Assembly: GCF_012927165.1 (NCBI RefSeq)
Contig: NZ_JABBGA010000003.1
Location: 62,001-126,000, forward strand
Length of the DNA stretch: 64,000 nucleotides
DNA from: Zoogloea dura
GTDB lineage: Bacteria > Pseudomonadota > Gammaproteobacteria > Burkholderiales > Rhodocyclaceae
Direction: 5' to 3'
A program made the position numbers and the translations under genes. The notes under the pieces are model-generated. The model had not been told where the DNA came from. It worked only from the letters and a program-made list of their open reading frames with translations, and did not search any database. Each line of letters starts with the position of its first letter. The stretch's first letter is position 1. Of this stretch, positions 1-64,000 are shown piece by piece.

Positions 1-641
1 CCGTACTGCCCCTTGAACGCCCGGATCAGGTGGGACTGGGACAAGCCCGCCGCGGCGCAGATGTCGTCCAGGCGCAGGCTGCGGGTGTAGTTGTCGCGGA
101 TGAAATCGGCGGCCCGGGCCAGGGGCCGGTGCACCTCGGCACGGCACTCCGGAGGCGGGTCGAGGTGGTCGTGCAGATCGGCCACGAAACCCACCAGGGC
201 GGCCTCCTTGGCGAGCAGCCCTGCCGCGGGGTCATCCAGCAGCCGGCACAGCGCCGCGGTCGCCCGGTACAGGCCCGGGGCATGGCTGAGCCGGGTGGCC
301 GAAGGGCGGAAGCCCCGCTCGCCGGCAAAGCCCAGTTCCTGTTGCCGGCAGGCCAGCCACGCCGTGTCGAGGTAGAGCATGCGGTAGGACCACGGCGCAT
401 CCTCCAGCGGATTGCAGGCATGCACCTCCTCCGGGTTCATGATCACCACCGCCCCGGGCCCCACCCGCTCGCGCAGGCGGCCGTTCACGTAGGTGCTGCG
501 GCCGCCGGTGATGATCCCGAGGGAAAAGCTCTCGTGGCTGTGCGGGGCGTAGCAGACGCGCCGCCCGTCGGCGATGGAGCGGGCTTCGGCGAAGGGCAGC
601 GCGGGGTCGTACCAGAAGCGGGGAGTGGCGTCGGAGGGCAT
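1..641 (-). CDS. AraC-family transcriptional regulator (partial, cut by left edge)
   Basis: About 213 residues are visible; the C-terminal end lies outside the window. Residues ~1-110 look like the beta-rich AraC-type sensor domain (YAPHSHESFSLG near the start, GPGAVVIMNPEEVHACNP in the middle). The visible end, DNYTRSLRLDDICAAAGLS followed by QSHLIRAFKGQYG, is the first helix-turn-helix of an AraC/XylS DNA-binding domain. The start is the ATG that begins MPSDATPRFW. The gene points away from the phnA-like gene with a 63-base gap. The family usually binds a small effector through the N-terminal domain and activates a nearby promoter; neither the effector nor the target can be read from this piece. 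The family call is firm. Confidence 0.85.
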   Translation of the reverse strand, partial: MPSDATPRFWYDPALPFAEARSIADGRRVCYAPHSHESFSLGIITGGRSTYVNGRLRERVGPGAVVIMNPEEVHACNPLEDAPWSYRMLYLDTAWLACRQQELGFAGERGFRPSATRLSHAPGLYRATAALCRLLDDPAAGLLAKEAALVGFVADLHDHLDPPPECRAEVHRPLARAADFIRDNYTRSLRLDDICAAAGLSQSHLIRAFKGQY

Positions 642-704
642 GCCTCGTTCCTCAAGGCCGTGAGGACGCCACTGTACCCCGCCGGGCGGCGCCGCGCCCG
701 GGGC

Positions 705-1037
705 TCAGGCCTTCTTGACGAACTCCGACTTGAGCTGCATGGCGCCGAAGCCGTCGATCTTGCAGTCGATGTCGTGGTCACCATCGACCAGGCGGATGTT
801 CTTGACCTTGGTGCCGACCTTCACCACCGAGGACGAGCCCTTGACCTTGAGGTCCTTGATCACGGTGACCGAATCACCGTCCTGCAGCACGTTGCCGTTG
901 GCGTCACGCACCACCTTCTGTTCTTCGGCGGCGGCCACCCTGGGCCACTCGTGGGCGCATTCGGGGCACACGAAGTTGTCCCCGTCCTCGTAGGTGAACT
1001 CGGACTTGCACTGGGGGCACGGGGGCAGGCTGCTCAT
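705..1037 (-). CDS. PhnA/YjdM-family zinc-ribbon protein
   Basis: A 110-residue protein. The N-terminus holds a four-cysteine zinc ribbon, CPQC then CPEC about 17 residues later. It is followed by the conserved PhnA domain with [16 protein letters not shown] and the characteristic C-terminal part ending KSEFVKKA. The length matches the family. Start chosen at [10 protein letters not shown], preceded by an AAAGGAAAG ribosome-binding site; the longer upstream reading frame has no family support. The protein was named after the E. coli phosphonate locus but is not needed for C-P bond cleavage, and its cellular role remains unclear. No phosphonate genes lie nearby, so the name should not be read as a function. 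Confidence 0.9.
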
Positions 1038-1161
1038 GGACTTTCCTTTGAATGAAGCGCCCGGCTGGCGGGCGGAAGGGGCGCAAGAATAACCTTTTGG
1101 CGGGCAGGGGGAAATGCCGGGCCGCCCTGTGCTAGGGTTCGCCCCCCAAGGAAGAGCTGCC

Positions 1162-1536
1162 ATGACGACCTCCCGCAACACTCCGCCCCCGCCCCCCGCC
1201 GACAGCCGCGGCACCCGCGCGGCGCTGATCTTCGCCCTCGCCGCGGAGCGCCTGTCCCTGTACTACGAGCACGGCCAGTGGCCCACCGAGGCCCAGGGCG
1301 CCACCCTGGTGGCCGACTGGCTGGGCCGCACCCGGCGCAGCCTGCCCCTGGCGGAGCGGCGCCAGTTGTCGGCCCTCAGCGACAGCCTGGCGCGCCGCCT
1401 GGCCGGCGAGCTGTCCCGCGAGGCGGGGCTGCACGTCGTGCACGAGATGATGGAAGCCCTCGACCCCAACCACGAAAGCGACCTGAGCCGGGCCCTGATG
1501 GGCGAATGCGAGCGCCTGCTCGACGAGGGGGCCTGA
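1162..1536 (+). CDS. Conserved small protein of unknown function
   Basis: A 124-residue soluble protein that I do not recognise. It is helix-rich after a proline-rich N-terminus ([11 protein letters not shown]) and carries no signal peptide, membrane segment or cysteine pair. The ATG at 1162 is preceded by AAGGAAGAG; the reading frame continues upstream to 1114 but without a better start. Its stop codon directly abuts the stop codon of nirH on the other strand, with no bases between, so the two genes converge end to end. Codon use matches the neighbours, which supports a real gene. A link to denitrification is only positional. Confidence 0.6.
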
Positions 1537-2025
1537 TTACGCACCGCCGATGCGCAGGCCGGTCTTCTTGAGGATGGCGGTGGAGAACAGCACGTCCTGC
1601 CCCCGGCAGGCGCTGCCCAGCAGCCTGGCGATCTCGGCGACGCCGGCCAGCACGGTGTCCCGGTCACGGCCGTGCACCATGGCGAACAGGTTGTAGGGCC
1701 AGTCGGGCAGCGCCCGCGGGCGCTCGTAGCAGTGGGTGACGAAGTCGAGGCGCCCCACCGCCTCGCCCAGCTCGACGATGCGCGCGTCGTCCACGTCCCA
1801 GACCGACATGCCGTTGGCCGTGTAGCCCAGGGCATAGTGGTTGGGCACCGCACCGATGCGGCGGATGCGGCCGCTGGCGAGCATGGCGGCGAGGCGGGCC
1901 TTGACCTCCTCGGCCGTCACCCCCAGCCCGGCTGCCAGGGCGTCGTAGGGGCGTGCCACCAGGGGCAGGCCGGCCTGGGTGGCGATGACCAGGCGGCGGT
2001 CGAGATCATCCGGCAACGAATCCAT
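1537..2025 (-). CDS. nirH: Siroheme decarboxylase subunit NirH (heme d1 synthesis)
   Basis: A 162-residue Lrp/AsnC-like protein: a winged-helix N-terminal half (LDRRLVIATQAGLPLVARPY, RIRRIGAVPNHYALGY) and a C-terminal alpha/beta half with the pattern CYERPRALPDWPYNLFAMVHG. That CY-x-R...NLF-x-M-x-HG pattern separates the NirH/NirL type from the NirG/NirD type. The NirDLGH proteins decarboxylate siroheme to 12,18-didecarboxysiroheme in the cytoplasm on the way to heme d1. It is the last gene of the operon nirC-F-DL-G-H, 13 bases after nirG. NirH versus NirL is judged from gene order and from NirL being fused to NirD here. Confidence 0.87.
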   Translation of the reverse strand: MDSLPDDLDRRLVIATQAGLPLVARPYDALAAGLGVTAEEVKARLAAMLASGRIRRIGAVPNHYALGYTANGMSVWDVDDARIVELGEAVGRLDFVTHCYERPRALPDWPYNLFAMVHGRDRDTVLAGVAEIARLLGSACRGQDVLFSTAILKKTGLRIGGA

Positions 2026-2038
2026 GGCGGCGCTCCGT

Positions 2039-2494
2039 TCAGGCCTGCAGGCGCATGTCCACGAAGAACTCGCGGTGCTTGGGAAAGGCGAATACCGGCA
2101 GGCCGGTGGCGGCCTCGATCTTCGCGATGGCGCCGGCGATGCCTTCCGGCTTCTCGGTGGCGAGCACGAACCACATGTTGAGGCGGTGGGTGCGCCGGTA
2201 GTTGTGGGCCACCTCGGGCAGGGCGTTGACCACCGCCGTCACTGCGTCGAAGCGCTCCTCGGGCACCGCCAGCGCGGCCAGCACGAAGCGGCCGCCCAGG
2301 CGTTCGATCTGGAACATGGGGCCAAAGCGGGTCAGCACCCCCGTTTCGCGCAGGCGCCGGACCCGTTCCAGGACCTCTTCCGGGGTGCTGCCGACGGCCT
2401 CGGCCACCACCCGCCAGGGTTCATCCACCAGTGGGAAGCCCTCCTGCAGGGTGTTGATGAGGTGCCGGTCGAGGGTGTCCAGGGTCGACGTCAT
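2039..2494 (-). CDS. nirG: Siroheme decarboxylase subunit NirG (heme d1 synthesis)
   Basis: A 151-residue Lrp/AsnC-like protein beginning MTSTLDTLDRHLINTLQEG. It has the winged-helix motif GVLTRFGPMFQIERLGG and the NirG/NirD-type signature HNYRRTHRLNMWF, where the histidines and arginines lie at the tetrapyrrole-binding face in this family. It partners with NirH in siroheme decarboxylation. The start ATG overlaps the nirDL stop codon as ATGA, which indicates translational coupling and fixes the start; the longer upstream reading frame lies inside nirDL and is excluded. NirG and NirH complement each other: one carries the HNYRR signature, the other the CY...NLF signature. Confidence 0.87.
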   Translation of the reverse strand: MTSTLDTLDRHLINTLQEGFPLVDEPWRVVAEAVGSTPEEVLERVRRLRETGVLTRFGPMFQIERLGGRFVLAALAVPEERFDAVTAVVNALPEVAHNYRRTHRLNMWFVLATEKPEGIAGAIAKIEAATGLPVFAFPKHREFFVDMRLQA

Positions 2495-3480
2495 GCGGCC
2501 AGGCTCCGCGGCGTGGTGTAGCGGGCGCCGCACTGCTTGTAGCAGTCGGTGGAGAACAGCACCGCGGCGGGGTAGGCCGACAGGCCGACCGCCTCGGCCA
2601 GCTCGGCGCGGCGCCGGGCCACGGCCTCGCGGTCCTGCCCGTGGATCATGCAGAACAGGTTGTGGGCCCAGTCCCGCTCGGGCCGGCGGCGGTAGCACAG
2701 GCTCACCCCATGGTGGCCGGCGAGGGCAGCACCGAGCGCGTCGACGTGGCCGTCGGGCACCGTCCACACGCACATGGCGTTGGCCTTCCAGCCCAGCTCC
2801 CGGTGGCGCACCACCACGCCAAAGCGGCGCACCGTGCCGTCGGCCAGCCAGTCAGCCAGGGTCGCCAGCACGCTTTGCTCGGTGAAGCCCGCCGCGTCGC
2901 CGAGGGTGCGGAAGGGCCGCGGCACCCAGGGGAGGCCCTCCTGCAGGCTCTCAATGAGGCGCCAGTCGGCCGTGCTCAGGGGACGCCGCGGCCGCCCCGT
3001 GGCCGGGGCATGACGGGTGCGCGCGCCGCTGGCCAGGTCGAAGCCGAGGTCGATGTGGTACTCCTGCACCAGGGGCAGGGCGATGGGCGGGCAGCCGGTG
3101 GCCTCGCCCATCTCGTCGAGCAGGGCGGACAGGGCCGGCTGGTCGGCGGCCCCGGCGACGAACCACAGGTTGTAGCGGTGCTCGCGCCGGTAGTTGTGAT
3201 TGACCCCGGCAAAGGCGCTGACCTGCGCTGCCACGCCGGCCAGGCGCTCCGGCGGCACGGCCATCGCGGCCAGGGTGCTGGCACCGATCCGGTTGGGAGC
3301 GAAGACCGCCCCGACCCGGCTGATCTTGCCTTCGTCGCGCAGCATGGTGAGGCGGGCCAGCACTTCGGCACCGTCGCGGCCGAGCCGCTCGCCGAGCGCC
3401 TCCCAGGGCCGGGGCTGCAGCGGAAAGCCGCGCTGGAACTCGTTGAGCAGGCGGAAATCGAGGGAGTCGCGGGCCAGCAT
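2491..3480 (-). CDS. nirDL: Fused siroheme decarboxylase NirDL (heme d1 synthesis)
   Basis: A 329-residue protein made of two tandem Lrp/AsnC-like units. The NirD unit (residues ~1-150) carries VNHNYRREHRYNLWFV; the NirL unit (~170-329) carries CYRRRPERDWAHNLFCMIHG and FSTDCYKQCGARY near the end. A linker rich in R, A, T and P (GARTRHAPATGRPRRP) joins them. NirD and NirL are separate genes in Pseudomonas and fused in Paracoccus-type organisms, where NirDL acts as a siroheme decarboxylase. The start MLARDSLDF lies 4 bases after the nirF stop. A longer frame upstream would run back through nirF and is not used. Confidence 0.92.
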   Translation of the reverse strand: MLARDSLDFRLLNEFQRGFPLQPRPWEALGERLGRDGAEVLARLTMLRDEGKISRVGAVFAPNRIGASTLAAMAVPPERLAGVAAQVSAFAGVNHNYRREHRYNLWFVAGAADQPALSALLDEMGEATGCPPIALPLVQEYHIDLGFDLASGARTRHAPATGRPRRPLSTADWRLIESLQEGLPWVPRPFRTLGDAAGFTEQSVLATLADWLADGTVRRFGVVVRHRELGWKANAMCVWTVPDGHVDALGAALAGHHGVSLCYRRRPERDWAHNLFCMIHGQDREAVARRRAELAEAVGLSAYPAAVLFSTDCYKQCGARYTTPRSLAA

Positions 3481-3484
3481 GGCG

Positions 3485-4684
3485 TCAGAACCCGATGCGC
3501 TGGCCACGGGCCGTGAAGAAGATGCCCGACGGCGCGTCGGCGGGCAGCTCCCGGCGCAGCGCAAAGCTGGCCGTATCCACCACGCTGATCCGGTTGCTGT
3601 CCCGCGAGGACAGCCACACGGCCTCGCCGCGCGGCGTGAATTCCATGTGCAGCACCGCCTTGCCGGGGCTGAAGGTATGCACCACGCGCTTCTCCAGGGT
3701 GTCGATGACCTGCACCCATTCGTTGTCGGGGAAGGCGAAGTTGACCCACACCTGGCGCCCGTCCGGCCGCGCCATCACAAACACCGGCTGGCCCTTGACC
3801 GGGATGCGGGCGCTCTCCGCCCAGCTCCGGGTGTCGGCCACCAGTACCTCGTGGCGGCCGATGGCGGGCAGCCAGGCCTGGCCGCCCGCCATTGCCCAGC
3901 CGCGCAGGTGGGGCATCTTGAAGACCGGCAGCTTCTCCTCGCCCTTGCCATAGCCGGCGAGGATCCTGCGCACACCGGTCTGGGGCTGCCACAGGTCGAG
4001 GAGCGACAGGCCGTCCTCGCCGAACAGACCGGCGATGAAGTAGCGCCCGTCCGGCGTGACCAGCCCGTCGTAGGGCTGGCGGCCGGCCGGAAAGCGGGTG
4101 GTGACGGGCTGGCGCGGATTGGAGAAGTCGGTGATGCGGATCTCGTCCGCGTCAAACAGCGCATACACGAAGCGCTGGCCGGAGACGTCGGCCAGGCCCA
4201 CCACCCGCGAGAATTTGCCCGGCGCGTACTCGGCGGGCACGTCGGCGAGCAGCGCCAGGGTGTCGGCGTCGAAGGCCTTGATGCCGCCCGGCTCGTAGTT
4301 CTGGGCCACCACCAGGCGGCCGTCCTGGGACACCGAGCCGCCGATGGAATTGCCGGCCTGGACGATGCGCCGGTCGATGCGGCGGGTCAGCAGATCCACC
4401 TTGGTGAGGCCGCCGTCGCGCCCGAACACGTAGGCGTAGCGGCCATCCCGGGAGAAGGCCACATGGGCGTGGGACAGGTCGCCGAGGCCCTCCACCGTGC
4501 CGAGGCGGCTGTCGTGGCTGTGCTCCACCACCTGCACCCGGCCGGCGGCGCGCTCGATGACCACCCCGAGATCGCCGGTGCCACGCAATTCGGGCGCGCT
4601 GCCAGACGTTATGGCAGGCGGAGGAGCCGAGGCGCAGGCCACCAGGCCCAGGGCCAGCAGCGGGGCGAACAGGCGCGCGCGCAT
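3485..4684 (-). CDS. nirF: NirF, heme d1 biosynthesis lipoprotein
   Basis: A 399-residue protein predicted to be exported and lipid-anchored: a short signal sequence ends in the lipobox LVAC (cleavage before C17). The rest is a beta-propeller relative of the d1 domain of NirS, with repeated blades such as AFSRDGRYAYVFGRDG and VTPDGRYFIAGLFGEDG. NirF acts late in heme d1 synthesis, on the periplasmic side, converting the dihydro-heme d1 stage according to recent family work. It lies between nirC (2-base gap) and nirDL (4-base gap), so the operon is tightly coupled. Its length is typical of the family. Confidence 0.93.
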   Translation of the reverse strand: MRARLFAPLLALGLVACASAPPPAITSGSAPELRGTGDLGVVIERAAGRVQVVEHSHDSRLGTVEGLGDLSHAHVAFSRDGRYAYVFGRDGGLTKVDLLTRRIDRRIVQAGNSIGGSVSQDGRLVVAQNYEPGGIKAFDADTLALLADVPAEYAPGKFSRVVGLADVSGQRFVYALFDADEIRITDFSNPRQPVTTRFPAGRQPYDGLVTPDGRYFIAGLFGEDGLSLLDLWQPQTGVRRILAGYGKGEEKLPVFKMPHLRGWAMAGGQAWLPAIGRHEVLVADTRSWAESARIPVKGQPVFVMARPDGRQVWVNFAFPDNEWVQVIDTLEKRVVHTFSPGKAVLHMEFTPRGEAVWLSSRDSNRISVVDTASFALRRELPADAPSGIFFTARGQRIGF

Positions 4685-4686
4685 GA

Positions 4687-5028
4687 TCAGGGCAGCTCCG
4701 GAAAGCCGCTCTTCAGGCGGGCGACGATCCAGCCCGCCTCGTCCTCGTCCACAAAGCGCTGCCAGCCCGGCATGGCCGTGCCGGGGCGGCCGTGGAGGAT
4801 GGTGGCGACCAGGAACTCGTCGGGCAGCTCGGCCAGGCGCGCCGGCAGCAGGTCGGGGCCCAGGCCGCCGGCCAGGCGCATGCCATGGCAGGAGCCGCAG
4901 TCCTGGCGGACCATGTGCACCAGCGCAGCCTGGCGTTCGGTGGCAGGCTCGGCCGCGGGGGCGGCGGTCACCGCCAGGGCGGTGAGGCCGAGCAGCACGG
5001 CCACGTGGATGAGCAGGGAACGGTCCAT
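4687..5028 (-). CDS. nirC: NirC, periplasmic c-type cytochrome (c55X)
   Basis: A 113-residue cytochrome c with an N-terminal signal peptide (residues ~1-26) and one heme-binding CxxCH site, CGSCH at C44/C47/H48. The likely methionine ligand lies in GRPGTAMPGW. Family work implicates NirC in heme d1 maturation or as an electron donor to NirS. It is the first gene of the minus-strand nir operon, and the next gene, nirF, starts 2 bases beyond its stop. The FNR/Dnr-type box at 5084-5097 lies upstream at the right distance for an activated promoter. Confidence 0.9.
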   Translation of the reverse strand: MDRSLLIHVAVLLGLTALAVTAAPAAEPATERQAALVHMVRQDCGSCHGMRLAGGLGPDLLPARLAELPDEFLVATILHGRPGTAMPGWQRFVDEDEAGWIVARLKSGFPELP

Positions 5029-5055
5029 CGCTGAGCTCCGGAGAATGACGCCATC

Positions 5056-5097
5056 ACATTAGGGCGCAGCCCTCAGCGGGTCATTGACCGCCATCAA
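5056..5097 (-). promoter_or_regulatory. FNR/Dnr-type box and -10 element of the nirC operon
   Basis: TTGAC-CGCC-ATCAA at 5084-5097 matches the FNR/CRP-family palindrome TTGAT-N4-ATCAA in nine of ten arm positions. On the minus strand a candidate -10, TAATGT, lies at 5061-5056, centred 32 bases from the box centre. This is the class II geometry (-41.5 to -9.5). It implies a start near 5049 and a ~20-nt leader before nirC. Whether FNR, Anr, Dnr or Nnr binds cannot be told from the box alone. Confidence 0.78.
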
Positions 5098-5155
5098 GAA
5101 GGCCGGCAGCTGCCGGTTTTGAGTATTCTTGCCGCCTCACCCCGCGCCCTCCGCC

Positions 5156-5737
<582 letters not shown>

Positions 5738-5773
5738 GGGCGTGTTGCTTATTCTGCGTTTGTGCGTTTGTCT

Positions 5774-6380
5774 GGGCGGCTTTCCTTTTTTCAGCGTTGG
5801 ATTGGCCGGGAGTTCGCCCCGGCGGGCGACCTCCTTTCTTGCTTCGCCAAGAAAGGAGGCAAAGAAGGCGACCCGCCTCCCCGGTCATTCGCTTACGCGA
5901 ATGACTGCCCTGCGCTGCTCACGCCAGGCGGCCGGCGCGGAACTCGCCCTGCGGGCTCAGACAGCCGCGCCGGACTACCCCGCCTGCCGTTCCGCTGCTC
6001 GGCGGGTCGGGACGGGCTTTTCGTAAGCACCGAGCCTTTGCTGAAGCCTTGGTTGGCTTTCATGGAAAAAGCAAAACCCCAGCGTCTCGCATCCACCGAC
6101 CTCTCCGTAGAGGCTCGGTGTCTGCTGAAAGCCCGTTCTGACCCGCCGAGCAGCGGAGTATCGGGCGGGGCTTTCCGGCGCGGCTGTCTGAGGAGGCGCA
6201 GCCGACGAGTTCCGCGCCGGCCGCCCGATGCGAGCAGCGCAGGGGAGTCGTCCGCTACGCGGACGACCGGGGAAGCCGGGTCGCCTTTCTTTCCCCCTTT
6301 CTTTGGCGACGCAAAGAAAGGGGTCGCCTGCCGGGGCGAATTCCCGGCCAATTCAAGGCGGAAAAAAGGCAAGCCGACCA
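5774..6380. repeat. Large imperfect inverted repeat (~265-bp arms) in an 850-bp gene-free gap
   Basis: The stretch 5738-6584 holds no credible gene. Its left arm (about 5774-6036) is the reverse complement of its right arm (about 6112-6380) over most of its length, with small differences and a ~75-base centre. Matching landmarks are ATTGGCCGGGAGTTCGCCCC on the left versus its complement near 6335-6355, and CCGCTGCTCGGCGGGTC near 5994 versus its complement near 6144-6160. Smaller hairpins lie inside the arms (CTTTCTTTGG...CAAAGAAAG near 6298-6326). The long frames crossing it (for example 5762-6571) have odd composition and stem from the palindrome. I believe similar sequences recur in beta- and gammaproteobacterial genomes, but this is from memory. 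Confidence 0.8.
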
Positions 6381-6531
6381 GCAAAAGCTCCACAGGCCAA
6401 TACCCACTGCAGGCCCATGCACAGAGCCGAAAGCCGGATTCATGGGGTGACGAGCCCCGGCGACGGGGCTCCAAGGCCTTCTCTCGCGCGGCGGCGGGCC
6501 TTGGGGGGGTGTGCCGCGGCCCGCCGCCCGG

Positions 6532-6560
6532 CAAAAGAAAAGGCGGCCGAAGCCGCCTCA
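6532..6560 (-). terminator. Intrinsic terminator after nirM
   Basis: Read on the minus strand, the stem GGCGGCTTCGGCCGCC (tight TTCG-type loop region) is followed directly by TTTTCTTTT. It lies 25 bases beyond the nirM stop codon, in the right place and orientation to end the nirS-nirM transcript. Confidence 0.85.
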
Positions 6561-6584
6561 TGGATCGATGACCAAAGCTCGCGC

Positions 6585-6902
6585 TCAGCCCTTCAGGATC
6601 CACCCCACCACGTCCTTCAGGTCTGCGTCGCTGATCTTCTCGGCGGCGTTGGGCGGCATCGGGATCGGGCCCCAGACGCCGGAGCCGCCCTTGCGGACCT
6701 TGTCGCTGAGCTTGGCGACGGCGTCGCCCTGGCCCTTGTACTTGGCCGCAATGTCCTTGAAGGCCGGGCCGACCATCTTCTTGTCCATGGTGTGACAGGC
6801 CATGCAGCCGGCCTTCTGGGCGGCGGCGGCCGGGTCGGCGGCGAGGGCGCTGCCGCTGGCGGCGGTGGCCAGCAGGGCGGCGAGAACAAACGCGTATTTC
6901 AT
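6585..6902 (-). CDS. nirM: Cytochrome c551-type electron donor NirM
   Basis: A 105-residue class I cytochrome c. The signal peptide (residues 1-21) ends SALA-A. The heme site is CMACH (C33, C36, H37) and the axial methionine is M82 in GPIPMPPN, a pattern typical of c551/c8 cytochromes. It carries electrons in the periplasm to nitrite reductase NirS. It is encoded just downstream of nirS, 66 bases away, with its own ribosome-binding site AGGAGA. A stem-loop without a T-run lies in that gap and may set the nirS:nirM ratio. An intrinsic terminator follows. Confidence 0.93.
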   Translation of the reverse strand: MKYAFVLAALLATAASGSALAADPAAAAQKAGCMACHTMDKKMVGPAFKDIAAKYKGQGDAVAKLSDKVRKGGSGVWGPIPMPPNAAEKISDADLKDVVGWILKG

Positions 6903-6927
6903 TTTTTGAGTCTCCTGGCAGAAAGAC

Positions 6928-6956
6928 GCCGCCGACCCGGCAGGCCGGGCGGCGGC
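6928..6956 (-). promoter_or_regulatory. Stem-loop between nirS and nirM
   Basis: On the minus strand GCCGCC-G-CCCGGC and GCCGGG-T-CGGCGGC can pair around a two-base loop, giving a very stable GC-rich hairpin just after the nirS stop. No T-run follows, so it is unlikely to be a full terminator. Partial termination or 3' protection of the nirS message are plausible roles (inference). Confidence 0.55.
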
Positions 6957-6968
6957 AGGCAGCGACGA

Positions 6969-8784
<1,816 letters not shown>

Positions 8785-8842
8785 GTTAAGAAACGCCCCC
8801 CCGCTGCTAGATTGCGGTCGTCATGAATCCGGGAGTTCCGCC

Positions 8843-9739
8843 ATGCCTCCGTCCGCCTCAATCTCATCCGGCATGCCGGCCCCGGTCACGCTGCGCAGCC
8901 TCTTCGAGCTGCTCGGCGGGCGCATGGACGAAGGCCTGCAGGCGGGCCGCCCTGCCATGAGGACGACACCATCCGTCGGGCATGTCGCCCTGGTGGGGGC
9001 CGGCCCGGGCGATCCGGAACTGCTCACCCTGCGCGCCGCCCGCCTGATCGGGCAGGCCGGAGTACTGGTGGTGGATCACCTGGTCAGCGATGGGGTGCTG
9101 GATCTGGCCCGGCCGGGGGCGGAGCGGATCTATGTGGGCAAGGAGTCCGGGCACCACACCCTGCCCCAGGAGGAGATCAACGCCCTGCTGGTCCGCCTCG
9201 GGCGGGAAGAACGCCAGGTGGTGCGCCTGAAGGGCGGCGACCCCTACATCTTCGGGCGCGGTGGAGAGGAGGTGGAGGCCCTGCTCGAGGCCGGCATCTC
9301 CTTCGAGGTGGTGCCGGGCATCACCGCGGCCTGCGGGGCCTCGGCCTATGCCGGCATCCCCCTCACCCACCGGGACCATGCGCGCTCGGTGGTCTTTGCC
9401 ACCGGCCACCGGCGGGCCGGGCAGGACGCCCTGGACTGGTCGGTGCTGGCCCGTCCGCAGCAGACCGCGGTGATCTACATGGGCGTGGGCCAGCTGGCCG
9501 CCCACTGCGCCGCCCTGATCGACCACGGCCGCGGCGCCGCCACCCCGGCGGCCCTTGTGGAGAACGCCACCTCGCCGCGCCAGCGGGTGGTCACCGGCAC
9601 CCTCGAGACCCTGCCGGAAATCGCTGCCCAGGCCGGCATCCGGCCACCGGCGCTGCTGATCGTCGGCGAGGTGGTGAGCCTGGCCGGACGCCTCCAGCCT
9701 ACCGCCAGCCGCCCTGCAGAGGCCGCGCTGGCTGTCTGA
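8843..9739 (+). CDS. nirE: Uroporphyrinogen-III C-methyltransferase, NirE type
   Basis: A 298-residue SAM-dependent methyltransferase that converts uroporphyrinogen III to precorrin-2, the entry to siroheme and heme d1. Motifs in order: VGAGPGDPELLTL, RLKGGDPYIFGRGGEE, PGITAACGASAYAGIPLTHR and the C-terminal PALLIVGEVV. The catalytic core starts at about residue 48, after an extension with no clear function. Start chosen at the ATG of MPPSASISSG, with GGGAG upstream; the ATG at 8873 is an alternative. The sequence alone cannot separate CobA, the SUMT domain of CysG and NirE. The nirE name rests on its position divergent from nirS and the shared FNR-type box. Confidence 0.85.
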   Translation: MPPSASISSGMPAPVTLRSLFELLGGRMDEGLQAGRPAMRTTPSVGHVALVGAGPGDPELLTLRAARLIGQAGVLVVDHLVSDGVLDLARPGAERIYVGKESGHHTLPQEEINALLVRLGREERQVVRLKGGDPYIFGRGGEEVEALLEAGISFEVVPGITAACGASAYAGIPLTHRDHARSVVFATGHRRAGQDALDWSVLARPQQTAVIYMGVGQLAAHCAALIDHGRGAATPAALVENATSPRQRVVTGTLETLPEIAAQAGIRPPALLIVGEVVSLAGRLQPTASRPAEAALAV

Positions 9740-9776
9740 CCCCTATCCCGGAGCACGCCGGCTCCGGCACGGGATC

Positions 9777-9822
9777 GCACCATGCCGGTGCGCTTCCCGC
9801 AATCCATTCTGGTGCATGCACC
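9777..9822 (+). promoter_or_regulatory. NtrC-like enhancer dyads upstream of the amidoligase cluster
   Basis: GCACC-N5-GGTGC at 9777-9791 is a perfect dyad with NtrC-type half-sites and spacing (family consensus TGCAC-N7-GTGCA). About 32 bases on, roughly three helical turns, lies a second palindrome, GGTGCATGCACC (9811-9822), with the same half-sites in the other order. They lie 150-185 bases upstream of the predicted sigma-54 start, the usual range for enhancer binding. NtrC is the best candidate from half-site shape; another enhancer-binding protein is possible. Confidence 0.6.
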
Positions 9823-9941
9823 GCAACGGGTTGCCACCCGAGGCGGGACTTCGGGCTATTTCTTCACGCCACAGGCATTCTGGCGACTTCGCACAGCACT
9901 TCATCCGCAAAACCTGCGCAACAAGACAGGCGTAAACCACT

Positions 9942-9957
9942 TGGCGTGAAGTTTGCT
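9942..9957 (+). promoter_or_regulatory. Sigma-54 (RpoN) promoter of the amidoligase cluster
   Basis: TGGCGTGAAGTTTGCT matches the sigma-54 consensus TGGCACG-N4-TTGCW at all but two less conserved positions. The invariant GG (9943-9944) and GC (9955-9956) are exactly 10 bases apart. The predicted start near 9968 leaves a ~38-nt leader before the GTG-preceded ATG-type start at 10006. The 266 bases between nirE and this cluster hold no gene. Confidence 0.75.
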
Positions 9958-10005
9958 AGACGGATACACAAGCCTGAAACCCGCAGCTCAAGAACGGAGT
10001 AGCCC

Positions 10006-13000
10006 GTGACCATCCATGTCGCCCTCAATCACCTGACCTCCTACAAGTACGACCGCCCGATCAACGTGGGTCCCCAGGTCGTCCGTCTGCGCCCCGCTCC
10101 CCACAGCCGCACCCGCATCCTGTCCTACTCGCTGCGCGTGCTGCCCAAGCCCCACTTCATCAACTGGCAACAGGACCCGCAGGCCAACTACCTGGCCCGC
10201 CTGGTCTTCCCGGAGAAGGTCACCGAATTCAGCGTCGAGGTGGACCTGGTCGCCGAAATGTCGGTGATCAACCCCTTCGACTTCTTCCTGGAGCCCGAGG
10301 CCGAGAATTTCCCCTTCGAGTACGCAGGCGCCCTCAGCCACGAGCTGGCCCCGTACCGCCTGAAGGAAGAAGCCACCCCCGAATTCCAGAAGTACCTGGA
10401 CACCATTCCCCGCGACAAGCTGCGCATGGTGGACTTCCTGGTCAAGATCAACGCCGACCTGCAGAAGCACATCGGCTACGTGATCCGCATGGAGCCCGGC
10501 GTGCAGACGCCCGAGGAGACCCTCGCCAAGCGCACCGGCTCGTGCCGCGACTCGGCCTGGCTGCTGGTCCAGCTGCTGCGCCACCTGGGCCTGGCGGCGC
10601 GCTTCGTGTCCGGCTACCTGATCCAGTTGAAGGCCGACGTGAAGTCCCTCGACGGCCCCTCCGGCACCGAGGTGGACTTCACCGACCTGCACGCCTGGAC
10701 CGAGGTCTACCTGCCCGGCGCCGGCTGGGTCGGCCTCGACCCGACCTCCGGCCTGTTCGCCGGTGAGGGCCACATCCCGCTGGCCGCCTCGCCCGACCCC
10801 TCCTCCGCAGCCCCGGTGTCCGGCCTGATCGATGAGTGCGAGTGCGAGTTCGAGCACGTCATGAAGGTCACCCGGGTCAAGGAAGCGCCCCGCGTCACCA
10901 AGCCCTACACCGAAGAGCAGTGGGCCGAGATCGAAGCCCTCGGCCATCTCATCGACACCGACATCGAAGCCCACGACATGCGCCTGACCATGGGCGGCGA
11001 GCCGACCTTCGTGTCGATCGACGACCCGGACGGCGCCGAATGGAACACCGAGGCGATGGGCCCCACCAAGCGCGTCCGCGCCGAGGACCTCTACCACCGC
11101 CTGCGCGACAAGTACGCCCCCACCGGCCTGGCCCACTTCGGCCAGGGCAAGTGGTACCCCGGCGAGCAGCTGCCGCGCTGGTCGCTGACCTGCTTCTGGC
11201 GCAAGGACGGCCAGCCGGTGTGGACCCGCCCCGACCTGATCGCCGATGCCTCCACCCCCGGTGAAGTCACCGTGGACAAGGCCCACACCTTCCTCGCCGG
11301 CGTGGCCTCGCGCCTGGCCGTGGACCAGCGCCGGGTCTTCCCCGCCTACGAGGATGCCTTCTACTACCTGTGGCGCGAGCGCCGCCTGCCGGGCAACGTG
11401 GATCCCTTCGATGCCCGCCTCGACGACCCGCTCGAGCGCGACCGCATCCGCCGCGTGTATGAGCACGGCCTGCCCAACCCGGTCGGCTACGTGCTGCCCA
11501 TCTCCATCAACAACTGGACCGGCGCCTGGCAGACCGGGCCGTGGTTCCTGCGCGACGAGCGCTGCTACCTGATCCCCGGCGACTCCCCGGTGGGCTACCG
11601 CCTGCCGCTGGACTCCCAGCCCTGGGTGACGAAGGGCGAGTACCCCTACGTCCACCCGACGGACAGCCACCAGGTCTTCCCGCCGCTGCCCGAGTACAAG
11701 GCGATCCGCCGCCAGCTGCCGGGCGGCCAGACCGCGGTGCTCAACGCCCTGTCGGACGACGAACCCGGCTTCGGCTCCTCCGCTGCGGCCCGCGCCGCCG
11801 CCGCCCTGAAGGCCGCCCGCGACGCCGAGAAGCAGTCCCCCACCGACCGCCAGCCGGCCCAGTTCGAGTCCGCCAACTGGATCGTCCGCACCGCCATGTG
11901 CGCAGAGACCCGCAACGGCACCATGCACATCTTCATGCCGCCGCTGTCGAGCCTGGAGAAGTACCTGGAACTGGTCACCGCCATCGAAGCCACCGCCGAG
12001 GACCTCGCCATGCCGGTGGTCATCGAGGGCTACGAGCCGCCCTCCGACCCACGCCTGCAGCACTTCCGCATCACTCCCGACCCGGGCGTGATCGAGGTCA
12101 ACATCCACCCGTCCAGCAACTGGGAAGAGCTGGTGGACCGCACCACCCACCTGTATGAGGCGGCCCATTACTCGCGCCTGACCACCGAGAAGTTCATGGT
12201 GGATGGCCGCCACACCGGCACCGGCGGCGGCAACCACTTCGTGCTCGGCGGCGCCACGCCGTCCGATTCGCCCTTCCTGCGGCGCCCGGACCTGCTGCGC
12301 AGCCTGGTCTCCTACTGGCACAACCACCCCAGCCTGTCTTACCTGTTCTCCGGCCTGTTCATCGGCCCGACCAGCCAGGCGCCGCGCATCGACGAAGCCC
12401 GCAACGACTCCGTATATGAAATCGAGACGGCCTTCCGCCAGTTCCCGCCCCCGGGCGAGAGCCTGCAGCCGTGGCTGATCGACCGCCTGCTGCGCAACCT
12501 GCTGATCGACGTCACCGGCAACACCCACCGCTCCGAGTTCTGCATCGACAAGCTCTACTCGCCCGACGGCCCCACCGGCCGCCTCGGCCTGCTCGAGCTG
12601 CGCGCCTTCGAGATGCCGCCCCATGCCCGCATGTCGCTGGCCCAGCAGCTCCTGCTGCGCGGCCTGCTGGCCCGCTTCTGGGAAACCCCCTACGCGCCGG
12701 AACGCCTGGTGCGCTGGGGCACCGAGCTGCACGACCGCTTCCTGCTGCCGCACTTCGTGCAGCAGGACTTCAGCGACGTGATGGAAGACATGCAGGCCCA
12801 CGGCCTGGACTTCAAGCCGGAGTGGTTTGCCCCCCACATGGAGTTCCGCTTCCCCAAGATCGGCGACTTCGCGGTGCGCGGCATCGAGGTGGAGCTGCGC
12901 AGCGCCCTCGAGCCCTGGCATGTGATGGGTGAGGAAGGCGCCATCGGCGGCACCGTGCGCTTCGTCGATTCGTCGGTGGAACGCCTGCAGGTCAAGGTCA

Positions 13001-13386
13001 GCGGCATGTCCGACGACCGCTTCCAGCTCGCCGTGAATGGCCGCAGCGTGCCGCTGCAGCCCACCGGCACCGTGGGCGAGCACGTGGCCGGGGTGCGCTA
13101 CCGCGCCTGGCAACCGCCGTCCTGCCTGCACCCGACCATCCCGTCCCACGCCCCGCTGGTCTTCGACCTGGTGGATACCTGGACCGGGCGCTCCCTGGGC
13201 GGCTGCCAGTACCACGTGTCGCACCCGGGCGGGCGCAGCTTCGAGACCTTCCCGATCAATGCCTTCGAAGCCGAGAGCCGCCGCCTGGCCCGCTTCTTCC
13301 GCATGGGCCACACCCCGGGCGCGCCCAAGGTGACGACCTCCCCGGTCGAGCGGGAATTCCCCTTCACCCTCGACCTGCGTCGCTGA
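10006..13386 (+). CDS. Transglutaminase-like / DUF2126 putative amidoligase
   Basis: A 1126-residue two-part protein. Residues ~1-290 form a bacterial transglutaminase-like region with a complete catalytic triad: C180 ([12 protein letters not shown]), H229 ([12 protein letters not shown]) and D245 (WVGLDPTSG). Residues ~315-1126 are DUF2126 (from [18 protein letters not shown]), a family classed as a putative amidoligase. No signal peptide is seen, so it is likely cytoplasmic. It is the first of three genes (10006-16999) whose families co-occur widely and are proposed, from comparative genomics, to build or modify peptides. Substrate and product are unknown. The start codon is a GTG (frame begins GTG-ACC-ATC) after the GGAG-like sequence at 9994-9998. 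A sigma-54 promoter lies just upstream. Confidence 0.88.
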
Positions 13387-13410
13387 GCAACTCAAGCGCG
13401 ACAGGCGGAT

Positions 13411-13460
13411 GCAACGACACCCGCTGCGGAGGCACCCGCCTCCGCAGCCCGGGTCGTTGC
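13411..13460 (+). promoter_or_regulatory. Long stem-loop between the first two amidoligase-cluster genes
   Basis: GCAACGAC (13411-13418) pairs with GTCGTTGC (13453-13460), and inside it GCTGCGGAGGC pairs perfectly with GCCTCCGCAGC around an ACCC loop. The result is a ~50-nt, very stable hairpin in the 129-base gap between the genes. No T-run follows. It may act as a processing or stability element that sets unequal expression of the two messages (inference). Confidence 0.6.
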
Positions 13461-13515
13461 GTCAACGCCAACTCTGCCATTTCCCGAATGCCGGTAAGAG
13501 TGTTAGCTTCTGCCG

Positions 13516-16041
13516 ATGCCCAGTTCGATCCTCTCCCACTATCCCTACCGTCCCGACAGCTATGACGAGCTCTTCGGCGAAGACGGCGTACGCCCCCACT
13601 GGCAGGAATTCCTCGACCACATCGACGAATCCAGCGCCGATGTACTGAAGGCCCGCGCGGCCCAGCTGGCGCGGGGAATCCAGCAGAACGGGGTCACCTA
13701 CAACGTCTATGCCGACCCCCGCGGCACCGACCGCCCGTGGTCCCTCGACCTGCTCCCGCTGATCCTTCCCACCGAGGAATGGCGCGGCATTTCCGCCGCC
13801 ATCAGCCAGCGCGTACGCCTGCTCGACGCCCTGCTGGGCGACCTTTACGGTGACCAGACGACCCTCGCCGAGGGGCTGCTGCCCCCCGAACTGGTCTTTG
13901 GACACAAAGGTTTTCATTGGCCGTGCAAGGGCATCAAGCCCGCCGGTGGCGCCTTCCTGCATCTCTACGCCGCCGACCTGGCACGCTCGCCGGACGGGCA
14001 TTGGTGGGTCATCGCCGACCGCACCCAGTCCCCCTCCGGGGCCGGCTATGCACTGGAAAACCGCCTGCTGGTGTCGCGCGCCTTCCCCGACCTGTTCCGC
14101 GACCTGCAGGTGCAGACCCTGGCCGGCTTCTTCCGCGGCCTGCAGCGCAGCCTGGGCAGCCAGGCCCCGACCGACGGCGAGCATCCCCTGACGGTGCTGC
14201 TGACCCCGGGGCCCTTCAACGAAACCTACTTCGAACACGTCTACCTGGCCCGCTACCTGGGTTTTCCCCTGGTCGAGGGCCAGGACCTGACGGTGCGCCA
14301 CGACACCGTCTATCTCAAGACCGTCTCCGGCCTGAAGCGGGTGCATGCCATCCTGCGCCGCCTCGACGACGACTTCTGCGACCCGGTCGAGCTGCGGGCC
14401 GATTCTGCTCTGGGCGTGCCCGGCCTGCTCGGCGCGGTGCGCGCCGGCCGCGTGCTGGTGGCCAACGCGCTGGGCAGCGGCCTGCTCGAATCCGCCGCCC
14501 TGCCCGGCTTCCTGCCCGGCATCTCGCGCCACTTGCTGGGCGAGGAGCTGATGATGCCCTCGGTGGCCACCTGGTGGTGCGGCGAGGAGCCGGCCAAAGC
14601 CGTGGTGCTCAAGCACCTGCGCGAGCTGGTCATCAAGCCCACCTTCCCCGGCGGCGGCAGCGACGTGATCTTTGGCGACCAGCTCGATGCCCCCCAGTTG
14701 GCTGCCCTCGCCGCGCGCATCGAGGCCGACCCCTCCGCCTTCGTGGCCCAGGAGCTGGTCAAACTGTCGCGCGCCCCGGCATGGACCGGCGGCCACCGGC
14801 GCAAGCTGATGACCCGGGCCATGGGCCTGCGCGTCTATGCGGCGATCACGCCGGAAGGCTACAGCGTGCTGCCCGGTGGCCTGGCCCGGGTGGCCGGCAT
14901 GGACAACACCCGCATCCTGACCATGCAGAAGGGCGGCAGCAGCAAGGACACCTGGGTGCCGTCCGACGGCCCGGTGTCCACCTTCAGCCTGCTGCAGAAC
15001 ACTCTGCGGGTCAGCGACCTGATCGGCGAAACCGGCACCCTGTCGTCGCGCCTGGCCGAGAACCTGTTCTGGTTCGGCCGCTACGGCGAGCGCTGCGACG
15101 CGGTCGCCCGGCTGGCCCGGCTGGCCCTGTCGCGCCTCTCCGAGGGGCGCCGCACCGAAAGGGCCGGCGCCCTGTCGGTGATGCTCGACCTGGCCGCCGG
15201 TGCCGGACTGATCGAGGGAGAAGTCTCCGCCACCCCGCTCGCCAAGGCCGAGCTCGACCTGTTCCGGGCCGTCCTCGACCGCCGCGCCGAATGCGGCCTG
15301 GCGGCCAACCTGCAGCGCCTGACCTGGTGTGCCACCCAGGCCCGCGAACACCTGTCGCTGGACCACTGGCACGCCCTCAAACGCCTGTCGGCAGAGATCG
15401 AGAGCGCCCGCGGGCGGGTCAGCGACGTCTCCGCCCTGCTCGAATTCCTCGACGAAGCCCTGACCACCTTTGTGTCCCTGTCCGGCTTCGCCATGGACAA
15501 CATGACCCGTGACATGGGCTGGCGCCTGCACATCGTGGGCCGTCGCCTGGAGCGCCTGGACAACCTGTCCGGCCGCCTGGCGCGCTTCCTGCGGCGCTAC
15601 GCCGAGGTGGCCGGCCCGCTGCACCGGGAGCTGGCGGTAGAGGCCCTGCTGGAGCTGTGCGACTCGATCATCACCTACCGGACCCGCTACCGGGCCCAGC
15701 CCGAGCTGCTGCCCGCCATGCACCTGCTCACCATGGATGATGCCAACCCCCACGCCCTGGCCTTCCAGGCCCGCATGCTCAGCAACTACCTCAAGACCTT
15801 CGAGACCGACGGTGTGGAGCTGGGCGTGGCGGAACTCGACCGGGCCTTCGGCGCCGTCCAGGCCTTCCCCTGGGCACACCTTGAGTCCCTCTGCCCCGAA
15901 CCCGAACGGCGCGAAGCCGTCCTGCAGCTGGCCGATCTGCTGGATCACCTGGCCCGGGCCGGCCGCCACCTGTCCGATCGCCTGGCCATGCGCTTTTTCA
16001 GCCACGTGGGCATCGCCGGCCAGGCCACCTTCGCCGCCTGA
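13516..16041 (+). CDS. Circularly permuted ATP-grasp / Alpha-E fusion protein
   Basis: An 841-residue protein fusing two families that are often separate genes. Residues ~60-470 are a circularly permuted ATP-grasp enzyme (DUF404/DUF407 type), with ITYN-type start NGVTYNVYADPRG and the nucleotide-binding stretch ELVIKPTFPGGGSDV. Residues ~505-835 are an all-helical Alpha-E (DUF403) domain beginning SSRLAENLFWFGRYGERCD. ATP-grasp enzymes of this type are predicted to form amide or peptide bonds using ATP; Alpha-E has no known activity and always travels with them. It sits 129 bases after the DUF2126 gene and 25 bases before the second transglutaminase. The fusion directly supports joint function. 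Confidence 0.9.
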   Translation: MPSSILSHYPYRPDSYDELFGEDGVRPHWQEFLDHIDESSADVLKARAAQLARGIQQNGVTYNVYADPRGTDRPWSLDLLPLILPTEEWRGISAAISQRVRLLDALLGDLYGDQTTLAEGLLPPELVFGHKGFHWPCKGIKPAGGAFLHLYAADLARSPDGHWWVIADRTQSPSGAGYALENRLLVSRAFPDLFRDLQVQTLAGFFRGLQRSLGSQAPTDGEHPLTVLLTPGPFNETYFEHVYLARYLGFPLVEGQDLTVRHDTVYLKTVSGLKRVHAILRRLDDDFCDPVELRADSALGVPGLLGAVRAGRVLVANALGSGLLESAALPGFLPGISRHLLGEELMMPSVATWWCGEEPAKAVVLKHLRELVIKPTFPGGGSDVIFGDQLDAPQLAALAARIEADPSAFVAQELVKLSRAPAWTGGHRRKLMTRAMGLRVYAAITPEGYSVLPGGLARVAGMDNTRILTMQKGGSSKDTWVPSDGPVSTFSLLQNTLRVSDLIGETGTLSSRLAENLFWFGRYGERCDAVARLARLALSRLSEGRRTERAGALSVMLDLAAGAGLIEGEVSATPLAKAELDLFRAVLDRRAECGLAANLQRLTWCATQAREHLSLDHWHALKRLSAEIESARGRVSDVSALLEFLDEALTTFVSLSGFAMDNMTRDMGWRLHIVGRRLERLDNLSGRLARFLRRYAEVAGPLHRELAVEALLELCDSIITYRTRYRAQPELLPAMHLLTMDDANPHALAFQARMLSNYLKTFETDGVELGVAELDRAFGAVQAFPWAHLESLCPEPERREAVLQLADLLDHLARAGRHLSDRLAMRFFSHVGIAGQATFAA

Positions 16042-16066
16042 GCGGCCAGCAAGGATCTGTTCCCTC

Positions 16067-16999
16067 ATGACCCGCCGCGTCGCCTATACCGTCATCCACG
16101 AGACCGAGTACCCCGCCTGCGGCGTCCCGGTCTCGCTGGCCCAGCACCTGCTCCACCTGATCCCCCGGAAACTGCCGTGGCAGACCCGCGAGTCGGGCCA
16201 GATCACCATCGAGCCGGCCCTGGCCCAGCTGGAGGAAGGCGAGGACGCCTTCGGCAACCCGGTGGCCTGGCTGTCCCTCGACACCCCCCACGATGGACTG
16301 CTCGTACGCGCCGAAAGCCATGTCACGGTGATCGGCCGGGAGCTGCCCAAGCCCGACGACTCCCCCCTCTGGGAGAGCGTGCGCGACAGCCTGCGCTACC
16401 ACCCCAAGCCCCGCAGCGCCGACTCCCTGGACGCCCTGCGCTACCTCTATGCCTCGCCCCGGGTGCCCCGTGACGCACTACTGGCCGAATTCGCCGCCAC
16501 CGCCTTCAAGCCGGGCCTGCCCCTGCTGGTCGCCACCAAGGCGCTGATGGACCTGATCTTCAAGACCTTCACCTTCGATGCCAAGGCCACCGAGGTGAGC
16601 ACCCCGGTGCACGAGGTGCTCAAGCGCAAGCGCGGTGTCTGCCAGGATTTTGCCCACCTGATGATTGCCGCCCTGCGCTCGGTCGGCATCCCGGCCCGCT
16701 ACATGTCCGGCTACCTGCTGACCGACCCACCGCCGGGCAAGCCCCGCCTGATCGGCGCCGACGCATCCCACGCCTGGGTCTCCGTGTGGTGCCCACGCAA
16801 TGGCTGGGTGGAATACGACCCCACCAACGGCATCCAGCCCGATGTGCGTCACGTCACCCTGGGCTGGGGGCGGGATTTCCAGGACGTCTCGCCGCTACGC
16901 GGGGTGATCCTCGGCGGCCTCGCCCAGGCCCCTGAAGTGCGCGTCACCGTGATGCCGGACTCGGAGAAGGCAGCCCCGCGGAGCCCGGCCGGAGCCTGA
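16067..16999 (+). CDS. Transglutaminase-like cysteine protease/transferase
   Basis: A 310-residue bacterial transglutaminase-like protein. The N-terminal beta-rich part starts RRVAYTVIHETEY; the catalytic core shows C192 (RGVCQDFAHLM), H235 (ASHAWVSVW) and D251 (VEYDPTNG). No signal peptide. Start at 16067, preceded by AAGGAT; a longer reading frame reaching back to 15737 overlaps the upstream gene and is rejected. Enzymes of this superfamily cleave or transfer at amide bonds. In this cluster it may hydrolyse or remodel the peptide made by its neighbours. Its last 56 bases overlap the end of the convergent beta-helix gene, which is unusual in this window. Confidence 0.9.
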   Translation: MTRRVAYTVIHETEYPACGVPVSLAQHLLHLIPRKLPWQTRESGQITIEPALAQLEEGEDAFGNPVAWLSLDTPHDGLLVRAESHVTVIGRELPKPDDSPLWESVRDSLRYHPKPRSADSLDALRYLYASPRVPRDALLAEFAATAFKPGLPLLVATKALMDLIFKTFTFDAKATEVSTPVHEVLKRKRGVCQDFAHLMIAALRSVGIPARYMSGYLLTDPPPGKPRLIGADASHAWVSVWCPRNGWVEYDPTNGIQPDVRHVTLGWGRDFQDVSPLRGVILGGLAQAPEVRVTVMPDSEKAAPRSPAGA

Positions 17000-18152
17000 T
17001 CCCGGCACTCTGAAAGGCCCCCGGCGCCCACTTCGCCGGCACAAGCAGGGGCGTCGTCCCGACCGGGAAGCTGAACTCCGCAGTGGGCACGAGCTCGGCC
17101 TCGGTGGTCGGCGACGGCATGTCGACCTGCCCCCGCAGCGACGAATCCTCCGGCAGGCTGAACGCCAGACTCTCCGTCTCCAGGGCCCCCGGGCGCAGCA
17201 GATGATTGCCCTGGTGCGTGCCGGGCAGCACCAGGTCGAACAGCCCCAGGCCAGCCAGCAGGTTGTTGCGCGTCACCACCGTGGTGTTCGCCGGCAGGCG
17301 GCTGCCCCACACCCGGGCGAACAGGGCCGGACGCCAGCCCTCGCTGATCAGGGTGTTATGCGACAGCACCAGCCGGTTTTCCGGCCACACGGACGATTCG
17401 GCGCCGTAGGCCACCATGGTGATGTTGGAACTGGCGCGGCTCTGCCCGATCACGTTGCCCACCACCAGCGCCACCCCGCCATTGGGAAACTCGAGCTCGT
17501 AGGAAGCGCGGCCGTCCCGCCCGTCCACCAGCAGGTTGTAGCGGATCTCGCTACGCGCCGCCCGGCTCTTCAGGAGATGCCCCAGGTAGCCGCCGTGGAA
17601 GCGGCTGCCCTCCACCGACAGGTGGCGGATCCGCCCGGCATAGAGCAGGTGGTGCAGGGACAGACTGTCCTGTGGCGCGCGGCTGAAAATGCTGTCCCGC
17701 ACCTGCAGCTCGGTGTCGGCATCGTTGCCGGTGAGGATGGCCGTCTCATTGCCCTCGAAGACGCAGTTGCCGATCTCCAGGCTCCCTTTCTCGAGACGGA
17801 TCCCGGCACCATTGTGGTCTGTGGCACGGGCACCGCGAAACTCGATGTTGGCCACCTTGAAGCGCCCGCCGGCAAACACCCAGATGCCCTTGCCCTCGGC
17901 ACTGCTACCCGCCGCCTCGAGCACCGGACGCTGGCCGATCCCCCGGATCTCGAGGCTGCGCTGCCTCCACACCGCTACATCGCCCCGGTAGGTACCGGGC
18001 TGGATGAGCACGGTATCGCCGTCCTTCGCCAACCGGGCGGCCTCGGCGATGCGGGTGATGGCCTCCAGCGGGCCGACCGTAAGGGTCGCCGCCTGGGCCG
18101 ACGCACTGCACGCCGCCAGCACGACAGCGATCAATGGGATCGATGGTTTCAC
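16944..18152 (-). CDS. Exported right-handed parallel beta-helix protein
   Basis: A 402-residue protein with a short N-terminal signal. Both a signal peptidase I site (ASAQA-A) and a lipobox (LAAC) can be read, so lipoprotein status is open. The body is a series of short beta-helix coils, e.g. GIRLEKGSLEIGNCVFEGNE and LVLSHNTLISEGWRPALFAR, as in pectate-lyase-like folds. The start is a GTG preceded by AGGAG; an ATG two bases further upstream is out of frame. It follows the polymerase gene by 33 bases and probably shares its transcript. Such proteins often bind or cleave polysaccharide, but catalytic residues cannot be assigned. It converges on, and overlaps by 56 bases, the transglutaminase gene. 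Confidence 0.78.
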   Translation of the reverse strand: MKPSIPLIAVVLAACSASAQAATLTVGPLEAITRIAEAARLAKDGDTVLIQPGTYRGDVAVWRQRSLEIRGIGQRPVLEAAGSSAEGKGIWVFAGGRFKVANIEFRGARATDHNGAGIRLEKGSLEIGNCVFEGNETAILTGNDADTELQVRDSIFSRAPQDSLSLHHLLYAGRIRHLSVEGSRFHGGYLGHLLKSRAARSEIRYNLLVDGRDGRASYELEFPNGGVALVVGNVIGQSRASSNITMVAYGAESSVWPENRLVLSHNTLISEGWRPALFARVWGSRLPANTTVVTRNNLLAGLGLFDLVLPGTHQGNHLLRPGALETESLAFSLPEDSSLRGQVDMPSPTTEAELVPTAEFSFPVGTTPLLVPAKWAPGAFQSAGIRLRPGSAGLPSPSPASR

Positions 18153-18185
18153 ATCTGCACTCCTGTTTCGGTCACGCCCGCCGGA

Positions 18186-20582
18186 CTAGCCCGGCCCGGA
18201 CTGCACCGGGTCTGGCGGGAGACGAAGATTCAAACCCAGCCACAGAACCAGCAGCAGCAGCAGCGTGATGCGGGGCATGTCCACCAGGCTGTCCACCAGG
18301 CCCACCGTCACCCCGCCCGCCAGCGAAGCCAGCAGGACGGGGGCCAGCGGATGACCGCGGGTCCGCCGGCCGGCCAGATGGACCCCCGCCGCCCCCAGCG
18401 CCGCCACCAGCGCGATCATGCCCAGCAGGCCCTGTTCCACATAGGTCTGCAGAAAAACATTCTTGGCGTGCCAGGGCAAGTGGTCGTGGTCGGACGAGAA
18501 GAACCAGAAATCACTGCCACGCTCGAAATCCCCATTGCGCAACAGGCTGCGCAGACGGCCATCGAAGAGTTGCAGTTCATCGAAATCCACCGGCCCCTTG
18601 CCCAGCACGCTGACCGACAACACCGCGGGGCGGGGCGGCCAGCCGGCGGGGCGGAAGGTGGCACCATCGAGGCGGATCTCCACCTCCTGCCAGTTTGCGT
18701 CCCCCCTCACCGGGATCGCCTGCTCGGTGCAGTCCTCCGGGTACAGCAGATGCTTGCGGCACACCGCCACGGCGATCTGGATGGCTCCCGCGCTGCGCAG
18801 CCTGGCCCTGAGCTGGAAAGGCGCTCGCGGATCGCCCTCGAGCCGCTGCATCAGGTGCAGATGCTCGCCGAACCCCGTCACCCGGCGCTCCCCGCCAAGC
18901 TGCAGGTAACGGTGGCCAGGGGCGCCCTGCAAGGCCAGGAAGCCCGGCACCCCCGGATCCGTCACGTTCCAGAAATAGCTGTCGGGATAACGCCCGAGCC
19001 CCAGCCCGAAGGCCGTGCCGCCAAGGTCGCGCACCAGTCCGAGGCTATGCTCGAAGTGCCTCATGCGCCCCTTGAAGTCATCCTCCGTAGACGCCAGGCG
19101 GTTACCCATGTAAGCGCTCGCCAGGGTGGCGACGACCATACCCCCCGCCACCAGCAACCCGGCCACCACGTGCAGGTCACGCAGCCGGGGCACCCACAGG
19201 GGGCGTACCCCGGCGGACTGGGCGATCAGCACGCCCCCCACCATCCCGACGGCCAGCAGCACACCTGGGAGACCCGTCATCTCGCCCCAGAAGGCATTCA
19301 CCAGCACGGCATGGGCTGCGAGCCATGCCAGCAGGGCCGCCACCAGCGCCGGAGGGGCCGTCAGGCGGCCACGCAGCCCACCGAGCAGGACCACGGCCGT
19401 GATACACCAGGCCAGGCCATAAACCACGTAAACCCCCTTGGGCAACCACCAGGCCAGCACGCCCGTCACGGCAGCCAGCAGCAGGCCCGCCAGCCCGCCT
19501 CCGGCCAGCACGCCCCCCTTGCCGTCACGGAGCACGCCGCCCCCCAGGTAAACGAGCAGCAACAGACCGGCAAAGGCCGCCATGCCCCGATAACCTCCCG
19601 ACTGGAAGGCCAGGGCGCATCCTGCCAGGCCCGCCACCGCGAGCACGATCAGCACCAGCGCATGGTCGCCCCCCTCATCCGCACCCGCCCGCCGCGCCGG
19701 GTGACGCCACGCCGCCACCGCCAGCACCGTGCCCGACACCAGCATCGAGGCATAGACGATGCGCGAAAAAGTGGTGAACAAGGCATAGCTGCCAAGCCCC
19801 ACCAGGAACAGGGCCACCACCCGCGCCCACTTGCTGCGGGCGGCGTGCAAGTGCGCCAAGGCAAAAGGAAAGCTCAGGCTGAGCCAGGCATCCAGGGCGG
19901 CACCGCCGACGTGCATCTCCCAGAACAGGGCCGCACTCCGGTAGTCTGCCGAGAAGTTGGTCAGGCCGGGGAAGGCCATCCGCTCCCACAGGGCCCCCAG
20001 CGCACAGGTCCCCAGGCCGAAGGTCACGCCCGCCGCAAAACGGCGCAGGGCCAGCTCGCCATCTCGCCGGATCGCCAGGTGCAGGAAGGGGATCAGTGCA
20101 AAGGCCAGGACGTAGCCCTTGGCCACCCGCAGGCTGTTGAGTGGCGTGCCATAGCCCACCAGGCTGCCGGCATCGAGCGGCGGAAAGGGCTGCAGGCCGC
20201 GCAGGGTGGATATCACCACGGCGGCCGCCAGCAGACCGAAGCAGGCCAGCGCGGCTGCCCTCAGCTTGACCGGGGCCCTGCCCTGCAGCGTCGGCGGCGG
20301 CGGCGCCAGCAACTCGCGCAGGCCAAGACCGGCCAGCGTGGCCAGCGCCAGGGCATCGCTCTCGTTGATGTGGATCTGGCCGGTCCATGGCGCCAGGTCG
20401 ATCACCGGCCACAGGGCCGGCAGCAACACCAGCCACAGGGCCGGCTGGATCAGGACCAGCACCATATAAACCGCCAGAATGACACCCGCCAGCCAGGGGC
20501 CGAAGGGATACACGGCAAGCCAAGCTGCCAGCGCCACCAGGGCCACCAGCGCCACGCCCCCGCCGTAAATACGCGGGGCCAT
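18186..20582 (-). CDS. O-antigen-ligase/polymerase-type membrane protein with periplasmic insertion
   Basis: A ~798-residue polytopic inner-membrane protein with about a dozen hydrophobic segments in the first ~490 residues. The region ~490-715 is largely soluble. It holds a beta-sandwich-like stretch (residues ~560-680, e.g. WQEVEIRLDGATFRPAGW, FDELQLFDGRL) and ends in LPWHAKNVFLQTYVEQGLLG. That segment matches the conserved loop of O-antigen ligases and Wzy-type polymerases, with H705 at the functional position. Classic members are ~400-450 residues long, so this one is much enlarged. Start is uncertain: I chose the ATG of MAPRIYGG just before the first hydrophobic segment; the frame continues to 20741. 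Probable role: export-side glycan polymerisation or transfer. Confidence 0.75.
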   Translation of the reverse strand: MAPRIYGGGVALVALVALAAWLAVYPFGPWLAGVILAVYMVLVLIQPALWLVLLPALWPVIDLAPWTGQIHINESDALALATLAGLGLRELLAPPPPTLQGRAPVKLRAAALACFGLLAAAVVISTLRGLQPFPPLDAGSLVGYGTPLNSLRVAKGYVLAFALIPFLHLAIRRDGELALRRFAAGVTFGLGTCALGALWERMAFPGLTNFSADYRSAALFWEMHVGGAALDAWLSLSFPFALAHLHAARSKWARVVALFLVGLGSYALFTTFSRIVYASMLVSGTVLAVAAWRHPARRAGADEGGDHALVLIVLAVAGLAGCALAFQSGGYRGMAAFAGLLLLVYLGGGVLRDGKGGVLAGGGLAGLLLAAVTGVLAWWLPKGVYVVYGLAWCITAVVLLGGLRGRLTAPPALVAALLAWLAAHAVLVNAFWGEMTGLPGVLLAVGMVGGVLIAQSAGVRPLWVPRLRDLHVVAGLLVAGGMVVATLASAYMGNRLASTEDDFKGRMRHFEHSLGLVRDLGGTAFGLGLGRYPDSYFWNVTDPGVPGFLALQGAPGHRYLQLGGERRVTGFGEHLHLMQRLEGDPRAPFQLRARLRSAGAIQIAVAVCRKHLLYPEDCTEQAIPVRGDANWQEVEIRLDGATFRPAGWPPRPAVLSVSVLGKGPVDFDELQLFDGRLRSLLRNGDFERGSDFWFFSSDHDHLPWHAKNVFLQTYVEQGLLGMIALVAALGAAGVHLAGRRTRGHPLAPVLLASLAGGVTVGLVDSLVDMPRITLLLLLVLWLGLNLRLPPDPVQSGPG

Positions 20583-20756
20583 GGCGGAGGCATGGGAACG
20601 AGGATGGGCAAGAGTCGCCAAGATCGGACTTCCGGCAGCGGGATCAGGCGTCGATCCTAACCGATAGGGCTTGCAATTGTCGTGTTCCGCATACCCGCAA
20701 CTTGACCCGGACGCCGCCCCAACGCAGGATTGCGTGTCCATCCGACCTCAAAGCCC

Positions 20757-21743
20757 ATGTCCCCCCCACCCGCTCACGTCCATCCGCCTCAACCCGCCGA
20801 ACCCGGCCCCGGCCTGCGCGCCCGCCCGGTGATGGCCTGCGTGATGGCCACCCGGCCGGCCTTCCTGGGTGTGACCCTGTTTGCCTGCCTGATCGGCCTG
20901 GCCGCCGCGCATGGAAGCGGCGTGCCCCTGGATCTGGCAAAGGCGGTGCTGAGCGTGCTCTTCGCCCTGGTTGCCCACGCCGGCATCAATGTCCTGAACG
21001 ACTACTACGACGCCCGCAGCGGCGCCGACGCCGCCAACACCGAGCGCATCTATCCCTTCACCGGCGGCAGCCGCTTCATCCAGAACGGCGTGCTCAGCGA
21101 AGCCGAAACCGGCCGCCTGGGCTATGCCCTGCTGGCCCTGGTGGTACCCGCCGGCCTGTGGCTGGCCACCCACTCCGCCGCGGGGCTGATCCTCATCGGG
21201 CTGGCCGGGCTGTTCCTGGGCTGGGCTTACACCGCCCCGCCGCTGGCCCTGGTCAGCCGCGGCCTGGGCGAGGCTGCCGTGGCGGCCGGCTGGCTGATCG
21301 TCATCATCGGCAGCGATTTCGTGCAGCGCGGCAGCTTCTCGCCGGTCCCCTTCCAGGCTGGCCTGTCCTACGCCCTGCTGGTGGCCGCGATCCTGTTCGT
21401 CAATGAATTCCCTGACCGCCAGGGCGATGCCAGCGCCGGCAAACGCACCCTGGTGGTCCGCCTGGGGCCCGACACGGCCAAGTGGGTCTGCCTGGGCCTG
21501 GTGCTGGCGGCCTACGCCTGGCTGGTCCTGATGGTCGGGCGCGAGCGCCTGCCGCAGGGCGCCGCCGCCGCCGCGATGACGCTGATCCTGTCGTTCCGCG
21601 GGCTGCGCACCCTGCTCGCCCACGCCAGCGAGCCGGCCGAGCTGGCCCCCGCCCTGCGGCTCACCATCGCCGCCGCCAACCTGCACGGCCTCGTCCTCGC
21701 CGCCACCCTGGCCTTCGGACGCTGGCCCGGACCCCAGCCATGA
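20757..21743 (+). CDS. UbiA-family prenyltransferase (MenA-like)
   Basis: A 328-residue integral membrane protein with eight or so hydrophobic segments. It carries the first Asp-rich motif as NVLNDYYDARSGAD and a second one as NEFPDRQGDASAGKRTL. Both are needed in this superfamily to bind Mg-prenyl diphosphate. The arrangement resembles 1,4-dihydroxy-2-naphthoate prenyltransferase (MenA) and related aromatic prenyltransferases more than UbiA itself, but no other menaquinone gene is in the window, so the substrate is open. The start MSPPPAHVHP has no strong ribosome-binding site. It is followed by a HAD gene with an ATGA overlap. Confidence 0.85.
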   Translation: MSPPPAHVHPPQPAEPGPGLRARPVMACVMATRPAFLGVTLFACLIGLAAAHGSGVPLDLAKAVLSVLFALVAHAGINVLNDYYDARSGADAANTERIYPFTGGSRFIQNGVLSEAETGRLGYALLALVVPAGLWLATHSAAGLILIGLAGLFLGWAYTAPPLALVSRGLGEAAVAAGWLIVIIGSDFVQRGSFSPVPFQAGLSYALLVAAILFVNEFPDRQGDASAGKRTLVVRLGPDTAKWVCLGLVLAAYAWLVLMVGRERLPQGAAAAAMTLILSFRGLRTLLAHASEPAELAPALRLTIAAANLHGLVLAATLAFGRWPGPQP

Positions 21744-22432
21744 GCCCGCCCCTGCACCTACCTTTCTCCCCTGCGCAGATCCAGGGCGTGATCTTCGACA
21801 TGGACGGCCTGCTCCTCGACAGCGAGCGGGTCGCCCTGGCCACCGTCGCCGAGGCCGCCACCGAACTGGGCCTGCCCTGGCGGCCGGAGGTGGGGCTGGC
21901 CATGGTGGGCCTCAATTCCAATGACGGGCCGGCGGTGATCCGCCAGCACCTCGGTGAGGACTACCCGGTCGCCGAGCTCTACGAAGCCTTCGGACGCATC
22001 TACGAAGCCGCCATTGCCGCCGGCCGCATTCCGCTCAAGGGCGGCGTCACCGAGCTCTTCGATGTGCTCGACGGGCTGGCCATCCGCCGTGTCGTCGCCA
22101 CCTCGACCCGGCGCTCCCGGGCCGAGCCCAAGCTCGCCGCGGTCGGCCTGCTGAGCCGGGTACACGGCATGGTCTGCGGTGACGAGGTCAGCCGGGGCAA
22201 GCCGGCCCCGGACATCTTCCTGGCCGCCGCCGAGCGCCTGGGGCTGCCGGTGGGCCACTGCCTGGTCCTCGAGGACTCCAATGCCGGCGTGCGCGGCGCC
22301 CTGGCCGCCGGCGCGCGGGTGGTGATGGTCCCCGACCTGCTGCAGCCCGCCGCCGACCTGCGGGCCGCCGCCGTGCCCGTGGCCGGCAGCCTGCACGATA
22401 TAGCCCGCTTTCTGGAGGGAAGACTGTCATGA
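21740..22432 (+). CDS. HAD-superfamily phosphatase (beta-phosphoglucomutase/Gph-like)
   Basis: A 230-residue subfamily IA HAD hydrolase. Motif I is VIFDMDGLLLD (nucleophile D and general acid D), motif II is VATSTRR, motif III includes the lysine of GKPAPDIF, and motif IV is LVLEDSNAG. The helical cap lies between motifs I and II. Such proteins hydrolyse small phosphorylated metabolites; the substrate cannot be told. The ATG overlaps the stop of the prenyltransferase gene (ATGA), and its own stop overlaps the next start in the same way, so the four genes from 20757 to 23369 are probably one coupled operon. Confidence 0.88.
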   Translation: MSPPLHLPFSPAQIQGVIFDMDGLLLDSERVALATVAEAATELGLPWRPEVGLAMVGLNSNDGPAVIRQHLGEDYPVAELYEAFGRIYEAAIAAGRIPLKGGVTELFDVLDGLAIRRVVATSTRRSRAEPKLAAVGLLSRVHGMVCGDEVSRGKPAPDIFLAAAERLGLPVGHCLVLEDSNAGVRGALAAGARVVMVPDLLQPAADLRAAAVPVAGSLHDIARFLEGRLS

Positions 22433-22761
22433 TGCCGCGCCACCTGCTGCGCCCCATGCTGGCCATCGTCCTTGCGCTGGCAGCCCCCCTGACGCGGGCC
22501 GCCGATGCCGGCTCGACCGCCTTCTGCCTGTTCCCGCTGCCTGCCGACGGCGGCACCCAGCGCTTCATCAACCTCGGCATCGTGCAATACGTGGATGTCC
22601 GCGCGGATGAGGTCCGCCTCTATTTCGGCGGCGGCAACCTGGGCAGCGGTCACGAGGCCCGCCTGCCGGCCAGGGGCCGGGACGAGGCGGAAGCCATCCT
22701 GACCCGCCTGCGCAGCACCGCCGCCCGTTGCGCCCAAACCCTTACCGGAGGATCACCATGA
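22429..22761 (+). CDS. Small exported protein of unknown function
   Basis: A 110-residue protein with a clear signal peptide (residues ~1-24, LALAAPLTRA-A). The mature part has two cysteines (FCLFPLP and RCAQTL), which could form a disulfide, and a glycine-rich middle (LYFGGGNLGSGHEARLP). I do not recognise a family. Both ends overlap neighbours by ATGA: its start with the HAD stop and its stop with the GST start. This is strong evidence that it is translated as part of the operon. Predicted location: periplasm. Confidence 0.75.
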   Translation: MMPRHLLRPMLAIVLALAAPLTRAADAGSTAFCLFPLPADGGTQRFINLGIVQYVDVRADEVRLYFGGGNLGSGHEARLPARGRDEAEAILTRLRSTAARCAQTLTGGSP

Positions 22762-23369
22762 AACTTATCGGCCTGCTCGACTCCCCCTTCGTCCGCCGCA
22801 GCTTCATCACGGCACGCACGCTCGGCATTCCCTTCGAGCACCAGACCCTGTCGGTCTTCCGCAACTTCGACGAATTCCACGCCATCAACCCGCTCGTGAA
22901 GGCCCCTACCCTGGTCTTCGACGACGGCGAGCTGATGGTGGACAGCTCCCAGATCATCGCCTGGCTGGAACACATCGCCGGGCCGGGCAAGAGCCTGTGG
23001 CCCACCGACCCTTCCGCGTACCGCCGCTGCCTGCAGCTCGTCAGCCTGGGCCTCGCCGCCGCCGAGAAGAGCGTGCACCGGGTCTACGAGATGAAGGTAC
23101 GGGCCGCCGAATATCGCGACCCCGATTGGCTGCAGCGCGTCGAAGGCCAGATCGCCGACACCTACGCGCTGCTCGAAGGCCATCTGGGCGACAGCGAGTG
23201 GCTGTGCGGTGACCGCGTCACCCAGGCCGACATCACCGTCGCGGTGGCCTGGCGCTTCACCCACTTCTCCGCCCCCGGCCTGCTGGCCGACAGTGAGCAC
23301 CCCCGCCTGGCAGCCCTCTCTGCCGCCGCCGAGGCACTCCCGGCCTTCATCGCCGCCGACTACTCGTAA
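22758..23369 (+). CDS. Glutathione S-transferase family protein
   Basis: A 203-residue protein with the thioredoxin-like N-terminal domain (MKLIGLLDSPFVRRSFITAR, then the cis-proline region VKAPTLVFDDGELMVDSSQI) and the all-helical C-terminal domain (WLCGDRVTQADITVAVAWRF). The likely glutathione-activating residue is the serine in LLDSPFVRR; there is no cysteine at this place. Preceded by GGAGG and overlapped by ATGA with the small exported gene. Substrates of this large family are not predictable. ruvA starts 15 bases after its stop. Confidence 0.9.
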   Translation: MKLIGLLDSPFVRRSFITARTLGIPFEHQTLSVFRNFDEFHAINPLVKAPTLVFDDGELMVDSSQIIAWLEHIAGPGKSLWPTDPSAYRRCLQLVSLGLAAAEKSVHRVYEMKVRAAEYRDPDWLQRVEGQIADTYALLEGHLGDSEWLCGDRVTQADITVAVAWRFTHFSAPGLLADSEHPRLAALSAAAEALPAFIAADYS

Positions 23370-23384
23370 CCCCCGAAAGCACGC

Positions 23385-23975
23385 ATGATCGGACGCATCA
23401 CCGGCCGCCTGGCCGAAAAGAACCCGCCGCAGATCCTGGTGGACGTCAACGGCGTCGGCTATGAACTGGAGGTGCCGATGAGCACCTTCTACGGCCTGCC
23501 CGCCAACGGCCAGAACGTCAGCCTGGCCACCCACATGGCGGTGCGCGAAGATGGCCACTTCCTGTACGGCTTCGCCACCGAAGAAGAACGCGCCGCCTTC
23601 CGCCAGCTCCTCAAGGTGGCCGGCATCGGAGCCCGCACCGCCCTGGCCGTCCTCTCCGGGCTGTCGGTCGGCGACCTGGCCCAGGCGGTGGCCCTGCAGG
23701 AGAGCGGGCGCCTGATCAAGATTCCCGGCATCGGCAAGAAGACCGCCGAGCGGCTGCTGCTGGAGCTGCGCGACAAGCTCGCCAAGGCCCTGCCGACGGT
23801 GGCCGGCAGCACCATCACCGCCAGGCCCGGCGACGACCGGGGCGACATCGTCAATGCCCTGCTGGCGCTCGGCTACAACGAGAAGGAAGCCATCGGCGCG
23901 GTCAAGACCCTGCCTGAAGGCGTCAGCGTCTCCGACGGCATCCGCCAGGCCCTCAGGGGCCTGTCCAAGGCCTGA
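23385..23975 (+). CDS. ruvA: Holliday junction branch-migration protein RuvA
   Basis: A 196-residue protein with all three RuvA parts: an OB-fold N-terminus ([27 protein letters not shown]), two helix-hairpin-helix motifs ([16 protein letters not shown] and [16 protein letters not shown]), and the flexible linker followed by the small C-terminal domain that contacts RuvB ([17 protein letters not shown]). It binds Holliday junctions and loads the RuvB motor. ruvB lies 1.7 kb downstream, separated by two unrelated genes; ruvC is not in the window. Confidence 0.97.
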
Positions 23976-23994
23976 GCGGACGGGGAGAACGGGG

Positions 23995-24495
23995 ATGAGC
24001 CAGAAACTCAAGCAGGGCTTCATGCGCAACGTGAAGCTCGGAGCCGGTCCGCTGCGCCTGCTGATGAACCTGTGGCCGCCCTTCATCGGGGCCGGCATCC
24101 ACGTGGAGCGGATCAGCCCCGACTACCTGGAAGCCTCGGTGCGCATGCGCATGGGACTGCTCAACCGCAACTACATGGGCACCCATTTCGGCGGCTCCCT
24201 GTTCGCCATGACCGATCCCTTCTTCGCCCTGCTGGTCATGCACAACCTGGGCCGCCGCTACGTGGTGTGGGACAAGGCCTCCAGCATCGACTACCGCCTG
24301 CCCGGCCGCGGTACGGTGCGCGCCACCTTCCGCATCACCCCCGCCCAGCTGGAGTCCATCCGCGCCGCGACTGCCGGCGGCGACAAGCACGAGCCGACCT
24401 TTGCCGTGGATGTGCTCAACCACAAGGGCGAGGTGGTGGCCACCGTCAGCAAGACCCTCTACGTCCGGCTCAAGCCTCCCAAGCCGGCGTCATGA
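23995..24495 (+). CDS. DUF4442 hotdog-fold thioesterase-like protein
   Basis: A 166-residue protein with a hotdog-like core: RMGLLNRNYMGTHFGGSLFAMTDPFF holds the central helix, and YVVWDKASSIDYRLPGRGTVRATF the strands. This matches the DUF4442 group, related to acyl-CoA thioesterases. Start taken at MSQKLKQGF with GGGGAG upstream; a longer frame starts inside ruvA and is rejected. Catalytic activity has not been established for most members. It lies between ruvA and the permease gene, in an interval that splits the usual ruvAB pair. Confidence 0.8.
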   Translation: MSQKLKQGFMRNVKLGAGPLRLLMNLWPPFIGAGIHVERISPDYLEASVRMRMGLLNRNYMGTHFGGSLFAMTDPFFALLVMHNLGRRYVVWDKASSIDYRLPGRGTVRATFRITPAQLESIRAATAGGDKHEPTFAVDVLNHKGEVVATVSKTLYVRLKPPKPAS

Positions 24496-24559
24496 GTGGC
24501 AGGCTGCTGCCGGGCGGCAGAATCGGGGATAATCCGGCAAACCCATTCGAGACACGCCC

Positions 24560-25648
24560 ATGACTCCCCGACGCACCGCCCAGTTGGCCATCACGGCCCT
24601 GCTGCTCCTCGGCTGCGCCTTCGTGCTCAGCCCCTTCTTTGCGGCCATCCTGTTCGCCGGCACGGTATGCGTCACCACCTGGCCGCTCTACGAGAGCCTG
24701 CACCGCCGCCTGGGGCGGCGCGATGGCCTGGCCGCCATCACCATGACCCTGCTGCTCACTGCCGTGCTGCTGGTGCCGATGATCGGCCTCGCCGCCTCCC
24801 TCACCGATTCGGCCATCGACCTGGTGGATTACATCCGGACCCTCATCGAGCAATCCGACGGCCGTCCACCGGCCTGGCTGAAGGACATCCCGCTGGTCGG
24901 TGGCGAGATCGATGCCTACGTGCGCAAGCTGACCCACAGCCAGGCGGAGATGCGCAAGCTGGCCCTGCAGGCCGTGGAGCCCGCCCGCAAGCTCGCCCTC
25001 GGCATGGGCGGAGTGGTGGGCCAAGGCCTGCTGCAGATCTCCCTGGTCCTGTTCATCGTGTTCTTCCTGTACCGGGACGGAGCGCGTATCGAGGCCAAAC
25101 TGGAAGCCGGCGCGGCGCGCCTCGGCAGCGAGCTGTGGAGCGAACTGCTGGAGCTCGCCGGCAATACCGTCAAGGCGGTGATGATCGGGATCGTCGGAAC
25201 CGCTGCGGCCCAGGCCATCGTGGCCTTGGTCGGCTTCCTGCTGGCTGGCGTGCCCGGCGCCCTGCTGATGGCCGCCGGTGTGTTCTTCCTGTCCCTGGTC
25301 CCCATCGGTCCGCCCCTGATCTGGGGCGGCGCGGCCTTCTGGCTGTACCAGCAGGGCGAGAACGGTTGGGCCATCTTCATGGTGCTGTGGGGCGTGCTGG
25401 CGATCAGTTCGGTGGACAACTTCCTCAAGCCCTTCCTGATCAGCCGCACGGCCAGCCTGCCCATCCTGCTGATCGCGCTGGGAGCCTTCGGCGGGGTGCT
25501 GGCCTTCGGCTTCATCGGCATCTTCCTGGGCCCCACCTTCCTGGCCCTCGGCCAGGCCCTGTTCTCCCACTGGACGGAAGCCCGTACCAGCGAGAACGCC
25601 CCCGACCTCGACGAAGAGGCCCAAGACGCCCCGCAAGCCCGCCCATGA
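24560..25648 (+). CDS. AI-2E-family (PerM/TqsA-type) membrane permease
   Basis: A 362-residue inner-membrane protein with about eight hydrophobic segments in the typical pattern: two at the N-terminus ([40 protein letters not shown]), a long soluble stretch, then a cluster of segments with [20 protein letters not shown] and the C-terminal [20 protein letters not shown]. The family exports or exchanges small molecules (autoinducer-2, Na+/H+ in some members); no substrate can be assigned. Its stop overlaps the ruvB start as ATGA. Confidence 0.88.
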
Positions 25649-26721
25649 TCCAGACCGACGACCTGAAGGGCGGCCAGCCCGACCCTTCCGCCCGCCTCAT
25701 CACCGCCCAGCGGGCCAGCACCCAGGAGGAGGCCCTGGAACGGGCCCTGCGTCCCAAGCGCCTGGACGATTACGTCGGCCAGCAGAAGATCCGCGAACAG
25801 CTGGACATCTTCATCAGTGCCGCCCGCAAACGTGGCGAAGCCCTCGACCACGTGCTGCTGTTCGGCCCGCCGGGCCTCGGCAAGACCACCCTGGCCCACA
25901 TCGTGGCCGCCGAGATGGGGGTGAACCTGCGTCAGACCTCCGGCCCGGTGCTGGAACGGGCGGGCGACCTTGCCGCCCTGCTGACCAACCTGGAACCCCA
26001 CGACGTCCTCTTCATCGACGAGATCCACCGCCTCAGCCCGGTGGTGGAGGAGATCCTCTACCCGGCCCTGGAAGACTTCCAGATCGACATCATGATCGGC
26101 GAAGGCCCGGCCGCCCGTTCGGTGAAGCTGGACCTGCCACCCTTCACCCTGGTGGGCGCCACCACCCGCGCCGGCATGCTCACCAACCCCCTGCGCGACC
26201 GCTTCGGCATCGTCGCGCGGCTGGAGTTCTACACCGCCCAGGAACTGGCCTACATCGTCGGCCGCTCGTCGCGCCTGCTCGACGTGGAAATCGACGATAC
26301 CGGTGCCTTTGAAATCGCCCGCCGCGCCCGCGGCACGCCGCGCATTGCCAACCGCCTGCTGCGGCGCGTCCGCGACTACGCCGAAGTGCGTGCCGACGGC
26401 CGCATCAGCGCCCAGGTGGCGGATGCGGCACTCACCATGCTGGACGTGGACCATCTCGGCCTCGACCTGATGGACCGCAAGCTGCTGGGAGCGATGCTGG
26501 AGAAGTTCGGCGGCGGCCCGGTGGGCCTGGACAACCTGGCGGCCGCCATCGGTGAATCGTCCGACACCATCGAGGACGTACTGGAACCCTACCTCATCCA
26601 GCAGGGCTACCTGCAGCGCACGCCACGCGGCCGCATGGCCACGGCGTCGATCTGGCAGCACTTCGGGCTGCGCGCACCGGGCGGAACGGGCAGCGGCGGG
26701 CTGTGGGATCCGCAGGGCTGA
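25645..26721 (+). CDS. ruvB: Holliday junction helicase motor RuvB
   Basis: A 358-residue AAA+ ATPase. Walker A is GPPGLGKTT, Walker B is [10 protein letters not shown], sensor I sits in [10 protein letters not shown] and the arginine finger region in [10 protein letters not shown]. The C-terminal winged helix binds DNA ([13 protein letters not shown]). With RuvA it drives branch migration during recombination repair. The N-terminal ~20 residues are longer than in E. coli RuvB, which is common in Betaproteobacteria. Its start overlaps the permease stop. Confidence 0.97.
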
Positions 26722-26789
26722 TCAACAGGCGGAACACATCAACAGACACGAGGAGCGCCCCGGGCGGGGCACTTCCAGCGCCATCCGGT

Positions 26790-27308
26790 TCAGCTGCCGG
26801 TGTCGCTCTGCACAGCGCGGATCCGGTCGGCCGTCGACAGGAAATCGGCCAGGTTTTCCTGGTCGAAGGGTTCGAGGCAGATATTGATGGCCTTGGCGGT
26901 GATCGTCAGGCCGCCCTTCACGTCACGGGCGATCCAGCCAAGCTGGATCAGGTGGCTCACCTTGCGGCGCACGGTTTCCCGCGGGATGCCGGTGGACGAA
27001 CTGATCGAGAAGGCATTGCAGGGGCGCAGGGGCAGCTTTTCGAAGTCCTGCTCGCCATGGCAGCGCAGCGCAGCCAGGGCCTGGTCATCGAGCCCCAGGC
27101 CGCCCACGTTGTAGAGGCCGACCTCACCCAGCACGATGGGCAGCAGGAGGTCGCCATCGAAGGCCGCATAAAGACGAACCAGCTGGCGCAGGTTGTAGCG
27201 GGACAGCAGCAGGGAAGCGACCCGCTGGTCGTTGCGCGCCTGAGCCCCGGATTCATCCCCGGCAGGCGTAGCGAGGATCGTTGCGTCAGGGGAATGCGGG
27301 GTGTTCAT
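26790..27308 (-). CDS. Winged-helix transcriptional regulator, family unassigned
   Basis: A 172-residue protein. The clearest feature is a helix-turn-helix at residues ~100-128: SISSSTGIPRETVRRKVSHL followed by the wing IQLGWIARDVKGGLTITAK. This resembles MarR/ArsR-like winged helices. The N-terminal ~90 residues (LRQLVRLYAAFDGDLLLPIVLGEVGLYNV) may form a dimer or sensor part that I cannot assign. A 30-base dyad lies directly upstream (27331-27360), in the right place for autoregulation. It converges with ruvB. No functional partner is obvious nearby. Confidence 0.75.
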   Translation of the reverse strand: MNTPHSPDATILATPAGDESGAQARNDQRVASLLLSRYNLRQLVRLYAAFDGDLLLPIVLGEVGLYNVGGLGLDDQALAALRCHGEQDFEKLPLRPCNAFSISSSTGIPRETVRRKVSHLIQLGWIARDVKGGLTITAKAINICLEPFDQENLADFLSTADRIRAVQSDTGS

Positions 27309-27330
27309 CTGTATCTCCGTAGCAAGTCGA

Positions 27331-27360
27331 ATCAGTTAAAAGACACAACATTTAACCGAT
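27331..27360 (-). promoter_or_regulatory. Operator-like dyad upstream of the winged-helix regulator
   Basis: ATCAGTTAAA and TTTAACCGAT are inverted copies (one mismatch) separated by 10 bases, centred about 37 bases upstream of the regulator start. The half-site centres lie 20 bases apart, two helical turns, as for a dimeric winged-helix repressor. It lies in the AT-richer promoter region between this gene and rlmI. Confidence 0.6.
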
Positions 27361-27509
27361 TCCATGACAACAGGAGGATACACACCTCAACCGGATTTGA
27401 CGCCTGGATAAATACCCGTTTTGAGCACCCCACCTCCACCCGGCCGGGCGCAGGGGCCGCCCCCCTCACGAGAGGGACGGCAGACACACTGCACGCAGGG
27501 TCGCCCGAC

Positions 27510-28694
27510 TCAGATCTGGCAGGCCAGGCCCTTCAGATATTCGCCTTCCGGCACGGCCAGCCCGATGGGATGATCGGGCGCCGCCGACAGGCGATGCAGG
27601 ATGCGCGCCTCGACGCCCACGTCGGCCGCCGCCCCGGCGATGATCTTCTGGAACAACTCCTGGCCGATTCCGCCAGAGCAGGAGTAGGTCATCAGGATGC
27701 CGCCGGGATTGAGCAGGCGGAAACCCAGCAGGTTGATGTCCTTGTAGGCACGCGCCGCCCGCTCCGCGTGGGCCGCGGAAGGCGCGAACTTGGGCGGATC
27801 GAGCACGATCAGGTCGAACTTGCGCCCTTCGGCCTTGAAACCGCGCAGGGCCTGGAACACGTCGTCCTCACGCCATTCGGCGCGGCTCGCGTCAAGCTGG
27901 GGGTTGTGGGCCACGTTGCGGGCCGCGGTGGCCAGCGCAGGCCCCGAGGAGTCGATGGAGATCACGCTCTTCACGCCACCGGCCAGGGCCTGCAGCGAGA
28001 AACCGCCGGTGTAGCAGAAGCAGTTGAGCATGTCGCGTCCGGCGGCGAGCTGGCCGGTGAGCAGGCGGTTGTCGCGCTGGTCGAGATAGAAGCCGGTCTT
28101 GTGGCCCTTCTCCACGTCCACTTCCATGCGCACACCGTTCTCGACGATGGTCAGCAGCTCGGGCAGCTCGCCGTGGGCCAGGCCGGTCACCGGGCCCAGG
28201 CCTTCGAGCTTGCGCACGTCGGAATCCGAGCGTTCATAGACCGTACCGCAGCCGGTGGCCTGGACCAGGCCGGCGACGATGGCATCGCGCCACTTGTCCG
28301 CTCCCGCGCTGGTGAGCTGGACCACCACCACAGGTCCGAAGCGGTCGGCAATGACGCCGGGCAAGCCGTCGGACTCCCCGTGGATCAGGCGCACCCCGTC
28401 CTGGCCCGCCAGCCAGGGGTGCGACGCCCGCCGCGCCACCGATGCCGCCACCGCACGCTTGATGAAGGCATGATCGACGGACTGCTCCACATCGAAGGAC
28501 CACACCCGGGCCCGGATCTGCGACTCCGGCGACCACGCGGCCCGCGCCAGCGCCTTACCATCGGCGTCCTTGACCAGCACCGTATCCCCCGGCCGCGCCC
28601 GCCCCTCCAGCCGATCCACCGATCCGGCAAAGATCCAGGGGTGACGACGGAGCACGGAACGTTCCTTGCCGGGTTTGAGAATCAGATCAGCCAT
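27510..28694 (-). CDS. rlmI: 23S rRNA (cytosine-C5) methyltransferase, RlmI type
   Basis: A 394-residue protein: N-terminal PUA-like RNA-binding domain (residues ~1-75, FAGSVDRLEGRARPGDTVLV), an intermediate domain, and a class I SAM methyltransferase domain with NCFCYTGGFSLQALAGG, SIDSSGPAL and the IV motif FDLIVLDPPKFAPS. The catalytic-type cysteine lies in MTYSCSGGI. E. coli RlmI makes m5C1962 in 23S rRNA; the length and motif set fit. Start at MADLILKPG, where the PUA domain begins. Related YccW/RlmI paralogues cannot be excluded. Confidence 0.88.
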   Translation of the reverse strand: MADLILKPGKERSVLRRHPWIFAGSVDRLEGRARPGDTVLVKDADGKALARAAWSPESQIRARVWSFDVEQSVDHAFIKRAVAASVARRASHPWLAGQDGVRLIHGESDGLPGVIADRFGPVVVVQLTSAGADKWRDAIVAGLVQATGCGTVYERSDSDVRKLEGLGPVTGLAHGELPELLTIVENGVRMEVDVEKGHKTGFYLDQRDNRLLTGQLAAGRDMLNCFCYTGGFSLQALAGGVKSVISIDSSGPALATAARNVAHNPQLDASRAEWREDDVFQALRGFKAEGRKFDLIVLDPPKFAPSAAHAERAARAYKDINLLGFRLLNPGGILMTYSCSGGIGQELFQKIIAGAAADVGVEARILHRLSAAPDHPIGLAVPEGEYLKGLACQI

Positions 28695-28760
28695 TGAAAA
28701 AACCTTCAAAAAACAAAAACCCCCAGGCCGGGAGCTTCCATAAAAGACAACCCCTCGCCG

Positions 28761-28879
28761 GAGGGGTCGAGAGCGCGTAGCGAGCGGCCCGAGGCCGCGG
28801 GGAGAAGCGCAGCCGTACATGAGTACGGCGAGCATCGCAGTCGCGGGAGCGGGTTGCGCAGTAGCGCTATCGACCCCTC
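28761..28879 (-). repeat. Structured ~120-bp repeat, copy A (terminator-like)
   Basis: Bounded by perfect 10-base inverted ends (GAGGGGTCGA / TCGACCCCTC) with further pairing inside (AGCGC/GCGCT, CCCG/CGGG), and a central hairpin CCGTAC-TCAT-GTACGG. It begins at the stop codon of the DUF484 gene. Read in that gene's direction, it is followed by CGGCGAGGGG and TTGTCTTTT; the GAGGGG/CCCCTC pair just beyond adds a short terminator-like stem at 28751-28766. The second copy is at 41213-41335, in the same orientation to its upstream gene. Confidence 0.75.
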
Positions 28880-29528
28880 AGCCGAGTTGGCGGCGGAGGG
28901 CGCAGGAAACCATCTCGCCGATCCGCGTGACGTAGAGCGTGCCCATCTCCGGATAGAAACGTTCCGGGTCTTCACTGCCCATCGCCAGCAGGCCAAAGGT
29001 CTGGTCGTCGCGCTGCAGCGGCACCAGGGCCACCGAACGCAGCAGGCGGCTGGCCGGCCCGAACCAGGCCATGACTTCCTTGGTCACCGGCGCGCCGCAA
29101 TAGGGCTGCACCAGGTCGCCGGCGAAGAAGCGCACCTCCTCGCCCACCGGCAGGAACTCCGGCCCGCTGCGCGACAGCACGCTGTTCCAGACCCGGAAGG
29201 CCACGTGGGGCACGGAGAAATCTTCCTTGAGATGCAGGTAGATGGCCTGGCGGATGGACTCGAAATCCTCCGCCTCCAGCAGGGACAGGGTGAGGCGATG
29301 AACCTTCTCGCCGATCGCATCATTTTCCTCGCCGAAGGACAGGAGTTCGGCAAACTTGTCTTCCAGCTGGGCAATCCGGTCACGCAGCGCGATGAGCTGC
29401 CTCTCGGTGAGAGAGATGGCCTGCCCATTGTTGGGGTGGGTCACCGTGAGGTCGGTCAGCAGGGTCGAATTCCGGTCGAAGAAGTCGGGATTCTCCTCGA
29501 GGAAGGCAATGACGTCGGAAGGATTCAT
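28878..29528 (-). CDS. DUF484 (GAF-like) protein
   Basis: A 216-residue protein with the DUF484 layout: MNPSDVIAFLEENPDFFDRN at the start, a coiled coil at residues ~40-75 (ERQLIALRDRIAQLEDKFAEL), then a GAF-like domain (VALVPLQRDDQTFGLLAMGSEDPERFY). It lies just after dapF, the usual position; in many Proteobacteria the order is dapF-DUF484-xerC. Its molecular role is not known. The 30-base spacing after dapF suggests one transcript, ended by repeat copy A. Confidence 0.9.
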   Translation of the reverse strand: MNPSDVIAFLEENPDFFDRNSTLLTDLTVTHPNNGQAISLTERQLIALRDRIAQLEDKFAELLSFGEENDAIGEKVHRLTLSLLEAEDFESIRQAIYLHLKEDFSVPHVAFRVWNSVLSRSGPEFLPVGEEVRFFAGDLVQPYCGAPVTKEVMAWFGPASRLLRSVALVPLQRDDQTFGLLAMGSEDPERFYPEMGTLYVTRIGEMVSCALRRQLG

Positions 29529-29558
29529 GGGGTGGGCCGCAAGGGTGGAACGTGAAAC

Positions 29559-30398
29559 TCAGGGAAGGCTCAGCTCGCCGCTGAACACGGTGACGGCCGG
29601 GCCGGTCATCATGACGGGCGTACCGACGCCGTCCCAGGCGATACTCAGCTCGCCGCCCCGGGTCTCGACGGTGACGGGCGACACGACCAGTTCGCGCAGG
29701 ATGCCGGTGACCACCGCGGCACAGGCGCCGGTGCCGCAAGCCAGGGTTTCGCCGGCACCACGCTCGAACACACGCAGGCGCACCCGGTGTTCATCGACGA
29801 TCTGCAGGAAGCCGGCATTGACCCGTGCCGGAAAGCGCGGGTGATGCTCGATCAGCGGCCCCTGCTCCGCCACCGGGGCGGTATCCACATCCGCCACCAC
29901 CTGCACGGCGTGGGGGTTGCCCATGCTCACGGCGGTGATCGCCACGCTGGTGCCGGCCACGTCGAGCGGCTGCACCCAGGCATCGGAATCGCTGACGAAG
30001 GGCACCTCGGCCGGCTTGAGCACCGGCACGCCCATGTCGACGGTGACATTGCCGTCGTCCTCGAGGCGCGGCGCGATGACTCCGCGCTGGGTCTCGACGC
30101 GGATCTCGCGCTTGTCGGTGAGGCCCTGGTCGAACACGAAGCGGGCAAAGCAGCGGGCACCGTTGCCGCACTGCTCCACCTCGCCGCCATCGGCGTTGAA
30201 GATACGGTAACGGAAGTCCACGCCGGGCGTCTGCGCCGGCTCGACCACCAGCAGCTGGTCGCAACCCACGCCGAAGTGGCGGTCGGCCAGGTAGCGCACC
30301 TGATCCCCGGAAAGCTGGATGTCCTGGCGCACGGCGTCGATCATCACGAAATCGTTGCCGAGGCCCTGCATCTTGGTGAAGGCGAGTTTCTTGCTCAT
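29559..30398 (-). CDS. dapF: Diaminopimelate epimerase DapF
   Basis: A 279-residue PLP-independent racemase that turns LL- into meso-diaminopimelate for lysine and peptidoglycan. The two catalytic cysteines are visible in [13 protein letters not shown] and [13 protein letters not shown], and the N-terminal signature in [13 protein letters not shown]. Length and both halves of the pseudo-symmetric fold are complete. Start ATG overlaps the stop of the upstream CoA-binding gene (ATGA). Confidence 0.97.
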
Positions 30399-30808
30399 GG
30401 GATAAGATCCATGTAATCCCGCCAAACGCAGCGGTCCATCACCACGGTGATGCCGGCAGCCCGGGCGCGTTCGGCGGCGTCGAAGTTGATCACTCCGTCC
30501 TGCAGCCAGATGCGCCTGACCCCCAGGGCGATGCACTCGTCCACGATGGGCCCTACTTCGTCGGCGGCGCGGAACACATCCACCAGGTCCACCGGGAAGG
30601 GAATGTCGGAGAGGCGCGGATAGGCTTTTTCGCCCAGGACTTCAGCAACCGCCGGACGAACCGGTACGATGCGGTAGCCGAAGCCCTGCATCGCGCGGGA
30701 CACCCTGTAACTCGGGCGTTCCGGCCGCGGCGACAGGCCGACGACGGCAATTGTCCGGACTTCCTGCAGCAGGCTGCGGAGCTGGTCGGGAGTGGGATTG
30801 GTAAACAT
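30395..30808 (-). CDS. CoA-binding domain protein (YccU-like)
   Basis: A 137-residue single-domain Rossmann-like protein. It has the nucleotide-binding start [20 protein letters not shown] and the succinyl-CoA-synthetase-like CoA-binding pattern ([40 protein letters not shown]). The length is standard for YccU. Function is not established. It is first in the minus-strand run with dapF and DUF484 and is divergent from sppA (86-base gap). Confidence 0.9.
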
Positions 30809-30894
30809 GGCGGGATTCTACCGGATTGGTGGACCCCGCAAACCTTGGAGGCGGCCGATGGCCGCCGGGCCGTGAGGCCCGTCTGGAGAATGTA

Positions 30895-32727
30895 ATGGAT
30901 CGGAAAGCACGGCCCGGTGTCGTGAGAAGAGTTTTTTCGGCGGTATGGCGAGCGATCGACCGCTTCAGGCAGCTCAGCCTCAACCTGCTGTTCCTGGCCG
31001 TGGTGGCCTTCCTGGTGGCAGGCTGGCTGGCCGCCAGGCCGACGCCGCTGCCGGCCGAAGCCGCCCTGCTGATCGCCCCCAACGGGCAGCTGGTCGAGCA
31101 GCGCAGCGTGCGCAACCCCCTCAGCGTGCTGCAGGGTGGCGACGGCATCCACCAGGTGCTGCTGCGTGACGTGGTGGACGCCATCCGCGCCGCTGCGGGT
31201 GACGCCCGCATCAAGGCCCTGGTCATCGAGACCGACAGCCTGGCCGGCGCCGGCCTGTCGAAACTGCAGGAGATCGCCGCCGCCGTGGCCGACTTCCGCA
31301 AGGCGGGCAAGAAGGTCTATGTCCACGGCAAGAACTTCAACCAGGTTCAGTACCACCTGGCCGCCCAGGCCGACGAAGTCTTCGTCAGCCCGGATGGCTA
31401 CGTCTTCCTGTCCGGCTTCGCCCGCTACCCGACCTACTTCAAGGGCCTGTTCGACCAGGCCGGCGTGAAGATGCAGATCTTCCGGGTGGGCACCTACAAG
31501 TCCTTCGTTGAACCCTATACCCGCAGCGACATGTCGCCGGAGGACCGGGAGGCCACCCGCGACTACCTGGACGCCGCCTGGCGCACCTACCAGGCCGACA
31601 TTGCCGCCGCCCGCCCGAAAGCCGCCGCCGGCCTCGCCCGCTATGTGAGCGAGGCTCCGGCCCTGCTGGCAGAAGCCGGGGGCGACACCGCCCGGATGGC
31701 ACTCAAGGCCGGCCTGGTGGACGGGCTCAAGACAGCCGATGAATGGCGTGACTTCCTGAAGGAACGGGTTGGTGCCAGCGACGACGCGCGCGGCTACAAG
31801 CACGTGGACATGGCCACCTACATCTCGCGGGTGCGCGACGAAACGCCCCAGGCCAGCGACCACATCGGCATCGTCGTGGCCCAGGGCGCCATCGTGGACG
31901 GCGAGCAGCCTTCCGGCGTGGTCGGCGGCGACACCGTGGCCGGCCTGATCCGCCAGGCCCGCGAGGACAAGAGCATCAAGGCCGTGGTGCTACGCGTGGA
32001 CAGCCCCGGCGGCAGCGCCACCGCCTCGGAAGTCATCCGCCGCGAGCTGGAACTGACCCGCAAGGCCGGCAAGCCGGTGATCGTCTCGATGGGTTCGGTG
32101 GCGGCCTCGGGCGGCTACTGGATCAGCATGGCCGCCGACGAGGTATGGGCCGGCCCGGCCACCCTCACCGGCTCCATCGGCATCTTCGCCATGGTGCCGG
32201 ATCTCTCCGGCCCGATGGGCAAGCTGGGCCTGGCGGTGGACGGCGTCGGCACCTCGGCCCTGGCCAGCGGCCTCGACCCGCGTCGCCCGCTGGATCCACA
32301 AGTGGCCAGCGTGCTCCAGCAGAGCATCGAGTTCGGCTACAAGCGCTTCATCGAACTGGTGGGCAAGAACCGCCGCATGGATGTCGCGGCGGTGGACCAG
32401 GTCGCCCAGGGCCGCGTCTGGCTGGGCAGCCAGGCCAAGGAAAAGGGGCTGGTGGACAAACTCGGCGGCCTCGACGAAGCCGTCAAGGCTGCAGCCACCC
32501 GGGCCGGACTCAAGGACTACGACGTGAGCTACGTGGAAAAGCCCCTGTCGCCCCGCGACCAGTTGCTGGCCAAGCTGCTCGACAACGGCGAGGACACGGA
32601 GGGCGCCAAGACCCGCCTGTCCCCGGTGGAGGCCACCCTGGCCCGCATCCGCAACGAGCTGGCCGGGCTGGCCCTGTGGAACGATCCGGGCGCCACCTAC
32701 CTGCACTGCCTGTGCGAGGCACCCTGA
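30895..32727 (+). CDS. sppA: Signal peptide peptidase SppA, 67-kDa type
   Basis: A 610-residue inner-membrane serine protease, two tandem S49 domains as in E. coli SppA. One N-terminal membrane segment (residues ~28-48, LNLLFLAVVAFLVAGWLAAR). The catalytic dyad is K202 in VGTYKSFVEPYTR (first domain) and S405 in SVAASGGYWISM (second domain). It degrades cleaved signal peptides. Start at 30895 with CTGGAG upstream; the upstream frame to 30826 has no better start. The end is followed by a palindromic repeat and a strong bidirectional terminator. Confidence 0.95.
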   Translation: MDRKARPGVVRRVFSAVWRAIDRFRQLSLNLLFLAVVAFLVAGWLAARPTPLPAEAALLIAPNGQLVEQRSVRNPLSVLQGGDGIHQVLLRDVVDAIRAAAGDARIKALVIETDSLAGAGLSKLQEIAAAVADFRKAGKKVYVHGKNFNQVQYHLAAQADEVFVSPDGYVFLSGFARYPTYFKGLFDQAGVKMQIFRVGTYKSFVEPYTRSDMSPEDREATRDYLDAAWRTYQADIAAARPKAAAGLARYVSEAPALLAEAGGDTARMALKAGLVDGLKTADEWRDFLKERVGASDDARGYKHVDMATYISRVRDETPQASDHIGIVVAQGAIVDGEQPSGVVGGDTVAGLIRQAREDKSIKAVVLRVDSPGGSATASEVIRRELELTRKAGKPVIVSMGSVAASGGYWISMAADEVWAGPATLTGSIGIFAMVPDLSGPMGKLGLAVDGVGTSALASGLDPRRPLDPQVASVLQQSIEFGYKRFIELVGKNRRMDVAAVDQVAQGRVWLGSQAKEKGLVDKLGGLDEAVKAAATRAGLKDYDVSYVEKPLSPRDQLLAKLLDNGEDTEGAKTRLSPVEATLARIRNELAGLALWNDPGATYLHCLCEAP

Positions 32728-32750
32728 AAGCAGGAGCTGAAGGGGCGGCC

Positions 32751-32816
32751 AGGGGCGGCTTCAGCCGCCCGCAAGTGCCTGACCGGGGTCCGAGGGCGGA
32801 TGAATCCGCCCCTACA
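32751..32816. repeat. ~70-bp palindromic repeat, copy 1 (after sppA)
   Basis: Contains AGGGGCGGCTTCAGCCGCCC and, after ~20 bases, GGGCGGATGAATCCGCCCCT. The two halves are near inverted copies of each other, and each is itself a palindrome. The same unit occurs at 36814-36884 after polA, where the inverted arms are perfect. Confidence 0.8.
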
Positions 32817-32823
32817 ACCTCAA

Positions 32824-32856
32824 ATAAAAAAGGCCGGGAACCCCCGGCCTTTTTTC
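32824..32856. terminator. Bidirectional intrinsic terminator between sppA and the DUF2782 gene
   Basis: The stem AGGCCGGG / CCCGGCCT around a short loop is flanked by an A-run on the left and a T-run on the right, so it works for sppA on the plus strand and for the convergent DUF2782 gene on the minus strand. Confidence 0.92.
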
Positions 32857-32875
32857 GTTCACCCGGCAATCGGGC

Positions 32876-33214
32876 TCACCAGCGCTTGATCACCCACTTG
32901 GGCACCCGGATGCCCGAATCCTGGGCGTCGCGGCGGGTGAAGTCGCCGTTGCCGACGTCGTCGTAGAGGTAGTAGGGCACGCCGCCAGGCGGGGTGACCT
33001 TGACCATGTAGAGCTGGCCATTGACCCGGAATTCCTCGACCGTGTCCTCACCCTTCCTGGTGATGGTGACCTGCGGCTCGACGTCCTGGTCGAGCTCCAT
33101 GCCGGGCGGCGGCGGAGGGGGTTCGGGCAGGGGCTCGAGCTTGGGGGGCTGCTGGGCCCAGGCCGGCAAGGCAAGGGCGATCAGCAGGGCGGCGATATGA
33201 CGTGCTCGGGGCAT
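32876..33214 (-). CDS. DUF2782 exported protein
   Basis: A 112-residue protein with a signal peptide (residues 1-20, LALPAWAQ), a proline-rich linker (LPEPPPPPPGMELDQD) and a small beta-rich domain (VTITRKGEDTVEEFRVNGQ, YMVKVTPPGGVPYYLYDD). This fits DUF2782, which in Betaproteobacteria sits next to polA as here. Start at MPRARHIAA with CAGGAG upstream; the longer frame to 33271 lacks support. Predicted periplasmic; function unknown. Confidence 0.85.
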   Translation of the reverse strand: MPRARHIAALLIALALPAWAQQPPKLEPLPEPPPPPPGMELDQDVEPQVTITRKGEDTVEEFRVNGQLYMVKVTPPGGVPYYLYDDVGNGDFTRRDAQDSGIRVPKWVIKRW

Positions 33215-33276
33215 GATAGGTCTCCTGGCAATGCCACGATTGTAACCCGCGGCATGACGGCTACAGGGCATTGCGG

Positions 33277-34002
33277 CTACAGGTTGAGCATGAGCTCGTG
33301 TTCTTCCGGCAGGGGCAGGAAGCCGCGGCTCTGGTAGTGATCGAAGATGGCATCCACCACTTTTTCCGGCTCGTCGATGACCTGCACCAGGTCCAGGTCG
33401 TCCGGGTTGACCATGCCCTCGGCCACCAGGCGCTCCTTGAACCAGTCGATCAGGCCTCGCCAGAAAGGCTCGTGAACCAGGATCACCGGGATCTTGCGGC
33501 TCTTGCCGGTCTGGATCAGGGTCATCGCCTCCAGCAGTTCATCGAGGGTGCCGAAGCCACCGGGCATCACCACGTAGGCCGTGGCGAACTTGACGAACAT
33601 GAACTTGCGGGCAAAGAAGTGCTGGAAGGTCTGGGAGATGTCCTGGTAGGGATTGGCCTGCTGCTCCATGGGCAGCTGGATGTTGAGCCCCACGCTGGGT
33701 GACTTGCCGAAGTAGGCGCCCTTGTTGGCCGCCTCCATGATGCCGGGCCCGCCGCCGGAGATCACCGAGAAGCCGGCGTCGGAGAGCAGGCGGGCGATGC
33801 GCTCGGTGGTGGCGTAATAAGGGTGGTCGGGCTTGGTGCGGGCGCTGCCGAAGATGGACACCGCCGGACGGATGGGCTTGAGGCGTTCAGTCGCTTCGAC
33901 GAACTCTGCCATAATCCCGAAAATCCGCCAGGACTCCCGGGCCGTGAAATTCTGGGCCGCCGTGCTCGGCGCCATCCGGGGAAGCTTGTCTTTTGCAGTC
34001 AT
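33277..34002 (-). CDS. LOG-family protein (TIGR00730-type)
   Basis: A 241-residue Rossmann-like protein with the LOG signature: VISGGGPGIMEAANKGA and VVMPGGFGTLDELLEA (the PGGxGTxxE motif). LOG proteins are phosphoribohydrolases acting on cytokinin-like nucleotides or AMP; the longer bacterial type with an N-terminal extension, as here (residues 1-45), also includes PpnN relatives. Substrate not assignable. It is divergent from polA with a 53-base gap and upstream of the DUF2782 gene. Confidence 0.88.
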   Translation of the reverse strand: MTAKDKLPRMAPSTAAQNFTARESWRIFGIMAEFVEATERLKPIRPAVSIFGSARTKPDHPYYATTERIARLLSDAGFSVISGGGPGIMEAANKGAYFGKSPSVGLNIQLPMEQQANPYQDISQTFQHFFARKFMFVKFATAYVVMPGGFGTLDELLEAMTLIQTGKSRKIPVILVHEPFWRGLIDWFKERLVAEGMVNPDDLDLVQVIDEPEKVVDAIFDHYQSRGFLPLPEEHELMLNL

Positions 34003-34055
34003 TTTTCTTGTAAGGAGTGAGGGGTGAGGGGTGCCGGGCGCCTGCTCAGCCTTGC

Positions 34056-36806
34056 ATGCCCATGCCTACCTTGTTGCTCGTCGACGGTTCCAGCTACCTG
34101 TACCGTGCTTTCCATGCCCTCCCCGATCTGCGCAATTCCGCGGGGGAGCCAACCGGTGCCGTGCGCGGCGTGCTGTCCATGCTACGTCGGCTCGAATCCG
34201 ACTACAAGGCGGAGTATCGCGCCTGCGTATTCGATGCCAAGGGCAAGACCTTCCGGGACGACTGGTTTCCCGACTACAAGGCCCAGCGCCCGCCCATGCC
34301 CGACGACCTGCGGGCCCAGATCGAGCCGCTGCACGAGGCAGTCAAGGCCGAAGGCTGGCCCCTGCTGATGGAAGAGGGCGTGGAGGCCGACGACGTGATC
34401 GGCACCCTGACCCGCCAGGCGGTGGAGGCCGGCTGGGAGGTGGTCATCTCCACCGGCGACAAGGACCTCACCCAGCTGGTCCAGCCCGGCGTACGCTGGG
34501 TGAATACCATGAGCGAGGAAGTGCTCGACGAAGCCGGCGTCACCGCCAAGTTCGGCGTGCCGCCGAAGCTCATCGTGGACTACCTGACCCTGATCGGCGA
34601 CACCGTGGACAACGTCCCCGGCGTCGAGAAATGCGGCCCCAAGACCGCCGTGAAGTGGCTCACCGAGTACGGCAACCTGGACAAGCTGGTGGCCAGTGCC
34701 GACAAGGTGGGCGGCAAGGTCGGCGAGAACCTGCGCAAGCACCTGGATTTCCTGCCCCTCGGCCGCCGGCTGGTCACCGTGGTCACCGACCTCAAGCTGC
34801 CCGTCGGCCCCGCCGACCTGCCGGCCCGCGAGGACGACAAGGCCGCCCTCGCCGCGATCTACCGGCGCATGGAGTTCAAGGGCTGGCTGAAGGAACTGGA
34901 AGAAGGCACCCACCGCCCCGCCGCCAGCAACGCAGCCACCAGCCCCGCCGCGGGCACCGCCATCGCGCAACCCGAGGCGGCCGGCGAGCCCGGAGCCCAT
35001 CGCACCGGCTACGAAGTCCTGCTCGACTGGGCCAGCTTCGACGCCTGGCTGGCAAAGATCAGCTCGGCCGCGCTCACCGCCTTCGACACCGAGACCACCG
35101 GCCTCGACCCGATGGCCGCCACCCTGGTGGGCATGTCCTTCGCCATCGTGGAGGGCGAAGCCGCCTACCTGCCCCTCGCCCACACCTACCCGGACGCACC
35201 GGCCCAACTGCCCCTGGCCGAAGTGCTCGACAAGCTGCGCCCCTGGCTCGAGTCGGAAGCCCACGCCAAGCTCGGCCAGAACCTCAAGTACGACGCCCAC
35301 ATCCTAGCCAATCACGGCATCCACCTCAACGGCATTGCCGAGGACACCCTGCTCGAGTCCTACATCCTGGAGAGCGACAAGTCCCACGACATGGACTCCC
35401 TGGCCAGCCGCCACCTGGGCCTCAAGACCCTCACCTACGCCGAGGTCTGCGGCAAGGGCGCCAAGCAGATCGGCTTCGGCGAGGTGGACCTGGCCCGCGC
35501 CACCGAGTATGCCGCCGAGGACGCCGACATCACCCTGCGCCTGCACCACAACCTGTCGGCCCAGCTGGCGGCGGAGCCGGCCCTGGCCGCCCTGTACCGG
35601 GAGGTGGAGCTGCCCACCGCGCGGGTGCTGTTCGAGATGGAACGCAATGGCGTGCTTATCGACGACTTCCTGCTCGCCCAGCATTCCGAAGAACTCGGCC
35701 GCCGCCTGCACGAACTGGAACAGCAGGCCCATGAACTGGCCGGCCAGCCCTTCAACCTGGGCTCCCCCAAGCAGCTCGGCGAGATCCTGTTCACCAAGCT
35801 CGGCCTGCCGGTGGTCAAGAAGACCGCCACCGGCCAGCCGTCCACCGACGAGGACGTGCTCAGCCAGCTCGCCGAGGACTACCCGCTGCCCAAGCTGCTG
35901 CTGGAACACCGCAGCCTGGCCAAGCTCAAGAACACCTACACCGACAAGTTGCCGGCAATGGTCAACCCGCGCACCGGCCGGGTCCACACCAGCTTCAGCC
36001 AGGCGGTGGCGGTCACCGGGCGCCTCGCCAGCACCGAGCCCAACCTGCAGAACATCCCCATCCGCACCCCGGAAGGCCGCCGCATCCGCGCCGCCTTCAT
36101 CGCCCCGGCCGGCCACCGCATCCTCTCGGCCGACTACTCGCAGATCGAGCTGCGCATCATGGCCCACCTGTCCGGCGACAAGGGCCTGCTCGACGCCTTC
36201 GCCAAGGGCGAGGACGTGCACCGCGCCACCGCCGGCGAGATCTTCGGCGTCACCCCGCTGGAGGTCACCAGCGAGCAGCGCCGCTACGCCAAGGTGATCA
36301 ACTTCGGCCTGATCTACGGCATGAGCGCCCACGGCCTGGCCAAGAACCTGGGCATCGAGCGGGCCGCCGCCGCCAGCTATATCGACCGCTACTTCGCCCG
36401 CTACCCCGGCGTCGCCGACTACATGGAGCGCACCCGCGCCGAGGCCAAGGCCCAGGGCTACGTGGAGACCGTCTTCGGCCGCCGCCTGCACCTGCCGGAG
36501 ATCCGCGCCCAGCAGGTGGGCCGCCGCCAGGCCGCCGAACGGGCGGCCATCAACGCACCGATGCAGGGCACCGCCGCCGACCTGATCAAGAAGGCCATGA
36601 TCGCCGCCTCCGCCTGGCTGCGGGAATCCGGCGTCAAATCCAAGCTGATCCTGCAGGTGCATGACGAACTGGTGCTGGAGGTGCCGGACGACGAAGTGGC
36701 CCTGATCCGCGAGCAGATTCCGAGGCTGATGGCCGGCGTGGCGCAACTTTCCGTACCCCTGGTTGCCGAAGTCGGGGTCGGCGCCAACTGGGACGAAGCC
36801 CACTGA
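34056..36806 (+). CDS. polA: DNA polymerase I
   Basis: A 916-residue enzyme with all three domains. The 5'-3' nuclease (residues ~1-290) begins PTLLLVDGSSYLYRAFHALP. The 3'-5' exonuclease (~325-510) is intact, with FDTETTGLDPM and YAAEDADITL. The polymerase has motif A DYSQIELRIM, motif B RRYAKVINFGLIYGMS and motif C LQVHDELVLEV. It fills gaps and removes RNA primers. Start: two ATGs two codons apart (34056, 34062) are equally plausible; the frame to 34017 is rejected. A palindromic repeat unit follows the stop. Confidence 0.97.
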   Translation: MPMPTLLLVDGSSYLYRAFHALPDLRNSAGEPTGAVRGVLSMLRRLESDYKAEYRACVFDAKGKTFRDDWFPDYKAQRPPMPDDLRAQIEPLHEAVKAEGWPLLMEEGVEADDVIGTLTRQAVEAGWEVVISTGDKDLTQLVQPGVRWVNTMSEEVLDEAGVTAKFGVPPKLIVDYLTLIGDTVDNVPGVEKCGPKTAVKWLTEYGNLDKLVASADKVGGKVGENLRKHLDFLPLGRRLVTVVTDLKLPVGPADLPAREDDKAALAAIYRRMEFKGWLKELEEGTHRPAASNAATSPAAGTAIAQPEAAGEPGAHRTGYEVLLDWASFDAWLAKISSAALTAFDTETTGLDPMAATLVGMSFAIVEGEAAYLPLAHTYPDAPAQLPLAEVLDKLRPWLESEAHAKLGQNLKYDAHILANHGIHLNGIAEDTLLESYILESDKSHDMDSLASRHLGLKTLTYAEVCGKGAKQIGFGEVDLARATEYAAEDADITLRLHHNLSAQLAAEPALAALYREVELPTARVLFEMERNGVLIDDFLLAQHSEELGRRLHELEQQAHELAGQPFNLGSPKQLGEILFTKLGLPVVKKTATGQPSTDEDVLSQLAEDYPLPKLLLEHRSLAKLKNTYTDKLPAMVNPRTGRVHTSFSQAVAVTGRLASTEPNLQNIPIRTPEGRRIRAAFIAPAGHRILSADYSQIELRIMAHLSGDKGLLDAFAKGEDVHRATAGEIFGVTPLEVTSEQRRYAKVINFGLIYGMSAHGLAKNLGIERAAAASYIDRYFARYPGVADYMERTRAEAKAQGYVETVFGRRLHLPEIRAQQVGRRQAAERAAINAPMQGTAADLIKKAMIAASAWLRESGVKSKLILQVHDELVLEVPDDEVALIREQIPRLMAGVAQLSVPLVAEVGVGANWDEAH

Positions 36807-36813
36807 CCTGGAG

Positions 36814-36884
36814 CTGTAGGGGCGGCTTCAGCCGCCCGCAGGCGTCGATCAAGTCCCTGAGGGCGGCTGAAGCCGCCCCTACAG
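36814..36884. repeat. ~70-bp palindromic repeat, copy 2 (after polA)
   Basis: Perfect 24-base inverted arms at 36814-36837 and 36861-36884 enclose 23 bases. Each arm contains the smaller palindrome GCGGCTTCAGCCGC. The unit aligns along its full length with the copy after sppA (32751-32816). It lies 8 bases after the polA stop and may end transcription or protect the 3' end. Confidence 0.85.
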
Positions 36885-36914
36885 CCTTCCGAACTCCACC
36901 GAGTACCGCCATCC

Positions 36915-37427
36915 ATGCGTCACCGTGTCACCCTGCTGATCCTGACCCTCGCCCTGGCTGCCTGCAGCAACCTCTCCTCCAAGCCCAAGGAGGAGAGCTA
37001 CAAGCTCGAGAACTTCACGCCTGACTCACCCTACGAGCAGTCCTTCGAAGTGCCCCCCCAGGCGGCCTGCGAAGCCGGTCGGCGCGCGCTCCTCAGCCAG
37101 GGCTACCTGATCGACGAGAGCAAGCCCGACGCGGTCAAGGCCCGCAAGTTTTTCCAGCCCAACCGCGAAAGCCAGGTCCAGCTCACCTTCAGCCTTTTCT
37201 GCCTGGCCGAGGGCGAAGGGGCTGCCGTGTATGCCAACGTCCGCCAGGTCCGGGAGGAGCTGAAGGCCGGCTCGGCCAGCACCGGCCTGAGCGTCACCGG
37301 CATCGGCTCCCTGTCCCTGCCCTTCGGCGGCAACAACGAAACCCTGGTCAAGGTGGGCGAGGAAACCGTCACCGACGCCGACTTCTACGGGCGCTTCTTC
37401 GCCCTGATGCAATCCTTCATACGTTGA
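36915..37427 (+). CDS. DUF2242 lipoprotein
   Basis: A 170-residue protein with a lipoprotein signal (LALAACSN, acylated cysteine at residue 17). The rest matches DUF2242, known from Betaproteobacteria: SPYEQSFEVPPQAACEAGRRALLSQGYLI and the C-terminal DADFYGRFFALMQSF. Predicted to be anchored in the outer membrane (no D at +2; residue is S). Its stop and the start of the lytic transglycosylase share one base (TGATG), implying coupled translation and perhaps joint envelope work. Confidence 0.85.
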   Translation: MRHRVTLLILTLALAACSNLSSKPKEESYKLENFTPDSPYEQSFEVPPQAACEAGRRALLSQGYLIDESKPDAVKARKFFQPNRESQVQLTFSLFCLAEGEGAAVYANVRQVREELKAGSASTGLSVTGIGSLSLPFGGNNETLVKVGEETVTDADFYGRFFALMQSFIR

Positions 37428-38638
37428 TGAAACCACTCACCCGAATCCTTGCCGGGATCGCCCTGAGCGCCGCCGGCCTGGCCCACGGCGCACACGCCGC
37501 CGACCTCCCAGACCCATCGCGTTTCACCCCCTGCGTGGCCGAGCTGAAATCCGGCGCCACCGCCCGGGGAGTGTCCGGCAGCGGTTACGAGCGCCTCACC
37601 GCCAGCCTGCAGCCCGACCTGAAGGTACTGGACTTCCTCGATTACCAGCCCGAGTTCCGCACCCCGATCTGGGACTACCTCTCCGGCCTGGTGGACGACG
37701 AACGGGTTGCCGACGGGCAGGCCATGCTCAGGCAGTGGGGTGACACCCTCAACGCGGTGGCGGCCCGCTACAAGGTCGATCCGGCCACAGTGGTTGCCGT
37801 GTGGGGCGTGGAGAGCAACTTCGGCCGCAACTTCGGCTCCCGCCCCCTGCTCACCTCCCTGGCCACCCTGTCCTGCTACGGCCGCCGCCAGGCCTACTTC
37901 CGCGGCGAGTTCTTCGACGCCTTGAAGATCGTCGACGCCGGCGACGTGAAGGCCGAGCAGATGGTCGGCTCGTGGGCCGGCGCCTTCGGCCACACCCAGT
38001 TCATGCCCTCCACCTTCCTGCGCCTGGCCGTAGACTTTGACGGTGACGGCCGCCGCGACCTGGTCGGCAGCGTTCCCGACGCCCTCGCCTCCACCGCCAA
38101 CTTCCTGCGCAAGGCCGGCTGGCGCGAAGACGAGGTGTGGGGCTACGAAGTGCGCCTGCCCGCCGGCTTCGACGCCAGCAGCGCCGGCCGCCGCAACAAG
38201 CAGCCCCTGTCCGCCTGGGCCGCCCGCGGCCTCAAGCGCAGCGACGGCAGCCCCCTCGCCGGTGACGGCAACGCCGGCCTGCTGCTGCCCGCCGGCCCCA
38301 AGGGCCCGGCCTTCCTGGTGTTCCGCAACTTCGACGCCATCTACGGCTACAACGCCGCCGAGAGCTACGCCCTGGCCATCGCCCACCTGTCCGACCGGCT
38401 GCGCGGCGGCGGCGCCTTCACCACCCCCTGGCCCACCGACGATGCCGGCCTGTCCCGCGCCGAACGCCGCGAGCTGCAAGTCCTGCTGGCCGCCCGCGGC
38501 CATGCCATCGGCGCCATCGACGGCATGCTCGGCGACGCCAGCCGGGCCGCCATCCGGGTCGAACAGCAACGCCTCGGCCACACCGTGGACGGCCGTGCCG
38601 GGCAGAAGCTGCTCAAGGCGCTCAAGGAGAACCGTTGA
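37427..38638 (+). CDS. Lytic murein transglycosylase (MltB family) with PG-binding domain
   Basis: A 403-residue periplasmic enzyme: signal peptide residues 1-25 (AHGAHAA-D), SLT_2/MltB catalytic domain (residues ~30-330) with the catalytic glutamate E129 in [14 protein letters not shown] and [13 protein letters not shown], then a C-terminal peptidoglycan-binding domain (residues ~345-400, [20 protein letters not shown]). It cleaves glycan strands with 1,6-anhydro ring formation. No lipobox, unlike MltB proper, so it is the soluble type. The start is the ATG in TGATG; a TTG one codon earlier is possible. queF follows with the same TGATG arrangement. Confidence 0.93.
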
Positions 38639-39480
38639 TGAGCACAGCAGCCTCTCACCCCGACGCCTCGCCCCTCGGCAAGGCCGTCGCCTACGCCGAG
38701 CATTACGCCCCCGAGCTGCTCTTCCCCATCGCCCGCCAAGGCAAGCGGGACGAGATCGGCATCGCGGCCGACGCCCTGCCCTTCATCGGCGAAGACTTGT
38801 GGACCGCCTTCGAGCTCTCCTGGCTCGGCCCCAGGGGCAAGCCGGAGGTGGCCCTGGCGCACTTCCGGGTGCCAGCTGATTCGCCCAACATCGTCGAGTC
38901 CAAGTCCTTCAAGCTCTACCTCAACGCCTTCAACCAAACCAAGGTGAACGACGTGGCCGAACTGCAGGCGACCCTCGCCCGCGATCTGTCCGCCGCCGCC
39001 GGCGCCCCGGTCACGGTGCAGGTCGAGCCCCTCTCCAGCCGCCCCGCACGGGCCATCGGCTACCCGCAGGGCGTGCTCCTCGACACCCTCGACATCGAGG
39101 TGGACCGCTACACCCCCGACCCCGGCCTGCTGCGCAGCGACGCCGGCCAGCCGGAGGTGGAGGAAACCTTGTATTCCCACCTGCTCAAGTCCAACTGTCT
39201 GGTCACCGGCCAGCCCGACTGGGGCATGGTGGCCATGCATTACCGCGGCGCCCCCATCGACCGGGAGGCCCTGCTGCGCTACATCATCTCCTTCCGCCGC
39301 CACAACGAATTCCACGAGCAGTGCGTGGAACGCATCTTCACCGACGTGCTGCGCCAGTGCCGCCCGGCCGAGCTGTGCGTGTGGGCCCGCTACACCCGCC
39401 GCGGCGGGCTGGACATCAACCCCTGCCGGCGCACGCCGGGCCTGCCCGCTCCGGCGGTCCTGGCGGAGGTGAGGCAATGA
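38638..39480 (+). CDS. queF: NADPH-dependent 7-cyano-7-deazaguanine reductase QueF
   Basis: A 280-residue bimodular QueF. It reduces preQ0 to preQ1 in queuosine synthesis. The catalytic cysteine is C187 in [15 protein letters not shown], and the partner histidine and glutamate lie in [13 protein letters not shown]. The N-terminal tunnelling-fold half carries [16 protein letters not shown]. Its TGATG junction with the transglycosylase and the 16-codon ORF at its end place it in a tight operon with murB. Confidence 0.96.
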
Positions 39481-39527
39481 GCGCCCCCGCCCGCCCGTCA
39501 CGCTGCACCAGGAAGATCGCGCCATGA
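39477..39527 (+). CDS. 16-codon ORF bridging queF and murB
   Basis: Reads [16 protein letters not shown] and stops. Its ATG overlaps the queF stop (ATGA, 39477-39480) and its stop overlaps the murB start (ATGA, 39524-39527), so it exactly fills the gap between the two genes. A strong ribosome-binding site, GGAGGTGAGG, lies 7 bases before its ATG, while murB has its own weaker AGGAAG. It may be a coupling or leader peptide rather than a functional protein. I know of no family. Confidence 0.45.
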
Positions 39528-40579
39528 GCCGCAACCCCACCGTCTCCGCCGACAGCCTGCTGCGCCAGGACGTACCGCTCGACAGCCTCAACACCCTGCG
39601 CCTGCCCGCCCGGGCCGCCTGGTTCGCCGCGGTGGACGAGGTGGACGGCCTGCGCGCCGTGCTCGACGACCCGCGGGTGGCCGGCCTGCCCCGCCTGGTG
39701 CTCGGCGGCGGCTCCAACCTGGTGCTCACCGGCGATTTTCCCGGCCTGGTGCTGCACGTGGCCTTCCATGGGCGCAACCGCATCCAGGAAGACACGGATG
39801 CCTTCTTCGTGCGTGCCGGCGGCGGCGAGAACTGGCACGACTTCGTGCGCTGGACCCTCGACATGGGCATGCCCGGCCTCGAGAACCTGTCCCTCATCCC
39901 CGGCACCGTGGGCGCCGCGCCGGTACAGAACATCGGCGCCTACGGCCTGGAGATGGCCGAGCACTTCTACAGCCTGCGCGCCTACGACCTGGAAACCGGC
40001 AAGACCGTGGGCTTCGACAAGCGCGACTGCGCCTTCGGCTACCGCGACAGCTTCTTCAAGCAGGCCGGCAAGGGCCGCTACCTGATCGCCGCCGTCACCT
40101 TCCGCCTGCCCAAGGCGTGGGCGCCCAACACCGGCTATGCCGACGTGGCCCGTGAGCTGGAGACCCAAGGCATCGCTCACCCCAACGCCCTGCAGGTGTC
40201 GGACGCGGTCATCGCCATCCGCCGCCGCAAGCTGCCCGACCCGGCCGAGATCGGCAACGCCGGCAGCTTCTTCAAGAACCCGGTGGTGGACGCCGCCAGC
40301 CATGCCTGCCTGGCCGCCGCCCACCCGGGCCTGCCCAGCTACCCGCAGCCCGACGGGCGGGTCAAGCTGGCCGCCGGCTGGCTGATCGAGCAGGCCGGCT
40401 GGAAGGGCCGCCGCCTCGGCCCGGTGGGCTGCTACGACAAGCAGGCCCTGGTGCTGGTCAACCATGGCGGCGCCACCGGTGCCGACGTGCTTGCCACCAG
40501 CCGCGCGGTACAGCGCGACGTGCAGGCCCGCTTCGGGGTTGAGCTGGAGCCGGAGCCCGTCTTCGCTGGGGAGGCGTAG
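39524..40579 (+). CDS. murB: UDP-N-acetylenolpyruvoylglucosamine reductase MurB (type I)
   Basis: A 351-residue flavoenzyme of peptidoglycan precursor synthesis, reducing the enolpyruvyl group to UDP-MurNAc with NADPH. Seen: the FAD-binding part [36 protein letters not shown], the type I loop with [10 protein letters not shown], the catalytic serine in [11 protein letters not shown] and the C-terminal glutamate region ELEPEPVF. Length fits type I enzymes. The start overlaps the bridging ORF stop. A predicted FliA promoter begins 10 bases after its stop. Confidence 0.96.
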
Positions 40580-40589
40580 AAAGGTGCCC

Positions 40590-40616
40590 TAAAGCTTTTC
40601 GGAACCATGCCGAAAA
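40590..40616 (+). promoter_or_regulatory. Sigma-28 (FliA) flagellar promoter
   Basis: TAAAGCTT (40590-40597), an 11-base spacer, then GCCGAAAA (40609-40616) match the sigma-28 consensus TAAAGTTT-N11-GCCGATAA with one mismatch in each box and exact spacing. The predicted start near 40624 leaves a ~24-nt leader with GGAG before the gene at 40648. Confidence 0.75.
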
Positions 40617-40647
40617 CCCGGGACCCAGTCCAAAAGCGGAGAAAGTA

Positions 40648-41214
40648 ATGACAGCAGCAGACGAACGTCGCGGCACCAGCGCCCACATGCCCGATCTGGA
40701 CTGGAGCCAGGTGCGTGAGACCGTGCTGATGCTCGAGCTGGCGGTCGGCCAGATCGAAGCGGCGATGAAGGAAGGCCACAGCTCGGTGGAAGTGCTGACC
40801 GACTCCTTCACGTCGATGGCCGGCTACATGCGCATGATGGGCACGGCCCTCGAGCAGCTGCCCGACTCCCCCGCCACCGCCCAGCTCAAGGAATCGCTGA
40901 TCGGCCACGCCGCCGAAGTGGCCGGCCGGGTCCAGAAATCCATCATCGCCTTCCAGTTCTACGACAAGCTCAGCCAGCGCCTGGCCCACGTCTCCCACAG
41001 TCTGGAAGCGCTCAGCAGCCTGGTCACCGACCAGCGCAAGCTCTACAACCCCTTCGAGTGGGTCGCCCTGCAGGAAAAGATCCGCGCCAAATACTCCACC
41101 CGCGAAGAGCTCGACATGTTCAACGCGGTGATGCAGGGCATGCCGGTGAAGGAAGCGCTGGACCAGTACAAGGCCGAGATGAAGGATAAAGGCGACGACG
41201 TCGAACTCTTCTGA
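40648..41214 (+). CDS. CheZ-like protein, probably flagellar/chemotaxis regulon
   Basis: A 188-residue all-helical soluble protein. Its most telling part is IIAFQFYDKLSQRLAHVSHS, which contains D106-x3-Q110. In CheZ phosphatases the same D-x3-Q arrangement (D143 and Q147 in E. coli) sits on a long helix and attacks phospho-CheY. Overall similarity to CheZ is low, so this may be a divergent CheZ or a related phosphatase. A near-consensus FliA promoter upstream supports a motility role. The ATG is preceded by GGAG. No other chemotaxis genes are in the window, and a structured repeat begins at its stop codon. Confidence 0.6.
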   Translation: MTAADERRGTSAHMPDLDWSQVRETVLMLELAVGQIEAAMKEGHSSVEVLTDSFTSMAGYMRMMGTALEQLPDSPATAQLKESLIGHAAEVAGRVQKSIIAFQFYDKLSQRLAHVSHSLEALSSLVTDQRKLYNPFEWVALQEKIRAKYSTREELDMFNAVMQGMPVKEALDQYKAEMKDKGDDVELF

Positions 41215-41335
41215 ACGCACCCCGTAAAGCTACTGCGCGCCCCGATCTTGCAACTCCGGTGCTCGCCGTACTCATGTACGGCTGTGCTCCTCATTGCGAC
41301 CTCGGGGCGCTCGCTACGCTTTCCGGGGCACGTTC
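41213..41335 (+). repeat. Structured ~120-bp repeat, copy B (terminator-like)
   Basis: Same element as 28761-28879: shared core CTACTGCGC, the central GCTCGCCGTACTCATGTACG hairpin region and CGCTCGCTACGC. Its outer arms, GAACG-N2-CCCCG-N-AAAGC and the complementary GCTTT-N-CGGGG-N2-CGTTC, differ in sequence from those of copy A but pair with each other. It also has GCGCCCCG/CGGGGCGC inside. It begins at the stop codon of the CheZ-like gene and is followed by a run of seven T residues (41347-41353), as in an intrinsic terminator. Confidence 0.78.
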
Positions 41336-41443
41336 GAAATCGCGGTTTTTTTGTAAGGCTTTCTGATGGGGCGGCGGGGGTGGGGGTAAAGGCGTAAACT
41401 GCGGCGCCTTCCGTTTAAACCTACCCTACTGCCGGATTCCGCA

Positions 41444-41806
41444 ATGCCGCCCGTCATCCATTTTGCCGACCCTGCTCCCGACCCCGTCGAAGACCGCCCC
41501 GCTGCCAGCCGGGCGATTGGTGCGCCGCCGCTGCGCCTGACCGCGGAGCGCTACGCGGCCGAGGACGGGGCGCTGTCGATGGGCGACTGGGAATGCGAGC
41601 CGGGGGCCTGGCGGATCGCCTTCCACGAAGGGCGGCACGAGTTCTTCCAGGTGGTCCGCGGCCGCCTGCGCATCATCGACACGGCAGGCAACGCGCGGGA
41701 GTTCGGCCCCGGCGACGCGGGCATCATCCCCACCGGCTTCATCGGCACCTTCGAGGTGGTAGAGCCCGTGCTCAAGCGCTACGTGATGTTCGACCGCAAG
41801 GGTTAG
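41444..41806 (+). CDS. Cupin-domain protein (EutQ/DUF861-like)
   Basis: A 120-residue single cupin. The core reads AFHEGRHEFFQVVRGRLRIID followed by FGPGDAGIIPTGFIGTFEVVE, the two cupin motifs. The usual metal-binding residues are only partly kept (H and E in motif 1). It resembles the DUF861 group, which includes small-molecule-binding proteins and (S)-ureidoglycine-type enzymes, but no pathway neighbours are present. Start at 41444 with no strong ribosome-binding site. Confidence 0.8.
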   Translation: MPPVIHFADPAPDPVEDRPAASRAIGAPPLRLTAERYAAEDGALSMGDWECEPGAWRIAFHEGRHEFFQVVRGRLRIIDTAGNAREFGPGDAGIIPTGFIGTFEVVEPVLKRYVMFDRKG

Positions 41807-41849
41807 CCGCCCCTGCGTCAGCTCCTCACGTGGTTAGCCCCTAAAGCGG

Positions 41850-42653
41850 TCACCCCCTAACGCTGTCCGCCCAGTCGGCCAGGGCCCGGGCGGCCTCTTC
41901 CCATTGCGGGTCCAGCATCAGCATGTGCCCGGCACCGTCCACCACCACCTGCCGGGCGCGCCAGGAGAGGGCCGTGAAGAACAGCATCGACGGGGGGAAC
42001 ACCGCGTCCTCGCGCCCACCCATCACCAGCGCGGGGATGTCCGGCCGGCGCCCGACGGGGTGGAAGGGCAGGGTCGCCATCTCGGCCACCGCCTGTTCCG
42101 ATTCGTCCTGGATCATCGGCAGGCAAGCCAGCACCGCGTCAAGCGACATCTCCGGCGAGAAATACACCTCGGCCATCACCTCCAGCGTGCGCTGGGTGGG
42201 GTGGCCGGACGTCACCCGCGGCAGCTCGGCGAAGAACTCCGGCCGGGTCAGCGCCAGGCGGGCCGCCGATCCGCCAGTGCCGGTGGGCGGCACCGGCGAC
42301 AGCAGGGCCAGGCCGGCCGCCTGGCCGCTCGCCAGGTAGCGCTGCACCACCAGGCTGCCCATGGAATGCCCGACCAGGATGGGCAGGGCCGGCAGGCTGG
42401 CGACCGCCTCCGCCAGGTCCACCGCATAGTCGGCCAGCCCGAACCCGTGCAGCGATGCCCGCGCCGCGCTCTGCCCGTGGCCGGACAGGTCCACGGTGTA
42501 GCAATCAAAGCCCCGCGCATTGAAATAGGGGACAAAGTTCGGCATCCAGCACAAGGCGTGGGTGTAGGCACCGTGCACGAACAGCAGCGGCGGGCGGCTT
42601 CCCGCGGGGGTGGCGGCAGGGTGGGCGTAGAGCTTGAAATTCCGGATCGGCAT
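41850..42653 (-). CDS. Alpha/beta hydrolase
   Basis: A 267-residue alpha/beta-hydrolase-fold protein with the full triad visible: nucleophile serine in VGHSMGSLV, aspartate in GGREDAVFPP, histidine in DGAGHMLML. The oxyanion region is FVHGAYTHALCW. A lid segment lies at residues ~130-190. Substrate unknown; esterases, lipases and haloalkane-type enzymes share this layout. Start at MPIRNFKLYA; the longer frame to 42980 runs into the trmA promoter region and gene start and is rejected. It is divergent from trmA. Confidence 0.88.
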   Translation of the reverse strand: MPIRNFKLYAHPAATPAGSRPPLLFVHGAYTHALCWMPNFVPYFNARGFDCYTVDLSGHGQSAARASLHGFGLADYAVDLAEAVASLPALPILVGHSMGSLVVQRYLASGQAAGLALLSPVPPTGTGGSAARLALTRPEFFAELPRVTSGHPTQRTLEVMAEVYFSPEMSLDAVLACLPMIQDESEQAVAEMATLPFHPVGRRPDIPALVMGGREDAVFPPSMLFFTALSWRARQVVVDGAGHMLMLDPQWEEAARALADWADSVRG

Positions 42654-42851
42654 GATGGGTCGGCAGTGAATGGGGTCGGGGCTTGGAACGCCAGGCAGGG
42701 CGCGGGTTCCGGCACGGGGCGGATTCCATGCCCGGGCCGCGCGGCGGGCAGGCCCCGGCGGCCCGCCGCGCACGGGCTCCCCCGGCAGGCCCGAGAAGCG
42801 TATATTCGCCCCTCTTTCGCCGGCCACCGCCGGCCAGCCGGTTGCCCCGCC

Positions 42852-43949
42852 ATGCCCCTTCCCAGCATCAACCCCGCCGACTACGACCACCAGCTTGCCG
42901 CCAAGGTGGCGGCCTTCAAGGCCGATTTCGCCGGCTTCGGCCTGCCCGAGCCCCTTGTGCACGCCTCCGCGCCCCTCCACTACCGGCTACGCGCCGAATT
43001 CCGCATGTGGCACGAGGGCGACCGGGTGGACTACGCCATGTTCGACTCGGACGACCCGAAGACCCCGGTGATCATCCAGGACTTTCCGGCCGTCGCCGCC
43101 CCCATCGCGCAGGCCATGCCGGTGCTGCGCGAGCGCCTGATGGCCAGCGAGCCCCTCAAGCGCAAGATCTTCCAGGTGGACTTCCTGGCCACCCTGAGCG
43201 GCCGGCTGATGATCTGCCTGGTCTACCACCGGCCCCTCGACGAGGCCTGGGAGGCCGCCGCTCGCGAACTGGCCACGGCCATGGACGCCCAGATCATCGG
43301 GCGCAGCCGCAAGCAGAAGATCGTGGTCGGCCAGGACTGGCTGCTCGAGGAGTTCGAGCTGGACGGCCGGCTACTGCGCTACCAGCAGATCGAGGGCAGC
43401 TTCACCCAGCCCAATGGCGGCGTGAACCGCCAGATGCTGGGCTGGGCCTGCCACCAGGTGGAGGGCGCAGGCGGCGACCTGCTGGAGCTCTACTGCGGCA
43501 ACGGCAATTTCACCATGGCCCTGGCACCGCGCTTTGGCCGAGTGCTGGCCACCGAGGTCAGCAAGTCATCGGTCAAGGCCGCCCACTACAACCTGGAAGC
43601 CAACGGCGTCGGCAATGTGACGATGGTGCGCATGTCCAGCGACGAGATCAGCGATGCCCTGGCCGGCGGCCGCGAATACAAGCGCATGCAGGGAGTGGAC
43701 CTGCCCGGCTACGACTTCAGCACCCTCTTCGTGGACCCGCCGCGCATGGGCCTGGACGACGCCACCGTGGCCCTGGCCCGGCGCTTTCCGAACATCCTGT
43801 ACATCTCCTGCAACCCGCAGACCCTGCACGCCAACGTGGCGGCCCTGGCGGACACCCACGAGATCCGCGCCGCAGCGGTGTTCGACCAGTTCCCGTACAC
43901 CCATCACCTGGAATGCGGCCTGCTGCTGACCCGCCGCCCGGAGGCCTGA
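42852..43949 (+). CDS. trmA: tRNA (uracil-54-C5)-methyltransferase TrmA
   Basis: A 365-residue SAM-dependent enzyme making T54 in the T-loop of tRNA. Motifs: SAM site ELYCGNGNFTMALAPRF, FVDPPRMGLDDAT, nucleophile C320 in YISCNPQTL and general base glutamate in THHLECGLLL. It lacks the TRAM domain and FeS cluster cysteines of RlmC/RlmD, which fits TrmA. The start MPLPSINPADYDHQL matches the family N-terminus. Its stop overlaps the next start by one base (TGATG). Confidence 0.95.
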   Translation: MPLPSINPADYDHQLAAKVAAFKADFAGFGLPEPLVHASAPLHYRLRAEFRMWHEGDRVDYAMFDSDDPKTPVIIQDFPAVAAPIAQAMPVLRERLMASEPLKRKIFQVDFLATLSGRLMICLVYHRPLDEAWEAAARELATAMDAQIIGRSRKQKIVVGQDWLLEEFELDGRLLRYQQIEGSFTQPNGGVNRQMLGWACHQVEGAGGDLLELYCGNGNFTMALAPRFGRVLATEVSKSSVKAAHYNLEANGVGNVTMVRMSSDEISDALAGGREYKRMQGVDLPGYDFSTLFVDPPRMGLDDATVALARRFPNILYISCNPQTLHANVAALADTHEIRAAAVFDQFPYTHHLECGLLLTRRPEA

Positions 43950-44443
43950 TGGACACCACCGCCTTCGACGAAGCCGGCGAGCCCGACAGCATCCACGAGG
44001 CGCGCCTGTGGCGGGACAACGGCTGGACCGCCCGGGTCATCAAGAACGAGGACGATGACGGCTGGGCCGTGGAGATGATCAAGGACGGCGAGGCCGAGCC
44101 GGCACTGGTGGGGCCGTGGACCATGGGCCGCGACAAGAAGAACCCCAAGCCCCTCGACGCCCCGGCCTTCCAGACCCTGGTCAAGACCGCCTCCGAAGTG
44201 CTGCGCCGCCACGAGCAGCACCTCCACGCCCTGTATCACAAGCGGCTCAGCATCAGCACCGACGACGGGCCGGTGGACGTCTTCCTCGACATCGTGCCCG
44301 ACGAGTACGAGCCCTACGCCACCCTGTCGGCCCGCAACAGCTTCGACGAGCTGCTGGCCGAGGTGCGCGTCGCCGCCAGCTTCAAGCTCGACCGGCGCAG
44401 CGCCCAGAGCTGGGTGGACAGCGGCTTTGCCAGACCGCAGTAG
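43949..44443 (+). CDS. Conserved protein of unknown function
   Basis: A 164-residue soluble, acidic protein. It starts MDTTAFDEAGEPDSIHEARLW, followed by NGWTARVIKNEDDDGWAVEM, with a helical middle (ASEVLRRHEQHLHALYHKRL) and a C-terminal SWVDSGFARPQ. I see no catalytic motif, signal or membrane segment. It is translationally coupled to trmA (TGATG), so it is certainly expressed with it. It may assist tRNA modification or simply be co-transcribed; no function is claimed. Confidence 0.75.
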   Translation: MDTTAFDEAGEPDSIHEARLWRDNGWTARVIKNEDDDGWAVEMIKDGEAEPALVGPWTMGRDKKNPKPLDAPAFQTLVKTASEVLRRHEQHLHALYHKRLSISTDDGPVDVFLDIVPDEYEPYATLSARNSFDELLAEVRVAASFKLDRRSAQSWVDSGFARPQ

Positions 44444-44541
44444 GCGCTCAAGAGCGCTCCCGCCACGCCGTTAGGGCTTTTCCCCGCATAATGGGGAAAC
44501 GATCGATCCCCCGCCCCCGGATGACGTGAAGAGAGCCTGTC

Positions 44542-45720
44542 TTGCCCATTGCGCCCCCCAGCCTGCGCCCCCGGCTGCCCGACACACCGGGCGGTGACCG
44601 CCCGGAGACGGCGACACAGCGCCTGTCCTGGGTCGTGCAGATGCACTACCGGATGCGCACCGCCGCCTTCGGCATGCTCTTCCTGGCGGTCTGCCTGCAC
44701 GCCCGGGTCGAGGCGGTCAGCGCCAGCATCTGGCTCTTCCTCGGCGTGCTGCTGATTGTTTACCCGCACCTGCAGTTCCGCCGTGCGCGGAGCTCCAGCG
44801 CCCCGCTGGACACTGAGATGCACAACCTCAGCGCCGACTCGCTCCTCCTCGGCATGGCGGCGGCGGCCCTCGGCTTTCCCCTGTGGATCACCTTCTCGTC
44901 CCTGCTCGGCACCCTCTCCAACAACACCGCCAACAAGGGCTGGCCCGGCGTCGCCGAGACCCTGCTGGCCTTCTCCACCGGCGCCCTGATCGGCGGCCTG
45001 GTGTGGGGCTTCCGCCTGGTCCCCGGCAATGATCTGCCGACCACCCTGCTGTGCATCGTCTGCCTGACCGCCTACCTGGTGGCCATGGGCCACATCGCCT
45101 TCACCCGCATCCAGCGCCTGCGCGACACCCGCGAGGCCCTGCAGCAGCGCGAACGCGACCTGCTGGCCGCCAACGACGCCCTGCAGCGCAACCTGCAGGC
45201 CATCGACGCCCTGCAGGCGCAGCTGCGCGAGCAGGCCATCCGCGACCCGCTCACCGGGCTCTACAACCGCCGCTACCTGGACGCCACCCTGCAGCGGGAG
45301 CTCGCCCGCAGCCAGCGCGACGACCAGCCCCTGGCTCTGATCCTGATGGACCTGGACCACTTCAAGCGGGTCAATGACACCTACGGCCACCAGGCCGGCG
45401 ACGCAGTCCTGCTGCAGCTGGCCCGGCTCCTCACCGAGATGGCCCGCGCCGGCGATGTGGCCAGCCGCCATGGCGGCGAGGAGTTCCTGCTGCTGATGCC
45501 CACCATGTCCCTGGCCACCGCCCGGGAACGGGCCGAGGCCCTGCGCCACGCCTTCGGCAGCCGCGGGATCCCCTTCGGCGGCCTCACGCTGCACGCCACC
45601 CTGTCCATCGGCATCGCCGCCTGCCCCGACCACGGCAACACCGCCGAGGACCTGTTCCGCCACGCCGACCGCAGCCTCTACCAGGCCAAGCACGGCGGGC
45701 GAAACCGGGTGGAAGGCTGA
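44542..45720 (+). CDS. MASE2-GGDEF diguanylate cyclase
   Basis: A ~392-residue membrane protein. The N-terminal ~200 residues hold about five hydrophobic segments of the MASE2 type (MRTAAFGMLFLAVCLHARVE), then a coiled coil (residues ~192-235, REALQQRERDLLAANDALQRN) and a GGDEF domain with active site GGEEF (311-315) and an intact inhibitory RxxD site (RAGD, 5 residues before). It should make c-di-GMP. The chosen start is a TTG preceded by GAGAG; the ATG of MHYRMRTAAF at 44641 is a real alternative and would remove 33 unconserved residues. Confidence 0.9.
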   Translation: MPIAPPSLRPRLPDTPGGDRPETATQRLSWVVQMHYRMRTAAFGMLFLAVCLHARVEAVSASIWLFLGVLLIVYPHLQFRRARSSSAPLDTEMHNLSADSLLLGMAAAALGFPLWITFSSLLGTLSNNTANKGWPGVAETLLAFSTGALIGGLVWGFRLVPGNDLPTTLLCIVCLTAYLVAMGHIAFTRIQRLRDTREALQQRERDLLAANDALQRNLQAIDALQAQLREQAIRDPLTGLYNRRYLDATLQRELARSQRDDQPLALILMDLDHFKRVNDTYGHQAGDAVLLQLARLLTEMARAGDVASRHGGEEFLLLMPTMSLATARERAEALRHAFGSRGIPFGGLTLHATLSIGIAACPDHGNTAEDLFRHADRSLYQAKHGGRNRVEG

Positions 45721-45928
45721 ATCACCCGCGAAAATTGAGCCAGGACAGGGCCACGCCGCCAGCGCCACGCTAGGCTGCGCTCCATGAAGCCCGCGCGCCC
45801 CCGGCCCTTCCTTCCGCCCCCCGCCACGCCCGCCCGGCCAGCGCCGGAGATCGCCGCACGGACCGCCCCCTGCGCTAGCATCCTCCCTTTGCCCGGGCAG
45901 TCGCCCGGCACCCCACAAGGAGAGAACG

Positions 45929-46711
45929 ATGCTGGCAGGTAGAACGGCTTTGGTGACGGGTTCCACTTCAGGAATCGGGCTGGCGGTAGCGCGGGCCCTG
46001 GCCCGGGCCGGCGCCCGGGTGATGCTCAACGGCTCGCGCCCGGCCGACGAAGCGGAGAGCCTGCGCGCCGGGCTGGCCGCCGAGACCGGCGCCGAGATCG
46101 GCTACACCCGGGCCAACCTGGCCCAGGCCGCGTCCGCCCGCGAACTGGTGGAGAGCACCATCGCCGCCTTTGGCAGCCTGGACATCCTGGTGAACAACGC
46201 CGGCATGCAGCACGTGGCGGCGGTGGACGCCTTCCCCGACGACAAGTGGGACGCGCTGATCGCCCTCAACCTGTCCTCGGTCTTCCACACCACCAAGGCC
46301 GCCCTGCCCGGCATGCAGGCGCGGGGCTGGGGGCGCATCGTCAACATCGCCTCCGCCCACGGCGTGGTCGCCTCGCCCTTCAAGGCGCCCTACACCGCCA
46401 GCAAGCACGCGGTGGTGGGCTTCTCCAAGGCCGTGGCGCTGGAAGTGGCCGAGCAGGGCATCACCTGCAACGCCCTGTGCCCCGGCTACGTGCGCACCCC
46501 CCTGATCGACAAGCAGGTGGTGGACCAAGCGAAAGTACACAACATGCCGGAAGACCGGGTGATCCGCGAGGTGATCCTGGCCGCCCAGCCCACCAAGCAG
46601 TTCGTGGAGGCGGACGAAGTGGCCGCCTTCACGGTGTTCCTGTGCTCCGATGCGGCAAAGTCCGTCACCGGCTCGGTACAACTCATCGATGGGGGCTGGA
46701 CCGCGAGGTAA
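45929..46711 (+). CDS. D-3-hydroxybutyrate dehydrogenase
   Basis: A 260-residue short-chain dehydrogenase: NAD-binding GSTSGIGLAVARAL, NNAG motif NNAGMQHVA, catalytic S-Y-K in IASAHG...YTASKHAV, and the C-terminal substrate-loop region AKVHNMPEDRVIREVILAAQPTKQFVEADEVA. The last part is typical of 3-hydroxybutyrate dehydrogenase, which oxidises D-3-hydroxybutyrate from PHB breakdown to acetoacetate. AGGAGAG precedes the ATG. norD follows after 24 bases and may be co-transcribed. Confidence 0.92.
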   Translation: MLAGRTALVTGSTSGIGLAVARALARAGARVMLNGSRPADEAESLRAGLAAETGAEIGYTRANLAQAASARELVESTIAAFGSLDILVNNAGMQHVAAVDAFPDDKWDALIALNLSSVFHTTKAALPGMQARGWGRIVNIASAHGVVASPFKAPYTASKHAVVGFSKAVALEVAEQGITCNALCPGYVRTPLIDKQVVDQAKVHNMPEDRVIREVILAAQPTKQFVEADEVAAFTVFLCSDAAKSVTGSVQLIDGGWTAR

Positions 46712-46735
46712 ACAGCCCCCGCAACGGAAGCAGAC

Positions 46736-48580
46736 ATGGAAGAGTTCATCGGCGGCCTGTGGCATCGCTTCATCACCCGCGCGGCAAGCCGTAGCCACCC
46801 GGCTGCGGCCGTGCGGCTGGCCGAGATGGAGCGCAGCGCCGGAATCCTCTTCCGGGCCCTCGGCGGCGACCCCGGCCTGCGGGTGGCCCCGGCCGCCGAG
46901 GTCGAGCACGGCGCCCGCCGAAACTGGCTGGCGCGCCTGGCCCACAGCGGCGAAAAGGCCGCCCTGGCCGCGCGGGACGCGGAGACCCTGCGCCTGCCGG
47001 CCGAGATCGCCCTGTTCCCCGACCGCACTCTCAACCGCGACCTCTACCTGTGGCTGATCGCCCAGGGTGCGGCCCTGCCCGCCGCGGGCCTCGATGCCGA
47101 CAGCTGGATCAGCGCCAACCAGCAGGCCAGCACCGCCACCCTGGCCGCCTTTCCCGGCTTTGCCGCGCGCTACCGCCGCCTGGTGGCCGCCGTGCTGGCG
47201 GAGCGCCCCGACCCCGCCCGCCTGCCGGCCGACGAGGCCGCCGCCGAACAGGCCATCCGCCAGGCCCTCGCCGAGCCGGGCAGCGTCACCCGCCTGCCCG
47301 CCGCCCGCCGCCCGCCCCAACCCGTGGCCCTATGGCTGTACCCGGCACCGGTGGCCATCGACCGGCGCAACAACGCCGCCGACCCCACCCCCGCCGAGCA
47401 GCGCGAGAGCGGCAAGAGCGCCGACGCCACCGATCGGCGCCGCCAGGCCAGCCGCGAGGACATGCCCGACGGCCGCAACGGCCTGATCCTGCCCTTCCGC
47501 GCCGAGAGCCTGCTGTCCTTTGCCGAATACGTGAAGGTCAATCGCAGCCACGAGGAGGGCGATGACGAGGACCCGGTGCGCGCCGCCAGCGAGATGGAGC
47601 AGGTGGCGGTGGCCCAGGACAGCCGCGACACGGCCTCCAAGGTGCGCTTCGACCTGGACCTGCCCTCCGCCGCCCACGACGACATCCCCCTCGAAACCGG
47701 CATCCTGCTGCCCGAATGGGACTGGAAGAAGCAGCAGCTCAAGCCGGACATGTGCCGCCTCGACGTGCTCGACCCGCGCGACGCCGAGCCCTGCGCCCTG
47801 CCTCCGCGCCTGATCGTGCCGGCCCGGCGCCTGCGCCGCCAGCTGGAAGCCCTCACCCCCGCCCGGCGCTGGCTCAAGAACCAGCCCGACGGCCAGGAGC
47901 TCGACCTGGACGCCTGCGTGCGCGCCTTCACCGACCGGCACAGCGGCCACGCCGCCAGCGCCAGCGGCGGCTACCTGTCCTGCGAGCGGCGCGAGCGCGA
48001 CCTGTGCTGCCTGGTGCTGGCCGACCTGTCCCTGTCCACCGACGCCTGGGTGAGCGACGAGCAGCGGGTCATCGACGTGATCCGCGACAGCCTGTGGCTG
48101 TTCAGCGAAGCCCTCGGCGCCACCGGCGACCCTTTCGGCCTGTACGGCTTCTCGTCGCGGCGGCGCGAGCACATCCGCTTCCACCGCATCAAGGATTTCG
48201 ACGATCGGGTGGACGACCGCATCCGCGGCCGCATCCAGGCCATCCGCCCGGGCTTCTACACCCGCATGGGCGCGGCCATCCGCCACGCCACGCAGATTCT
48301 CGCCAGACGCCCGGAGAGCCTGCGCCTGCTGCTGATCCTGTCGGACGGCAAGCCCAACGATGTGGATCACTACGAAGGCCGCTACGGCATCGAGGACACC
48401 CGGATGAGCCTGCACGCCGCCCGGGCCCAGGGCCTGCGCCCCTTCTGCGTCACCATCGACCGGGAGGGCGAAGCCTACCTGCCTCACCTCTTCGGGCCGG
48501 CAGGCTACAGCGTGCTGCGCAAGCCGGAAGAACTTCCGGTGCACCTGCCGCGCCTGTATGCCCGCCTGACCGCGGGCTGA
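46736..48580 (+). CDS. norD: NorD, nitric oxide reductase accessory protein
   Basis: A 614-residue protein with a C-terminal von Willebrand A domain (residues ~420-610). The metal-ion site DxSxS is present as LADLSLSTD, followed by ILSDGKPND. The N-terminal ~400 residues are the NorD-specific part (GLWHRFITRAASRSHPA..., LILPFRAESLLSFAEYVKVNR). NorD works with the AAA+ protein NorQ in maturation of the NO reductase NorCB. norC, norB and norQ are not adjacent, so norD is separated from its usual operon here. CbbO-type VWA proteins are related; the NorD call rests on the long N-terminal region and the denitrifier context. Confidence 0.88.
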   Translation: MEEFIGGLWHRFITRAASRSHPAAAVRLAEMERSAGILFRALGGDPGLRVAPAAEVEHGARRNWLARLAHSGEKAALAARDAETLRLPAEIALFPDRTLNRDLYLWLIAQGAALPAAGLDADSWISANQQASTATLAAFPGFAARYRRLVAAVLAERPDPARLPADEAAAEQAIRQALAEPGSVTRLPAARRPPQPVALWLYPAPVAIDRRNNAADPTPAEQRESGKSADATDRRRQASREDMPDGRNGLILPFRAESLLSFAEYVKVNRSHEEGDDEDPVRAASEMEQVAVAQDSRDTASKVRFDLDLPSAAHDDIPLETGILLPEWDWKKQQLKPDMCRLDVLDPRDAEPCALPPRLIVPARRLRRQLEALTPARRWLKNQPDGQELDLDACVRAFTDRHSGHAASASGGYLSCERRERDLCCLVLADLSLSTDAWVSDEQRVIDVIRDSLWLFSEALGATGDPFGLYGFSSRRREHIRFHRIKDFDDRVDDRIRGRIQAIRPGFYTRMGAAIRHATQILARRPESLRLLLILSDGKPNDVDHYEGRYGIEDTRMSLHAARAQGLRPFCVTIDREGEAYLPHLFGPAGYSVLRKPEELPVHLPRLYARLTAG

Positions 48581-48587
48581 CGCCGCT

Positions 48588-49346
48588 CTAGGCCAGCCCG
48601 GGACGGGTCGTCGCCAGCACGCCGGCCACGCTGCGCGACAGCTGGCGGACGGGTTCGGCGGAGGGACGGCCGAGCAGGAAACCCTGGGCGCACTGGCAGC
48701 CCAGCTGGTGCAGCAGGGCCAGGTCGCGCGCATCCTCGACGCCTTCGGCAATGCTCCGCCCCCCCTGGCGGGCGCCCTGCGCGAGCAAGGCATCCAGACC
48801 CTGGCGACGGTCGGGATCGGCGTGGATCCGCCCGATCCGGGAGGCCGCGATCTTCAGGAAGGCGCCGTCCCTCAAATTGGGGACGGGCGTATCGAAAGCC
48901 AGGCCGCAAGCCCGTTCGGCCAGGCGGACCAGGGCAGCATCCAGGCGCTCGGCCTGTGCCGCCGCCCCCATGCACTCGACCACCATCCGCCCGGGGGCCA
49001 GGCCGGCCTTGTCGAGCAGGCGGTCGAGCGCGTCACCCTCGGCCAGATCGATGATCATCGCCTCGCCGAAGTTGATGAACAGCCGGCCGGGCAGCTGCCC
49101 CTCCACGAAGGCGTCGATCGCCAGCCCCGCGGCGAGGCGCTCCAGTTCAATCCCCAGCCCGGCATCGCGGGCCACCCGCAGCAGTTGCTCCGGCGTGTGC
49201 AGCGGCGAATCGGCAGGCCCGCGCATCAGCGTCTCGTAGCCCAGCACCTCGCGCTGCTCGAGATCGAAGATGGGCTGGAACACGACGCTCAGGGCCTGGC
49301 TGAGCAGGATGCTGCGGAGATGGGTCACGAGACCGCTGAAGTACAT
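48588..49346 (-). CDS. EAL-domain protein, probably catalytically inactive
   Basis: A 252-residue stand-alone EAL domain without signal or receiver domain. Several metal-binding positions survive: E of GYETLMRG, N of LFINFGEAM, K of FLKIAAS, E of IAEGVED and Q of AQGFLLG. The DDFG-type loop is degraded (LAFDTPVPNL instead of LDDFGTGYSSL), and the ExTE motif reads VVECMG. Phosphodiesterase activity is therefore unlikely; binding of c-di-GMP or of a partner protein is more plausible. It converges with norD (7-base gap) and is divergent from the TonB receptor gene. Confidence 0.87.
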   Translation of the reverse strand: MYFSGLVTHLRSILLSQALSVVFQPIFDLEQREVLGYETLMRGPADSPLHTPEQLLRVARDAGLGIELERLAAGLAIDAFVEGQLPGRLFINFGEAMIIDLAEGDALDRLLDKAGLAPGRMVVECMGAAAQAERLDAALVRLAERACGLAFDTPVPNLRDGAFLKIAASRIGRIHADPDRRQGLDALLAQGARQGGRSIAEGVEDARDLALLHQLGCQCAQGFLLGRPSAEPVRQLSRSVAGVLATTRPGLA

Positions 49347-49477
49347 GGCGCGGGTGCACGGGCTGAATCAGTAATACCGACATTGTTGATGGCGGCTCAC
49401 GCAATTTGAATGAAACTTTTGTGAAGTCTCTGCACGGTCACACACGCGGCGCGGAGCACAGGCACTGGAACGCCCGT

Positions 49478-49506
49478 TTGATCTTGATTTCATACCCGGA
49501 TAAGAT
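49478..49506 (+). promoter_or_regulatory. Sigma-70 promoter of the TonB receptor operon
   Basis: TTGATC (49478-49483), a 17-base spacer and TAAGAT (49501-49506) form a good -35/-10 pair in the AT-richest part of the 247-base gap between the EAL gene and the receptor. The start would fall near 49513, about 80 bases before the receptor ATG. Confidence 0.6.
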
Positions 49507-49593
49507 GCGGCGGAATTTGTAAAACGCCGTTACACCCTTTATAGCTGCCCTATTTCGCGCCCTGCCGCGCCCTCTTCGGCCGTGATCCGGATC

Positions 49594-51630
49594 ATGAAGC
49601 CTCACCGCCTTGCGCTCCTTCTGTTCGGTCTTCCGGCCCTCTCCTGGGCTGACGCCCCGGCTATCGAAAACCTGCCCCTGGCCGGCTTCGTGGATGCCAC
49701 CAGCCTCGAGCAGCTCGGCAACCTGGTGGTCACCGACACCAAGCTGGGCCAGGCACCGGATTCGGTCACCCAGCAGATCCTGGTGCTGCGCAGCGACGAG
49801 ATCGAGCGCCTGCCCACCCCCAACCGCAACCTCGCCGAGCTGATGCGCCACACCTCGGGCCAGTTCGTCAATGTGCTGTCGCGCAACGACGCCAACTGGG
49901 GCGCCTACGCCGGCCTCGGCCCCAAGTACAACAGCTACCTGCTGGACGGCCTGCCGATCGACTCTTTCGTGGATGCGATGAGCCTGGACAGCGCCGCCAT
50001 CGAACGGGTGGAAGTCCACAAGGGGCCGGCCTCGGTGCTTTATTCCGGCTATCTGTCGATGGACTTCGTGGGCAACGAGACGCCCCTCGCCGGCACCACC
50101 AACTTCGTGCTGCGCAACCGGGTGGACGAAGCCCAGACGCGCTTTGCGGCGGGCGCCGGCAGCTATGGCACCTTTGCCGGCAGCGCCTACACCCAGGGGC
50201 GCAGCGGCGCCCTGAGCTACATACTGAGCGCCCGCCACGAGCGTTCCGACTACACCCCCTACGGCACCCGCGGCTCGTGGCTGCACACGGTGCAATCACC
50301 GCGCTACGAGAAGGACCGGGCCTTCGCCAAGCTCAGCTACGCCCTCGACCGACCCGACCACACGGTCTCCCTGTTCTACCAGCGGACTTTCCAGCAGGGC
50401 AACATGGGCCGCCCCAATCGGGATTTCGAGCACCACTACGACACCTTCAACTTCGCCTACAACAACCCCTTCGCCACCGACTGGCACCTCCAGTTCAAGT
50501 ACGGCGAGCGGCGCTACGACCGGCGCTTCGCCAACGACGCCTTTCCGGCCAGCCTGGCCCTGGTCAACCTGGAGAACACCCGCCAGACCATCCGCCCGGC
50601 CGACCTGACCTTCAGCCATCGCCACGGGCAGGACGCCCTGCTGACCCTCGGCGTCGACGCCCAGTGGGTGGACTACGCCACCGACCTGCGCGGCGCCGGT
50701 GGCGCCACATCGCGGGAGAACCGCGCCGAAGCCCGCTCGACGGGCTACTTCGTGCAGGAGAAGATCCGCCTGGACGACTGGATCCTGCGCGGCGGCCTGC
50801 GCCGCAACAGCCTGCACAACGATTACGCCCTGCTCGCCGGCAACACCCCGGACGTGCGCGCCGCCAGCTGGAGCAAGAACCTGTGGAGCCTCGGCACCCG
50901 CTACAACATGCATCCGGGCCTGGCCTTCTACGCCAACGCCGGCTCCAGCTTCATGGCCCCCACCGCCAAGCAGATCGGCGGCACGGTGTCCTCGCTGCAG
51001 GCCAGCGGCGAGCTGCCCAACCCGAACCTCAAGCCGGAGAGCGGCATCGGCCGCGATCTGGGGCTTGCCTGGCAGGCCAGCCGGGACCTGGCGGTCGACC
51101 TGCGCGCCTACCTCAACACCATCGGTGACGCCATCGTCACCAACATCGTCAGCGCCGCGCCCTCCCAAGTGCGCTCGGTGAACGCCGGCAGCGCCCGCGC
51201 CGCTGGCTACGAGGTGGATGCCCGCTACAGCCCGGCCGGCGGCAGCACCTTCTTCGCCAACTTCACGCGCACCCACAGCCGGGTCAGCGATCCGGTCAAT
51301 GCGGCCCAGGACGGCAGCGCCATCCCCTTCGCCCCGGACACCCTGGCCAATGCCGGCCTCAGCCTGCGCCTGCCCGGCGAGCTCAGCGCATCCGCCTACT
51401 ACCACTGGGTCGGCCGCTACTACGACAGCACCGACCGGGGCAGCCGCCAGGCCTACGGGCACTTCGGGGTGATCAACGCACGGCTGCAGAAGACCCTCGA
51501 CCGCCAGGGCAGCCAGGAGGTCCGCCTGACCCTCGACCTCAACAACCTGACCGACCGGCAATACCGCATGCCCTTCGACTTCCGGGACCCCGGCTTCAAT
51601 GCCTTCGTCGGCCTGGATGTGCGCTACTGA
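49594..51630 (+). CDS. TonB-dependent outer-membrane receptor
   Basis: A 678-residue protein: signal peptide (residues 1-23, LPALSWADA), an N-terminal plug (about 40-165: QQILVLRSDEIERLPTPNRN, YNSYLLDGLPIDSF, IERVEVHKGPASVLYSG) and a 22-strand-type barrel ending with the C-terminal aromatic residue GLDVRY. A TonB box may lie near NLVVTDTKL. The substrate is unknown; siderophores, vitamin B12 and other ligands are possible, with no tell-tale neighbour. Start at the ATG in front of the signal; a GTG 12 bases upstream is possible. Its end overlaps the YfiR-like gene by 14 bases. Confidence 0.9.
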   Translation: MKPHRLALLLFGLPALSWADAPAIENLPLAGFVDATSLEQLGNLVVTDTKLGQAPDSVTQQILVLRSDEIERLPTPNRNLAELMRHTSGQFVNVLSRNDANWGAYAGLGPKYNSYLLDGLPIDSFVDAMSLDSAAIERVEVHKGPASVLYSGYLSMDFVGNETPLAGTTNFVLRNRVDEAQTRFAAGAGSYGTFAGSAYTQGRSGALSYILSARHERSDYTPYGTRGSWLHTVQSPRYEKDRAFAKLSYALDRPDHTVSLFYQRTFQQGNMGRPNRDFEHHYDTFNFAYNNPFATDWHLQFKYGERRYDRRFANDAFPASLALVNLENTRQTIRPADLTFSHRHGQDALLTLGVDAQWVDYATDLRGAGGATSRENRAEARSTGYFVQEKIRLDDWILRGGLRRNSLHNDYALLAGNTPDVRAASWSKNLWSLGTRYNMHPGLAFYANAGSSFMAPTAKQIGGTVSSLQASGELPNPNLKPESGIGRDLGLAWQASRDLAVDLRAYLNTIGDAIVTNIVSAAPSQVRSVNAGSARAAGYEVDARYSPAGGSTFFANFTRTHSRVSDPVNAAQDGSAIPFAPDTLANAGLSLRLPGELSASAYYHWVGRYYDSTDRGSRQAYGHFGVINARLQKTLDRQGSQEVRLTLDLNNLTDRQYRMPFDFRDPGFNAFVGLDVRY

Positions 51631-52165
51631 GCCTGCCGGGCGCCCTCGCCCCGCCGCGCTGCGCGCCTGCGTCCCGCTCCTGCTGGCGGCCGGCCTGATG
51701 GCCTTCGCCCCACTGGCCCGGCCGGCCGAGCTGGAGGCCAAGGTCAAAGCCGCCTACGTCTTCCATGTCATCAAGTTCGTTGACTGGCCGGCCCTGCCCG
51801 GCGACGCCCTGACCCTGTGCATCAACGGCAGCGACGCGGTCAGTGCCCTGCTCGGCGACCTGGCCGGCAAGCCGGTCAAAGACCGCCCCCTGCGCGTCCT
51901 CGCCAGCCTGCCGGCCGACGTGGCCCAGTGCCAGGTGCTGTACGTGGGCGGCCCGGAACGGCGCTGGGCCGAGCTGCAGCCCCGCCTGCGCGGCCACAGC
52001 GTGCTCACCCTCAGCGACCAGGACGGCTTTGCCCGCAACGGCGGCATCGTCGGCTTCTACCCGGAGGCCGGCAGGATCCGGCTGGAGATCAACCCCGAGG
52101 CGGCCCGCCAGGCCAACCTCCGGATCAGCGCCAAGCTCCTCGAGCTGGCGCGGACCGTCCCCTGA
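51617..52165 (+). CDS. YfiR-like (DUF4154) periplasmic protein
   Basis: A 182-residue protein with a signal peptide (residues ~17-36, VPLLLAAGLMAFAPLARPA) and the DUF4154 domain: LEAKVKAAYVFHVIKFVDWP, TLCINGSD, CQVLYVGG, GIVGFYPEAGRIRLEINPEAA, LRISAKLLELARTV. In Pseudomonas YfiR is a periplasmic inhibitor of the cyclase YfiN and is redox-sensitive through cysteines; two cysteines lie in the mature part. Here it stands between an outer-membrane receptor and a kinase with a YfiN-type periplasmic domain, 15 bases apart, so the kinase is the likely partner. The start at 51617 lies inside the receptor gene. Confidence 0.88.
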   Translation: MCATEPAGRPRPAALRACVPLLLAAGLMAFAPLARPAELEAKVKAAYVFHVIKFVDWPALPGDALTLCINGSDAVSALLGDLAGKPVKDRPLRVLASLPADVAQCQVLYVGGPERRWAELQPRLRGHSVLTLSDQDGFARNGGIVGFYPEAGRIRLEINPEAARQANLRISAKLLELARTVP

Positions 52166-52180
52166 CCCGGACCCGCGGCC

Positions 52181-55590
<3,410 letters not shown>

Positions 55591-55594
<4 letters not shown>

Positions 55595-58536
55595 GCGACC
55601 TCTCCCTGCACCTCCCGGACAAGACCAAGCCGCGCATCCTGGTTGTGGATGACGTCAGCGAGAACCTGCACATCCTGGTCGGCATCCTGCGCGCCGACTA
55701 CGCCGTGGTGGTGGCCACCAACGGCCCCAAGGCCCTCGAGCTGGCCAGCCGCCTGCCGGCCCCCGACCTGGTCCTGCTGGACATCCGCATGCCTGGCATG
55801 GATGGCTATGAGGTGCTCCACCGGCTCAAGTCCGACCCCGGCACGGCGGACATCCCGGTGATCTTCGTCACCGCCCTGTCCGAGTCCGCCGACGAGGCGG
55901 TGGGCCTGCGCCTGGGCGCCGCCGACTACGTCACCAAGCCGATCAACCCAGAGCTGCTGCTGCTGCGCGTGCGCAACCAGCTCGAGCTGCGCGTGCACCG
56001 GCGCCGCCACCACGCCGCCAGCCTGGGCATCGACGCCCTGCGGCGGGAGGAGAAGCCGGCCCTGCTGCTGGTGGACGACATCCCCGACAACATCCACGGC
56101 CTGGCCGCGGTGCTGCAGGACGACTACCGGATCATGGTGGCCTCCAACGGCGCGCGCGCCCTGGAGGTGGTGAGCGGCCCCCATCCGCCCGACCTGGTGC
56201 TGCTCGACATCATCATGCCGGACATGGACGGCTACGAAGTCTGCCGGCGCATCAAGGCCACCCCCGACGGCAGCCGCATCCCGGTGATCTTCGTGACCGT
56301 GGTGGACCGCGTGGTGGACAAGGTGCAGGGCTTTTCGGTGGGCGCCGCCGACTACATCACCAAACCCTTCGACATCGACGAGGTGCGTGCCCGGATCCGC
56401 ACCCACCTCGACCTGAGCCGCCTGCAGCGCTCCCTCGAGGACCTGGTGGACGAGCGCATGGCCTCCCTGCACGAGGCCAACGAGGCCCTCGCCGAGAGCA
56501 AGGAGAAGTACCGCATCCTGGCCGAGTACTCGCCCAACTGGGAATACTGGGTCGACCCCCGTGGCGACTATCTCTACCTGTCCCCGGCCTGTCTGGAGGT
56601 ATCGGGCTACGGCCCGGTGGATTTCATCGGCGACCCGGACCTGATGCGCAAGCTCATCCACCCGGACGACCTGCCGATCTGGGATGCCCACGACGAGCGC
56701 CAGGCCACTCCCGGCGGCTACCGCCTGCCGCCCTTCCGCATCCGCGCGCGGGACGGCTCGGAGCGCTGGATCGAACACGTCTGCCAGCCTGTCATCGACG
56801 CCCACGGGCATTTCCTGGGCACCCGCGGCACCCACCGGGACGTCACCGAGCGGGTCATGGCCGAAGAACAGCGCGACCTCGCCGCCACCGTCTTCGCCAA
56901 CACCTCCGAGGCGGTCATCATCACCGACGCAGACAACCGCGTCCTCACCATCAACCCGGCCTTCACCGAGATCACCGGCTACACCCAGGACGACACCTTC
57001 GGCCGGCCGGCACGCCTGCTGCAGGCCGACCAGCTCGAGCCGGACAGCCACCGGGCCCTGTGGACCGCCGTGGAACAGACCGGCCGCTGGCAGGGCGAGA
57101 TCGCCGGGCGGAGCAAGGACGGCCATGCCTTCATCGCCTGGATCACCGTCAGCACCGTGTTCCGCGACGACCGGGCGGTGCACCGCCGGGTCGTGCTGTT
57201 TTCGGACATCACCGAGAAGAAGAAGGCCGACAACCTGATCTGGACCCAGGCCAACTACGACCACCTCACCAGCCTGCCCAACCGGCGCCTGTTCAATGAC
57301 CGCCTGGAGCGGGAGATCAAGAAGGCCCAGCGCGACAGCACCACCATCGGCCTGCTGTTCATCGACCTCGACCGCTTCAAGGAGGTGAACGAGACCCGCG
57401 GCCACGAAGTCGGCGACCTGCTGCTGGTGGAGGCCGCCAGCCGCATCCGCCAGTGCGTGCGCGACTACGACACGGTGGCCCGGCTGGGCGGCGACGAGTT
57501 CATGGTGATCCTGTCGGAGCTGCAGGATGGCACCGACATCGGCCGCATCGCCCAGGACATCATCGACCGCCTGTCACGCCCCTTCGAGCTGCACCGCGAC
57601 GAGCACTTCGTCTCGGCCAGCATCGGCATCACCCTCTACCCGGAGGACGGCAACAGCATCAGCGAGCTGATCAAGCATGCCGAGCGCGCCATGTACCTGG
57701 CCAAGGACGCCGGCCGGGCCTGCTTCCGCTTCTTCACCCGGGCCCTGCAGGAAGGCGCCGAGGAGCGGGTGCGCCTGGCCAGCGAGCTGCGCCGCGCCAT
57801 CGACGCCGGCCAGATCGAGCTCTACTACCAGCCCATCATCGAACTGGCCAGCGACCGCATCGTCAAGGCCGAGGCCCTGATGCGCTGGAAGCACCCGGAG
57901 CTCGGCTTCGTCAGCCCGGCCACCTTCATCCCGATCGCCGAAGACACCGGCACCATCCACGACCTGGGCGAATGGGCCTTCGCCCAGGTCGTGAAACAAA
58001 CCGGCCAGTGGCGCAACCTGCTCGGCCCCGACATCCAGATCAGCCTGAATGTGTCGCCAGCCCAGTTCAACACCGGCCCGCAGACCTTCCAGCGCTGGAT
58101 CGACGCCCTGCGCACAGCCGGCGTCCCCGGCGCCAACCTGGTGGTGGAGATCACCGAGGGCCTGCTGATGGATAACGCCCCGGGCATCCGCGACAGCCTG
58201 CTGTGCTTCCGCGACGCCGGCATCGGCGTCTCCATCGACGACTTCGGCACCGGCTACTCGTCGCTGTCCTACCTCAAGAAGTTCGACATCGACGTGCTCA
58301 AGATCGACCAGTCCTTCACCCGCAACCTGAGCCCCGACGGCGCCGACTTCGCCCTCTGCGAGGCCATCGTGGTGATGGCCCACAAGCTCGGCCTGAAGGT
58401 GGTCGCCGAGGGCGTCGAGACCGCGGAGCAACGGGACCTGCTGTGCCAGATCGGCTGCGACTACGCCCAGGGCTACCTGTTTTCCCGGGCAGTGCCGGCG
58501 GGCGAGTTCGAGGCACTCACCCTGCGCCATACATGA
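55591..58536 (+). CDS. REC-REC-PAS-PAS-GGDEF-EAL response regulator
   Basis: A 981-residue cytoplasmic c-di-GMP enzyme. Two receiver domains with phospho-acceptors D64 (LLDIRMPGMDG) and D206 (LLDIIMPDMDG); coiled coil; two PAS domains (~300-430, ~430-550). GGDEF at 633-637 with an intact I-site (RDYD five residues before), and EAL with EAL at 761-763 and DDFGTGYSSL from D883. Both output domains therefore look active, so net activity depends on signal. The kinase stop overlaps this start (ATGA), so it is the obvious target of the Hpt. It could raise or lower c-di-GMP. Confidence 0.94.
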
Positions 58537-58587
58537 CATGACGCGGCCCGCCCCGTGCCACAATCCGGGGCTTGCCCACCCCACCCG

Positions 58588-59724
58588 ATGCCCGTGATCA
58601 AGCTCCTGCACACCGCCGACTGGCAGATCGGCAAGCTGTTCGGCCAGTTCGACGCCGATGACGCCAGCGCCCTGGCCGAAGCCCGCATCGCCACCGTCGA
58701 AGGCCTCGCCCGCCTGGCCACCGAGGAACAGGTGGACCTGGTGCTGGTGGCCGGCGACGTCTTCGATGCCCAGGGCATTGCCGAAAAAACCGTGCGCCGC
58801 CTCTTCAACGCCCTGGCCGGCTACCGCGGCCCCTGGGTGATGATCCCCGGCAACCACGATGCCGGCCTGGCCGAATCCGTGTGGACCCGCGCGGCCCGCC
58901 TGCAGGCCATCCCGGCCAATGTGACGGTCTGCCTGAGCCCGGGGCCCGTGCTGCTGGCCAGCCCGCCGCTGGCCATCCTGCCCGCACCGCTGACCCAGCG
59001 CATCACCTACACCGACCTCACCGAGGGCTTCGCCGCCACCGACACCCCGGCCGGCCTGCCGCGCATCGGCCTGGCCCACGGCAGCGTGCAGGGCCTGCTG
59101 GCCGACGGCATCGACTCCACCAACCCCATCGCTGCCGGCCGTGCCACCCAGGCCCGCCTGGACTACCTGGCCCTCGGCGACTGGCACGGCACCCGCCAGG
59201 TGGATGAACGCTGCTGGTACGCCGGCACCCCCGAGACCGACAACTTCAAGGGCAACGACTCCGGCAACGCCCTGCTGGTCGAGATCGACGGCCCTGGAGC
59301 CTTGCCGCGCGTCACCCCCGTCGCCACCGGGCGCTACCGCTGGCACGACCGCACGAGCGAGCTCCTGGTGGGCAGCGACACCGACCGGCTGGTGGACGAA
59401 CTGGCCGGTTTCGGGGCCCTGGACGTGATCCAGCTGAGCGTTACCGGCCACACCGATCTGGCCGGGCACCGCCGCATCCAGCAGGCCATTGGCACCACCG
59501 GGGGGCGTGTCCGCAGCCTCGCCGCCGACCTCTCCGCCCTGCGCCTCGCCCCCACCGACGAGGACATCGCTGCGCTGCAGGCCGACGGCTACCTCGGCGA
59601 AGTCATCGACACACTGCGCCAGGGCCAGGAAGGCAACGACGCGGCCGCCGCCGGCGTCGCCCGCGATGCGCTGGCCCTGCTCGCCAGCCTGCTCGACGAA
59701 CAGCGCGGAAGCGACACCCGATGA
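58588..59724 (+). CDS. SbcD-like metallophosphoesterase
   Basis: A 378-residue calcineurin-like nuclease subunit. Metal-binding motifs in order: LHTADWQIG (D-x-H variant as HTADW), VAGDVFD, IPGNHDA, LAHGSV and YLALGDWHGTR. It resembles the YhaO/SbcD group that pairs with an SMC-like ATPase. Start at MPVIKLLHTADWQ, where the domain begins; the reading frame starts at a GTG 33 bases upstream. The stop overlaps the start of the ATPase gene (ATGA), giving the usual two-gene nuclease/ATPase unit. Confidence 0.9.
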   Translation: MPVIKLLHTADWQIGKLFGQFDADDASALAEARIATVEGLARLATEEQVDLVLVAGDVFDAQGIAEKTVRRLFNALAGYRGPWVMIPGNHDAGLAESVWTRAARLQAIPANVTVCLSPGPVLLASPPLAILPAPLTQRITYTDLTEGFAATDTPAGLPRIGLAHGSVQGLLADGIDSTNPIAAGRATQARLDYLALGDWHGTRQVDERCWYAGTPETDNFKGNDSGNALLVEIDGPGALPRVTPVATGRYRWHDRTSELLVGSDTDRLVDELAGFGALDVIQLSVTGHTDLAGHRRIQQAIGTTGGRVRSLAADLSALRLAPTDEDIAALQADGYLGEVIDTLRQGQEGNDAAAAGVARDALALLASLLDEQRGSDTR

Positions 59725-62360
59725 AGCTCAAGCGCCTGCGCCTCGAACAGTTCCGCCGCTTCCGCCAGCCCTTCCAGATCGACGGCCTGACGCCCGGCCT
59801 CAACCTGTTCACCGGCCCCAACGAAGCCGGCAAGAGCACCCTGGTCGCCGCCCTGCGCGCCGCCTTCTTCGAGCGCTACCGCTCCAGCGCGGTGGACGAC
59901 CTGCGCCCCTGGGGCGACAGCGCCGCCGCGCCGACGGTGGAGCTGGACTTCGAGCTGGGCGGCCACGACTACCGCCTCACCAAGAGCTTCCTGCACAAGA
60001 AACGCTGCGAACTGCAATGGAACGGCCAGCAACTCGACGGCACCGACGCCGAAGACCGGCTGGCCGAGCTGCTCGGCTTCCAGCACGCCGGCAAGGGCGC
60101 CAGCAAGGCCGAGCACTGGGGCATCCCCGGCCTGCTGTGGATCAGCCAGGGCAGCGCCCAGGAGATCCGCGAGCCGGTCGCCCACGCCACCGACCACCTG
60201 CGCCGGGCCCTCAACACCTCCCTCGGCGAGGTAGCCGCCAGCGGCGGTGACGACCTGCTGGCCAACGTCGAGGCCCGCCGCAACGAACTCCTCACCGCCG
60301 CCGGCGGCAAACCCCGCGGCGACTACGCGGCGGCCCGCGAGCAGGAGAAGGCCCTGGAAGACGAGCTGGCCAGCCTGGACCAGGACATCGCCCAGTACAG
60401 CCAGAAGGTGGACCGCCTCGCCCGCCTGCGCCAGGAGCACACCCGTGAAGGCACCGAGCAGACCTGGGTGGCCTTCCGCGCACAGGAAGCCGACGCCCGC
60501 GCCCGGCTCGAGGCGCTGCAGGGCGTCGAACGGGAGCTCGCCGGCACCCGCCAGCAGCAGGCCCGAGGCGAAGAGCGCCTGCGCCTGCTGCGCAGCCACC
60601 TCGACGCCTTCGAACGCGAAGAGAAGGAGCTGGCCACCCGTCGCGCCGCCACGGCCGCCGCCCAGCACACCCTGGACGAAGCCGCCGCGGCCCTGACCCA
60701 CTGGCAACCCCGCCACGACGAGGCCGCCCGGCGCTACGACAGCGCCCGCCACGCCCTGCGCCTGGCCCGCCAGGAGGACACCCGGCGCAACCTGGTCCGC
60801 AGCCGTGACGAGCAGCGCCGCCAGGCCGAAGCGGCCGGCGCCGCGCTGACCCAGGCCGAAGCCGCCCACGCCATCCTGCAGGCCCTCCGCCAGCAGGCCG
60901 CCGCCGGCGCCATCAAGGACAGCGAGCTGAAGACCCTGCGCGAGCTGGGAAGCCAGCTCACCGAGAACCGCATCCGCCGCGAAGCCTCCGCCACCCGCCT
61001 GGGCTACACGCTGGACGCCGGCGTGCGCCTGACACTCGACGGCCAGGGCCTGGAAGGCCGTGGCGAGCGCCACCTCTTCGACCACAGCCAGATCGACCTG
61101 CCCGGCCTCGGCCGCCTGGAGATCACCCCCGGCGGCACCGGCCTGGCCGAACTGCAACGGGCCGCCGACGAACTCGAGGACCAGCGCAGCGCGCTGCTCC
61201 AGCGCCTTGGCCTGAACAGCCCCGAAGAGGCCGAGACCCGGGCCGAAGCCCGCCGGCAGCTGGAGGCCGACCTGCGCAGCGCAGAAACCGGATTCAAGGC
61301 CCTCGCCCCCAAGGGGCTCGACGCCCTGCGCCTGGAACACGCCCAAAGAACCACCGGTGCCGCCGAGGCCGAAACCTCGCTGGCCGCCCTCGCCCCACCG
61401 CCGGAGCAGCCGCCACCCGCGGTAGCCACCGCCGAAGCCGAAGAAGAGGCTGCACGCCAGGCCCTGGCCATCCTCGACAGCCAGCTCGCCACCGCCCGCC
61501 TTGCCGAAAGCAGCGCCCGCGCCGCCTTCGCCGCCGCCACCCAGGAGCAGGCCAGCGCCCAGGCCCGCCTGGATGATCCGGCGCGCGGCCAGCGCCTCGG
61601 CGCCGCCAACGCCGAGCTGACCGACGCCCGCGCCGAACAGGACACCCTGTCCCGACGGGTCGCCGCCCTGGAGCAGCAGATCGCCGAAGCCCATCCGGAC
61701 ATCCTGCGCCAGGACGTGGAGCGCTACCGCAGCAGCGCCGGGGCCGCCGAAGCCCGCCACCGGGAGCGGGCCACCGAGATCTACCGGCTCGAGGTCGAGC
61801 TCGAGGCCGCTGGCGCCCGGGGCCTGGACGAACGCCGCGCCGAGATCGACCGCGACCTCGCCCAGGCCCGCCGGCGCAGCGCCGAACTGGCCCGCCGCGC
61901 CGCTGCCCTGGATCACCTGCTGACCCTGCTGCGCAGCCACCGCCAGGCCCTCACCCAGCGCCTGCAGGCCCCCCTGCAAAAGCACCTGGCCCGCTATCTC
62001 CAGCTACTCTTCCCCCGCGCCCGCCTGGACATCGACGAGAACCTCGGCCCCGGCCCTCTGACCCGGCCAGGCCCCCAGGGCGACGAAACCGGCAACCTGG
62101 AAGCCCTCAGCTTCGGCGCCCGCGAACAGATGGGCGTGATCACCCGTCTGGCCTATGCCGACCTCCTGCGCGAAGCCGGCCGCCCCACTTTGCTGGTCCT
62201 CGACGACGCCCTCGTGCATAGCGACGAAACCCGCCTCGCCCAGATGAAGCGGGTCCTCTTCGACGCCGCCGGGCGCCACCAGATCCTGCTGTTCACCTGC
62301 CACCCCGAAAAGTGGCGCGACCTCGGCGTGGCCGCCCGCACGCTGGACAGCACCCCCTAA
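59721..62360 (+). CDS. SbcC/YhaN-like SMC-type ATPase without a zinc hook
   Basis: An 879-residue ABC-type ATPase: Walker [10 protein letters not shown] near residue 33, long coiled-coil arms rich in A, R, E and L (residues ~210-440, 500-780), signature [11 protein letters not shown] and Walker [13 protein letters not shown] near the C-terminus. The tip between the arms (about 430-500) shows a beta-rich segment ([17 protein letters not shown]...[13 protein letters not shown]) and no CxxC zinc hook, as in YhaN rather than SbcC. With the SbcD-like partner it probably processes DNA ends or hairpins. Start fixed by ATGA overlap. Confidence 0.88.
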
Positions 62361-62370
62361 GGACACCCCC

Positions 62371-63018
62371 ATGAACGACAAGACCAAGCTCGCCGACCTG
62401 CGCAAATCCTACGAACGGGGCAGCCTCGACGTGGACGACGTGGCCTCCGACCCCTTCGCCCAGTTCGGCCACTGGCTGAACGAAGCCCTCTCCGCCGAAG
62501 TCCCCGAACCCAACGCCATGACCCTCGCCACCGTCGGCCCCGACGGCCGGCCATCCACCCGCATCGTGCTGATCAAGGACTACGACGAACGCGGCGTCGT
62601 CTGGTACACCAACTACCGCAGCCGCAAGGGCCGCGAACTGGCCGACCACCCCTTCGCCGCCCTGCAGTTCCACTGGGTCGAGCTCGAACGGGTCGTGCGC
62701 ATCGAAGGCAAGGTGGAAAAGGTCTCCGACGCCGAATCCGACACCTACTTCGCCAGCCGCCCCCTGACCAGCCGCATCGGCGCCTGGGCCTCCAACCAGA
62801 GCGAACCCATCCCCGGCCGCGGCACCATCGTCGCCAAGGCCGCCGAATACGGCCTCAAGTTCGGCCTCAACCCCCCCCGCCCCCCCCACTGGGGCGGCTA
62901 CCGCCTGATCCCCGACCGCTGGGAATTCTGGCAAGGCCGCGCATCCAGGCTGCATGACCGGATCGTCTATGAGCAGGACGGCAATGGAGGCTGGACGCGC
63001 TCGCGCTTGTCACCGTGA
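62371..63018 (+). CDS. pdxH: Pyridoxamine/pyridoxine 5'-phosphate oxidase PdxH
   Basis: A 215-residue FMN enzyme making pyridoxal 5'-phosphate. Seen: [50 protein letters not shown], the substrate-binding R-x-H-type ending [15 protein letters not shown] and the C-terminal WTRSRLSP. Length is standard. AAGGA precedes the ATG 10 bases after the upstream stop. Downstream the base composition changes. Confidence 0.96.
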
Positions 63019-63116
63019 GCGGCGGGAACTTTGGCTGGGTGGGTGCCTGAGAGTCGAACGCTCAGACATCAAACGCGCATGCCTGCCGAAATACCTGGGC
63101 GGGCCTCCCCCCGCAA

Positions 63117-63395
63117 TTACTTCCTGCACTGATGAGGACTGAGATCCGTCGCCTCCCGGCCGGTTTCCTTGTCGATCACCACCACGCGCGCACCGGGGTA
63201 AGCCAGACAGGTGCCATTGATGGCCGAATAGACAGCACGCCCCTGGGCCATGAAGGAACGCCCCGGATTGATGGGCTTGCCCTCGCCATCGTATGCGGTC
63301 AGCGAATAGAAACCCTGCGGGCTGGCACAGCCTCCAGCCGCCAACAGCAACACCAGCAGGCAAGAAGAGCGCAAACAACTATGGTGCAGAATCAT
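63117..63395 (-). CDS. Small lipoprotein of unknown function
   Basis: A 92-residue protein with a lipoprotein signal: SCLLVLLLAAGGCASP, lipobox LAAGGC. The mature part reads GFYSLTAYDGEGKPINPGRS and YSAINGTCLAYPGARVVVID, with two further cysteines. The chosen ATG is preceded by GGAGG; the frame also offers a GTG six codons upstream. It begins 14 bases after the stop of the next gene upstream on the minus strand, so the two are probably one transcript. I do not recognise the family. Base composition is lower in GC than the main part of the window. Confidence 0.7.
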   Translation of the reverse strand: MILHHSCLRSSCLLVLLLAAGGCASPQGFYSLTAYDGEGKPINPGRSFMAQGRAVYSAINGTCLAYPGARVVVIDKETGREATDLSPHQCRK

Positions 63396-63409
63396 CCCGA
63401 CATCCTCCC

Positions 63410-64000
63410 TCACTCAGTCCTGAAATAAGGCTGACACCAGGTCGGTGCCTGCCTGGGCTTGTTCTTGTAATGTTTGAAGCAGTCCTGCTTGAGGATCTCC
63501 ATCGCCTGCAATCTCGTCGTCTCCACTTCAGATGCGGCGAGGTCCGTCCAGGGCTCTACCTTCACAGACTCCAGCAAACGATGAAACAGCACATCCATCG
63601 CTTGGAAAGCCTCAGGGTTCTTGATTGACTCCTGGTTGGCCCTCATGGAGATCGCAATCGTGAAACCGCTGTCGGCCACGGGTGTTACATAGATTTTGTA
63701 GGGACCACCAATCATATTTAGTTGTGGAGGCTGAAGCGTGGCAACGTAAGCCATCCAGGTGTTCTTTCCGATGACTTCCCAAGCCTTCTTCAAATCCCTC
63801 TGGGGGTACGTCTCATCAAGGATGGCAGTCCATTGAGATAGAGTCCGCTCATAGAATCGCATCTCGACACCCATTCCAATTCCCTGCCAATTCTGCTCAC
63901 ACATCCACCCCAATCCATCCTCCCGCTCCTCGTACCTCTTTTCGTCGGGCTTGTCCTTGACATCGCCTTCCTGTCTTGTGCTGATCGGCACCTGGCGCTT
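63410..64000 (-). CDS. Protein of unknown function (partial, cut by right edge)
   Basis: At least 196 residues, open to the window edge. It contains WMCEQNWQGIGMGVEMRFYE, TWMAYVATLQPPQLNMIGGP and a C-terminal YKNKPRQAPTWCQPYFRTE. No membrane segment is visible in this part; an N-terminal signal may lie outside. The GTG at 63991 could be an internal codon since the frame stays open to the edge. GC content and codon choice are clearly lower and less biased than in the genes up to pdxH, which suggests a different origin. No family recognised. Confidence 0.65.
   Translation of the reverse strand, partial: KRQVPISTRQEGDVKDKPDEKRYEEREDGLGWMCEQNWQGIGMGVEMRFYERTLSQWTAILDETYPQRDLKKAWEVIGKNTWMAYVATLQPPQLNMIGGPYKIYVTPVADSGFTIAISMRANQESIKNPEAFQAMDVLFHRLLESVKVEPWTDLAASEVETTRLQAMEILKQDCFKHYKNKPRQAPTWCQPYFRTE

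Follow-up and report, generated by a model that had tools for sequence, protein, structure and literature searches.

The window analysed here is the whole 64,000-nucleotide (64 kb) stretch of Zoogloea dura DNA. It contains three genes on the forward strand that follow a sigma-54 promoter and predicted NtrC sites. The features of this locus are as follows.

9776 to 9792, forward strand: NtrC site 1 (predicted with a matrix of glnA dyads), CGCACCATGCCGGTGCG, which is off TGCACC-N5-GGTGCA at 2 of 12 arm bases.
9800 to 9816, forward strand: NtrC site 2 (probable, weak), CAATCCATTCTGGTGCA, right arm only, with a matrix score of only 2.3.
9811 to 9822, no strand: palindrome GGTGCATGCACC of the earlier note, probably incidental.
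9837 to 9855, forward strand: terminator-like hairpin, 3' of the upstream methyltransferase gene and between the NtrC sites and the promoter (1 found against a shuffle mean of 0.3; consensus match only).
9942 to 9957, forward strand: sigma-54 promoter (-24/-12), TGGCGTGAAGTTTGCT, 64 nt 5' of gene 1 (consensus match and conservation).
10006 to 13386, forward strand: gene 1, a transglutaminase-like domain fused to DUF2126, a putative amidoligase (Pfam PF09899, 1368 bits; PF08379; PF01841).
13516 to 16041, forward strand: gene 2, a circularly permuted ATP-grasp ligase fused to Alpha-E (PF14403, PF04174, PF04168; PDB 3n6x, E 4e-88).
16067 to 16999, forward strand: gene 3, a transglutaminase-like protein (PF01841, PF08379), with its start set by comparison.

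The Pfam domains of the three genes agree with the cluster described in the earlier note (DUF2126-transglutaminase, ATP-grasp/Alpha-E, transglutaminase), and the ATP-grasp ligase, Alpha-E and transglutaminase are encoded together in this unit. Clusters of ATP-grasp, amidoligase and transglutaminase genes for peptide synthesis were reportedly described by Iyer and colleagues in 2009. The Cys-His-Asp triad is intact in gene 1 and gene 3 and is present in 73/73 and 65/65 aligned family segments, respectively. The start of gene 3 is more likely at 16067 than at 15737 because the alignment with its relatives begins only at about residue 115 of the long open reading frame. The prediction of gene 2 as an ATP-grasp ligase is solid. 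DUF2126 may have a ligase fold like that of glutamine synthetase. Its predicted model (pTM 0.74) retrieved several glutamine synthetases among the fold-search matches, all with E of 0.3 or above. The sub-domain model was of poor quality and the profile comparison returned no match. Nothing significant came from the two models, the two fold searches or the profile comparison, and the glutamine-synthetase fold is not taken as proven. The ligase role of DUF2126 is thus putative and is based on the Pfam name and the non-significant fold matches. No mention of DUF2126 or COG4196 was found in the open-licence literature searched.

Transcripts of the upstream uroporphyrinogen-III methyltransferase gene (8771 to 9739) are unlikely to read through into the operon because the terminator-like hairpin, a consensus match only, intervenes. 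Assimilatory nitrate genes as neighbours were ruled out; a cytochrome cd1 (NirS-like) gene is located upstream on the other strand.

The GG and GC elements that had been read as exactly 10 apart are found at 9943 to 9944 and 9955 to 9956. The box that contains them is the sole zero-mismatch match to TGGCRYGN4TTGCW in 64 kb. The number of matches with up to 2 mismatches in the same 64 kb (32 seen, 43 expected) is not above chance. The exact pattern has 22 matches in the whole genome against 6 for the reversed pattern, so a box of this kind can by itself arise by chance. The box ranks fifth in 64 kb with a sigma-54 matrix built from glnA alone; this rank stands, and the matrix is a biased yardstick because TTGC is rare in glnA boxes. 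Transcription is predicted to start near 9968. The genome encodes both rpoN (475 bits, cut-off 277) and ntrC (705 bits, cut-off 558.6).

The conservation of the box was examined among 80 family genomes with DUF2126. Three genomes with fragments only (G014, G068, and G093) were left out. The remaining 77 loci and the window gave 78 loci (G091 is represented twice), and six of them were dropped because the upstream sequence was too short or residue 1 was unmatched, leaving 72 usable loci. A box scoring at least 9 was found 45 to 80 nt before the gene 1 orthologue in 47 of the 72 loci, at a position kept in 24 of 40 genera. The same search in five other position ranges gave a box in 0 to 2 of the 72 loci each, and in at most 1 on the antisense strand. 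The family alignment holds 1.39 bits of information in the box against 0.05 bits in the flanks. The DUF2126 gene has no such box in 25 loci. In 16 of them the cluster includes an ATP-grasp gene further upstream, and a box precedes that gene in 13 (antisense 0/16). The box was found at neither place in 12 of the 72 loci. In the class-wide sample (30 loci, 29 without that of the window, and 28 after one with 5 nt upstream was dropped), the box is patchy (8/28). The box is thus conserved at a fixed place before the orthologous genes. Judged from these comparisons, the conservation makes the box and site 1 more than chance, and the sigma-54 box at 9942 to 9957 is real.

Two dyads had been proposed as NtrC sites. 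The first, GCACC-N5-GGTGC, lies at 9777 to 9791 within site 1, which is the top dyad in 64 kb with the matrix from family glnA dyads (15.0 against 10.6 for the runner-up). Its score was reached by 2 of 5000 shuffles of the 202-nt region, which preserve single-base composition only. The second, GGTGCATGCACC, was misread as an NtrC site: its arms are in reverse order and its matrix score is -42. The likelier second site is 9800 to 9816, and its GGTGCR is 24 nt from the GGTGCR of site 1 in 5/5 Zoogloea regions. The centres of the two proposed dyads are 32.5 nt apart as claimed. The distance given for them (150 to 185 bases upstream) fits only roughly, when measured from the predicted start near 9968; the dyads begin at 9777 and 9811, which is 165 and 131 nt 5' of the box.

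The glnA promoters of the family were used as a control (30 loci sampled; 58/61 genomes had a match above the cut-off). They have the sigma-54 box in 30/30 loci and spacer-5 dyads in 26/30, with the same arms and spacer as the operon dyads. The glnA promoter of Zoogloea itself (L184) has the box and a pair of dyads at a distance of 31 nt. Two dyads lie 30 to 32 nt apart in 12 of the 30 promoters, whereas the Zoogloea operon has a spacing of 24 nt and a weak second site. Upstream of the DUF2126 gene, spacer-5 dyads occur in 24 of the 47 box-bearing family loci and each other spacer in at most 5. The glnA matrix finds dyads beyond the shuffles of each locus (p<=0.05) in 37/47 box-bearing loci against 5/25 others. 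No enrichment of spacer-5 dyads is seen outside the family (4/48 loci). This set was obtained from 80 named loci. Manual removal of 17 (L196, L200, L205, L256, and 13 further Pseudomonas loci) gave 63, and 15 more, judged to be Rhodocyclales by title and identity, were set apart to give the 48; the loci were sorted by eye and some MAGs are possibly misplaced.

A similar regulation has been reported in Burkholderia. The transglutaminase-like cluster I35_5080-5083 of B. cenocepacia H111, with one protein described as large, belongs to the NtrC/sigma-54 regulon under nitrogen limitation (PMC5491218). In the ntrC mutant, BCAM1235 and BCAM1236 of this cluster are down by log2 9.4 and 6.0 (PMC5491218). 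These data from a relative support dependence on NtrC and sigma-54, and BCAM1236 would be the DUF2126 protein. There, the cluster starts with an upstream ATP-grasp gene and DUF2126 has no box within 330 nt, whereas DUF2126 comes first in Zoogloea. In Burkholderia sp. TSV86 (L255), the cluster is headed by an ATP-grasp gene that has the box and a dyad with 2 mismatches upstream, and it also holds DUF2126, ATP-grasp-Alpha-E, and transglutaminase. No box was found in B. arboris (L260) at the threshold used.

We therefore read the operon as being under NtrC/sigma-54 control in nitrogen shortage, with a probability of roughly 0.82 from the sequence and the analogy to these relatives. Regulation of this already known kind is well supported. 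Nitrogen shortage would turn on the three genes as one transcription unit. Phosphorylated NtrC would bind 9776 to 9792 and probably also the weak site at 9800 to 9816, the DNA would loop, and the NtrC ATPase would open the sigma-54 polymerase waiting at 9942 to 9957. The operon would be silent when ammonium is plentiful. The nitrogen-regulated architecture proposed in the earlier note thus finds strong support in the conservation, the glnA dyads, and the ntrC-mutant transcriptome; its second dyad and one P. putida study of a related operon count against it.

An enhancer-binding protein other than NtrC could activate the sigma-54-dependent promoter. The genome has about two dozen matches to the central domain of such proteins, 23/47 box-bearing loci have no dyad at up to 2 mismatches, and the dyads are not enriched outside the family. 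However, this is improbable given the match of the operon dyads to the glnA dyads in arms and spacer, the yield of the glnA-made matrix in box-bearing loci, and the B. cenocepacia ntrC-mutant data (PMC5491218).

The related operon is the Anbu operon (for example P. putida PP_2685-2688), which has ATP-grasp, Alpha-E, and transglutaminase in common with the Zoogloea unit. It has Anbu, whereas the Zoogloea unit has DUF2126 without Anbu. The P. putida operon is induced by nitrogen limitation. In one study, PP_2686-2688 were up 14-20 fold in the rpoN mutant too, as was urtA, and therefore no sigma-54 dependence was seen there. Nitrogen limitation could likewise induce the Zoogloea operon through another promoter with sigma-54 dispensable. 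This is very improbable. Induction without rpoN extended to urtA and nasA in that study, so the effect is not special to the Anbu operon; the box is conserved across the family; the B. cenocepacia cluster is sigma-54 dependent (PMC5491218); and a simple scan found no sigma-70 promoter in 9600 to 10100. That the box and dyad are accidental in 64 kb is hardly credible, since the matches of the reversed pattern are outweighed by the position, the family-wide conservation, and site 1 as the top dyad.

Control of Anbu by the same switch was ruled out in the Zoogloea genome. Its proteasome-family matches are only on C78 and C56 (the Anbu label was given by eye), and the Anbu-like gene, located elsewhere from the operon, has neither box nor dyad within 400 nt. 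Among other papers, the sole transglutaminase passage of a Caulobacter paper concerns hvyA, a marine DUF paper reports a correlation of these domains with domains of urea metabolism, and no mention of the searched terms was found in the P. phymatum and P. stutzeri papers.

The operon is predicted to encode an ATP-grasp ligase with Alpha-E and two transglutaminase-like enzymes; one of these two, a cysteine enzyme, is fused to DUF2126, a putative second ligase. The ligase and the intact triads would fit the earlier suggestion that the cell makes or recycles a nitrogen-containing peptide. We tentatively suggest, at somewhat below even odds, that the three products act jointly on a small peptide or protein, where they make an amide or isopeptide link and trim or transfer it. 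Alternatively, the transglutaminase-like domains would be amidases or peptidases freeing nitrogen from amides, and the ligases would serve repair. The two intact cysteine-enzyme triads, the nitrogen control, and the ammonia release proposed for the transglutaminase of the Anbu operon are consistent with such recycling, but the predicted ATP-consuming ligase in the same operon points to synthesis, and recycling is the less likely reading.

The operon may, rather doubtfully, represent a second, Anbu-independent ligation system of nitrogen starvation, which would make an undescribed amide or isopeptide conjugate specific to starvation, such as a reserve peptide or a protein mark, under direct NtrC control across the family and its relatives. 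Such enzyme clusters are widespread, and the switch bears on the question of their substrate. A conserved NtrC/sigma-54 switch at the base level tells which condition to examine, and the ligation target would therefore be directly testable in ammonium-limited cells.

The operon in the window (G000:C23:62001-126000; genome size 5.83 Mb) is a three-gene unit for which control by NtrC and sigma-54 is strongly supported. The predicted sigma-54 box and the genes are as follows.

9942-9957, sigma-54 box TGGCGTGAAGTTTGCT, upstream of the DUF2126 gene
10006-13386, + strand, transglutaminase domain + DUF2126 gene, first of the unit
13516-16041, + strand, circularly permuted ATP-grasp + Alpha-E gene, second of the unit
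to 16999 (candidate start Met 16067), + strand, transglutaminase-like gene, third of the unit

The candidate start of the third gene is the Met at the point where its alignment with relatives begins (about residue 115 of a longer ORF). Directly upstream of the operon, the window contains cytochrome cd1, NirD/L-like, and uroporphyrinogen-III methyltransferase genes (2039-9739), a denitrification (nir) cluster that the operon adjoins. Long open frames were observed on both strands at 17202-20741 (1152 aa on + and 851 aa on -), with no match in Pfam or NCBIfam.

The earlier note had placed the cluster under a sigma-54 promoter with NtrC-like sites. The box and site 1 of that proposal are confirmed here and its second dyad is corrected. 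The operon may, as that note suggested, serve to make or recycle a nitrogen-containing peptide. The exact box consensus is matched 22 times genome-wide and the reversed pattern is also matched 6 times, so the box of the window taken alone is little proof. A matrix built from glnA boxes alone ranks it only fifth in 64 kb (score 8.4). It is the conservation across Rhodocyclaceae loci that settles, on sequence grounds, that the predicted box is genuine. DUF2126 is present in 80 of 150 genomes of this family; 77 loci were taken, and together with the window this gave 78, of which 72 were usable. Scored with a matrix entered by hand from the consensus (threshold score of at least 9), the box that the earlier note had proposed to look for before orthologous clusters is present 45-80 nt before the DUF2126 gene in 47/72 loci, compared with 0, 1, 1, 0, and 2 of the loci in five equal-sized neighbouring windows and at most 1 per antisense window. 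With one locus per genus, the box is found in 24 of 40 genera. The scored box positions then carry a mean of 1.39 bits, partly due to selection by the matrix itself, the four spacer bases carry 0.05-0.36 bits, and the flanks carry 0.05 bits. Since the flanks are without information, box conservation is not caused by recent shared ancestry.

The remaining 25 of the 72 loci do not have a box before DUF2126. A co-oriented ATP-grasp gene lies upstream in the cluster in 16 of them, and a box precedes that gene in 13/16 (antisense 0/16). A box at either place is therefore found in 60/72 loci and at neither place in 12/72, where no upstream co-oriented ATP-grasp gene was seen in 9. In five of those 9 (L087, L102, L108, L125, and L133), an element close to the consensus is visible by eye at the expected position, with the first G of the GG lost. 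The upstream regions L087, L102, L105, L108, L110, L125, L132, L133, and L138 keep GCAC...TTGC at the usual place upstream of DUF2126 with that first G replaced by T, C, or A, and these elements are perhaps weakened or altered promoters.

The predicted NtrC dyad TGCACC-N5-GGTGCA was found with at most 2/12 mismatches in 24 of the 47 box-bearing loci (other spacers from 0 to 12: at most 5), with at most one mismatch in 10 (other spacers: 0), and with at most three in 38 (other spacers: at most 20). The 30 glnA loci of the family, used as positive control, exhibit the box in 30/30, the spacer-5 dyad in 26/30, and two dyads 30-32 nt apart in 12/30. Matrix scoring, which the earlier note had called for, was performed with a matrix derived from 43 glnA dyads. 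With a score of 15.0, site 1 (9776-9792) outranks every other dyad in the 64 kb (next 10.6), and its score is matched by 2/5000 single-base shuffles of the 202-nt region. Dyads scored with this matrix beat their own shuffles (p<=0.05) in 37/47 box-bearing loci versus 5/25 loci without a box. The second dyad formerly read at 9811-9822 has reversed arms and scores -42. In 5/5 Zoogloea regions (the window, L075, L077, L079, and L192), a GGTGCR arm follows the corresponding arm of site 1 at a distance of 24 nt, which points to 9800-9816 as the more likely second NtrC site; this candidate is weak in the window (4 mismatches, score 2.3).

Beyond the family, 48 named loci were taken by judgement as outside Rhodocyclales. 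The box lies 45-100 nt upstream in 31 of them (16/16 Pseudomonas and 15/32 others); their other windows hold 1-2 boxes, but one antisense window holds 8. Spacer-5 dyads are not enriched in these 48 loci (4/48; another spacer gives 5). Of 28 class-wide loci with usable sequence, 8 have their best box (score at least 9) 61-118 nt upstream and 7 have it elsewhere, and a dyad is found in 3/28. Within the family and among the Pseudomonas loci the predicted promoter is firm; at greater distance it is patchy. Burkholderia sp. TSV86 (L255) has a longer cluster, whose first ATP-grasp gene is preceded by a box and by a dyad with 2 mismatches. In B. arboris (L260), no box was found at the threshold used.

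The transglutaminase triads of the first and last genes are intact and invariant in 73/73 and 65/65 aligned family segments respectively, window included. The ATP-grasp half matches PDB 3n6x, titled putative glutathionylspermidine synthase (E 4e-88). The sequence search for solved structures gave no relative of DUF2126 and only weak matches to its transglutaminase part, and profile comparison of DUF2126 with GlnA gave no match. The fold search of its predicted model (pLDDT 69.9, pTM 0.74) returned several glutamine synthetases and one bifunctional glutathione synthetase, none with E <0.3 and interspersed with antibody/receptor folds; a smaller model was of poor quality. The ligase role of DUF2126 is putative, given by its Pfam label plus a hint from the fold search. 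A shorter second DUF2126-type protein (~709-791 aa, ~310-350 bits) was observed on G024:C47, G035:C356, G049:C31, G067:C1, G085:C869, G093:C37, and G115:C1.

Elsewhere in the genome, a second ATP-grasp + Alpha-E pair lies near the end of contig C4 (L303:1026-1976 and 1980-3572, - strand). The sequence TGGCATGCTTTTAGCT stands ~60 nt upstream of it, and 67 nt ahead of TGGCATGCTTTTAGCT is a dyad with 3 mismatches. An Anbu-like gene (L149:9724-10476, +; Proteasome family, labelled by eye) lies downstream of phenylalanyl-tRNA synthetase genes, and the 400 nt upstream of it contain no box or dyad. One of five P-II matches (L181, C18:4488-4805) has the box TGGCACAGCTCATGCT 115 nt upstream. Exact boxes at L048 and L050 are followed by proteins resembling NifV and NifH by eye; the organism is therefore possibly a nitrogen fixer.

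In B. cenocepacia H111, the transglutaminase-like cluster I35_5080-83 is among shared NtrC/sigma-54 targets, and in the ntrC mutant the log2 decrease is 9.4 for BCAM1235 and 6.0 for BCAM1236 (PMC5491218). In wild-type P. putida under nitrogen limitation, PP_2686-2688 are up 11-15 fold and PP_2685 1.12 fold, with ntrB/ntrC given as putative regulator (PMC7801951). A list of nitrogen-sensitive promoters includes those of PP_2685, a proteasome beta subunit, and PP_2688, a circularly permuted ATP-grasp protein (PMC8050072). The related Anbu operon is nitrogen-induced, and tagging or ammonia release have been proposed as ideas (PMC5666114, PMC6376114). A 2025 sigma-54 survey has COG3484, a proteasome-type protease, among enriched targets (PMC12316311). 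One published result in a relative opposes NtrC/sigma-54 control: PP_2686-2688 are up 14-20 fold in the P. putida rpoN mutant (PMC7801951). As urtA and nasA are up too, this counts against sigma-54 dependence or against the experiment as its test.

No mention of DUF2126 or COG4196 was found in the literature searched. Given the published cases, the regulation is of a known kind. As far as the searches show, what is new is the exact sites, their recurrence across the family, and their connection with the DUF2126 module.
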